Below, piece by piece: positions 1 to 64,000 of a DNA stretch of 64,000 nucleotides (position 1 is the first letter of the stretch; every line of letters begins with the position of its first letter). This DNA comes from Streptomyces sp. NRRL S-31. GTDB lineage: Bacteria > Actinomycetota > Actinomycetes > Streptomycetales > Streptomycetaceae. The translations under genes and the position numbers were made by a program. The stretch spans positions 1-64,000 of the forward strand of contig NZ_JOCB01000020.1 in the NCBI RefSeq assembly GCF_000718775.1, in the 5' to 3' direction. The notes below the pieces were generated by a model. That model saw only the letters and a list, made by a program, of their open reading frames with translations, did no database searches and had not been told where the DNA came from.

Positions 1-803
1 GGCCGTGCCGCCGGGGCCGCGGCCAGCCGGTCCAGCTCCCGGGCGAACTCCGCGGCGCCCGGCCAGCGCCGCGCCCGGTCCGGCTCCAGCGCGCGCAGCA
101 GCGCCCGCGCCACGTCCCCGCCCAGCTCCGGCCGCAGCCGGCGGGGCGGTACCACCTGCCCCGGCGGTCCCGGCACGGTCCCGGTGAGCAGCTCGTAACC
201 GACCGCGCCCAGGCTGTAGACGTCCGCCCGCTCGTCGATGCCCGCGCCGGGCTCGGCCTGCTCCGGCGGCCGGTAGCCCGCGGAACCCGCAGCCAGCGTC
301 AGCACCGAGCCCTGCGCGAGGCTCTTGGCCAGGCCCAGGTCGGCCAGCAGCACCCGGCGGGTGCCGTCCGGGGCGGTGTGCAGCAGCACGTTGGTCGGTT
401 TGATGTCGCGGTGCACGATGCCCGCCTCGTGCAGCGCGGCGGCGGCGCGCGCGGCCTCGGCCGTCAGCGCCAGCGCGTCGGACACCGGCAGCGGACCGTC
501 CGTCAGCAGTTCGGCGAGGGTGCCGCCACCGGCGTACTCCATCACGAAGTACGGCCTGCTGTCCGGGAGTTCACCGATGTCGTAGACCTGCACCACCCGG
601 CTGGAGCCGGCCCGGCGCAGCAGCCGCGCCTCGGTCAGGAACCGCTCCCTGACGTCGAGCCGGTGCGCCCAGTTCTCGGCGAGGACCTTCACCGCCACCG
701 GGGCCTGGAGCTCGGGGTCGTGGGCGAGCCACACCGTGGCGAACGCACCGCTGCCCAGCGGCCGTTCGAGGCGGTGGCGGCCGATCCGCTCCAGGGGGCG
801 CAT
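1..803 (-). CDS. Serine/threonine protein kinase, C-terminus cut by window edge
   Basis: Reading leftwards from the ATG at 803-801 gives a Hanks-type kinase domain in the first ~265 residues: glycine-rich loop (GSGAFATV, about 17-24), ATP lysine in VAVKVL (K39), catalytic loop HRDIKPTN (131-138), and a metal loop reading DLG instead of DFG (about 155-157), a substitution tolerated in actinobacterial kinases. The frame stays open to the edge, so any C-terminal linker, membrane segment or sensor domain is missing. The family phosphorylates Ser/Thr on regulatory proteins; the substrate is unknown. It is divergent from the sigma-factor gene, whose start is only 45 bases away, so the two share a promoter region and may be functionally linked (inference). 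Confidence 0.9.
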   Translation of the reverse strand, partial: MRPLERIGRHRLERPLGSGAFATVWLAHDPELQAPVAVKVLAENWAHRLDVRERFLTEARLLRRAGSSRVVQVYDIGELPDSRPYFVMEYAGGGTLAELLTDGPLPVSDALALTAEAARAAAALHEAGIVHRDIKPTNVLLHTAPDGTRRVLLADLGLAKSLAQGSVLTLAAGSAGYRPPEQAEPGAGIDERADVYSLGAVGYELLTGTVPGPPGQVVPPRRLRPELGGDVARALLRALEPDRARRWPGAAEFARELDRLAAAPAAR

Positions 804-848
804 ACGACTATCATGCCTGCCCTCGGACCGACGTGAAGGGGGCCGCCC

Positions 849-1397
849 GTGCACGACCAGGCGCCGGTGGAGGACCTCGCCCGGCGGGCCGCGGGCGGCG
901 ACCGCGCGGCCCTGGACCGGCTGCTGACCGAGATCCGGCCCGAGACCGTACGCCGCTGTGCGCGCTTCCTGCCCTGCCGGGAGGACGCCGAGGAGGCGGC
1001 CCAGGACGTGCTGCTCCAAGTGGCCCGGCACATCACCGGCTTCGAGGGCCGCAGCCGCTTCGGCACCTGGCTCCACACCGTCGTCGCCAACTGCTGCCGG
1101 CAGAAGTACCGCGAACTCAAGCGGCGGGCCGCCGAACAGCCCGCCGTCATCGAGCCCGGGCACGCCGTCGACCCCCGCACCACCAGTGTCATCGCCGGCT
1201 CCCGGGTGGACCTGCTGGAGGCCCTGGAACGGCTGGAGCGGGAGCACCCGCGGCTGGTCGCGCCCCTGGTCTACCGGGACATCTGCCAACTGGACTACGC
1301 CGAGGCCGCCGAGCGCGCCGGACTCCCGCTCGGCACCTTCAAGTCCCGGCTGCACGAGGCCCGCAGACAGATACGGCCATGGTTGACCGCCTCCTGA
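849..1397 (+). CDS. ECF-like sigma-70 family RNA polymerase sigma factor
   Basis: A 182-residue protein of the small two-domain sigma type. Region 2 spans about residues 20-85, with the -10-recognition segment around FEGRSRFGTWLHTVVANC. Region 4 spans about 120-178, with a helix-turn-helix around YAEAAERAGLPLGTFKSRLH. A central charged linker replaces region 3. The start is the GTG at 849, chosen because a purine-rich Shine-Dalgarno stretch (GAAGGGGG, 834-841) precedes it. It would direct core polymerase to a dedicated regulon. No anti-sigma gene is adjacent. Its neighbours are a divergent Ser/Thr kinase and a converging PP2C/HATPase protein; the latter ends only 3 bases away and has both phosphatase and anti-sigma-kinase-like domains, so a local signalling group is plausible but unproven. 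Confidence 0.9.
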   Translation: MHDQAPVEDLARRAAGGDRAALDRLLTEIRPETVRRCARFLPCREDAEEAAQDVLLQVARHITGFEGRSRFGTWLHTVVANCCRQKYRELKRRAAEQPAVIEPGHAVDPRTTSVIAGSRVDLLEALERLEREHPRLVAPLVYRDICQLDYAEAAERAGLPLGTFKSRLHEARRQIRPWLTAS

Positions 1398-1400
1398 GCC

Positions 1401-3779
1401 CTACCGGTCCTCCTCGAACAACGGCAGCTCCGCCCAGATCGTCTTGCCCTCGGGGGTGTGCCGGCTGCCCCAGCGCTGGGTGAGCTGGGCGACCAGCAGC
1501 AGGCCCCGGCCGCCCTCGTCGAAGACCTTGGCCCGGCGCAGGTGCGGCGCCGTGTGGCTGGTGTCGGACACCTCGCAGATCAGCGTGGTCGCGTCGTGGA
1601 TCAGCCGGAGCCGGATCGGGTGGGCGCCGTACCGGATGGCGTTGGTGACCAGCTCGCTGACCACCAGCTCCGCCGTGAACGACGCCTCGCTCAGCGACCA
1701 GGCGGCCAACTGGTCCACGACCTGCTTGCGGATCGGCGCGACCAGCGCCGGGTCGGCGGGGATGTCCCAGGTCGCCACCTGCGAGGCGGGCAGGCCCTGG
1801 GTGCGGGCCAGCAGCAGCGCCACGTCGTCGGCGACCCCGCCGGACGGCAGCAGGGCGCGCAGGACGCGGTCGCAGGTGGCGTCCAGCGACTCCGGTTGCC
1901 GCCCGAGCGCCCGGCACAGCAGCTCACGGCCGGCGTCCCCGTCCCGCTCCCGGGACACCACCAGACCGTCCGTGTACAGGGCGAGGACGGAGCCCTCGGG
2001 CAGTTCCACCTCGGCGGACTCGAACGGCAGCCCGCCCAGGCCCAGCGGGGGACCGGCCGGCAGGTCGAGCAGGCGGGGCCCGTCGCCGGGACGCACCAGC
2101 ACGGGCGGGGGATGGCCGGCGCGGGCCAGCGTGCAGCGCCGGGAGACCGGGTCGTAGACGGCGTACAGACAGGTCGCGCCGACCTCGCCGGCACCGCCCT
2201 CGCCACCGGACTCGTCCGACAGCCGCAGCACCAGGTCGTCGAGGTGGGTGAGCAACTCGTCCGGGGCCAGGTCGATGTCGGCCAGGGTGCGCACGGCGGT
2301 GCGCAGCCGGCCCATGGTGGCCGATGCCTGGATGCCGTGCCCGACCACGTCCCCGACGACCAGCGCGACCCGCATCCCGGACAGCGGGATCACGTCGAAC
2401 CAGTCGCCGCCGACCCCCGCCCGGGCCGCCGGCAGATAGCGGCAGCACGCCTCCACGGCGGCCGTGCGCGGGAGTGTGCGGGGCAGCAGGCTGCGCTGGA
2501 GCGTGAGCGCGGTCTCCCGCTCGCGGGAGTAGCGGCGGGCGTTGTCGACGCAGACGGCGGCCCGGGCAGTGATCTCCTCGGCCAGCAGCACGTCGTCGCC
2601 GGTGAACGCGTCCGGGCGCCGGTGCCTGGCCAGCACCGCGACCCCGAGGGTCAGGCCGCGGGCCCGGATCGGCACCGACATGTAGGAGTGGATGCCCACC
2701 CGGCGCACGCGCTCGCCGCGGTCCGTCAGGGCCGGCCACTCGTCGGTGTCGCCCCCGGTCACCGAGGCCGTGACGGTGCGTCCCGCGACGAGCGACCGCG
2801 CCTGCGGGGAGGAGGCCGGATACGCCTCGGCGAACTCGGGACCGGCCACCGCCTCCGGTTCGCCCTCCAGCACCGACCGGTGGGCGACCCGGCGCAGCCG
2901 GACCGGTGCCGTGACGCGGGCCGGGGGCTCGCCGCCGTACTCCTCGGGGTCCAGCAGGTCGACCGTGACGAAGTCGGCGAGCACGGGCACGCACACGTCG
3001 GCCAGCTCCTGCGCCGTACGGGTGACGTCGAGGGTCGAGCCGATGCGCACGCTCGCCTCGTTGACGATCTGGAGGCGCTGGCGCGACCGGTAGTTGTCGG
3101 TGACGTCGTGCGCCGCCACGCACACGCCCCGCACCCGGCCCTCCGCGTCGGTGACCGGTGCCAGCCGGGTGAGCCAGGCGCGCGCCCGGCCCTCGCCGCC
3201 GATGCGCATGACGGTCTGCACGTCGACCGGCTGCCCGGTGGCGAGCACCCGGAGCATGCTCCGCTCCAGCTCCTCGCCCTGCGGCTTGCCGCCGATCTCC
3301 GAGATCCGCAGGCCGCGCACCCGGTCGGCGGGCAGCCTGGTCGCCTCGGCCATGGCGTCGTTCATCCGGCGCAGCCGCAGCGCGTCGTCGTAGACCGCTA
3401 TGGCGCACGGCGACTGGATGAGGCCCGCCCGGGTGAGCGGATCATCGGGGGCGCTCGGCTCGCGGCCGGTCAGCGGGGTGACCACCAGCCAGTCGCCGCC
3501 GCGGCCGTCGCCCGGTGGCCGGTGGTGGGCGAGCACCCACACCGAGACCGTACGGCCGTCCCGGTGGCGCAGTCCGACCGTGCCGTCCCAGCGTCCGACG
3601 GCGGGCACGGGGGGAGTGCCGTCGCCGGCCAGCAGCCGGGCGGCCGGGCGGCCCACGACATCCGCCGCCGAGTGGCCGAGCAGGCGCCGGGCGCCCTCGT
3701 TCCACTCCACCAGCGTGCCGTCGTCATCGATGACAGCCCGGGCCGTCGCCGCATCGTCGAACGGATAGACCCGGCTCAT
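1401..3779 (-). CDS. Multi-sensor SpoIIE-type phosphatase (PAS-PAS-GAF-PP2C-HATPase)
   Basis: A 792-residue soluble regulator. Order: PAS-like domain (about 8-100, WNEGARRLLGHSAADVVGR), second PAS (about 115-235), GAF (about 250-420), SpoIIE/RsbU-type PP2C phosphatase (about 435-655, with metal motifs GGDWFDV, VGDVVGHG, TDGLVVSRE and ADDVALLL), and an RsbW-like HATPase (about 675-790, ELVVSELVTNAIRYG and GRGLLLVAQL). The family dephosphorylates anti-sigma-factor antagonists, and the HATPase may phosphorylate the same partner; the partner is not encoded nearby. The frame continues upstream, but ATG 3779 is preferred: the protein starts directly with the PAS fold, and GGGAG lies about 8 bases ahead of it. 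It converges on the sigma gene with a 3-base gap. Confidence 0.93.
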   Translation of the reverse strand: MSRVYPFDDAATARAVIDDDGTLVEWNEGARRLLGHSAADVVGRPAARLLAGDGTPPVPAVGRWDGTVGLRHRDGRTVSVWVLAHHRPPGDGRGGDWLVVTPLTGREPSAPDDPLTRAGLIQSPCAIAVYDDALRLRRMNDAMAEATRLPADRVRGLRISEIGGKPQGEELERSMLRVLATGQPVDVQTVMRIGGEGRARAWLTRLAPVTDAEGRVRGVCVAAHDVTDNYRSRQRLQIVNEASVRIGSTLDVTRTAQELADVCVPVLADFVTVDLLDPEEYGGEPPARVTAPVRLRRVAHRSVLEGEPEAVAGPEFAEAYPASSPQARSLVAGRTVTASVTGGDTDEWPALTDRGERVRRVGIHSYMSVPIRARGLTLGVAVLARHRRPDAFTGDDVLLAEEITARAAVCVDNARRYSRERETALTLQRSLLPRTLPRTAAVEACCRYLPAARAGVGGDWFDVIPLSGMRVALVVGDVVGHGIQASATMGRLRTAVRTLADIDLAPDELLTHLDDLVLRLSDESGGEGGAGEVGATCLYAVYDPVSRRCTLARAGHPPPVLVRPGDGPRLLDLPAGPPLGLGGLPFESAEVELPEGSVLALYTDGLVVSRERDGDAGRELLCRALGRQPESLDATCDRVLRALLPSGGVADDVALLLARTQGLPASQVATWDIPADPALVAPIRKQVVDQLAAWSLSEASFTAELVVSELVTNAIRYGAHPIRLRLIHDATTLICEVSDTSHTAPHLRRAKVFDEGGRGLLLVAQLTQRWGSRHTPEGKTIWAELPLFEEDR

Positions 3780-4150
3780 CGTCGCCGCTCCCAAGCGCAC
3801 ACTCACAGTCAACAGGTGGCACCACGCGTGTCCCAGCGTAGTGCTTCCCGCTCCCGTGCGGCCGCCCGGGTCCGCGGTCGGGGCGCCGGGGCGGGACGGA
3901 TGTGCGGTACGAGTGCGGTGAATGTATGACGGACCGTCAGAATCTGTCCGTACGTGCCCGGTTGTGGGCCCGGCGGGCGGGAGGCGGATGGCGCGGGTTC
4001 GGGTGGCGTGCCCGCGGTCGGCGGGGCCGGTGGGCGTGGCGCCCCGACCGGTCGAACCGGACATCGCCCTCCGACCGGCCCGGTACCGTCCCAAATGTCA
4101 CCCCACCTGCGCATATTTACGCGTGAGTACCCGCGCGGTACCGTGAGGGC
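3780..4150. promoter_or_regulatory. Divergent promoter region with repeated CGGTACCG palindromes
   Basis: 371 bases between the SpoIIE-type gene (minus) and the antitoxin gene (plus), with no credible coding sequence. The palindrome CGGTACCG occurs at 4081-4088 and 4136-4143, 55 bases apart. An AT-rich patch between them (TATTTA at 4114-4119) could be a -10 element for the toxin-antitoxin operon. A third copy, extended to the 14-base palindrome GCCCGGTACCGGGC, lies inside the antitoxin gene (4268-4281). RHH antitoxins usually bind short palindromes in their own promoter, so these are candidate autoregulatory operators. Confidence 0.45.
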
Positions 4151-4390
4151 ATGCCAGCTCTGAATGTGGAGTTCAGCGAACGGGAACTCGACGACCTGCG
4201 CCAGATCGCCAAGGAGCGCGGTACGTCGATGAAGGCCCTGGTGCGCGAGGCCGCCGCCGCCGACATCGCCCGGTACCGGGCCCTCCAGGAGGGCGCGGAA
4301 GCCTTCCGCCGCTTCTTCGCCGGTCATGCCGAGGAGTTCGCCGCGGCCTTCCCCGACGACGAGTCCCCCGTCCGGGGCGAGGCCGCCTGA
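4151..4390 (+). CDS. Ribbon-helix-helix-type antitoxin
   Basis: A 79-residue protein beginning with a short beta-strand (ALNVEFSE) and two amphipathic helices (ELDDLRQIAKERG, MKALVREAAAADIARY), the pattern of MetJ/Arc/CopG-type DNA-binding antitoxins. An acidic helical tail follows that would clamp the toxin. The next gene starts 3 bases after its stop, giving a tight antitoxin-toxin operon. The family represses its own promoter; the CGGTACCG repeats upstream are candidate sites. The RHH assignment rests on sequence pattern only. Confidence 0.75.
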   Translation: MPALNVEFSERELDDLRQIAKERGTSMKALVREAAAADIARYRALQEGAEAFRRFFAGHAEEFAAAFPDDESPVRGEAA

Positions 4391-4393
4391 GCG

Positions 4394-4771
4394 ATGCCCT
4401 CCGTCATCCACATCGACGTGCCCTGGCTGCTCCAGCGACACGAGGAGGTCCTGCCCGACCAGCCCGCCGTGGACGACTTCTCCGCGCTGGTCGCGGCCGT
4501 CGCCCGGCACCGGGTGGACCCGCCCCGGCTCGGCGTCGACTCCGACCCGGCCTGGCGCGCCGCCGCGCTGCTGCACACCCTCGCCGTCCTCAAGCCGCTG
4601 CCCGCGGCCAACGCCCGCTTCGCCTGCGCGACCGCCGTGGCCTACATGTTCGTCAGCGGCGTCGGCATCGACCCGCCCTACGGCGCCCTCGTCGACCTGG
4701 CCCGCGACCTGATCTCCGGCAAGACCGACGTGTACGGCGCCGCCGACCGGCTCCGCTCCTGGCAGATCTGA
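4394..4771 (+). CDS. Fic/Doc-like toxin with degenerate active-site motif
   Basis: A 125-residue protein recognisable as the toxin partner of a streptomycete 'Fic family' pair (MPSVIHIDVPWLLQRHEE start, FACATAVAYMFVSGVGID centre). Fic/Doc enzymes transfer AMP or phosphate using the motif HxFx(D/E)(G/A)N(G/K)R. Here the matching stretch is KPLPAANAR (67-75): the catalytic His is Lys and the acidic position is Ala, while Asn73 and Arg75 remain. Either activity is lost or altered, or the family uses different chemistry. It is directly downstream of the RHH antitoxin, and a strong hairpin follows the stop. Confidence 0.75.
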   Translation: MPSVIHIDVPWLLQRHEEVLPDQPAVDDFSALVAAVARHRVDPPRLGVDSDPAWRAAALLHTLAVLKPLPAANARFACATAVAYMFVSGVGIDPPYGALVDLARDLISGKTDVYGAADRLRSWQI

Positions 4772-4798
4772 CCCCGGCACCCCTCGGGGGCGGGGCCC

Positions 4799-4851
4799 GC
4801 CCCGTACCCGGCCGGCGGGAAGGCCGCCGGGCCGCCGGCCGGGCACGGGGC
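4799..4851 (+). terminator. Hairpin terminator after the toxin-antitoxin operon
   Basis: The arms 4799-4818 and 4832-4851 pair over 20 bases with one mismatch around a 13-base loop. The hairpin lies 28 bases after the toxin stop. There is no T tract, as is usual in high-GC actinobacteria. Confidence 0.75.
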
Positions 4852-5164
4852 TGTCCGGGGAGGACCGGCTCCCAGTCCACCACCGGCCCGCGCTCCCCGG
4901 GAGCGTGCGCGACCGGCCGGTCCGTGCGCCCGCTTCACACGGGGTGCGACGGGTCCGGCCCGGCCCTCCCGCAGGAGCGGCCACCGACGCGGGCCACCGA
5001 CCTCTCGCCCCGAGTTGGCCCTGGTGACCTTTCGGGTGGTTCTCGCGAGCTGCCCGGCGTGCCGGCGGCCGGACTCCAGCGGGCCGGGCCGGGCAGCCGC
5101 ACAGCACCCGGCTGGTGGCCGCCGGTCCGGCGAAGGATCTCTGACTCGGATCACCAGTCACCAG
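4852..5164. other. Non-coding spacer after the toxin gene
   Basis: About 310 bases between the toxin terminator and the end of the converging lactate-monooxygenase-like gene. No reading frame looks real. The right end carries three tandem TCACCAG heptamers (5151-5171) that run into the stop codon of the minus-strand gene. Confidence 0.5.
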
Positions 5165-6349
5165 TCACCAGGCAGCCGGCGGCCCGCCACAGGGCGCCAG
5201 CGCCGACCGCGTCAGCGTGTGCGGGCTCGCATGGCCCGACAGGGCCAGGGTGAGGTCGAATTCGGCCAGCACGCAGCGGATCACGTGGTCCACACCCGCC
5301 TGGCCGTCCAGGCCGAGGCCGTACACATAGGGCCGGCCCAGCAGGACCGCCCGGGCGCCCAGGGCCAGGGCCTTGAAGACGTCGTCTCCGGTGCGCACCC
5401 CGCTGTCGAACAGCACCGCCAGCCGGTCGCCGACCGCGTCCGCGACCCCGGGCAGCGCGTCGGCCGCGGCGACGGAGCCGGCCACCTGCCGGCCGCCGTG
5501 GTTGGAGACCACCACGCCGTCCATCCCGGCGTCCGCGGCGAGCCGGGCGTCGTCCGGGTGCAGCACGCCCTTGAGGACGATCGGCCCGTCCCAGTGCTCG
5601 CGCAGGAACGCCAGGTCCGGCCAGGTGTGGCCGGCGTCCCCGAACAGGCCGAGGAAGTGCAGCACCGCCGCGTCCGGGTCCTCGTGCACCGGCTTGGCGA
5701 GACCCGCCCGGAACGCCGGGTCGGTGAAGTAGTTGGCGGTGCCCACCCCGTGCACGAACGGCAGGTACGCCTGGTCCAGGTCGCGGGGCCGCCAGGCGAG
5801 CAGCGGGGTGTCCAGCGTGACGACCAGCACCGAGTAACCGGCCGCCCGGGCCCGGCCGAGGAAGCTCCGCGTCACCTCCCGGTCCTTGCCCCAGTACAGC
5901 TGGAACCACCGCTCGGCGTCCCCCATCGCCTCCGCCACCCGCTCCAGCGGTGTGCTCGACGCGGACGACAGCACGAACGGCACGCCCAGCGCGGCGGCGG
6001 CCCGGGCGGCGGCCGTCTCGGCGTCCGGGTGCACGATCGACAGCACGCCGACGGGTGCCAGGGCGAGCGGGGCCGGCAGGGTCCGCCCGAGCACCTCGGT
6101 CGTCAGGTCGCGTTCGCGCACGTCCCGCAGCATGCGGGGCACGATCCGGTGCCGGGCGAGTGCCTCCCGGTTGGCGCGGGCGGTGCTGCCGTCACCCGCG
6201 GCGCCCGCCACATAGCCCACCGGCCCCGGGGCGAGCCGGTGCTCGGCCAGCTCCTCCAGCCGGGTCGGGTCGGTCGGCAGCCGGGGCACCGCCCCGGTCG
6301 TCCCGTTCAGATAGATCTCGTACTGGAAGTCGGCCCAGTGCCGCGCCAT
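5165..6349 (-). CDS. FMN-dependent alpha-hydroxy-acid oxidase, lactate 2-monooxygenase-like
   Basis: A 394-residue cytosolic TIM-barrel flavoenzyme. Family signatures: LALAPVGVLSIVHPDAE (FMN phosphate region), LVVTLDTPLLAWRPRD, the flavin N5-side lysine in LKGVLHPDDA, and the catalytic SNHGGRQ motif with its His and Arg, then LFDSGVRTGDDVFKALALGA and LLGRPYVYGL. The N-terminus (HWADFQYEIYLNGTTG) and the length match lactate 2-monooxygenase (L-lactate + O2 to acetate, CO2 and water), but this superfamily is easily confused, so another 2-hydroxy-acid substrate is possible. It is a single gene with its own promoter in the divergent region shared with the SSI gene. Its stop lies within a triplet TCACCAG repeat. 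Confidence 0.88.
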   Translation of the reverse strand: MARHWADFQYEIYLNGTTGAVPRLPTDPTRLEELAEHRLAPGPVGYVAGAAGDGSTARANREALARHRIVPRMLRDVRERDLTTEVLGRTLPAPLALAPVGVLSIVHPDAETAAARAAAALGVPFVLSSASSTPLERVAEAMGDAERWFQLYWGKDREVTRSFLGRARAAGYSVLVVTLDTPLLAWRPRDLDQAYLPFVHGVGTANYFTDPAFRAGLAKPVHEDPDAAVLHFLGLFGDAGHTWPDLAFLREHWDGPIVLKGVLHPDDARLAADAGMDGVVVSNHGGRQVAGSVAAADALPGVADAVGDRLAVLFDSGVRTGDDVFKALALGARAVLLGRPYVYGLGLDGQAGVDHVIRCVLAEFDLTLALSGHASPHTLTRSALAPCGGPPAAW

Positions 6350-6815
6350 CCGTCCTCCCGCCCGTCGTCGGCCGCGTGCCCGCCCGACGATACCGACCGG
6401 TAAGTCGGCGCGGGGCGGAACGTGGCACCGGTCCGCGCCGGTCGCCGGCCACGGGAAGTGGCATCGGCCGCCTCGTCCGGATGGCGGATGTGTCCGCTTC
6501 TGGTGATCACTTCATGAACACAGGGAGTCATGAAGGATCGCGGGACGGGCGCAGCCGGAATGTTTCAGGACGATTAACGAACCGCCGCTTTCCGGCCAGT
6601 TGGCCGCTTCCGTGATGAGGGAGGGGCTCTGTTACGGGGCCGCCGTGTTCGGACTCCGTGACTTCGCGCCACTGATTCAACACGAAAGGTTACTGAAACC
6701 CATGGGGTCGATGTGAGTTTCTCCCGTCGACTCGGCAGAGTGGCGCACGCCGCACCCGGTACCCGACCGGAACCGGAGCCGGCGCCTCGTCCGTTCGAGC
6801 GGAAGGATGCACACC
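6350..6815. promoter_or_regulatory. Divergent regulatory region between the flavoenzyme and SSI genes
   Basis: About 465 bases with no coding sequence. An inverted repeat CGGCCA-GT-TGGCCG lies at 6593-6606 on the SSI side, and a loose dyad TACCGACCGGTA lies at 6391-6402 on the flavoenzyme side. Both are candidate operators. The stretch is less GC-rich than the genes, as expected for promoters. Confidence 0.4.
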
Positions 6816-7259
6816 ATGCGGAACACCGCACGCTGGGCAGCGACCCTCGGTCTCACCGCCGCCGTCTGCGGACCCCTGACCGGGGCCGCCGTCGCCGCAC
6901 CGGGCGCCGCCCCGGCGTCGCTCTACGCTTCCTCGGCGCTGGTGCTCACCACCGGCCACGGCGGCGACGCGGCCACGGCCACTCCCGAGCGCGCCGTCAC
7001 CCTGAGCTGCGCTCCCACGGCCTCCGGCACCCACCCCGCGGCGGCCCGGGCCTGCGCCGAACTGCGCGGCCTCGACGACGGACTCGACGGCGGGCTCGAC
7101 GCCCTCAAACCGGCCGGCGACGCGCTGTGCACCGAGGTCTTCGACCCGGTCGTGGTCACGGTCCAGGGCGTCTGGCAGGGCAAGCGCGTCTCCTACGAGC
7201 GCACTTTCCACAACGCCTGCGCGAGGGACGCCGTCGGCGGCGGCCTCTTCGCGTTCTAG
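6816..7259 (+). CDS. Secreted Streptomyces subtilisin inhibitor (SSI) family protein, P1 = Glu
   Basis: A 147-residue precursor. The signal peptide (MRNTARWAATLG..., to about A28, AVA-APG) is followed by a ~119-residue SSI domain with the family landmarks ERAVTL, CAPTASGTHPAAARAC, VFDPVVVTVQGVWQGKRV and the terminal LFAF. Four cysteines (65, 80, 105, 135) match the two conserved disulfides. Relative to SSI (C-P-M-V-Y with P1 Met73), the reactive loop reads C-T-E-V-F, so the P1 residue is Glu107 and not the usual Met, Lys or Arg. The ATG at 6816 is preferred over 6807 because GGAAGG (6801-6806) is 9 bases ahead of it but directly abuts 6807. The protein would be exported by Sec and inhibit extracellular serine proteases. 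Confidence 0.93.
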   Translation: MRNTARWAATLGLTAAVCGPLTGAAVAAPGAAPASLYASSALVLTTGHGGDAATATPERAVTLSCAPTASGTHPAAARACAELRGLDDGLDGGLDALKPAGDALCTEVFDPVVVTVQGVWQGKRVSYERTFHNACARDAVGGGLFAF

Positions 7260-7396
7260 ACCGGGATCGCGCGGACCCCCGTGAACGCCGGACAAGGCCC
7301 GCAACTGGGGAGTGCGGCCCCCTGGGGCGGGGGTCCCGCGATCTCGCGCCGGGGCAGGCGGGCGGAGTGGGGCCGCCCGCGGGCCCCGGGCACACA

Positions 7397-7441
7397 GCCG
7401 CTCCCCGGGCAGGTCCGTGGGGGGCCTTCCCGGGGAGCGGC
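7397..7441. terminator. Bidirectional hairpin terminator
   Basis: A perfect 13-base stem (arms 7397-7409 and 7429-7441, loop 19 bases) lies between the converging SSI gene and the iron-sulfur protein gene. It can serve both strands. Confidence 0.75.
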
Positions 7442-7467
7442 GGGAAACGACGCGTCGGGAGCGCGTG

Positions 7468-7707
7468 TCAGGCCTTGCGCCGGTGGCTCGTGTCGCACCA
7501 GGGGTAGCGGCGACTGCGCCGGCAGGTACACAGAGCGACACGGAACCGGTCCGAGGAGACCGTGGTCCCGTCCTCCAGCTCGATCTCCACGGGCCCTTCC
7601 ACCAGGAGGGGCCCGCGCCGTCGCACGGTGATCCGGCGGGCCCGGTCGGCGGGCGCGCGCGCCGCGGAGCCGATGGGGCCGTCGGAGTCAGCAGGGTCGT
7701 TCGGCAC
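7468..7707 (-). CDS. CDGSH-type iron-sulfur protein
   Basis: A 79-residue protein with a single CDGSH-type [2Fe-2S] motif near the C-terminus: CTCRRSRRYPWCDTSH, matching C-x-C-x2-S-x3-P-x-C-D-x-S-H, with three Cys and one His as cluster ligands. The Gly of CDGSH is Thr. Upstream lies a small beta-rich segment (ITVRRRGPLLVEGPVEIEL) typical of short bacterial members. These proteins are thought to act in redox or iron handling. The GTG start at 7707 lies inside the end of the methyltransferase gene (20-base overlap), which suggests translational coupling in a three-gene unit. Confidence 0.88.
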   Translation of the reverse strand: MPNDPADSDGPIGSAARAPADRARRITVRRRGPLLVEGPVEIELEDGTTVSSDRFRVALCTCRRSRRYPWCDTSHRRKA

Positions 7708-8341
7708 GGATGACCACCAGCTCTTCCCTGTCGTCGGCCGACGCGAGCAGCCCGCGCCGGCGCAGCCAGTCCTCCCGGGAGCGCAGCACCGGACCGAAGG
7801 CGATCCAGCGGCGCCGGACCACGGCGGCCTTCAGTCCCGCCGCCCGCAGCAGCTCCAGGGTGCGGTCCGGACCGCTCAGCGCCGAGTGCACGATCAGCAG
7901 CAGCCCTCCGGGGCGCAGCAGCCCCGGCGCGTCGCGGCAGATCCGGTCCAGCACCATCCGTCCGTCGCCGCCCGCGTCCCAGGCCCGCGACCGGCCGCGC
8001 GGCGCGCGCCCGTTCACGGGGGCCGGCACGTAGGGCGGGTTCGTCAGGATGAGGTCGTACGTGCGGTCCCGGACCGGCGCGAAGAGGTTGCCGCGCCGGA
8101 TGCGCACCGGCAGCCGGGTGAGCCAGGCGTTCAGCCGGACCGTCCACACCGCCCGCCGGGACACGTCCACCGCCGTCACCTCGGCTCCCCGCCGGGCCGC
8201 CTCCAGGGCCAGCGCACCGCTTCCGGTGCCGACGTCCAGCACGCGCGCGCCGCGCGGCGGGGACTCCTCGCGGAGCACCTCCGCCAGCAGCTCCGTGTCG
8301 TCCTGTGGGGCGTACACGCCCGGAAGCAGCAAAGCGATCAC
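7688..8341 (-). CDS. HemK2/MTQ2-like class I SAM-dependent methyltransferase
   Basis: A 217-residue enzyme with SAM-binding motif I LDVGTGSGALAL (35-46), acidic motif II (VTAVDVS) and the NPPY signature (101-104). NPPY is typical of N-methylation of glutamine or related amide/amine nitrogens. The length and sequence resemble the HemK2/MTQ2 group rather than full-length PrmC, which has an extra N-terminal domain. The substrate is not deducible. It sits between the iron-enzyme gene (18 bases upstream) and the CDGSH gene (overlapping), so the three are probably co-transcribed. The GTG at 8341 is the start available in this frame; no strong Shine-Dalgarno is visible. Confidence 0.85.
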   Translation of the reverse strand: MIALLLPGVYAPQDDTELLAEVLREESPPRGARVLDVGTGSGALALEAARRGAEVTAVDVSRRAVWTVRLNAWLTRLPVRIRRGNLFAPVRDRTYDLILTNPPYVPAPVNGRAPRGRSRAWDAGGDGRMVLDRICRDAPGLLRPGGLLLIVHSALSGPDRTLELLRAAGLKAAVVRRRWIAFGPVLRSREDWLRRRGLLASADDREELVVIRAERPC

Positions 8342-8359
8342 ATCCGGCGAGTACCCCGA

Positions 8360-9418
8360 TCAGTGCGAGGTATGGGACAGCCGCCGTGGCGGGAGTGACT
8401 CCGGGGACGGCTCCGGCCCCGCCGACGGCACCGGCGGCGTGCGCAGCGCCGACCGCCCCGCCCGCCAGGCGGCGAGCAGCCGTCGGCCCAGCCGGTCCTC
8501 CAGGTACTCGGTCGCGTCGATCCCGAAGGCGATGTCCGGGGCCAGCTCCGGCTCCTCGTCGAGCAGTCCGCCGATCACCTCGTGCCGGACGATCTGCTCG
8601 TGCACGGCGTCCGCCTCCACGTGCTCGTCGTAGAAGAACCGGGCGGCCGGGCCGGCTCCGGCGCGGCGCATCGCGTCGGCCAGCCGGCGGGAGCCGGGCG
8701 AGGAGGTGATCTCCACCTCGGCGAAATGGCCCACCAGCGCGCCGCGCCACCTCCGGTGCAGGCCGAACAGGGACATCAGGTTGACCACGGCCAGCATCTC
8801 GGCCGGGGCGGCGTCCAGCTGGCGGCCGTAGGTGGTATCCACGCCCAGGTCGGTCATCAGGTCGGCGAACAGGCGCGCGTGCACCCGCTCGGCCCGGCCG
8901 CCGCCGAACTCGTCGAACTCCACCGCCGCCATCGCCGCCTTCGCCCGGCCCCACAGCCGCGGCAGCACCCAGGCGTGCGGGTCGGCCTCCTTCAGGTGGT
9001 ACAGCGAGCGCATCGCCGCGTACTCCCGCAGCTGCCACAGCTCGCCCTCCGCGCACAGGAAGTGGCTGACCCCCGTGCCGTCGGCCGGCTCGACCAGGAG
9101 GGCGCCGAGCGCGTCGTCCAGGCTGTCGTGGCCCGGGGTGTCGGCGCGCAGCGCGGTCAGGAAGCGGTGCTCCAGCGCGGCCCGGACGCGCAGCAGCTCC
9201 GGGTCCCACTCGCGCTCCGGCGGCACCCCGGCGAAACCGCGGTAGTGCAGCTCGTAGCAGAGGTACAGGGCGAGCTGGAGGTCGTCGCCGTAGGGGTCCG
9301 CCGTCTCGGCGCCGGAGACCGGCGGGAGAGGGCCCGCATCGCGCAGGGAGGCGGACACCGCCGCGGAGAGCGGGCCGCGGGGCGGGGGCAGCTGGGGTCC
9401 TCGCTGGTGGTGGCTCAT
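8360..9418 (-). CDS. Haem-oxygenase-like iron-containing redox enzyme family protein
   Basis: A 352-residue, mostly helical protein of the haem-oxygenase-like fold group often annotated 'iron-containing redox enzyme family'. Candidate metal-ligand segments are the E/H-rich helices around EYAAMRSLYHLKEADPHAW, VEFDEFGGGRAERVHARL and FFYDEHVEADAVHEQIVRHE. Members include diiron oxidases and oxygenases, but the substrate is unknown. It is the first gene of a minus-strand unit followed 18 bases later by a methyltransferase and then a CDGSH protein. Two iron-dependent proteins around one methyltransferase suggest a joint redox task (inference). ATG 9418 is supported by a purine-rich leader. Confidence 0.83.
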   Translation of the reverse strand: MSHHQRGPQLPPPRGPLSAAVSASLRDAGPLPPVSGAETADPYGDDLQLALYLCYELHYRGFAGVPPEREWDPELLRVRAALEHRFLTALRADTPGHDSLDDALGALLVEPADGTGVSHFLCAEGELWQLREYAAMRSLYHLKEADPHAWVLPRLWGRAKAAMAAVEFDEFGGGRAERVHARLFADLMTDLGVDTTYGRQLDAAPAEMLAVVNLMSLFGLHRRWRGALVGHFAEVEITSSPGSRRLADAMRRAGAGPAARFFYDEHVEADAVHEQIVRHEVIGGLLDEEPELAPDIAFGIDATEYLEDRLGRRLLAAWRAGRSALRTPPVPSAGPEPSPESLPPRRLSHTSH

Positions 9419-9585
9419 ACGGCCCGGGTACCCGGCCGGTACCGAAGCAGTGGTGATCGACCGCACGCCGCCGCTGTTCCCGGAGGTCCGGGGGCCGGGG
9501 CGCCCCGGATGCCGCCCGCCGTGCGACCGGCGAGGTCCGGGGCGTGGTCGCGGACCTCGCCGGTCACCCGGCCGGTCCGGTCGCC

Positions 9586-9762
9586 TCAGTCGCCCTCCGC
9601 CTGCTCCTGGGCCCCGGTGTTCGGGGTGATGGCGTCGCCCGCCTCGCCCGAGGCGTCGCGGTCCTCGTCGCGCTCCCCGCTCTTCCCGGCCCGCGCGACC
9701 TCCCGGACCACTTCGTCCAGGGCCGTCTCCGGCCGCTCCTCGTGGTCGTTCCCGCCCGGCAT
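9586..9762 (-). CDS. Small acidic hypothetical protein
   Basis: A 58-residue protein starting MPGGNDHEERPETALDEV and ending EQAEGD. It is very rich in Glu, Asp and Gly, has no hydrophobic segment, and is probably soluble and largely disordered after the first helix. A strong AAGGGAGA Shine-Dalgarno precedes the ATG. A very strong hairpin (9818-9873) separates it from the MFS gene upstream, so it has its own promoter. No function is recognised. Confidence 0.6.
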   Translation of the reverse strand: MPGGNDHEERPETALDEVVREVARAGKSGERDEDRDASGEAGDAITPNTGAQEQAEGD

Positions 9763-9817
9763 GGCGTCTCCCTTCCCTCGGGTGGTGATTCTCCCCTGCG
9801 GGTTGCCCGCCGGCGCC

Positions 9818-9873
9818 GTCCCAAGCGTCGGGCCGGACCGGCCCCCCGACCGGTCCGGCCCGACGCCCGGGAC
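9818..9873 (-). terminator. Very strong hairpin terminator after the MFS gene
   Basis: A perfect 17-base stem (9825-9841 with 9850-9866, 8-base loop) is extended by a further 5 pairs (9818-9822 with 9869-9873) across a 2-base internal mismatch. It begins 7 bases after the MFS stop. Confidence 0.85.
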
Positions 9874-9879
9874 GGCCGC

Positions 9880-11385
9880 TCACATGTGGACGACGGGTGC
9901 GGCGCCCTCGTCCTGCCGCGGCACCCCGCGCCGGTAGAGCAGGAACGCCAGCACCGCGCCCGCGCCGAAGAGCACCGCCGACCACCGGAAGGCGGTGGTG
10001 TAGCTCTCGATCGTGGCCTGTGCCCGCACGGCCTGACTGGTGGCGTCCCGGCCGGCGAGGTAGTCGGTGGCGGCGCTCGACGCGAGGGTGTTGAGCAGGG
10101 CCGTGCCGATGGAGCCGCCGACCTGCTGCATCGCGTTGACGGTGGCGGAGGCCACGCCCGCGTCCTCGGCCGCCACCCCGCCCGTGGCCAGCTGCATGGC
10201 GGGCGGCATGACCAGGCCGAGGCCCACGCCGATCACGATCAGCTGCGGCAGCACCGCGCCGGCGTAGTGGGAGCCGACGCCTATGCCGGTCAGCCAGGCC
10301 ATGCCGGCCGTCGCGATGGCGAAGCCGAGCGGGATGACCGTCTTCGGGCCGATCCGGGGCACCAGCAGCGTGGTGCCGGCCTGGGCGGTCACCATCAGCG
10401 CGCCGACCATCGGCAGGAACGCCACACCGGTTCTGGTCGGGCTGAAACCGAGGTTGAGCTGGAGGTAGTAGGTCAGGAAGAGGAACACGCCGAACATGCC
10501 CGCGCCGGTGATGAGCACCGCGAGGAAGGAGGCCGCGCGGTTGCGGTCGAGCAGGATGCGCAGCGGCAGCAGCGGGTGCGCGGCGCGGGTCTGCCACCAG
10601 GTGAAGGCCACCAGCAGCAGGCCGCCCGCGAGCAGGAAGCCCCAGGTGAGCGGGGAGCCCCAGTCGTGGGTCTCGGCGTTGGAGAAGCCGTACACCACGG
10701 AGAACAGACCGGCGGCGACCAGGACGGTGCCCGGCACGTCCAGCTTGGCGTCGGCCGCGTCGCGGTGGCCGCTCAGCAGGATCCAGCCGCCCGCGAAGGC
10801 GGCGACGGCGATGGCGACGTTCACGTACAGCGTCCAGCGCCAGTCGAGGGCGTCGGTGAGCACACCGCCGAGCAGCAGGCCGACCGCGCCGCCCGCACCG
10901 GCGATCGCGCCGTACACGCTGAAGGCGCGCGCCCGCTCGCGGGCGTCGGTGAACGTGGTGTTGAGCAGCGACAGCGCGGCGGGGGCGAGCAGGGCGCCGA
11001 AGGCGCCCTGGAGGGCGCGGGCGGCGACCAGCATGGTGAAGCCGTTCGCGGCGCCGCCGAGCGCGGAGGCCGCGGCGAAGCCGACCACGCCGACGAGGAA
11101 GGCGGGCTTGCGGCCGAACAGGTCGGCGATCCGGCCGCCGAGCAGCAGCAGGGAGGCGAAGGCGAGGGCGTAGGCGGTGACGATCCACTGCCGGTTGCCG
11201 TCGGAGAAGCCGAGGTCGGTCTGGGCGGACGGCAGGGCGATGTTCACGATCGTGGCGTCGAGGACCACCATCAGCTGGGCGACGGCGATGACCGCGAGGA
11301 TCCACCACCGCTTCGGTGGGGCCGCGCCCTGCTCGGTCGCCGCCGCGTGCGCGCGGGGGCCGTCGGCCAGGGTCTTCTCGGACAT
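9880..11385 (-). CDS. MFS multidrug exporter, DHA2 (14-TM, EmrB/QacA) family
   Basis: A 501-residue integral membrane protein with about 14 hydrophobic segments and the DHA2 layout. Motif A is in the loop after TM2 (LLGGRIADLFGRKPAFLVG), motif C-like glycines follow in TM5, and the family start WWILAVIAVAQLMVVLDATIVN contains the D/N pair of TM1. It exports small hydrophobic or cationic compounds by proton antiport; the substrate is unknown. The 15-base palindrome at 11484-11498 in the promoter, about 100 bases upstream of the start, is of the kind bound by TetR-family repressors, although no regulator gene is adjacent. A powerful hairpin ends the transcript. Confidence 0.92.
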   Translation of the reverse strand: MSEKTLADGPRAHAAATEQGAAPPKRWWILAVIAVAQLMVVLDATIVNIALPSAQTDLGFSDGNRQWIVTAYALAFASLLLLGGRIADLFGRKPAFLVGVVGFAAASALGGAANGFTMLVAARALQGAFGALLAPAALSLLNTTFTDARERARAFSVYGAIAGAGGAVGLLLGGVLTDALDWRWTLYVNVAIAVAAFAGGWILLSGHRDAADAKLDVPGTVLVAAGLFSVVYGFSNAETHDWGSPLTWGFLLAGGLLLVAFTWWQTRAAHPLLPLRILLDRNRAASFLAVLITGAGMFGVFLFLTYYLQLNLGFSPTRTGVAFLPMVGALMVTAQAGTTLLVPRIGPKTVIPLGFAIATAGMAWLTGIGVGSHYAGAVLPQLIVIGVGLGLVMPPAMQLATGGVAAEDAGVASATVNAMQQVGGSIGTALLNTLASSAATDYLAGRDATSQAVRAQATIESYTTAFRWSAVLFGAGAVLAFLLYRRGVPRQDEGAAPVVHM

Positions 11386-11681
11386 GGGTCCACTCCAGGG
11401 AGGTCGTCCGGGTACGGAAGGGTCCGGAAAAGGGTCGGAACGGAGAAGGAGTCGGAGGGTTCGGAAAGGTTAACAACTTGTAAACGAAACGGTTTCGTAC
11501 ACATCGAGCCTATGACACGTCGAGCGAAACGGCAACGTTTCTTTAAATGGGCCGTCCGCCGACGGCCGGCCGGGTGTTCCGCCGTGCGCGGTGTTTCAGC
11601 GTGTGGCGCCCTGGATACACCGCGAGGGTTCGGCCCCGGAGTTCGCGAGCCCGTGCACGCCGTCGAGTTGAGGTCGTCACC
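11386..11681. promoter_or_regulatory. Divergent promoter region with TetR-type palindrome
   Basis: A perfect palindrome ACGAAAC-G-GTTTCGT lies at 11484-11498, and a second dyad AAACG-GCAA-CGTTT at 11527-11540. The stretch around 11470-11550 is strikingly AT-rich for this genome. The first palindrome has the size and symmetry of TetR-family operators that control MFS drug exporters; the divergent SDR gene may be controlled with it. Confidence 0.6.
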
Positions 11682-12536
11682 ATGTCCCACGCACCGTCTC
11701 CCGCAGGACCGTCGAACAGCACCCGGCCGGCCTCCGCCCCGGCCGCGGAACGCCGTACCGCCCCGGGGACCGGCCGCGGCCGGCCCGGCCGGGGCGGTGC
11801 CGCCCTGGTGACGGGTGCCTCCTCCGGCATCGGCGCCGCCGTGGCCCGCCGGCTGGCCGCCGAAGGGGGCTGGCGGCTCGCGCTGAACGGCCGCGACGTC
11901 ACCCGACTGGAGCAGGTGGCCGCCGAGGCCGGCGCGGTCGCCCTGGCCGCCGACCTCTCCCGGCCCGGCGCCGACCGCCGGCTCACCGATCTCACCCTGG
12001 ACCGCCTCGGGCGGCTCGACCTGCTGGTGGCCGGCGCCGGCGTGGGCTGGGCCGGGGACTTCACCGGCATGCCCGCCGCGCGGATCGACGAGATCGTGGG
12101 TGTCGACCTGCTGGCCACCGTGCACCTGGTACGCGCCCTACTGCCCCACATGGTCGCGGCCGGCTCGGGACGCGTCGTGCTCATCGGGTCCCTGGCCGGC
12201 AGCGTCGGGGTGCGCGGGGAGGCCGTCTACTCCGCGGCGAAGGCCGCCCTGGGCACCTTCGCCGACTCCCTGCGGTACGAACTGCGCGGCACCGGTGTGG
12301 GCGTCAGCCATGTCGTCCCCGGCGTCGTCGACACGCCCTTCTTCGACCGGCGGGGAATCCCCTACACGCGGTCCTGGCCGCGGCCCGTGCCCGCCGAGCG
12401 GGTCGCCGACGCCGTCTGCGCCGCCGTACGGCACGGCAGGGACGAGGTGTACGTCCCCGGGTGGCTGCGGCTGCCCGCACTGGTGCGGGGCGCCGCGCCC
12501 GGACTCTACCGGCGGCTCGCCGCCCGCTACGGGTGA
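11682..12536 (+). CDS. Short-chain dehydrogenase/reductase (SDR)
   Basis: A 284-residue classical SDR. Cofactor motif TGASSGIG near residue 45, the downstream NNAG-equivalent written VAGAGVG, the catalytic Ser (IGSLAGS) and YxxxK (YSAAK). The Pro/Gly-containing C-terminal segment [11 protein letters not shown] follows. A Pro/Ala/Arg-rich extension of about 38 residues precedes the Rossmann fold. NAD(P)(H)-dependent oxidoreduction of an unknown carbonyl or alcohol is expected. ATG 11682 is chosen because GAGG sits about 8 bases ahead; the open frame extends upstream into the AT-rich promoter. It starts a plus-strand run with the DMT transporter and deacetylase genes. Confidence 0.88.
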
Positions 12537-12543
12537 CCGGGCC

Positions 12544-13470
12544 ATGACCGCGGTCACGGTGCTGCTCGCCCTGCTCGCGGCCCTGTCCAACGCGTCCGCC
12601 TCGGTGCTCCAGCGGCGGGCCGCCGTCCAGACGCCGGACGAGGGCGGCGGCGGGACGCGCTCCGCCCTGCGCCAACTGGGGCACATGCTGCGGCGCCCCT
12701 CCTGGCTGGCGGGCGCCGGACTGCTGGCGCTGTCCAGCCTGCTCCAGGCCGGGGCGCTGGCCACGGGCAGCCTCGCCCTGGTCCAGCCCCTGCTCGCCGC
12801 CGAGCTGCTGTTCACGCTCGCCGTGGGCAGCGTCGTCTTCCGGCGCCGGCCCGGCACCCGGACCTGGCTGGCGTTCCTCGCCCTCGCCGGCGGGCTGTCC
12901 CTGTTCCTGCTGGCGGCCGCGCCGTCGGCCGGCCGGCCCACCGCGGAGCCGCGGGCGTGGCTGCTGGGCGGCGGCGCGGCACTCGGCGTCGTGGTCCTGC
13001 TGGTGCTGGTCGCGCGCCCGGCCCGGGGCGCCTCCCGGGCCGCGCTGCTCGGTCTGGCCTCGGCGGTGTCCTTCGCGACCACCGCGGCACTGCTGAAGGA
13101 GGCGGTGGGACGGCTGGCACAGGGGCCCGAGGCGATGTTCGGTCACTGGTCGCTGTACGCCACCGGAGCCGCCGGACTCGTCGCCTTCCTGCTGCTCCAG
13201 GGCGCGCTCGCCGCCGGTTCGCTGACGGCGTCCCAGCCCGCGCTCACCCTCGGCGACGCGATCACCAGCGTCGTCCTCGGCTGGGTGCTGTTCGCCGAGA
13301 CGATCCACCTGGGCCTGAGCGTGCTGCCGGAGCTGGTCGGCATCGCGCTGATCGGCGCGGGCAGCATCGGCCTGGCCCACGCCCAGTCCACAGGCGGGGA
13401 GTGGGACACCGACGACCCGACGGCGTCCCCCGGCTCCGCCGCCCCCGTCCCACGCGCACCGAGGAGGTAG
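12544..13470 (+). CDS. DMT-superfamily (EamA-like) transporter
   Basis: A 308-residue membrane protein with about nine or ten hydrophobic helices in two homologous halves (SLALVQPLLAAELLFTLAVG and SLTASQPALTLGDAITSVVLG are matching segments). This is the EamA/DMT pattern of small-metabolite permeases. A hydrophilic tail of about 30 residues ends the protein. The substrate is unknown. It starts 7 bases after the SDR stop and is followed 7 bases later by the deacetylase gene, so the three genes are probably one operon. Confidence 0.85.
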   Translation: MTAVTVLLALLAALSNASASVLQRRAAVQTPDEGGGGTRSALRQLGHMLRRPSWLAGAGLLALSSLLQAGALATGSLALVQPLLAAELLFTLAVGSVVFRRRPGTRTWLAFLALAGGLSLFLLAAAPSAGRPTAEPRAWLLGGGAALGVVVLLVLVARPARGASRAALLGLASAVSFATTAALLKEAVGRLAQGPEAMFGHWSLYATGAAGLVAFLLLQGALAAGSLTASQPALTLGDAITSVVLGWVLFAETIHLGLSVLPELVGIALIGAGSIGLAHAQSTGGEWDTDDPTASPGSAAPVPRAPRR

Positions 13471-13477
13471 GTCACCG

Positions 13478-14269
13478 ATGTCCCCCGTGTCCGGCCGGTC
13501 CCGGAGTACGGCCGCCGTCCTGCTGCCGGCCGCCGTCGCCGCGGCCCACATCGGCCCCGCGGCCACCTGGCTGCCGGGGGTCCGGCCGCTGCTCTTCCCC
13601 GGCTTCGCCGGTATCGGCCGCCACCGGCACATCGCGCTCACCTTCGACGACGGGCCCGACCCCGTGTCGACCCCGCGGTTCCTGGACGCGCTGGACGCAC
13701 TCGGGGCGCGGGCCACCTTCTTCGTGCTCGGCGAGCGCGCGGTGCGCCACCCGGACGTGGTGCTCGAGACCGTACGGCGCGGGCACGAGCTGGGGGTGCA
13801 CGGCTGGAGCCACGACCGGCCCTGGCGGCCCGCGTTCGCCCGGGACGCCGAGGAGGTCGCCCGGACCGCCCGCCTGCTGCACGACCTCACAGGGACCCGC
13901 CCGCGCCGGTACCGCCCGCCGTACGGCATCCTCAGCACGAGCCGCTGGCTGGCCGCCCGGCGGGCCGGGCTGCGGACGGTGCTGTGGTCGGCGTGGGGCA
14001 GGGACTGGACGGCCGACGCCACGCCGGAGTCCGTACGGGCCCGGGTCGCCGCGGACCTGCGCGGCGGCGGCACCGTCCTGCTGCACGACTCCGACCGGTA
14101 CGCGGCACCCGGTTGCTGGCACGCGGCGCTGGGCGCCCTGCCGGCCGTCGTCGAGGGCTGCCGGGCGGCCGGGCTGACGGTGGGCCCGCTCCGCGACCAC
14201 GGCCCGGCGCCGGCACCCGCCCGGCGCGCCGTACCGGAGCTGGCTCTTCCGGCGCGGCCGGGTCGGTGA
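13478..14269 (+). CDS. Polysaccharide deacetylase (carbohydrate esterase 4, NodB homology)
   Basis: A 263-residue protein. An N-terminal hydrophobic segment (about 10-28) could be an uncleaved anchor or signal. The NodB domain shows motif 1 TFDDGPD (catalytic and metal Asp57/58), motif 2 HGWSH (metal His108/112), motif 3 RPPYG, and later DWTAD and LLHDSD. CE4 enzymes remove acetyl or formyl groups from peptidoglycan, chitin-like or other amino-sugar polymers outside the membrane. The last residues (about 252-263) and the stop codon lie within the first copy of a 123-bp tandem repeat, so the C-terminus may have been altered by the repeat. Confidence 0.9.
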   Translation: MSPVSGRSRSTAAVLLPAAVAAAHIGPAATWLPGVRPLLFPGFAGIGRHRHIALTFDDGPDPVSTPRFLDALDALGARATFFVLGERAVRHPDVVLETVRRGHELGVHGWSHDRPWRPAFARDAEEVARTARLLHDLTGTRPRRYRPPYGILSTSRWLAARRAGLRTVLWSAWGRDWTADATPESVRARVAADLRGGGTVLLHDSDRYAAPGCWHAALGALPAVVEGCRAAGLTVGPLRDHGPAPAPARRAVPELALPARPGR

Positions 14270-14722
14270 GCGCGCCGGTCGGGGTCACCGTGGGCGTGGC
14301 GGCGTGGCGGGGTCGCCCTGTGCCTCCCGGGCGGGACCGGGGCCCGGCGCGTCGTACCGGAGTTGGTTCTTTCGGCGCGGCCGGGTCGGTGAGCACGGCG
14401 GCCGGGGTGACCGTGGGCTGGGCGGCGTGGCGGGGTCGTCTCGTGACTCCTGTGCCGGATCGGGGCTCGGCGCGTCGTACCGGAGTCGGCTCTTCCGGCG
14501 TGGCCGAGTTGGTGAGCGCAGCGGTCGGGGTGACCGTGGGCGGGGCGGTGTGGCGGGGTCGCCTTGTGCCTTCCGGGCGGGACCGGGGCCCGGCGCGTCG
14601 TACCGGAGTTGGCTCTTCCGGCGCGGCCGGGTCGGTGAGCGCAGCGGTCGGGGTCACCGTGGGCGGGGCGGTGTGGCGGGGTCGCCGCGTGCCTCCCGCG
14701 CCGGACCGCGTGCGCTGCCTCG
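14231..14722. repeat. Tandem array of four 123-bp repeats
   Basis: The landmark GTACCGGAG recurs at 14231, 14354, 14477 and 14600, exactly 123 bases apart. Each unit carries similar blocks (gctcttccggcg..., gtcggtgagc, ggtcaccgtgggc, gtggcggggtcg). Copies 3 and 4 are the most alike. The last copy loses similarity about 15-20 bases before its end, near the converging glycosyltransferase stop. Because 123 is a multiple of three, frames stay open on both strands through the array (41 residues per unit), but no start signal or recognisable protein is seen. It covers the end of the deacetylase gene and the space between converging genes. Confidence 0.9.
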
Positions 14723-14727
14723 CCCCC

Positions 14728-15837
14728 CTACAGGTCCGTCAGGCAGTCCATCGCGTCGGCCCGGAACAGCGCGCGGCCCCGGGCCACCCGGGCCGTGCGC
14801 GCGCCTCCGTCCTCCCGCAGCGCGTCCAGGGCCCTCAGCAGCGTGGGAGGGTCCGGGGCGAGTTCGCAGACGCCGAGGTCGGCCATCCGGCGGACGCCGT
14901 CCGCGCCATGGCCGGGCAGCGGGCGGTGGCCGATCACCGGGAGGCCCGCGGCGAGCGCCTGCACGGCGGTCTGCCCCGCCGCGTTGTCCACCAGGGCGTG
15001 GCACGCCCCCAGCAGCCCGGGCATGTCGTCCACCCAGCCCAGGGCCAGCGCGGCCGGCTCCCCGGCCAGCCGTGCGAGCAGCCGCTCGTTCCGGCCGCAC
15101 AGCACCACCGGCAGCCAGCCGGCCGCCGCCAGCAGCCGTGCGGTGGCGGCCGGCCGGGACGCCGCGCCCCAGGCGCCGGCGGACAGCAGCACCGGGGGCC
15201 GGCCGGGCGCCCGCGCGGCGAACCGCTCCCGCCAGCGGTCCGCCCCGGCGGCCGGCGCGCGGAAGGCGGGCCCGACCACCGGGCCGGTCGTGACCACGGG
15301 CGCCGCGACGGCCCGGCGCACGGCCCGCGCCGCGGTGTCCGTCAGACACAGGTACCGGTCGTTGCCCGGGTGCAGCCACTGCCGGTGCACCGCGAAGTCG
15401 AGCAGGAAGACGGCGCTCGGCACCCGCAGCGCGCCCCGTTCCCGCAGGTGCCCGGTCAGCTGTGCGGCCAGGTGGAAGACGGACACCACCAGGTCGGCGC
15501 CCGTCCGGTCCACCAGCTCGGTCAGCCGGTCCCCGGCCAGCCGGGCCAGCGGGACCCCGCTGGGGCGCGGGCCGCGACCCTCGCGCAGGAACGCGCCGTA
15601 GACCCCGGCGTACACCCAGGGCAGGTGCCGCACCGACGCCTGGTACCCGCGGCGCAGCCCCGTGCCCAGCCCGTACGGCAGCAGCCGCAGCACGTCGGCC
15701 ACCCGGACCTCATGGCCCCGGGCGGTGGCCCGCCGCGCCAGTTCGGCGGCCACGGTGTCGTGGCCGGCCCCCATGCTCGCGCTCAGGATCAGCGTTCGCC
15801 GCCGCCGGTCCGGCGCCTCGTCGTCGGTGGTGCGCAC
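14728..15837 (-). CDS. MGDG-synthase-like glycosyltransferase (GT28-type)
   Basis: A 369-residue protein from GTG 15837. The N-terminal domain begins TLILSASMGAGHDTVAAEL, the MGDG_synth signature, and the C-terminal GT-B half has PVLLSAGAWGAASRP, LGWVDDMPGLLGACHALVDNAAG and ALAAGLPVIGHRPLPGHG, the nucleotide-sugar binding region of GT28 enzymes. Such proteins transfer sugars to diacylglycerol or lipid carriers at the inner face of the membrane. The open frame continues to 15975, but GTG 15837 is preferred because the family fold starts just after it and GGAGAA lies about 10 bases ahead. It is divergent from the YihY gene. Confidence 0.85.
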   Translation of the reverse strand: MRTTDDEAPDRRRRTLILSASMGAGHDTVAAELARRATARGHEVRVADVLRLLPYGLGTGLRRGYQASVRHLPWVYAGVYGAFLREGRGPRPSGVPLARLAGDRLTELVDRTGADLVVSVFHLAAQLTGHLRERGALRVPSAVFLLDFAVHRQWLHPGNDRYLCLTDTAARAVRRAVAAPVVTTGPVVGPAFRAPAAGADRWRERFAARAPGRPPVLLSAGAWGAASRPAATARLLAAAGWLPVVLCGRNERLLARLAGEPAALALGWVDDMPGLLGACHALVDNAAGQTAVQALAAGLPVIGHRPLPGHGADGVRRMADLGVCELAPDPPTLLRALDALREDGGARTARVARGRALFRADAMDCLTDL

Positions 15838-16010
15838 GGAGTGACGGTTCTCCGCGGGCACGGCGCCCAAACGGCCGGTGCGCCGCCCGGCCGGCCGGTC
15901 ACCCGTGCGCACCACGGGGCCGTGCCGGTGCCCGTCCTCCGGCCGCGGCGCGTGCCACGCTGGAGGGACCGGCACGTCCGAGCCAGTGGGCGGCGAGCAC
16001 GGGAGGAGCC

Positions 16011-16850
16011 GTGAGACGGTTGCGGCGCGGCCTGCACCGTGCGTGGCAGTGGCTGCGCGTCCGGGCCCTGTTCGAGCACGGGCGGGAACTGGAGCTGATG
16101 CACCGGGCCATGGGGTTCGCCACCCTGGCCCTGGTCACGCTGGCGCCGCTGCTGATCGTGGTGGCCGCGGCCGACCCCCTGGTGCGCGGCGGCTTCGCCT
16201 CCTGGCTCACCGACGGCATGGGGCTGTCCGGCCGGTCCGCACACGTGATCACCGACGTCATCAGCCCCCCGCGCAAGGTCATCGGCACCACCAGCGTCTG
16301 GAGCGCCGTGCTGCTCGCCGTCTTCGGCGTGGCCTTCGGCGGCAGCGTGCAGAACGCCTACGAACGGATCTGGGGCCTGGCGGCCGGTCCCTGGCACCGG
16401 GTGTGGCGGCAGGCGACCTGGCTGGTGGTGCTGACCGCCTACCTCTACCAGGAGGTGGCGACGAAGACGACGCTCCACGGCGGCCAGCGGATCACGCTGT
16501 CCACGATCAGCGGTGTGCTGTTCTTCTGGTGGGGGCAGCGCTTCCTGCTGGGCGGCCAGATCCACTGGCGCTCGCTGCTGCCGGGCGCGGTGGCCACGAT
16601 GATCGGTCTGGCCGGGCTCCGCGCCTTCTCCTACCTGGTCTTCACCCCGCTCATCGTCACCAACGCGCTCAGCTACGGCGCCGTCGGCACCGTCCTCGTC
16701 GTCGAGTCGTGGCTCATCGGCGTCGGGTTCGTCATCTACGGCGGTTCCCTCTTCGGCCGCTGGTTCACCGAGCACCACTGGCTGCCGTCCCACCACCGCG
16801 ACGAGCCGCACGAGCCGCACGCGCCGGACGGCCCGGACGACACGCGCTAG
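16011..16850 (+). CDS. YihY/BrkB-family membrane protein
   Basis: A 279-residue integral membrane protein with about six hydrophobic helices (ALVTLAPLLIVVAAADP, WSAVLLAVFGVAFGGSVQNAYERIWG, WLVVLTAYLYQEVA and others) and a His/Pro/Asp-rich tail. This matches the YihY/virulence-factor BrkB family, once wrongly called ribonuclease BN; the role is undefined, and transport or envelope lipid work has been suggested. The GTG at 16011 follows GGGAGGAG closely. Its TAG stop overlaps the TAG stop of the converging ABC gene through the self-complementary CTAG at 16847-16850. Confidence 0.87.
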   Translation: MRRLRRGLHRAWQWLRVRALFEHGRELELMHRAMGFATLALVTLAPLLIVVAAADPLVRGGFASWLTDGMGLSGRSAHVITDVISPPRKVIGTTSVWSAVLLAVFGVAFGGSVQNAYERIWGLAAGPWHRVWRQATWLVVLTAYLYQEVATKTTLHGGQRITLSTISGVLFFWWGQRFLLGGQIHWRSLLPGAVATMIGLAGLRAFSYLVFTPLIVTNALSYGAVGTVLVVESWLIGVGFVIYGGSLFGRWFTEHHWLPSHHRDEPHEPHAPDGPDDTR

Positions 16851-19675
16851 GCGAGCTGCCGGCGCACCAGCTCGTGCAGCCGGCCCGACGTGTCCGCGAG
16901 GAGTTCGGCCGGGGTGCCCTGCTGGACGACCTTGCCCTCCTCCATCACGATCACCCGGTCGGCGTCCAGGACGGTGGAGAGCCGGTGGGCGATCATGATC
17001 CGGGTGGCGTTCAGCTTGCGGGTGCTGTCGATGACGACGCGCTGGGTGTCGTTGTCCAGGGCGCTGGTCGCCTCGTCGAAGAAGAGGATGCGCGGGCGCC
17101 GGATCAGTGCCTGGGCGATCATCAGGCGCTGCCGCTGGCCCCCGGAGATCGCGCCGTTGCCCGCGACGATGGTGTGCAGCCCCATCGGCATCCGCTGGAT
17201 GTCCTCCGCCAGCCCCGCGAGCGCCGCCGCCGCCATCACCTCCTCCGGCGTGTACGGCTCGGTGCCGCAGATGACGTCCATGATCGAGCCGGTGAACGGC
17301 TGCGCGTGCTGGAGGACGACCCCGCACTGGCGGCGCACCGCCGACCGGTCGAGCGCCGCCAGGTCCTGACCGTCGTACAGGACGCTGCCGGAGACCGGCC
17401 GGTCGAAACCGATCAGCAGCCGCAGCAGCGTGGACTTGCCGCAGCCGCTGGGGCCGACGATCGCCACGAACTCGCCCGGCCGGACGGCGAAGGAAACGTC
17501 GTCCAGGACCAGCGGGCCGTCGTCGGCGTACCGGAAGGAGATCCGGCGGGCCTCCACCGCGCCCGACAGCGGCCCGGGGCGGGTGCTCGCGGCCCGCACC
17601 TCGGGCACCGCCTCCAGCACCGGCTTGATCTCCTCGAACAGCGGCAGCGCCGCCACCGCCGACACGAACGCGCCGGTCAGCTGGGTGACCGAGGTCAGCA
17701 CCATGGTCACCGAGGTGTTGAAGGCGAGGAAGTCCGCCGCCGGCATCGCCCCCGCGGCCGGGCCCGCCAGCAGCATGAACATCAACAGGGTGCACACGGG
17801 CAGGTAGACCGCGCCGAGGACCGTGGTGAGGTTGCTGATCCGGCCGACCCGCTGCTGGAGCTCCCGGCTGCGCGCGAACTGACGGGCCCACGCCGCGTAG
17901 GCGTAGTTCTCGGCCGCCGCCACCCGCAGCTTGGGCAGCCCGCGCAGGGTCTGGAACGCCTGGTTGTTCAGTTTGTTGCCGAGCTTCACCAGCCGCCGCT
18001 GCCAGCGCACCTGCCACAGCCCGAGCCCGCCGAACACCGCCGCGATGACCACGAGCATCCCGATCGCCGCGAGCGCCATCGGCACGCTGTACCAGAGCAG
18101 CAGCCCCAGGTTCATCGCGCCGACCGTCACCGACTGGGCGACCACCGGGCCGACACCCGCCAGCGTCCGGCGGATCGCGCTCACGCCCATCGCCGCGCCG
18201 GCCAGCTCGCCGGTGGACCGCTGGGTGAAGAAACGGGTGGGCAGGCGCAGCAGCCGGTCCCAGACGGCCGGTTGCAGCGCCGCCTCGATACGGCCCTCCA
18301 GCCGCAGGATCGACAGGTTCTCCAGCAGCGTGAACGCCGCCGTGACCACCCCGCTCACCATCACCGCCAGGCACACCTGGGCGATCAGGCCCTCCTGGGC
18401 CTTAGGCACGTACTCGCCGAGCACCTTGCCGGTGGCGATCGGCACAAGCGCGCCGATCGCCACCGTCACCAGCCCCGCGAGCAGCAGGTGCAGCAGATCG
18501 GCACGGGTGCCGCGCAGGCAGAACCGCAGCAGCCCGAGCGGTGAGAGCCGCTTGTCCGGCAGCGGCCGGTAGAACATCACCGCGCGCGACTCGAACTCCT
18601 CGGCGTTCGCCTTCCCGACCGGCGTCTCCCGGCCGGTGCCCGGATGGACGGCGACGTAGCCGCCGCGCCGCCACAGCAGCGCCACCGGCGCCCCGGACAG
18701 CGCCCGGTGGCCGACCAGCGGGCCCACGTCCTCCCGCCACCAGCGTCCCTCCAGCCGGACGGCCCGGGTGCGCACCCGGGAGGCCAGCGCGACCCGCTCG
18801 ACCGGATCGAGCCGGTCGTCGCTCCCGGTGCCGCTCCGCGCGGGCTCTGCGAGCGCGATCCCGGCCGCCTGAGCGGCCAGCTTGCAGGCCGCGTACGTGG
18901 CGTCCGCGTCGGCCGCCGTCGGCCGGCGTGCCGAGCGCGTGCCGATCGCGGCCAGCAGGGTCTGGTCGGCCTGCGCGCGCACCGCCTCCCCGGCCCTGAT
19001 CCCGGCGGCCGTGCGCGTCTCGTGCGCCTGCTCCAGCCGCTCGATCCACCGGTCCAGCGTGGTCAGCAGCCGGTACTGCTGGTCCACCAGGCCCTGCCAC
19101 AGCGCCGGGTCCATCAGCAGGTCGGCGGCGGCCTCCGCGCCGTACAGCGAGCCGTACTGCACACTGCCGGGCGGGACCTGCATCCAGAACACGTCGTCGT
19201 CGGCGGGCGCGGCGGTGTGCTCGTCCGCCATCGGGGCCTGGAACAGGACCGACAGGCCACGGCCGACGCCGAGCGCGACCGCGTACTCCAGCGGGCTGCT
19301 GGCGGGCGGCACGTACTGCGGGGCGCCGTACTCGTCGTACGACCACGTCTGGGTGTGCGCCGGCTGGTACAGCTCGCGCAGGCCGACGCGGTGCACCACG
19401 CAGTCGCGGACCGGGCGGGCCACCAGGGTGTGCCGGGGCCCGGTGACCGGACCGAGCAGCAGCGTGCCCGCCTCCAGCCGGCCCAGATGGTGCCAGTGGC
19501 CCTGCTGGGCGGCGTCCACCGCGAACAGGTCCAGCGCACCGGCCGCGACCAGCCACAGCACCTGCGGCCCCGCCAGGTCCAGGCGGCTCAGACCGGCGCA
19601 GTCCAGCCGGGTGCCCAGCGAGCCGAGGGCGCCGAGCACCAGGTCGCCGTCGTGCTCCTCCCGCACCGTCGTCAT
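16847..19675 (-). CDS. NHLP-type peptide export ABC transporter, permease/ATPase subunit without peptidase
   Basis: A 942-residue protein. The N-terminal ~300 residues form a cyclic-nucleotide-binding-like regulatory region without an obvious ligand motif. A type-1 ABC membrane domain of about six helices follows (about 425-680), then an ATPase with Walker A GPSGCGKST (about 741), signature ISGGQRQRL, Walker B ILFFDEATSAL and the H-loop AHRLST. The layout matches the second ABC protein of NHLP bacteriocin export systems; unlike its partner it has no C39 peptidase. ATG 19675 starts one base after the upstream stop (TGAGATG), so the two ABC genes are translationally linked and probably form a heterodimer. 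Confidence 0.9.
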   Translation of the reverse strand: MTTVREEHDGDLVLGALGSLGTRLDCAGLSRLDLAGPQVLWLVAAGALDLFAVDAAQQGHWHHLGRLEAGTLLLGPVTGPRHTLVARPVRDCVVHRVGLRELYQPAHTQTWSYDEYGAPQYVPPASSPLEYAVALGVGRGLSVLFQAPMADEHTAAPADDDVFWMQVPPGSVQYGSLYGAEAAADLLMDPALWQGLVDQQYRLLTTLDRWIERLEQAHETRTAAGIRAGEAVRAQADQTLLAAIGTRSARRPTAADADATYAACKLAAQAAGIALAEPARSGTGSDDRLDPVERVALASRVRTRAVRLEGRWWREDVGPLVGHRALSGAPVALLWRRGGYVAVHPGTGRETPVGKANAEEFESRAVMFYRPLPDKRLSPLGLLRFCLRGTRADLLHLLLAGLVTVAIGALVPIATGKVLGEYVPKAQEGLIAQVCLAVMVSGVVTAAFTLLENLSILRLEGRIEAALQPAVWDRLLRLPTRFFTQRSTGELAGAAMGVSAIRRTLAGVGPVVAQSVTVGAMNLGLLLWYSVPMALAAIGMLVVIAAVFGGLGLWQVRWQRRLVKLGNKLNNQAFQTLRGLPKLRVAAAENYAYAAWARQFARSRELQQRVGRISNLTTVLGAVYLPVCTLLMFMLLAGPAAGAMPAADFLAFNTSVTMVLTSVTQLTGAFVSAVAALPLFEEIKPVLEAVPEVRAASTRPGPLSGAVEARRISFRYADDGPLVLDDVSFAVRPGEFVAIVGPSGCGKSTLLRLLIGFDRPVSGSVLYDGQDLAALDRSAVRRQCGVVLQHAQPFTGSIMDVICGTEPYTPEEVMAAAALAGLAEDIQRMPMGLHTIVAGNGAISGGQRQRLMIAQALIRRPRILFFDEATSALDNDTQRVVIDSTRKLNATRIMIAHRLSTVLDADRVIVMEEGKVVQQGTPAELLADTSGRLHELVRRQLA

Positions 19676-19676
19676 C

Positions 19677-21911
19677 TCACCGCTCCCTGACCAGCGCGGC
19701 GTACGCGCCGCCGCGCGCCACCAGCTCCTCGTGCCGTCCGCGCTCCACGACCGTGCCGTGCTGGAGGACGACGATCTCGTCACTGTCGCGGACCGTGCTC
19801 AGCCGGTGCGCGATCACCACACAGGCGCAGCCGCGCCGGCGCAGGTTGTCCATCACCACCAGTTCGGTCTCCGCGTCCAGCGCGCTGGTCACCTCGTCCA
19901 GCACGAGGATGCTCGGCCGGCGCACCAGCGCCCGGGCGATCTCCAGGCGCTGGCGCTGCCCGCCGGAGAAGTTCCGGCCGTCCTGCTCGACCGCGCTGTG
20001 GATGCCGCCGGGCCGGCGCGCCACCACGTCGTACAGGGCCGCGTCCTTCAGCGCCTCCACCACGGCCTCGTCCGGGACGGACGGGTCCCACAGGGCCACG
20101 TTGTCGCGGACCGAGCCCTCGAACAGGAAGACGTCCTGGTCGACGAAGGAGACCGAGGCGGCGAGCGCCCCGCGCGGGATGTCCTCCAGCCTGCGGCCGT
20201 CGATCCGGATCACCCCGTCCCACGGCGTGTACAGGCCGGAGATCAGCCGGGAGACCGTGGACTTGCCGCTGCCGGAGCCGCCGACCAGCGCCACCTGCTG
20301 CCCGGGCCCGACGGTCAGGTCGAAGCCGGTGAGCAGCGGCTGGTCCAGCGGGCTGTAGCCGAAGGCGATGTTCTCCAGCTCGATGTGCCCGTGCAGCCGT
20401 CGGGTGGAGTCACCGCCGCCCGGGCGGGCGTAGAGCGGGTCGGCCCGGAAGTTCTCCACGTCCTTCAGCCGGGCCACGTCGGCGGCGAAGTCCTGGATGC
20501 GCCCCGCCACGCCGTTGAGCCGGGTCAGCGGCGCGGTGAAGCGGGTGACCAGCGCCTGGAACGCGACCAGCAGACCCACCGAGATGTGCCCCTCCACCGC
20601 GCGCAGACCCCCGATCCACAGGATGAGCGCGCTGTTGAAGGTGGCGAGCGTCGGCGCGACCACGCCCAGCCAGGCGCTCGGCACGCCGAGCCGCTGCTGC
20701 TCCTCCAGCGTGGTGGCGTGCTGGCCGGCCCACTTGCGGAAGTAGCCGTCCTCGCCGCCGGTCGCCTTCATCGTCTCGATCAGCTGGAGACCGGTGTACG
20801 AGGTGTTGGTGAGCCGGGCGGTGTCCGCGCGCAGCTTCGCCGTCCGGGTCGCGCGCAGCCGTACGACGAGCCGCATGGCGACCACGTTCAGCAGGGCCAC
20901 GGCGATGCCGAGGAAGGTCAGCTGCGGGTCGTAGGTGTAGAGCAGGACCGCGTACAGCACGACCACGATCGCGTCCACGCCGGCCGCCGCGAGGTCGCGG
21001 GCCAGGGTCTCGGCGACCTGGTCGTTGGACTGGAGGCGCTGCACCAGGTCGGCGGGGGAGCGCTGGGAGAAGAACGTCACCGGCAGCCGCAGCAGATGGC
21101 GCAGGAAGCGGGCGCTGGAGAGGGTGGAGGAGATGATCCGGCCGCGCAGCAGGTTGGCCTGCTGGAGCCAGGTCAGCACCAGGGTGAGCAGCACGCAGAC
21201 GGCCATCGAGGTGAACAGCACGCCCAGCAGCGAGGTCTGCCCGCCGATGAGGAACACGTCGATGTAGGTCCGGCTGAGCGCGGGCAGGGCGGCGCCGACC
21301 GCGACCAGCAGCAGACTGGCCAGCACCGCCGCCGGGAGGGTGCCGGCGGTGCCGCGCAGCCGGGCCGGTACGGCGCCGAGCACGCCGGGCCTGCGCCCGC
21401 CCTCGGTGAAGCCCTCGCCGGGCTCCAGCACCAGCACGACACCGGTGAAGCTGCCGTCGAACTCCTCCAGGGGCACGAACCGGCGGCCCTTGGCGGGGTC
21501 GTTGACGTACACCCCGCGCCGGCCGAAGCGGCGGCCGACGCCGTCGTAGACGACGTAGTGGTTGAACTCCCAGAAGAGGATGGCGGGTGACCGCACCTCG
21601 GCGAGGGCGGCCAGGTCCATCTGCATGCCCTTGGCCGTCAGGCCGTAACCGCGCGCGGCCTTCAGCAGGTTGGAGGCGCGCGAGCCGTCGCGGGAGACAC
21701 CGCAGGCGATGCGCAGTTCCTCCAGCGGGACGTGCCGGCCGTAGTGGCCGAGGACCATGGCGAGGGAGGCGGCGCCGCACTCGACGGCCTCCATCTGGAG
21801 CACGGTGGGCGTGCGGACCGTGCCGGTACGGGACTTGGGCGCCGGCCGCCTGGCGGGGGCCGCCCGTCTGCGGCCACGGGTTTCCTGCGTCTTTCCCATT
21901 CGGGCGGTCAC
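19677..21911 (-). CDS. NHLP-family C39 peptidase/permease/ATPase exporter
   Basis: About 744 residues. The N-terminal C39 peptidase has oxyanion Gln39 and catalytic Cys45 (LQMEAVECGAAS), His118 (NHYVVYDG) and Asp138 (VNDPAKG). This protease cuts after double-glycine leaders. The membrane domain (about 200-460) carries the usual helices and QRSPADLVQRLQSNDQ. The ATPase has Walker A GGSGSGKST, signature FSGGQRQRLEIARAL, Walker B ILVLDEVTSALD and the H-loop AHRLST. It should remove the leader of the peptide encoded at 22877-23095 and export the core. The start is probably GTG 21911, overlapping the HlyD stop as GTGA; ATG 21899, four codons in, is the alternative. Confidence 0.93.
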   Translation of the reverse strand: MTARMGKTQETRGRRRAAPARRPAPKSRTGTVRTPTVLQMEAVECGAASLAMVLGHYGRHVPLEELRIACGVSRDGSRASNLLKAARGYGLTAKGMQMDLAALAEVRSPAILFWEFNHYVVYDGVGRRFGRRGVYVNDPAKGRRFVPLEEFDGSFTGVVLVLEPGEGFTEGGRRPGVLGAVPARLRGTAGTLPAAVLASLLLVAVGAALPALSRTYIDVFLIGGQTSLLGVLFTSMAVCVLLTLVLTWLQQANLLRGRIISSTLSSARFLRHLLRLPVTFFSQRSPADLVQRLQSNDQVAETLARDLAAAGVDAIVVVLYAVLLYTYDPQLTFLGIAVALLNVVAMRLVVRLRATRTAKLRADTARLTNTSYTGLQLIETMKATGGEDGYFRKWAGQHATTLEEQQRLGVPSAWLGVVAPTLATFNSALILWIGGLRAVEGHISVGLLVAFQALVTRFTAPLTRLNGVAGRIQDFAADVARLKDVENFRADPLYARPGGGDSTRRLHGHIELENIAFGYSPLDQPLLTGFDLTVGPGQQVALVGGSGSGKSTVSRLISGLYTPWDGVIRIDGRRLEDIPRGALAASVSFVDQDVFLFEGSVRDNVALWDPSVPDEAVVEALKDAALYDVVARRPGGIHSAVEQDGRNFSGGQRQRLEIARALVRRPSILVLDEVTSALDAETELVVMDNLRRRGCACVVIAHRLSTVRDSDEIVVLQHGTVVERGRHEELVARGGAYAALVRER

Positions 21912-22711
21912 GGGAGCAGCCAATCGACGGGGTGCTGGTCGGCGAGGTGGACGGAGCCGGTGGCGAGGGTCATGGAGTCGAGCCGGAACGGCGGCCCGCC
22001 GGCGGAGGACCACCGGTAACCGCTCTTCGTGGCCGACGGGTCGAGCCGCACCAGCACGGCCACCGGCCGGCCCTTGCGGGTGAACTGCTCGCCGAGCTGG
22101 CTGTCGCCGAGGAACGCGGCGATCGACTGGGCGGACTGCGCGGTGCGGTCCACCGACGTCACCTCGCCGCGCAGCACGCCGTACCGCTCCGTCGGCACGG
22201 ACGACACCGTCAGGTCGACGGAGGCGTGCGCCGGGATGGCGGCGGCGTTCTCGGCGGGCACGTACACCGTCGCGTACAGCGGGTCGGAGCGGTGGGCCAC
22301 CTTCTCGACCGCGGCGACCGTGGTGCCGGTTCGGATGATCTGCCCGATGTCGGCGGCGAGCGTGGTCACCCGGCCCGCCGCGACGGTGCGGATCACGGAT
22401 GTGCCCCGCGCCGTACGGACCTTGAGGACCGGCGCGTTCGCCGGCAGGCGTGCGCCCTGCCGGGTGAGTACGGCCGTCACCTGGCCGGACACCGGACTCT
22501 GGAGCAGATAACTGCCCTGTCCGTGGGTGAGGATGGCCGGCGCGCCGACGGTGGAGGCGACCGAGCCGGTCACCGCCCACACGGCGGCGACGGCCATGAC
22601 GACGACGGTGAGGCCGAGCACGAGCCAGCCCTGCGGGCGGGCGAGCCGTACCGGAAGGTCCAGCTCCTCCGGCGACTGGAGCTTGGCGAGGGCCTGTTGG
22701 CGGAACTGCAC
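21908..22711 (-). CDS. HlyD-like secretion adaptor of the NHLP export system
   Basis: A 267-residue protein. A short cytoplasmic N-terminus is followed by one transmembrane helix (about 29-51, GWLVLGLTVVVMAVAAVWAV), then an extracytoplasmic biotinyl-lipoyl-like domain (YLLQSPVSGQVTAVL and VAAGRVTTLAADIGQIIRTG). It is shorter than Gram-negative HlyD proteins and lacks the long coiled coil, as expected in a Gram-positive host without an outer membrane. It would join the C39 ABC exporter to guide the peptide across the wall. GTG 22711 is preceded by GAGGGAAG. Its end overlaps the exporter start by 4 bases. Confidence 0.85.
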   Translation of the reverse strand: MQFRQQALAKLQSPEELDLPVRLARPQGWLVLGLTVVVMAVAAVWAVTGSVASTVGAPAILTHGQGSYLLQSPVSGQVTAVLTRQGARLPANAPVLKVRTARGTSVIRTVAAGRVTTLAADIGQIIRTGTTVAAVEKVAHRSDPLYATVYVPAENAAAIPAHASVDLTVSSVPTERYGVLRGEVTSVDRTAQSAQSIAAFLGDSQLGEQFTRKGRPVAVLVRLDPSATKSGYRWSSAGGPPFRLDSMTLATGSVHLADQHPVDWLLP

Positions 22712-22825
22712 GGGACTTCCCTCACCTGTGGGAGAGACGCATGTGGTTCGGAGCGCGTGCGGCCGGCCGCGTGTGTGGGGGGTGGCGTGTGCGGCCGGCG
22801 ACGCGTAGGTGTCAGGGCACCCGAG

Positions 22826-22856
22826 AGTCCCGGAGCCGGGGTGCGGCTCCGGGACT
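22826..22856 (-). terminator. Hairpin between precursor and exporter genes (partial terminator/attenuator)
   Basis: A perfect 12-base stem (22826-22837 with 22845-22856) with a 7-base loop begins 20 bases after the precursor stop and lies 115 bases before the HlyD start. No T tract follows. A leaky terminator or mRNA-stabilising hairpin here would give more precursor than exporter. Confidence 0.7.
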
Positions 22857-22876
22857 TCGACGGCACCGGGGTGCGG

Positions 22877-23095
22877 TCAGAGACCGGCGACCAGGCCGGT
22901 GACCGGGGCGGTGTTCAGGCCGGAGACACCCTCGACGGTGCCGACGACCGTGTTGACCAGACCCGACACGCCCGGGGCGACCTCGTTCACGGTGCCCAGG
23001 GTGGCGTTGAGGGTGTTCACGGACAGACCGCCGGAGACGTTGTCCAGCTCGGCGTCCGAGATCTCGACGGTCTCAACCTGGGGGGTGGAGTTCAT
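22877..23095 (-). CDS. Double-glycine-leader peptide precursor (Cys-free RiPP/bacteriocin candidate)
   Basis: A 72-residue precursor. The acidic leader MNSTPQVETVEISDAELDNVSGG (residues 1-23) has the ELDNVSGG ending recognised by C39 peptidases. The predicted core (24-72, 49 residues) is rich in Val, Gly, Thr, Asn and Leu, with no Cys, Lys, Arg or aromatic residue and two Glu. It contains imperfect repeats (VNTLNATLGTV, VNTVVGTV, LNTAPVTGLV). Such genes are often auto-annotated 'type A2 lantipeptide', but lanthionines cannot form without Cys and no Lan synthetase is nearby. GAAGGGAAG precedes the ATG. It is first in an operon-like row with the adaptor and two ABC genes. The core could be an unmodified, Gly-zipper membrane-active peptide or a secreted structural peptide. 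Confidence 0.85.
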   Translation of the reverse strand: MNSTPQVETVEISDAELDNVSGGLSVNTLNATLGTVNEVAPGVSGLVNTVVGTVEGVSGLNTAPVTGLVAGL

Positions 23096-23548
23096 GATGG
23101 AACTTCCCTTCGTATGGGTATTTCACAAGGGGGAGAGCGGCCCCCTCTGGGGACAGACGGACGGCCGCGACCGCGGTCGCCGGGCCCCCGTCTCCGGGAG
23201 GCCCGCCGACCCCTGCGGTGCGATGGATCAAAGCACGCCCGCAGTGCGCGCTTCCACTCAACCAGGGCTCCCACCTGGGAACTTGCCCCGTGAAGGGGTT
23301 CATCCGTGCAGGTGCGGGCACGGCGTGTCAGCGACTCCTTCACATGGGTCACGGCATCACCGCGCCGGACCCCTTGTCCGCCGGAGCGCGAAACCGGCAC
23401 TCCTCGCCAATGGCGTGCCGGGGGGCGCGCGGATGTGCAGAACCCCGGGCGCCGGTGACGCGGCTGCGGGGTGGATGTGCAGATTCCCCGAAGGTAGGAT
23501 TCCGCTTGATGTCCGGAGCTGACCGTGACTGATCGATTGCCGAACGTG
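23096..23548. promoter_or_regulatory. Promoter/leader region of the precursor gene
   Basis: About 450 bases between the thioesterase stop and the precursor start. No credible gene. It holds a small hairpin CCCC-GTGAA-GGGG around 23285-23300 and a TTGATC element on the minus strand near 23225 that could be a -35. The precursor therefore probably has its own promoter. Confidence 0.4.
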
Positions 23549-23935
23549 TCAGCCCAGGATCGCCTGGACCGTGCTCGCCCGGGCGGCCTCGCTCAACGTG
23601 ACGTCCGCGAACGCCATCCGCCGGCCCGGCTTCGTCGGCACCGCTTCGACCAGGACGTCCGCACCGGTCACCGCCCGCTGGAACGAGGTCGACTGCCGCA
23701 CCGTCGTCATCGGGACGAAGCCGCCCCGGGCGGCCGGGACCGCGATCACCGTCGCCGTGTCGGCCGCCGCCATCAGCGCCTGTCCCGACAGTCCGCCGCC
23801 CTCCCGGGCGAGCCGGTCCGACCACGGCAGACGCGGCACCGCCCGGCCCTCGCCCACCGCCTGGACGGTCAGCCCCGGTTCGAGCACCCAGGGGGTGAAG
23901 CGGGCGGCGAGGATCTCGTCGGCGCCCATCGTCAT
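23549..23935 (-). CDS. PaaI-type hotdog-fold thioesterase
   Basis: A 128-residue hotdog-fold protein. The signature GGGLSGQALMAAADTATVIA covers the catalytic helix region of PaaI/4HBT enzymes, followed by the strand PMTTVRQSTSFQRAVTGADVL. Such enzymes hydrolyse acyl-CoA or acyl-carrier thioesters. The start is uncertain: ATG 23935 or ATG 23929 gives a protein beginning just ahead of the fold, while the frame is open further upstream and no clear Shine-Dalgarno is visible. It lies between the peptide cassette and the NRPS cluster and need not belong to either. Confidence 0.8.
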   Translation of the reverse strand: MTMGADEILAARFTPWVLEPGLTVQAVGEGRAVPRLPWSDRLAREGGGLSGQALMAAADTATVIAVPAARGGFVPMTTVRQSTSFQRAVTGADVLVEAVPTKPGRRMAFADVTLSEAARASTVQAILG

Positions 23936-25134
23936 GGGGGGATGCTGCCCGGCCGCCCGCCCCGGCACGCGGCGCCCGGCCCCCATGCACGGCGTCGACC
24001 GGGTGCGCGAGGCGGAACGGGAGGGTCCGGGTGCGATGGGCGCGGGTGGGTGCCACGGGGGTGTCCTACCGGGCTCGTCCGCGTGCCGTGGCTGCCGGGA
24101 AAGGCGCACTGCTGTGCGAGGAAGCATGGGTGGTGTACCGGTTTGTCAAATGCGCCCCCGTCACGCCGGGATGGCCGAATCTCGGCCATTGGCGCGGAGT
24201 CGGCACCCTCCGGAACCGGTCAGCCGCCGCCGGGTGGTGACCGTGTGCCGGGCGGTCGGGGCGTGTCGGCCGTGGAGCCCAGTCGGCCACGGCGTGTTGC
24301 GCCACCGCCCCGGCGGCGAGCCCCCGAATTGTCCGCTGGTCGGATCATCAGCCCAGATCAGGGCGGTTCCGGCCGGTCCCGGGGGCGGTACGGCGGCGCA
24401 CCGCCCCGGCGCGGCCGGGGAACGCTCGGCGCACCGGTTGACGCACCGACGGCAACTTTTTCGTTCGGGCCCGGTTTGCGGATGAGGCGCCGGGGCACAC
24501 GCGGTCCGACGTACCCGCCCGCAGCCGCCCGCGAGCGAGGGGTCGGCCGGAATGGCCGGACGGTGACGCAAAAGCACCGGCAGAGTACTCTCCGTTCAAC
24601 TTCAGGGGGTTGCTTGCACGTGACTCGCCGTGAAGACTGTGGCCGAGTTCCGTCGAAACGAAGGTCTTTCGAGATACGCGTCATGCCAATCGTGGGGCGG
24701 CATGCCCTGCGACTGCGTATTCTCACACCGCGTTTCGGACGGCCGGGGCTGGGGGCCCCGCTGCCCGTTCAGGAACAGGGAGGGTCCCGCGTGCTCGCCG
24801 CGCGGGAGGTATCACCGAGGGGATGGGTTATGTCGGGTTGGCCTGCCACACGAGTGGGCTCGCTGCGGGGCCACGGCCGGCCGCGCAGCCGCCACGTCCT
24901 GCACCGCATGTGTTGAGGGCGTAGGTCCACCCCGGCACCAGACCGACACCGGCTGACCGTCCCGCCGCGCACGAGCCGAGCCGTGCGGGCACGCCGCCGC
25001 TTCCGTCCGACGTCCAGGCGACGGGCACAGCCGTGCCCCGAACCGCCCGCGGCCGGGCCGGACCCGGTCCCACGACATCCCCCGTACGCGACTCCTGCGT
25101 GCCCGCACGCGCCAGCCGCTAGCAAGGAGACAAG
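23936..25134. promoter_or_regulatory. Long intergenic region upstream of the NRPS cluster
   Basis: About 1.2 kb without a convincing gene. Composition is more AT-rich and codon use in every open frame is atypical (ATA, AGG, TGT, ATT codons). Visible elements are a 10-base palindrome AGAGTACTCT (24582-24591), TTGACG near 24438 followed by an A/T stretch (ACTTTTTCG), and CGAAA...TTTCG dyads around 24655-24675. A frame at 24620-24916 is open but looks like decayed or non-coding sequence. This is the likely promoter and regulator-binding region for the P450 and downstream genes. Confidence 0.4.
25124..25134 (+). promoter_or_regulatory. Ribosome binding site of the P450 gene
   Basis: AAGGAG (25124-25129) with a 5-base spacer before GTG 25135. 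It fixes the start of the P450. Confidence 0.8.
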
Positions 25135-26343
25135 GTGACAGGCAAGCAATCGACGGGGGAACGCCTCCTCCTGGACGAGTTACCCGACCGCTGGCGCGGC
25201 TTACGCGAGGCCGGGCCGGTGCGGTACGACGAGACGCAGCGCGTCTGGCGGGTGCTGGACCACGAGACCGTCGCCGCCGTGCTCGCCGACCCGGCGACGT
25301 ACTCCTCGGAACTCTCCGCCCTCGCCCCCACCCAGTCCGACTTCGAGACCTTCACCCAGGGCAACTTCGTCGGCATGGACCCGCCGGAGCACCGGGGGCT
25401 CCGTACCCTGGTGAGCCAGGCGTTCACCCCGCGGGTCGTGCACGGGCTCGGCCCCCGCATCGAGGCCGTGTGCGCCCGGCTGCTGGACGCCGTGGCCGAC
25501 CGCGACCGGTTCGACCTGATCGACGCGCTGGCCTATCCGCTGCCGATCATCGTGATCGCGGAACTGCTCGGCATCCCGGCCGAGGAGCACCGGCTCTTCC
25601 AGGAGTGGGCGAGCGTCCTGTTCGGCGGCGACCAGCTCGGCGAGGCGCCCGACATGGCCGACCTGGAGCGGGCGCTGGAGGCCATCGCCCCCACCGTGCG
25701 CGAGATGAACGGCTACATGCTGGAGCACATCCGCGCCCGCCGTGCCGCCCCCGGGGACGATCTGACCAGCAGACTCATCGCCGCCGAGGTGGACGGGGTC
25801 CGCCTCGCCGACCAGGAGATGGTCGGCTTCGTGGCCCTGCTGCTGGTGGCGGGGCACATCACCACGACCGCGCTGCTGGGCAACGCGGTCGTCACCTTCG
25901 ACCGGCACCCCGGCACCGACGCCGCGCTGCGCGCCGACCCGGCGCGCATCCCGGCCGCCGTCGAAGAGGTGCTGCGCTGGCTGCCGCCCTTCCCCGAACT
26001 GGGCCGGCGGGTCACCCGGCCGGTGGTCCTCGGCGGCCATGAAATCCCGGCCGACACACTGTTGATGGCCCATCTGGGCGCTGCCAACCGGGACCCCGCC
26101 CGGTTCGCCGCACCCGACGTCTTCGACCCGACGCGGAACCCCAATCCGCATCTGACCTTCGGGCACGGCATCCACTTCTGTTTCGGCGCGCCGCTGGCCC
26201 GGCTCGAGGCGCGGATCGCGCTGCGGATGTTGCATGAACGATTCCGCATCCTGGCGATCCCCTCCTACGAGGACATCGTCCACCAGAACCCCGCCGTCAT
26301 CGTCGGCGTCCGCCACCTGCCCGTCGAGGTCGTCAGACCCTAG
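25135..26343 (+). CDS. Cytochrome P450 of the NRPS cluster
   Basis: A 402-residue soluble bacterial P450. I-helix oxygen-activation motif AGHITT (239-244), K-helix EEVLRW (ExxR), and haem loop [18 protein letters not shown] with the thiolate ligand Cys349. In NRPS clusters such enzymes hydroxylate the beta-carbon of carrier-bound residues or oxidise the finished peptide; the class here cannot be fixed from sequence, and no ferredoxin is adjacent. Codons 16 (25180-25182) and 23 (25201-25203) are TTA, the rare leucine codon read by the bldA tRNA, so translation should depend on developmental bldA expression. It is probably the first gene of the cluster transcript. Confidence 0.93.
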
Positions 26344-26439
26344 CCCCGGCGCGCAGCGCCCCCGGCCGGCCCACACCGCTCTCCGGGCCCGGACCGGCAC
26401 ACCCGCACATGAGACCCACCCAACGGGAGTCCCCTTCTC

Positions 26440-27789
26440 ATGCCGTACACCATCCCCGCCGCTCCGGCCGCCTCCCGGACGCCGTCCCTCTTACACCGGG
26501 ACCTACAGGAACGCCTCGGCGCCCTCGCCCGGACCCACCGGGTGCCCGGCGCCCAACTCGCCGTCGACACCGGCACCGACGTCATCGCCGTGCACACGGG
26601 TACGGCCGACGTCACGACCGGCAGCCCCGTCACCGCGGACACCGCGGTCCCGCTGGGCTCGCTGACCAAGCCCTACACCGCCGCGCTCGTCATGCTCCTG
26701 GCCGACGACGGCGACCTCGAACTGGACGAACCGGCCTCCGAACACCTCCCCGAGCTGGCCGGCACGCCCGAGGTGACGATACGTCAGCTGCTCAGTCACA
26801 CCGGCGGACTGCCCACCGGACCCGACTCGGACACCGCCGCCGCGACCACCGCCGCGCGCTACCTCACGGCCGTCTGCACCGCCCGCGACCTGCTCTTCAC
26901 GCCGGGGACCGACTTCTCCTACTCCAACGCCGGTTACGTGGCCGCCGGACGGCTGGTGGAGACCGCCACCGGCATGCCGTGGCCCGAGGCCGTGCGGGCG
27001 CTGCTCCTGGAACCCCTCGGCATCCGGCCCGCGTTCGTCGGCGACGCCGCGCCGGTCCGTCCGGTGGCCGCGGGACACGCCGTCAACACCGCCACCGGAC
27101 AGGCCGTCGCCGCCCGGCAGAACCTGGCGCCGCTGGAGGCGCCGGCCGGCGCGCTGCTCGCCGGCGCACTGGACCTCGCCGCGTTCGGCGCCGCGCTGAC
27201 CGGCCGCTCCGACCTGCTGCCGCCCGCCGTCACCAAGGAGATGCGCAGGCCCGAGCCCGCCGCCCGCCCGGGCACCCTCGCCGACGGCTGGGGCCTCGGC
27301 GTCGCCCTCTACCAGCGCGACGGCCGGGTGTGGTGCGGCCACGACGGCAACGCCCAGGGCACCTCCTGCCATCTGCGCGCCGACCCGGAGAGCGGTGTCG
27401 TGGTCGCCTTCACGGGCAACGCCGGAGGCGCCACCGCGCTCTGGCGCGACCTCGCCGAGGAGCTGGACCGGCTCACCGGCATCCGGGTGCCCGCCGCCGA
27501 CGTCCCGGACCGCGGCCGTCCCGTCGAGTTGCCCGACTGCGCGGGCACCTACCGCAACGGCACCACGGCCTACCGCATCGCGCCCGGACCGGACGGCACG
27601 CCGGCACTGTCCGTGGACGGCGACCTGGCCCTGCCGCTGGTCTGCTACGCCGACCTCTCCTGCGATCTGCGCGATCCGGCCACCGGACGCCTCGAACCCG
27701 GCGGCCGGTTCCACCGCGATCCGGCCACCGGCAGGATCGACCGGGTGCAGATATCCGGGCGCACGGCACGCCGCACCGACGACGGCTGA
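26440..27789 (+). CDS. Beta-lactamase-fold serine hydrolase, candidate trans-acting PBP-type thioesterase
   Basis: A 449-residue protein with the penicillin-binding-protein/class C lactamase triad: SxxK as SLTK (Ser74, Lys77), YxN as YSN (161-163) and HDG (301-303). After about residue 340 comes a second, beta-rich lipocalin-like domain ([18 protein letters not shown]...). No signal peptide is evident, so it is probably cytosolic. This two-domain layout, length and position beside an NRPS resemble the stand-alone PBP-type thioesterases (SurE group) that release and head-to-tail cyclise peptides. A D-amino-acid peptidase or esterase is the alternative. Codon 18 (26491-26493) is TTA. A 96-base gap follows the P450; GGGAG precedes ATG 26440. 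Confidence 0.8.
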
Positions 27790-28178
27790 GCCACCGGGTC
27801 GGGATTCCGCCCCCGGCGACCGTCGCTCCCGGGCTCCGGCCCGGTGCCGACGGCCGGTCCCGACCCGCCCACGGCAGCGGTGTCCCGCAGCGGCCCCCGT
27901 CGGACCCGACGGCGGACCGCTCACCGGGCGGTCTCCGTGCCGTGGGAACGCGGGCCCGGGAGCCTCCCGACGACCGGCACCCGCCCCTCGGGCCGCCCGC
28001 CCGCGCCCCAGCCGACCCAGCCGCACCGGGACACCCCCGGCCCACCGCACCGCCGCACCGTCGCGCACCCCCGGCGTGTCACGCCCGATCCAGCGCACCG
28101 CCCCCCCCGGGGGGGGCGGGGCCGGAGCCGGCCGCGTGGCCCGCGCCGCATCGTCCCGCTCTCCAAAGGACTTCACCC
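27790..28178. promoter_or_regulatory. Intergenic leader of NRPS1 with C8G8 palindrome
   Basis: 389 bases without a believable gene; the only open frame is Pro/Arg-rich and overlaps the NRPS1 start. A perfect 22-base palindrome made of C8 followed by G8, flanked by CCG and CGG, lies at 28098-28119, about 60 bases upstream of the NRPS1 start. AAAGGA (28165-28170) is the NRPS1 Shine-Dalgarno. Confidence 0.6.
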
Positions 28179-46937
<18,759 letters not shown>

Positions 46938-46950
46938 GGATCCGACGACC

Positions 46951-49900
46951 ATGACGTCTTCGACCCCTTCGCACCCCTCCGGTTCGGAGCAGCCTTCCGG
47001 CTCCGGGCGGCCCTCCGGTTCCGCGCAGGCTTCCGGTTCCGCCGAGCAGTCCACCGGCTCGGGCCAGCCTTCAGGCTCGGGCCAGCCTTCCGGCCCCGCG
47101 CAGCCCACCGGTTCCGCCGCGCAGCCCACCGGTTCCGCGCAGCCCGCCACCCCCGCGCAGTCCTCCCGGCCGGCTCGGCCCTCGCGGCGTGATCGTGCCG
47201 AGGCGCTGCCCGAGGAGTTGCGGGAGGCGTTGCGGCGGCGGCTCGCCGGGCGGGCCGGTGGCGCCGCCCCGGCCGCCCGGCAGGGCATCCCGCGCGCCGA
47301 CCGGGACCGCCCGCTCCCGCTGTCCTTCGCGCAGCAGCGCCTGTGGTTCCTGGACCGGCTGCGGCCCGGCGACGCCCGCTACAACAGCGCGGTGGCCGTC
47401 CGTCTCACCGGCACGCCGGACCACCGGGCACTGAGCGCGGCCCTGGCCGCCGTGGTGGCCCGGCACGAGGCCCTGCGCACCACCTTCGAGGAGACCGACG
47501 GCCGCCCCGCGCAGCGCGTGCACCCGGCGGGCGAGGTGCCGCTGCCGGTGCGGGACGCCGGCGACCTGGACGCGGAGCTGCTGGCCGAGTACTCCCGCCC
47601 CTTCGACCTCAGGCAGGGGCCCCTGCTGCGCGCCGTGCTGCTGCGCGAGTCGGCGGCCTCGCACGTCCTGCTGCTGACGGCCCACCACATCGTCACCGAC
47701 GGCTGGTCCATGGGCGTGGTCCTCGACGAGCTGTGCACCGCCTACGACGCCCTCGCGCGGGGCGCCGCGCCGGAACTGCCGCCGGTGGCCACGCAGTACC
47801 CGGACTTCGCGGTGTGGCAGCGCGCCCAGCTCTCGGGCCCCCGCCTGGAGAGCCGGCTCGCCCACTGGAGGGAGCGGCTGGCCGGCGCGTCGGCACCCGA
47901 GCTGCCCCTGGACCGGCCGCGGCGCGGCGAGGAGGCGGGGGCGGGCGCCGTCCACACCTTCGCCGTCCCGGCCCGCCTCGCCACGCGCCTGCGCGACCTC
48001 GCCGCCGAGCGGCACGGCACCCTGCACACCGCCCTGGTCGCCGCCGTCCAGGCGCTGCTGGCCCGCTGGTCCGGCCAGGACGACATCACCGTCGGCTCCC
48101 TCACCCCCGGCCGCGCCCGCACCGACCTCGAACGGACCGTCGGGTTCTTCGTGAACACCGTCGTGCTGCGCACCCCGGTGGACGCCGCCGGGTCCTTCCG
48201 CGATCTGCTGGGGCGGGCGGCCGAGACGGTGGGCGACGCCTTCGCCCACGGCGACACGCCGTTCGAGCGGATCGTGGAGGCGGTGGGCGCCCCCCGCGAG
48301 GCCGGCCGCAACCCGCTGTTCGACGTGATGGTCCTGCTGCACCCCGACCCGCCCGCCGCGACCGCCCCGCACGGGCTCGCCACCACCGCGGTCACCGTGC
48401 CCCGGCAGGCCGCCACCTTCGACCTGAGCATCGAGTTCGTACCGGACGGGGACGGGCTGACCGGTCTGCTGGAGTACCGCACCGACCTGTTCGACGCGGC
48501 CACGGCCGAGCGGATGGCCGGACAGCTGCTGCGCCTGCTGGAGGGCGCCTGCGCCACCCCCGACCGCCCGCTGGGCGCCCTGCCCCTGCTGACCGGGGAG
48601 GAGACCCGGCGGGTCCTGCGCGACTGGAACCCCGCCCCGCTCCCCGTGGCCGGCACCACCCACCCCGAGCTGTTCGAGCGCCGCGCGGCCCGCACCCCCG
48701 ACGCCCCCGCCCTCGTCGCCGACGGCGAACGGCTGGACCACGCCGCCCTCAACGCCCGCGCCAACCGGCTCGCCCACCACCTCATCGCCCTCGGCGCCGG
48801 CGCCGAGGACCTGGTCGCGCTGCGGCTGCCGCGCACCGCCGACATGATCGTCGCGATCCTCGCCGTGTGGAAGTCCGGCGCCGGCTACCTCCCGCTGGAC
48901 CCGGCGCTGCCCGAGGAGCGGGTCCGGTTCCTGCTGGACGACGCCCGCCCGGCCCTGGTGCTGGACGAGGCGGCCCTCGGCGCCGTGCCCGCGACCGCCC
49001 CGGACACCGATCCGACCGACGCCGACCGGCGCGCCCCGCTGGACCCGGACCACACCGCGTACGTCATCTACACCTCCGGTTCCACCGGCCGCCCCAAGGG
49101 CGTCGTGGTGTCCCACCGCTCCGCCCTCCACCTGCTCGCCGCCCACCGGGCCGGCTTCGTCGCCGAGGCGGGCGGCGGCCCGCTGCGGGTCGCGCTCACC
49201 GCCTCGTTCTCCTTCGACACCTCCCTCGAAGGGGTGCTGCTGCTGGCCGACGGCCACCCGCTGCACCTGGTCGACGAGACCACCCGGATGGACCCGGCCG
49301 CCCTCGTCGAGTACGTCGTCGAGCACCGGATCGACTTCCTCGACGTCACCCCCTCCTACCTGCGGCAGCTGCTGCCCGCCGGACTGCTCACCGACCCCCG
49401 GCACCACCCCCGGGTGCTCATGCTCGGCGGCGAGGCGATCGACCCCGCGCTCTGGCGGGAACTGGCCGCCCACCCCGACGTGGCCGCCCACAACTTCTAC
49501 GGCCCCACCGAATGCACGGTCGACGCGCTGTCCTGCCGCGTCGACGGCGGCGACCGCCCGCTGGTCGGCCGCCCCCTGCCGGGCGTGCGCGCCTACGTGC
49601 TGGACGCCCGGCTCCAGCCGGTGCCGCCCGGCGTCGGCGGCGAGCTGTACCTGGCGGGCGCGCAGCTCGCCCGGGGCTACGCCGGCCGGCCGGGCCTGAC
49701 CGCGGCCCGCTTCCTGCCCGACCCGTTCGCGGCGCCGGGGGAGCGGATGTACCGCACCGGCGACCTGGCCCGCTGGACCGCCGACGGCCGCCTCGACTAC
49801 CTGGGCCGCGCCGACGACCAGATCAAGGTGCGCGGCCACCGCGTCGAGCCCGGCGAGATCGAGGCCGCCCTGCTCGCGCTGCCCGACGTCACCGCCGCCG

Positions 49901-52900
49901 CGGTCGTCGCCGTCCCCGACCGGCACGGCCACACCCGGCTCGCCGCGTACGTCGTCCCCGTGCCCGGCGCACCCCGGCCGGCCCCCGCCGACCTGCGCGC
50001 GGCCCTGCTCCGCGTGCTGCCCGACGCCCTCGTCCCCTCCTCGTACACCACGCTGGACGCGCTGCCGCTGACCTCCAACGGCAAGCTGGACCGCCGCGCC
50101 CTGCCGGAGCCCGGGAACACCGCGGACGAACGGGAGTTCACCGCCCCGCGCACCCCCGACGAGGAGACCCTGGCCGGCATCTGGGCCGAGGTGCTCGGGG
50201 TGGCCCGGGTGGGTGTCACGGACAACTTCTTCGAGCTGGGCGGCGACTCGATCCTGAGCATCCAGGCCGTCTCCCGGGCCCGCGCCGCGGGCCTGCGCAT
50301 CGGCTCCCAGGACGTCTTCCGGCACCAGACGATCGCCGACCTGGCCGCCGCCGCGTCCCGCCGCACCGCCGCCGTACCCGCCCCCCGGCGCCCGCACCGG
50401 GACGGGCCCGCCCCGCTCGGTGCCGTCCAGGAGTGGTTCCTCGCCACCCACGGGCCGCTGCGGCACTTCAGCATGTCGATGCTGCTCGACCTGCCGTACG
50501 ACCTCGACGAGCGGGCCCTGGAACGGGCGCTGGACGCCGTGGTGGCCCGCCACCCGGCCCTGCGCACCCGCTTCACCCGCACCGACGGCACCTGGCGGCA
50601 GCACCCCGGCACCGGCCCGGCCGGCGGGCTGCTGACCCGGTACGGCGCCGACACCCCGCCCGCCGAGGCCGCCAGCGCCGCCCGCGCGGCCCTGGACCCG
50701 GGCACCGGCGCCCTGCTGCGCGCGGCCCTGCTGACCGGCGGGGAACGCCCGCGCCTGTTCCTCACCGCCCACCACCTCGCCGTCGACAGCGTCTCCTGGC
50801 GCATCCTGCTCGCCGGCCTGGAGACGGCCTACCGGCAGGCGGCGGCCGGCGAGGAGCCCCGGCCGGAGCCCGAACACACCCCGTTCGCCGACTGGGCCCG
50901 TGCCCTGGCCGAACGGGTCCGGGCCGGCGACCTCGACGACGACGAGCCCTACTGGACGCGGGAGGCCGCCCTGCCGCGCACCCCGCTCCCCGTCGACCTC
51001 CCCGGCACCCCGCTCGCCGGGACCGTGCGCACCGTGCGCACCCGGGTGGACCGGGACACCACCGGGGCGCTGCTGCGCCGGGTGCCGGCCGCGTACCGCA
51101 CCCAGGTCAACGACGTGCTGCTGAGCGCGCTCGGCCGGGTGCTGGCCGACTGGACGGGCGCCGACCGGGTGACCGTCGCGCTGGAGGGCCACGGCCGGGA
51201 GGAGGACCTGGCCGAGGGCGCCGACCTGTCCCGCACGGTCGGCTGGTTCACCACCCAGTACCCGGTCACCCTGACCCCGGCGGGCCCGGAGGACTGGGGC
51301 GCCACCCTCAAGTCCGTCAAGGAACGGCTGCGGGCCGTGCCCCGGCGCGGCCTGGGCTACCAGGCTCTCGGGCACCTCGGCTCGCCCCGGCCCCAGGCCC
51401 GCGCCCTCGGCGGACCGCCGCTGCCCCAGGTGTGCTTCACCTACCACGGGCAGTGGGAGGCGCCCGGCGGCGGGGACTTCGCCCCGGTCGCCGACGTACC
51501 CGGCCGGGACACGGACCCCGCCGCCCCGCTGGACCACCTGCTCGACGTGTCCGCCCTGGTGGCCGACGGCGAGCTGGAGATCACCTGGCACTACAGCGAC
51601 CAGGTGCACCGGGAGGACACCGTACGGGAGCTGGCCGCGGGCATGGTGCGGGCGCTGGCCGCCATCGCCGAGCACTGCGCCCGCCCCGGCGCGGGCGGCC
51701 GCACCCCCTCCGACTTCCCGCTGGCCCGGCTGGACCAGGCCGGGGTGGACCGCCTGGCCGGCGACGGCCGGGACGTCGAGGACCTGCTGCCGCTCACCCC
51801 GCTCCAGGAGGGCATGCTCTTCCACCGGCTGGTCGGCGGACCGGACGACGTGTACGTCGACCAGGCCGCGCTGCTGCTGGACGGGGTCACCGACCCCGAC
51901 GCCCTCGCCCTCGCCTGGCAGCGGGTCACCGACCGCACCCCCGCCCTGCGCACCTCGGTGGTCTGGGAGGGCGTGCCGGTGCCGCTCCAGGTCGTGCACC
52001 GCCACGTCACCGTGCCCGTCACCCACGCGGACTGGCGCGAACTCGACCCGGCGGAACGGGCCGAACGGCTGGACCGGCTGCGCGCCGACGACCTCGCACG
52101 CGGCCTCGACCTCGGCACGGCACCCCTGATGCGGCTCACCCTGGTCCGGCTCCCCGACGCCCGGTTGCACCTGCTGTGGACCTCCCACCACCTGATCCTG
52201 GACGGCTGGAGCCTCGCCCAGGTGCTCACCGACGTGTTCGAGGAGTACGCGGCGCTCACCGCCGGCACCGCGCCCCGGCCCCCGGCACGCCGGCCGTTCG
52301 GCGATTACGTGCGCTGGCTGGCCGGCCAGGACTCCGACGCCGCGCACGCGCACTGGCGGGCCGTCCTCGACGGGTTCGCCACCCCCACCCCGCTGCCCGT
52401 CGACCGCGTCCGGCGCCCCGGGCACGAGACCCGGTCCGCGGGCGTGCACACGGCCGGGCTGTCCGACGAGGTCTCCGCGCGGCTGGCCCGCACCGCCCGG
52501 GCGGCCGGGCTCACCCTCGGCACCGTGGTGCAGGGCGCCTGGGCGCTGCTGCTGTCCCGCTACAGCGCCGAGCCGGACGTGCTGTTCGGGACCACCGTCT
52601 CCGGCCGTCCCGACGACCTGCCCGGCGCCGAGTCCATGGTGGGCATGTTCATCAACACCCTGCCCACCCGCGTCCGCGTCGACGGCGGCCGGACCGCCGC
52701 CGCCTGGCTCGCCCGGCTCCAGGAGGAGCAGGCGTGGGCACGCCGGTACGCGGCGGTGTCCCTCGCCGAACTGACCTCGCTGAGCGACGTGCCGGCCGGC
52801 AGCCCGCTGTTCGACAGCATGGTGGCCTTCGAGAACTACCCCTTCGACGAGGCGCGTTCGGCCGTGACGGGGCTGCGCCTGGCGGACGTCTCCTCCCGCG

Positions 52901-55900
52901 ACGCCACCAACTACCCGCTCGTGCTGCGGGCGTTCCAGGGCGAGCGGTTCGGCTTCGACCTCGCCTACGACCCGGAGCTGTTCGACGCCGCGACCGTGCG
53001 CGACCTCGCCGGCCGGCTGTGCCTGCTCCTCACCGAGCTGGCCGACGACCCGCACCGGCCCGTGCGCGACCTCGCCTGGACCACCGCCGAGGAGCGGCGG
53101 CGGATGCTGACCGACTGGAACGGCACCGAGCGGGGCCGGCCCGCCGACACCCTGGACGCCCTGTTCGCCGCCCAGGCCGCCCGCACCCCCGGCGCCGAGG
53201 CCGTCACCTGCGGCGCCGAACGGCTCGACTACGCCACCCTGGACGCGCGGGCGGGCCGCCTCGCGCACCGGCTCGCCGAACTCGGCGCCGGACCCGAGAC
53301 GTTCGTCGCCCTCGCGCTGCCCCGCTCCGCCGACCTCGTCGTCGCCGTCCTCGCCGTCCTCAAGGCCGGCGCCGCCTACCTGCCCATCGACCCCGGGCTG
53401 CCCGCGGAGCGGATCCGGCACCTGCTCGCCGACGCGGGACCGGTCGCGCTGGTCACCACCCGGCGGACCGAGTCCGGCCCGGAGGTGCCCCGGCTGCTGC
53501 TGGACGACCCGGACGTGCGCGCCGACCTGGCCCGCCGCCCGGCCGCCGGCCCGCCCCGGCGCGCCCTGCCCGACAGCCCCGCCTACGCCATCTTCACCTC
53601 CGGCTCCACCGGCCGCCCCAAGGGCGTCGTCGTCCCGCACGCCAACGTGGTCCGGCTGTTCACCCGCACCCGGCACTGGTTCGGCTTCGGACCCGACGAC
53701 GTGTGGACGCTGTTCCACTCCTACGCCTTCGACTTCTCGGTGTGGGAGCTGTGGGGACCGCTGCTGCACGGCGGACGGCTCGTCATCGTCCCCGAGGACA
53801 CCGCCCGCTCCCCGGAGGACTTCCTGCGCCTGCTCGCCGACGAGCGGGTCACCGTCCTCAACCAGACCCCGTCCGCGTTCTACCCGCTGATCCGGGCGGA
53901 CGCCGAACTGCGGGACGTCGGCGACCGGCTGGCGCTGCGCACGGTGATCTTCGGCGGCGAGGCGCTGGACGTGGGCAGGCTCGCCGACTGGTACGCCCGC
54001 CACCCCGACACCGCGCCCCGCCTGGTGAACATGTACGGCATCACCGAGACCACCGTGCACGTCACCCACGCCGGGCTGGACCGCTCCACCGCCCGCCCGG
54101 CCGCCGCGAGCCCCATCGGCACCGGCATCCCCGACCTGCGGCTCTACGTCCTCGACGACACCCTGAAGCCGGTACCGCCGGGCGCCGTCGGCGAACTGTT
54201 CGTGGCCGGCGAGGGCCTGGCGCGCGGCTATCTGAACCGGCCCGGCCTCACCGCCGCCCGCTTCCCCGCCGACCCCTTCGGCCGGCCCGGCACCCGCATG
54301 TACCGCACCGGGGACCGGGCCCGGTGGCGGGCCGACGGCACCCTGGAGTACCTGGGCCGCGCCGACCAGCAGGTGAAGATCCGCGGCTACCGCATCGAAC
54401 CCGGCGAGATCGAGGCCGCCCTGCACGGCCACCCGGGCGTCGGCGCGGCCACCGTGGGCGTCTACGAGGACACCGCCGGGACCCGCCGGCTCGTCGCCCA
54501 CGTCGTCGGCACCGGCGCCGCCGAGCCCCCGTCCGCCGCCGAACTCCGCGCCCACCTCGAAGGACTGCTGCCCGCGCACATGGTGCCGGCCGCCTACGTG
54601 CCGATGGCCGCGCTGCCGCTCACCGTCAACGGCAAGCTCGACCGGCGCGCCCTGCCCGCGCCCGGCCCCGACGGCTTCGCCGCCGACGGCACGCGCACTC
54701 CGCCGCGCACCCCGGCCGAACACCTGGTCGCCGCCGCCTGGACGGACGTACTGGACACCGACGAGGTCGGCGTCGACGACGACTTCTTCGCCCTCGGCGG
54801 CGACTCCATCCTCGCCGTACGCGTCACCTCCCGGCTGCGCGCCGCCTTCGGCACGGACGTCTCACCCCGGCTGCTGTTCACCCACTCCACGCTCGCCGGC
54901 CTCGCCGCCGCGCTGGGCGAGCCGCGCGCCGGGGACGGCGCCGACACCATCCCGGCCACCGACCCGGACGCCCCGGCGCCGCTGTCGTACGCCCAGCAAC
55001 GCCTGTGGTTCCTCGACCGGTTCGAGCCGGGCAGCACCGAGTACACCACCCTGTCCGCGGTGCGGCTGCGCGGACCGCTCGACACCGCCGCCCTGCGCAC
55101 GGCCCTGGACGGCCTGGTCGCCCGGCACGAGGCACTGCGCACCACGTTCGCCGAACACGACGGCCAGGCCCGGCAGATCGTCCACCCGCCCCGCCCGGTG
55201 GACCTGCCCGTGACGGACCTCGCGGACGCCGCCGCCCTGGACGGCCTGCTGGACCGGGAGGCCGCCACCCCCTTCGACCTGACCACCGGCCCCCTGCTGC
55301 GGGCCCGCCTGGCGCGGCTCGCCGCCGACGAGCACGTCCTCGTCCTGGCCGTGCACCACATCGTCACCGACGGCTGGTCCGTCGGCGTGCTGGGCCGGGA
55401 CCTCGGCGAGCTGTACGCGGCGGCCCTGGCGCGGCGCCGCCCCGAACTGCCCGCACTGCCCGTCAGCTACCGCGACCACGCGGCCTGGCAGCGCTCCCGC
55501 GCCGACCGCGCCGAGGCCGAACTCGCCTACTGGCGCCGGACCCTGGACGGCGTCACCCCGCTGGAGCTGCCCACCGACCGGCCGCGCCCCGCCGTCCGCA
55601 CCCGCGACGGCGCCCTGGTGACGTTCACCCTGCCCGCCGCGCTCACCGAGCGGCTGCGGGACCGCGCCGGGGAGGCCGACGCGACCCTCTACATGACCCT
55701 GGTGGCGGCCTGCCAGGTGCTGCTCGCCCGGTGGGCGGGCACCGAGGACGTCACCGTCGGCACCGTCACCGCCGGCCGGGACCGGGCCGAACTGCACGAC
55801 GTGGTCGGCATGTTCGTCAACACCCTGGTGCTGCGCGGCCGGGTCGGGCCCGAGCTGACCTTCCGCGAGCTGCTCACCGAGGTGCGCGGCACCGTCCTGG

Positions 55901-58900
55901 ACGCGTTCGCCCACCAGGAGGTGCCCTTCGAACGCGTGGTGGACGCCCTCCAGCCCGAGCGGGACACCAGCCGCACCCCGCTGTTCCAGGTGATGGTCGC
56001 CCTGCACAACCTCGGCGCCGAGCCACCCCGGCTGCCCGGCCTGGCGGCGGAGCCGGTGACCCCGCCGGTCCGCACCGCCGCCTTCGACCTCGCCTTCGAC
56101 TTCGTCACCGGCGACGACGGCCTCACCGGACACCTGGAGTACAACACCGGCCTCTTCGACACCGACACCGCCGAACGCCTCGCCGCCCGGCTGCGCGTCC
56201 TGCTGGAGGCCGCAGCCGAGGACCCCGGACAGGCCGTCGGCCGGCTGCCGCTGATGACCGACGAGGAACGCGACCGGGTGCTCCGCCAGGGACAGGGCGC
56301 CCGGCTGCCCGAACCGGAGACCACCTTCCCCGCCCTGTTCGAGGCCCAGGCCGCCCGCACCCCGCGGGACACCGCCCTGGCCGCCCGCGACACCACCCTG
56401 GACTTCGCCGCGCTGAACGAGCGCGCCAACCGGCTCGCCCACCACCTCATCGCCCGGGGCGCCGGCCCCGAACAGGTGGTCGCCGTCCGGCTGCCGCGCA
56501 CCTCCGAGCTGGTGGTGGCGCTGCTCGCGGTCCTCAAGGCGGGCGCCACCCTGCTCTGCCTCGACCCCGGGCTCCCCGCCGAACGCCAGGAGTTCCTGCT
56601 CTCCGACGCCCGCCCGCACACCCTGCTGACCGACCTGGACGCGGTGCCCTGGGACCGGCTGCCCGCCCACGACCCGACCGACGCCGACCGGCTCCGGCCG
56701 CTGCTGCCCTCGCACACCGCCTACCTCGTCTACACCTCCGGCTCCACCGGCCGCCCCAAGGGCGTCGCCGTCGAACACCGGAACCTGGTCAACCTCTGCC
56801 ACGACCACCGCACGCACCTGCTCGCCCCGCACACCGCCGGCGGACGGCGGCTGCGCGCCGCGCTCAGCGCCTCTTTCTCCTTCGACACCTCCTGGGAAGG
56901 ACCGCTGCTCCTCGCCCTCGGCCACGAGGTCCACCTCGTCGACGAGGACGTGCGCCTGGACCCGCGGGCGTTCTGCGACCAGGTCGTCGCGGACCGCCTC
57001 GACCTGGTCAACGTCACCCCGACCTTCCTGCGCGAACTGACCGCCGCCGGCCTGCTCGCGCCCGGCCGCCACCACCCGCGCCTGCTGCTCGTCGGCGGCG
57101 AGGCCGTCACCCCGGCCGGCTGGCGCGAACTGCTGCGCGCCGAACGGGAACAGGGCGTGGCGGTTTACAACATGTACGGACCCACCGAGACCACCGTCGA
57201 CGCCGTCTACGGCCGCTCGGCCGACCGGCCCGACCGCCCGGTCATCGGCCGCCCCGGCGGCAACCTGCGCGCCCACGTGCTCGACGGCGCCCTGCGCCCG
57301 GTGCCGCCCGGGACCCCCGGCGAGCTGTACCTGGCCGGCGCCCAGGTCGCCCGCGGCTATCTGAACCGGCCCGGCCTCACCGCCGCCCGCTTCCTCGCCG
57401 ACCCGTTCGGGGCACCGGGGGAGCGCATGTACCGCACCGGCGACCGGGCCCGCTGGGACCGGGACGGACGGCTGGAGTTCCTGGGCCGGGTGGACGAGCA
57501 GGTCAAGATCCGCGGGTTCCGCGTCGAACCCGGCGAGGTGGAGGCCGCCCTCCTGGAGCACCCGGACGTCACCGACGCCGCGGTCGCCGCCCGGGAACAC
57601 GCCGGCCGCCTCATGCTCGTCGGCTATGTGGTGCCCGCCGCCGGACGCGTCCCGTCCGCCGACGCCCTGCGCCTCGCGCTGCGCCGCACCCTGCCCGACC
57701 ACATGGTGCCCGCCGCCTTCGTCCCGCTCGCCCGCATCCCCCGCACCACCAGCGGCAAGACCGACCGGCGGGCCCTGCCCGCGCCACCCGCGCAGCCCGA
57801 CAGCGCCACCCCCTACGTCGCCCCCCGGCCCGGCACGGAGGAACGCCTGGCGGCGATCTGGGCGGACGTGCTCGGCGTCGAACGCGTCGGCGCCCGCGAC
57901 AACTTCTTCACGCTCGGCGGCGACTCCATCCTGAGCATCCAGATCGTCTCCCGCGCCCGGCAGACCGGACTCGCCCTCACCACCAAGGACGTCTTCCGCC
58001 ACCAGACGGTCGCCGAACTCGCCCTGCGCGCCACCGAGTCGGCCCCGCGGCGGCCCGACGCCGGGGAACCGGCCGAGGCGCCGCTCAGCCCGATCCAGCA
58101 CTGGTACCTGGACGGCCGCGAGCCGGGGCAGCGGCTGCGGTTCACCATGACCCAGCGCCTGGAACTCGCCCCCGGCACCGACGCCCGGGCGCTCCGGGCC
58201 GCCGCCGACGCCCTGGTGCGCCGGCACGCCGCCCTGCGCACCCGGTTCCGCCGCACCGCCGACGGCTGGCGCCAGGAGATCCTGACCGAGGCACCGGACG
58301 GCGTCCTCACCCGCCACCAGGTGGCCGCGCTGCCCGACCCGGAGCTGGAGAACGAGGTCCAGCGGCTCACCGACGAGGCACAGGCCGACCTCGACCCCAC
58401 CACGGGACGGGTCGTCCGCTTCCTGTTCTTCGACCGCGGACCGGAGCGGGCCGGCCAACTGGTCGTCACCGCACACCACCTGGTCGTCGACGGCGTCTCC
58501 TGGCGCATCCTGCTCGCCGACCTGGAGACCGCCCACCGGGCGGCCGCGGCCGGACTGCCCGTCGAACTGCCCGCCCCGGGCACCTCCTTCGGCCACTGGA
58601 CCGCCCGGCTGGAGCGGCACACCCGCGCCGGCGCCCTCGACGCCGACCTGCCGTACTGGCGGGGCACCGGCACCGCACCGGCCGAACTGCCCGCCGGCCG
58701 GCCCGGACCGAACACCCACGGCACCGCCGCCACCCTCACCGTCACCCTCGACCCGGAGACGACCGCCGCGCTGCTGCGCGAGGTCCCGGAGATCTACCGC
58801 ACCCAGGTCAACGACGTCCTGCTCAGCGCCCTCGGCCGCACCCTGGCCCGCTGGTGCGGGCGGGACACGGTGCTGCTCGGCGTGGAGGGGCACGGCCGGG

Positions 58901-61900
58901 AGGAACTGTTCGCGGACGTCGACCTGTCCCGGACCGTCGGCTGGTTCACCGCCGAGTTCCCGCTCGCCCTGCGCGTCGACCCCGACGCCGGCTGGCACGA
59001 CACGCTCCGCTCGGTCAAGGAACAACTGCGCGCCGTGCCGCTGCACGGCCTGAGCCACGGCGCGCTGCGCCACCTGGTGCCCGGTGGCCCGCTCGCCGGG
59101 GCCCCCGCCCCGCGGGTAGGCTTCAACTACCACGGCCGCTGGGACACGGACGGCGGCGGCACCGACGGCCTGCTCCGCGGCGCGCTGCCCCCGGCCGGCC
59201 GGGACACCGACCCCGACGAACCCCGGCCCTACCTCCTGGACATCACCGGCGTGGTCCAGCACGGCCGCCTCGAACTCGGCTGGACCTACCCGCCCGACGT
59301 CTACGACCAGGACACCGTCCGCCGTCTCGCCGAGGACATGCGCACGGCCCTGCGGGAGATCGTGGCGCACTGCGCCGACCCCGGCGCGGGCGGCCGGACC
59401 CCCTCCGACTTCCCCCTCGCCGGCCTCGGCCAGGACCAGCTGGACCGGCTCGTCGGCACCGGCCGGGACGTCGAGGACGTGCTGCCGCTCACCCCGCTCC
59501 AGTCCGGCATGCTCTTCCACGGCCTCGTGGACACCGAGCACGCCTACTTCGACCGCACCGCCGTACGACTGTCCGGGGTGGCCGACCCGCGCGCCTTCGC
59601 CGCCGCCTGGCAGCAGGTCGCCGACCGCACCCCGGCACTGCGCGGCAGCGTCCACTGGCACGGCCTGCCGCACCCGGTCCAGGTGGTCCACCGTCGTGCC
59701 GAACTGCCCGTCACCCACCTCGACTGGCGCGCGCTCCCGCCCGCCGAACGCGCCGAGGCCACCGAACGGCTGCTCGCCGAGGACCGCGCGGCCGGCCTGG
59801 ACCTCACCACCGCGCCGCTCACCCGGCTCACCCTGGCCGCGCTGCCCGGCGACGAGGTGCTGCTGGTGTGGTCCACCCACCACATCGTCCTGGACGGCTG
59901 GAGCACCGGGCAATTGCTCACCGAGGTGTGCGAACGCTACGCCGCGCTCACCGGCGGCCCCGACCCGGCACCCCCGGTCCGGCGGCCCTTCGCGGACTTC
60001 CTGCACTGGCTGGGCGAGCAGGACGGGACGGCGGCCGAACGGCACTGGGCCGACGCCCTCGCCGGGTTCACCGCCCGCACCCCGCTGCCCTACGACCGCA
60101 CGCCCGCCGAGGCGCACCGCGCCCGCTCGGCCGCCGCCGTCCACCACGAACTGGACGCGGAGGTCTCGCGCCGGCTGCGGGAGACGGCCGCCCGCGCCGG
60201 ACTGACCGTCAACACCGTGGTGGAGGGCGCCTGGGCGCTGCTGCTGGCCCGCTCCAGCGGCCGGGACGACGTGGTGTTCGGCACCACCGTCTCCGGCCGC
60301 CCGGCCGAACTGCCCGGCGTCGAGGGCATGATCGGCATGTTCATCAACACCGTGCCGGCCAGGGTCCGGATCCCCGCCGGGCCGGCGCTGCCCTGGCTGC
60401 GCGACCTCCAGGAGCGGCAGAGCGACGCCCGCCGCCACGACTTCCTCGCCCTGCCCCGCATCCAGGCCGTCAGCGACATCCCGTCCGGCGAACCGCTCTT
60501 CGACAGCATGGTGGTCTTCGAGAACTACCCCGTGGACGAGTCGGCGACGGCCCGCACCGGCGTCCGGGTCGAGGAGGTGCGCGCCGACGACGCCACCACC
60601 TTCCCCTGGTGCCTCCGCGCCCACCTGGCCGAACGGCTCGGCTTCGACCTGGCCTACGACCCCGCCCTGTTCGACCCCGGCACCGCCGAGCGCGCCGCGG
60701 ACCGGCTGGCCGCCCTGCTCACCACCCTCGCCGACGGGTTCGACATCCGCCTCGCCGACCTGGACCTGCTCACCCCGGCCGACCGCGAACTGCTCACCGC
60801 CTGGAACCGCACCGCCCGCCGGGCCGCCCCGCCGAGCCCCGTGGACCTGTTCGCCGAGCGGACGCGGCGCACCCCGGACGCGGTCGCGGTGCACGACGGC
60901 GACCGCCGGCTCACCTACCGGGACCTGAGCGACTGGGCACACGCCCTGGCCGCCCGCCTGCTGGCCGGCGGACTGGCCCCCGAGGACCGGGTGGCGCTGC
61001 TGATGGACCGCTCCGCCGAACTGGTCGTCGCCCAGCTCGCGGTCCTCCTGGCCGGCGGCGCCTACGTCCCCGTCGACCCCCGGGCCCCCGAGGAGCGCCG
61101 CCGCGCCCTGCTCGCCCAGGCGGGCGCGACCGTCCGGCTCACCGCCGCCGAGGTGACCGCCGCCCGCGGCACCGCCGCCGAGCGGCCGGTGCCGGCCGCC
61201 GACCCCGACCGGCTGGCGTACGTCATGTTCACCTCCGGCTCCACCGGGCTGCCCAAGGCGGTCGCGGTGCGGCACCGGGACGTGGCGGCGCTGGCCACCG
61301 ACAGCCGGTTCACCGGCGGCGTGTGCGACCGGGTGCTGCTGCACTCGCCGGTCGCCTTCGACGCCGCCACCTTCGAGGTCTGGGCGCCGCTGCTCAACGG
61401 CGGCTGCGTGGTCGTGGCCCCGGACGGGGGCGTCGACGCGGCCGGGCTGCGCCGGCTGGCCGACGGCGGCGGGCTGACCGCGCTGTGGCTCACCGCCGGA
61501 CTGTTCCGACTGCTCGCCCAGGACGCCCCCGACTGCTTCCGGGGCCTCACCCAGGTGTGGACCGGCGGCGACGTCGTACCGGCCCAGGCCGTGCGCCGGG
61601 TGCTGGCCGCCTGCCCCGGACTGACCGTCGTGGACGGCTACGGACCCACCGAGACCACCACCTTCGCCACCTCCCACGCCCTCACCGACCCGGCGGCGGT
61701 ACCCGGCACGATCCCGGTCGGCCGGCCGCTGGACGACATGCGGGTGCACGTCCTCGACGCCCGGCTGCGCCCCGTGCCGCCGGGCTGCGCGGGCGAGCTG
61801 TACCTGGCCGGCGAGGGCGTCGCCCGCGGCTACCTGGGCCGCCCCGGCGACACCGCCGCGCGCTTCCCCGCCGACCCCCTCGGCCCGCCCGGCGCCCGCA

Positions 61901-64000
61901 TGTACCGCACGGGCGACCTGGCCCGGCGGCGGCCGGACGGCACCGTCGAGTTCCTCGGCCGCGCCGACGACCAGGTGAAGATCCGGGGCTTCCGGGTGGA
62001 GCCCGGCGAGGTGGAGGCCGCGCTCGCCGCCCACCCGGACGTGGCGGACGTGGCCGTACTGGCCCGCGAGGACCGGCCGGGCGCCAAACGCCTCGTGGCC
62101 TACGTCGTCGGACCGGCCGCCCAGGACGCCGAGGGCCTGCGGGCCTTCGCCGCCCGTACCCTGCCCGACTACCTCGTCCCCGCCGCCGTCGTCCCGCTCA
62201 CCGTGCTCCCGCTCAGCCGCAACGGCAAGGTCGACCGCGCCGCCCTGCCCGCGCCGGAGGCCCTTGCGGGCCGTGCCCGGGTCGAGCCCCGCACCGACGC
62301 CGAACGCCGCACGGCGGCCGTCTTCGCGGAGGTGCTGGGCAGCGAACCCCCCGGCGTGGAGGACGACTTCTTCCAGCTCGGCGGCGACTCGATCCTCAGC
62401 ATCCGGCTCGCCTCCCGGCTCGCCGAGACCTTCGACACCGACCTCACCCCGCGCGCCGTGTTCGGCCACCCCACACCGGCCGCCCTGGCCCGGCTGCTCG
62501 GCGACCGGCGGGGCTCCGGCCGCCCGGCGCTCGTCCCGGCCGCCCGCGACGCGGTCGCCCCGATGTCCCACGCCCAGCAACGCCTGTGGTTCCTCCACGA
62601 GTTCGAGCCGGGCGGCGCCGAGTACGTCACCGCGCTCGCCCTGCGGCTGCGCGGCCGGCTGGACACCGGCGCGCTCCGCGCGGCCCTCGACGCCGTGGTG
62701 GCCCGGCACGAGTCGCTGCGCACCACCTTCGACAGCGTCGACGGCCACGGCATCCAGCGCGTCCACCCGCCGCGGGAGGTGCCGCTGCCCGTGCACGACC
62801 TGACCGGGCTCGACGGCGCGGAAGCGGAGCGGGAACTGCGCCGGCTGCTCGCCGAGGAGCGCACCCGCCCCTTCGACCTGCGCGAGGGACCGCTGCTGCG
62901 GGCCGCGCTGGTCCGGTGCGCCGAGGACGACCACGTACTCACCCTCGCCCTGCACCACATCGTCACCGACAGCTGGTCCACCGGCGTCCTGCTCGGCGAC
63001 CTCGCCCACCACTACCGCGCCGGACTCGGAGCCGGCCGGCCGGACCTGCCGCCGCTGCCGGTGCAGTACGCCGACTACGCGCACTGGCAGCGCACGGCCG
63101 GTGACGCCGAGGCCGACGAGCACCTCGCCCACTGGAAGGAGCGGCTGGCCGGTCTCGCGCCGCTGGAACTGCCCACCGACCGCCCCCGGCCGCCGGTGCG
63201 CACCAGCGCAGGGGCGACCACCCGGCTGGTGGTGCCCGCCCCGACCGCCCGGCGGCTCACCCGGCTCGCCCGGGACCACGGCACCACCCTGTTCACCACG
63301 CTCGTCGCCGCCGCCCAGGCCTACCTCGCCCGGCTCACCGGCGCCGAGGACATCGCCGTCGGCACCGTCACCTCCGGCCGCGACCGGCCCGAGACCCAGG
63401 CCCTCGTCGGGTTCTTCGTCAACACCCTGGTGCTGCGCTCCCGCGCCGAGGCCCGACGGCCGTTCACCGGGTTCCTCGACGACGTACGGCAGACCGTCCT
63501 CGACGCCTTCGCCCACCAGGACGTGCCGTTCGAACGGGTCGTGGACGAGGTCCAGCCCGTCCGCGACACCAGCCGCAGCCCGCTCTTCCAGGTCATGGTC
63601 GTCCTCCAGAACACCCCGGCCGCCGCGCTCGACCTGCCCGGCCTGGACGTCACCGACGTCGAACCGGAGTCGGACCAGGCCGCGTTCGACCTCACCCTGG
63701 AGTTCGCCGCGACCGGCTCCGGAGCCCTGCACGGCCTGCTCACCTACAACACCGACCTGTTCGACGCGGCCACCGCCGAACGGATGGCCGGACAGCTCGG
63801 CACCCTGCTGCACGCTGTCGCCGAGGACCCCGGCCGCGCCCTCGGCGCGCTGCCGCTGACCTCCGACGACGAGCTGAAGACCCTGCTGGACCAGGGCCGC
63901 GGCGGCTTCCGCCCGGTGCCCGAGACCACCCTGCCCGCCCTGTTCGAAGCGCGGGCGGCCCGTACCCCGGACGCCGTCGCGCTGATCGACGAGGACCGGG
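46951..64000 (+). CDS. Nonribosomal peptide synthetase 2, at least five modules, runs off right edge
   Basis: From ATG 46951 the frame is open to the window end: 5683 residues so far. Layout: a Ser/Pro/Gly/Gln-rich low-complexity N-terminus (1 to about 75) and a basic helix ([20 protein letters not shown]), then C6-A6-PCP6-E6 / C7-A7-PCP7 / C8-A8-PCP8-E8 / C9-A9-PCP9 / C10-A10 (cut). Phosphopantetheine serines: 1100, 2619, 3659 and 5147. C6, C8 and C10 are LCL type; C7 and C9 are DCL, matching the E domains before them. It accepts a pentapeptidyl chain from NRPS1. The terminal modules and release domain are outside the window. A GAGGA overlapping the NRPS1 stop lies about 11 bases before the start. 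No TTA codon was noticed. Confidence 0.96.
47300..51690 (+). other. NRPS2 module 6: C-A-PCP-E
   Basis: C6 ([25 protein letters not shown] from 245) about 47300-48590; A6 about 48655-50110; PCP6 Ser1100; E6 about 50413-51690 with HHLAVDS (1274-1280) in place of HHxxxDG and FTYHGQ in place of FNYLG. Code D-T-E-D-M-G-F-V-D-(K): the Glu/Asp lining predicts a basic substrate (Orn/Arg-type). D configuration expected. Confidence 0.85.
51775..54890 (+). other. NRPS2 module 7: C-A-PCP, threonine
   Basis: C7 ([27 protein letters not shown]) about 51775-53090; A7 about 53145-54660; PCP7 Ser2619. The A core reads [10 protein letters not shown] and [11 protein letters not shown], giving code D-F-W-N-I-G-M-V-H-(K), the classical threonine code, with the YGITE variant typical of Thr domains. 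No E domain: L-Thr. Its hydroxyl could serve in a lactone ring. Confidence 0.88.
54970..59390 (+). other. NRPS2 module 8: C-A-PCP-E
   Basis: C8 ([27 protein letters not shown]) about 54970-56270; A8 about 56325-57790; PCP8 Ser3659; E8 about 58080-59390 ([22 protein letters not shown]). Code D-T-E-N-L-G-M-V-D-(K), related to ornithine-type codes; a basic residue is predicted, D configured. Confidence 0.85.
59475..62490 (+). other. NRPS2 module 9: C-A-PCP
   Basis: C9 ([27 protein letters not shown]) about 59475-60790; A9 about 60835-62250; PCP9 Ser5147. Code D-A-F-W-W-G-G-T-F-(K), one change from module 3; Val-like substrate. No E domain, L configured. Confidence 0.85.
62560..64000 (+). other. 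NRPS2 module 10: C domain and start of A domain (cut)
   Basis: C10 ([17 protein letters not shown]) about 62560-63880 has HHIVTDS (5335-5341), with Ser in place of the motif Gly. A10 begins near 63930 ([19 protein letters not shown]) and is cut at the edge, so its substrate is unknown. Confidence 0.8.

Follow-up and report, generated by a model that had tools for sequence, protein, structure and literature searches.

How is the finished peptide released from a nonribosomal peptide synthetase (NRPS) line that carries no thioesterase (TE) domain, and does the hydrolase encoded next to it perform this step? The contig is 87,910 bp long; its bases 1 to 64,000 are referred to below as the window. 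The hydrolase and the two synthetases are arranged as follows; features right of position 64000 are given in contig numbering.

26440..27789, plus strand: hydrolase (P0001), a predicted stand-alone PBP-type thioesterase; open frame of 449 aa
28179..46937, plus strand: NRPS-A, modules 1–5 (A-T / C-A-T-E / C-A-T-E / C-A-T-E / C-A-T), 6252 aa; assigned by PF00668, motifs and, at its start, Pfam
28179..30000, plus strand: loading module 1 (A-T, without C and without E), code DALLIGSIV; assigned by motifs, residue code and Pfam
33204..34517, plus strand: E domain of module 2 (PF00668, tree)
37725..39041, plus strand: E domain of module 3 (PF00668, tree)
42288..43574, plus strand: E domain of module 4 (PF00668, tree)
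46951..67131, plus strand: NRPS-B, modules 6–10 (C-A-T-E / C-A-T / C-A-T-E / C-A-T / C-A-T-E), 6726 aa; assigned by PF00668, motifs and Pfam
50410..51705, plus strand: E domain of module 6 (PF00668, tree)
58075..59388, plus strand: E domain of module 8 (PF00668, tree)
62554..63885, plus strand: C domain of module 10; no later domain is complete before position 64000 (PF00668, motifs)
beyond the window: A domain of module 10, then the PCP of module 10 (65617)
65770–67116, beyond the window: terminal E domain of module 10
67275–67478: MbtH, after NRPS-B
67613–68206: GNAT
68203–69462: MFS

The line opens with A-PCP, and ten PCP sites and ten A domains were counted in it. It contains 15 condensation-type domains by PF00668, which motifs and a tree divide into nine C and six E domains. 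NRPS-B crosses the window edge at 64000 and ends at contig base 67131, so that nine modules are complete inside the window and the tenth is represented there by its C domain alone; in the DNA to the right, motifs and Pfam complete the tenth module as C-A-T-E, ending at 67131. No TE domain is present in the line through that end. Its last domain is E, found where a TE or a cyclising C domain might have stood, and it is followed by MbtH. The A-PCP start and the missing TE noted in the earlier sequence-only reading are thus borne out, and its count of at least ten modules becomes exactly ten. From the E domains, the chirality of the chain is predicted to be L-D-D-D-L-D-L-D-L-D. In the tree of condensation-type domains, the C domains that follow an E domain group apart from those that follow a module without one, so the way chirality is passed along the line matches the placing of the E domains. 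Judged by its domains, module 1 should begin the chain with an unacylated L-residue.

The hydrolase matches the Pfam Beta-lactamase family PF00144 (E 4.5e-59). By alignment with SurE, its catalytic residues are Ser74, Lys77, Tyr161, Asn163 and His301, corresponding to SurE Ser63, Lys66, Tyr154, Asn156 and His305; all five are unchanged when P0001 is aligned with 29 homologues, which were hand-picked among the 120 matches listed. The pocket glycine (Gly237, SurE Gly235) and an arginine (Arg441, SurE Arg446) are kept as well. A phmmer search of PDB sequences placed SurE (6ksu; 2.3e-61, 211.5 bits) and Ulm16 (8fek; 2e-47, 165.5 bits) first, and the third-best match was 7spn (3.6e-26, 95.5 bits). 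P0001 is 36% identical to SurE and 38% to DsaJ, and its genome contains no second strong match. The best of the predicted structure models has a mean pLDDT of 76, the other four 52–62; in the model the C-terminal lipocalin-like domain consists of eight antiparallel strands. Frame, SurE alignment and model together confirm the initial description of a 449-aa SxxK/YxN/HDG hydrolase with a lipocalin-like C-terminal domain.

Ranked by E-value, the SurE and Ulm16 entries are on top of the Foldseek search; ranked by TM-score, the order is esterase IS11 (0.69), Ulm16 (0.66) and SurE (0.61–0.64). VIA-align lists SurE first (Z 35.9 over 408 residues), with IS11 and Ulm16 tied; class C beta-lactamases, which align over just the N-terminal domain, reach a Z of about 30, and this listing scarcely tests residues past 349. 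In the tree, P0001 falls in a clade of its own (support 100/100), which branches on the same side as SurE, DsaJ and Ulm16. This clade joins the uncharacterised P0240, P0173, P0176 and P0209 (90/90) and stands outside the cluster containing SurE, DsaJ and Ulm16 (96/90). Separation from PF00144 paralogues and IS11 is supported at 75/99, the outgroup branches being long and the program warning of long branches meeting. Based on the solved structures that rank highest by sequence and by Foldseek E-value, the residues kept and the eight C-terminal strands of the model, the hydrolase is placed with the SurE/Ulm16 PBP-type thioesterases. The tree that the sequence-only reading had proposed, together with phmmer, Foldseek and the family-model scores, places it nearer to SurE, DsaJ and Ulm16 than to D-peptidases, lactamases or the PF00144 paralogues of its host. 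Of the two outcomes that this reading had named as refutations, a TE or cyclising C domain at the end of the line and a hydrolase grouping with D-aminopeptidases or lactamases, neither was observed.

Could the hydrolase instead be a D-peptidase, or a lactamase-like resistance or maturation enzyme, with the chain released by another enzyme or spontaneously? As a PF00144 protein it does align weakly to the class C beta-lactamase and D-aminopeptidase models, but the bits are far under the cut-offs (NF033085, 68.6 against 415; NF009622, 49.4 against 443), and it carries a lipocalin-like domain in addition and groups with SurE and Ulm16. Two neighbouring genes might be considered for release.

23549–23935, minus strand: 4HBT-type (thioesterase superfamily) gene, some 2.5 kb before the hydrolase
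73369, contig numbering: alpha/beta hydrolase, 6.2 kb past the end of the line

However, neither of them is kept with the line: the 4HBT-type gene is present in 15 of 52 relatives, and the alpha/beta hydrolase has no match in any of the 6 relatives with downstream DNA. We therefore regard this explanation as extremely improbable.

The pairing of hydrolase and line was followed in the same 52 relatives. In 48 of them, the 3 kb that follow the hydrolase show a match to the first NRPS module (at least 55% identity, any length); counting matches over 60% of the module length gives 43 of 52. In the 4 relatives outside the 48, the sequence ends within 600 bases. These counts exclude chance as the reason for the pairing. 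The line ends in E in all 10 relatives examined. The pattern L-D-D-D-L-D-L-D-L-D is repeated in 7 relatives, those read whole with unbroken frames, and the adenylation codes of these 7 are nearly identical even when hydrolase identity falls to about 58%. Codes conserved over such wide enzyme divergence suggest a shared role of the peptide in these bacteria.

Taken together, the enzyme family, the terminal E domain without a TE, and the pattern and codes conserved in relatives make macrolactamisation in trans the best reading. Both synthetases would build one decapeptidyl thioester, colinear with the ten modules; the chain would start with an unacylated L-residue from the A-T loading module and end with a D-residue, set by the terminal E domain, on the last PCP. 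The PBP-type thioesterase next door would accept this chain in trans on Ser74, and attack by the free L N-terminus would yield a head-to-tail cyclic decapeptide, L-D-D-D-L-D-L-D-L-D. We consider it highly probable that the ten-module line and the enzyme work together in this way. The proposal that the product is a head-to-tail macrocycle of ten or more residues is thus supported in part, as a ten-residue ring would fit exactly ten modules, an L start and a D end; the view that ten residues would be an unusually large substrate does not hold. In the literature covered, SurE cyclises chains of ten and of eleven residues, and SurE lines that lack a TE and have 4–10 modules are already described; Thankachan 2019 lists ten-module lines, as relayed in PMC7459860.

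The same literature offers another outcome, in which the PBP-type enzyme mainly hydrolyses the chain and a linear decapeptide is the main product, as with surugamide F. According to review literature, SurE makes the decapeptide cyclosurugamide F in one study, and in another, with the same SNAC substrate, mainly linear surugamide F. However, the free L start and D end needed for macrolactamisation are kept in the 7 whole-read relatives, and the chemistry reported so far for PBP-type thioesterases is head-to-tail macrolactamisation only. Predominant hydrolysis is accordingly judged unlikely.

Compared to SurE (PDB 6KSU, 6KSV), P0001 shares the two-domain layout, the Ser/Lys/Tyr/Asn/His set and the pocket glycine, an adjoining NRPS that lacks a TE and ends in E, an L start and a D end, and a decapeptide among the chains that SurE accepts. 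It differs in its low identity and in its separate clade on a long branch; moreover, SurE serves octa- and decapeptide lines, whereas P0001 would serve one decapeptide line. DsaJ and Ulm16 share the family by sequence, Ulm16 (PDB 8FEK) by fold too. Different from P0001, the substrate of Ulm16 is a hexapeptide. Desotamide is a hexapeptide. With tyrocidine-type decapeptides the likeness is in the expected product, a head-to-tail decapeptide; there, the cis TE of TycC joins a D N-terminus to an L C-terminus, whereas here a trans enzyme would join an L N-terminus to a D C-terminus.

From the adenylation codes, the residues are likely aromatic-Ala-Val-Ala-aromatic-Orn-Thr-Orn-Val-aromatic, with Val and Thr best supported. 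Residues 1, 5 and 10 are read by one same code, DALLIGS[IV]V, and the code of residue 7 is Thr-like. When six residue codes were compared with the literature, DAYWWGGTF (Val) alone found a match. Piperazic acid at residues 2 and 4 was considered and rejected as likely: DVFSVAIVY and the piperazate code DVFSVAAYA(K) are alike in the first six letters and differ in the rest, and among the neighbouring genes scanned, a part of the contig's genes, Pfam gave nothing for a piperazate pathway.

One further gene adjoins the hydrolase.

25135..26343, plus strand: cytochrome P450, 402 aa; Pfam p450 E 3.7e-28, best PDB matches CYP107B1 and CYP113A1

It immediately precedes the hydrolase in 47 of 52 relatives (at least 60% identity, any match length); in L063, where the hydrolase match is split, a P450 is also upstream as judged by eye. 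It is a probable tailoring oxidase of the cluster, and would oxidise either one of the residues or the product. A TxtE-like role in nitrating Tyr was rejected for this strain, the TxtE model scoring 103 bits against a cut-off of 500; a search for NO synthase (PF02898) found none in this genome (0/1), the control search being positive in 2 of 14 genomes. The conserved P450 and the Thr-like residue 7 also invite the idea that the ring is closed through a side chain, for example the predicted Thr7 hydroxyl, or by P450 cross-linking, instead of N-to-C closure alone. However, the PBP-type thioesterases reported so far yield head-to-tail lactams only, and cross-linking would supplement the release step, not substitute for it; we hold this to be very unlikely. 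A bolder extension of head-to-tail macrolactamisation, which we regard as rather doubtful, is that the hydrolase founds a clade of PBP-type cyclases for one decapeptide nearly unchanged across Streptomyces and relatives, that the P450 cross-links or hydroxylates residues 1, 5 and 10, and that the product is tailored, perhaps bicyclic, and not yet isolated.

The SurE-type enzyme kind, the decapeptide size, TE-less ten-module lines and a cluster of matching layout are already known; what is added here is the assignment of the hydrolase as the likely cyclase, and how deeply the arrangement is conserved. If macrolactamisation by P0001 is true, a widespread Streptomyces cluster gains a release mechanism and a testable product, a ten-residue head-to-tail ring with six D-residues, and P0001 would be a PBP-type cyclase with a decapeptide as dedicated natural substrate, useful for chemoenzymatic synthesis of larger rings.

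No isolated compound from this line was found among the literature matches listed, the nearest being the paper on Streptomyces sp. H-KF8 (PMC10788856). According to that paper, NRPS #1.8 has two NRPS genes, ten A domains, one of them stand-alone, and six E domains, with D residues at 2, 3, 4, 6, 8 and 10 and Val at 3 and 9; the gene count, the A count with its stand-alone domain and the E positions are all matched here, and Val is likewise predicted at residues 3 and 9. The kinship rests on layout, compared by published description, not by sequence. Different from our reading, the paper allows that X1 may be something other than an amino acid and reports a thioesterase domain beside the NRPS genes, the PBP type not being named in its description of the cluster. 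If our reading is true, an ordinary amino acid whose amine is free should form the first unit of this look-alike, and its releasing enzyme should be a PBP-type protein. A follow-up paper on H-KF8 (PMC12797237) concerns synthetic peptides. The H-KF8 genome paper (PMC5312570) describes a 79-kb NRPS cluster 7% like mannopeptimycin, which may be NRPS #1.8.

The NRPS line beside the predicted stand-alone thioesterase consists of ten modules and its terminal domain is E, as established by its domain counts, the content of its last module and the frame stop behind the last E. The host genome (8.74 Mb, 322 contigs, completeness rating 100%) carries the line on contig C20, which is 87,910 bp in length; the window covers bases 1–64000, and the remainder of the contig, whose overlap with the window is exact, was added to the analysis.

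16847–22711 (window), minus strand: a pair of ABC transporter genes for NHLP bacteriocin export (TIGR03797 and TIGR03796 of NCBIfam, both scoring over the cut-off) and one HlyD-type gene
23549–23935 (window), minus strand: 4HBT (thioesterase superfamily) gene, 128 aa
25135–26343, plus strand: P450
26440–27789, plus strand: hydrolase, 449 aa
28179–46937, plus strand: NRPS-A, 6252 aa
46951–67131 (contig), plus strand: NRPS-B, 6726 aa
67275–67478 (contig), plus strand: MbtH
67613–68206 (contig), plus strand: GNAT acetyltransferase
68203–69462 (contig), plus strand: MFS exporter
73369 (contig): alpha/beta hydrolase gene

The line contains 15 condensation-type domains (PF00668), split by motif and tree into nine C and six E domains, together with ten PCP sites (motif scans) and ten A domains (alignment). 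The order is A-T, C-A-T-E, C-A-T-E, C-A-T-E, C-A-T in NRPS-A and C-A-T-E, C-A-T, C-A-T-E, C-A-T, C-A-T-E in NRPS-B. Of module 10, only the C domain still falls within the window. By Pfam, this module has two Condensation-type, one AMP-binding and one PP-binding matches, and no thioesterase family was found in it. The sequence-only reading had counted at least ten modules and seen no TE in ten; in the DNA right of 64000, which was hidden from it, the number proves to be exactly ten, and no TE follows, as module 10 ends in E and the NRPS-B frame stops 15 bases past that match.

A non-exhaustive scan of named genomes with short patterns gave 52 related loci. Hydrolase identity is 62–89% over 52 loci of Streptomyces, Streptantibioticus and Streptacidiphilus; matches to the first NRPS module lie at most 3 kb behind the hydrolase in 48 of them (≥55% identity, any length), and at the other four the available sequence stops within 600 bases. 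The first-module match covers >60% of the module length in 43/52. In an even draw of the genus, 28 of 295 genomes, own genome included, carry the hydrolase (E ≤ 1e-120; identity 59–100%). Among 72,556 plasmid records, the sole match at E ≤ 1e-60 is linear plasmid SNP1 of S. nigrescens (NZ_AP026074.1, 1.07 Mb), whose hydrolase (56475–57821, L099) is 63% identical.

Ten clusters outside the window (G001–G006, G171, G037, G102 and G300) were read at least at the last module; all ten terminate in C-A-T-E, with no space for a TE after the E. Eight were available whole, and seven of these share the E pattern, ten modules and two unbroken frames, the motif scan having missed occasional sites (C motif in G006, PCP motif in G002 and G037). 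In the eighth, G005, the first synthetase is spread over two frames, through either a sequencing error or a real break, and nine A domains were counted. G005 is Streptomyces sp. NRRL B-1347 (L079–L081), where the assembly gives NRPS-A as 4111 + 1926 aa. Downstream of the line, MbtH and GNAT genes are present in 6/6 of G001–G006 and the MFS gene in 4/6. The hydrolases of the most distant clusters, G171 and G102, are ∼58% identical to that of the window (tblastn).

The domain order and the hydrolase residues support a SurE-like transfer and closure. By analogy with SurE, as described in the review PMC11735501, the decapeptidyl chain would move from the last PCP onto Ser74 of the hydrolase, and the L N-terminus would then close the ring on the D C-terminus. 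Such release is further supported because no other releasing gene is kept with the line: the 4HBT gene, which is not kept, has an upstream counterpart in 15/52 relatives, and the alpha/beta hydrolase has no counterpart in any of the 6 relatives with downstream DNA. The same 15 relatives carry the HlyD-type gene, ∼6–9 kb upstream of the hydrolase, therefore the NHLP export genes and the HlyD-type gene, which sit upstream of the NRPS line, look like neighbours rather than cluster members.

The system belongs to a kind already described. According to PMC11735501, SurE cyclises an octapeptide as well as a decapeptide (cyclosurugamide F), and it also accepts an undecapeptide of synthetic origin and longer chains that are not peptidic; a review (PMC7459860) gives TE-less lines of 4–10 modules with an adjacent SurE homologue for 166 organisms among 1421 actinobacterial genomes. 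The ten-residue size is thus inside the known range, which contradicts the sequence-only reading, where ten or more residues were expected to make a large substrate. According to a 2026 paper (PMC13285481), such systems occur in ∼15% of sequenced strains, and one SurE domain is built into a synthetase. Neither an isolated product of the ten-module line nor an assay of its hydrolase was found in searches of open-licence papers.

A P450 gene lies directly upstream of the hydrolase in 47/52 relatives (≥60% identity, any length), and by eye also in L063. No close P450 was found upstream within the stretch covered in L040, L055, L056 and L061; in G171 and G102, the P450 found is 34% identical and located downstream instead. 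In these six relatives, oxidation may be absent or performed by another enzyme. Since the nearest solved structures are CYP107B1 and CYP113A1, hydroxylation is the likelier predicted chemistry over nitration. No NO synthase gene was found in the host genome.

A tree built on the C and E domains of five clusters (74 sequences, one G006 C omitted after motif failure) has three groups, E, C after E and C after non-E, each set off by branch support of 97–100, which is SH-aLRT only and came with a program warning that long branches meet. The acceptor types therefore match the E pattern, and the predicted stereochemistry should be L-D-D-D-L-D-L-D-L-D. The residue codes were extracted with a yardstick that reproduces the Phe code.

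Modules 1–5: DALLIGSIV, DVFSVAIVY, DAYWWGGTF, DVFSVAIVY, DALLIGSVV
Modules 6–10: DTLDMGFVD, DFWNIGMVH, DTWNLGMVD, DAFWWGGTF, DALLIGSVV

The codes are nearly identical across all nine clusters compared. A-domain pairs of >60% identity in the window are A2/A4, A6/A8, and A1 with A5 and A10. Along the line the codes pair as 1/5/10, 2/4 and 6/8, with similar Val-type codes at 3/9, giving X-a-V-a-X-b-T-b-V-X. PMC9113097 lists DAYWWGGTFK as Val and DFWNVGMVHK as Thr. For NRPS #1.8 of Streptomyces sp. H-KF8, which has a matching layout, PMC10788856 points to Ala for residues 2 and 4, Orn for 6 and 8, and an aromatic residue for both 5 and 10. There X1 is perhaps no amino acid, whereas the A1 code of the window almost equals those of A5/A10; by the paper's description, residue 5 of the H-KF8 peptide is Trp and residue 10 is Tyr, whereas codes 5 and 10 of the window are the same.

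On either side of the region lies a SpoIIE-type phosphatase with PAS/GAF and ATPase domains (window 1401–3779, minus strand; contig 69514–71979, plus strand). Genome-wide, there are 63 condensation-type matches, 15 of them within the ten-module line, and several further large NRPS genes are located on contigs C10, C11, C22, C24, C108, C124 and others of the host genome.
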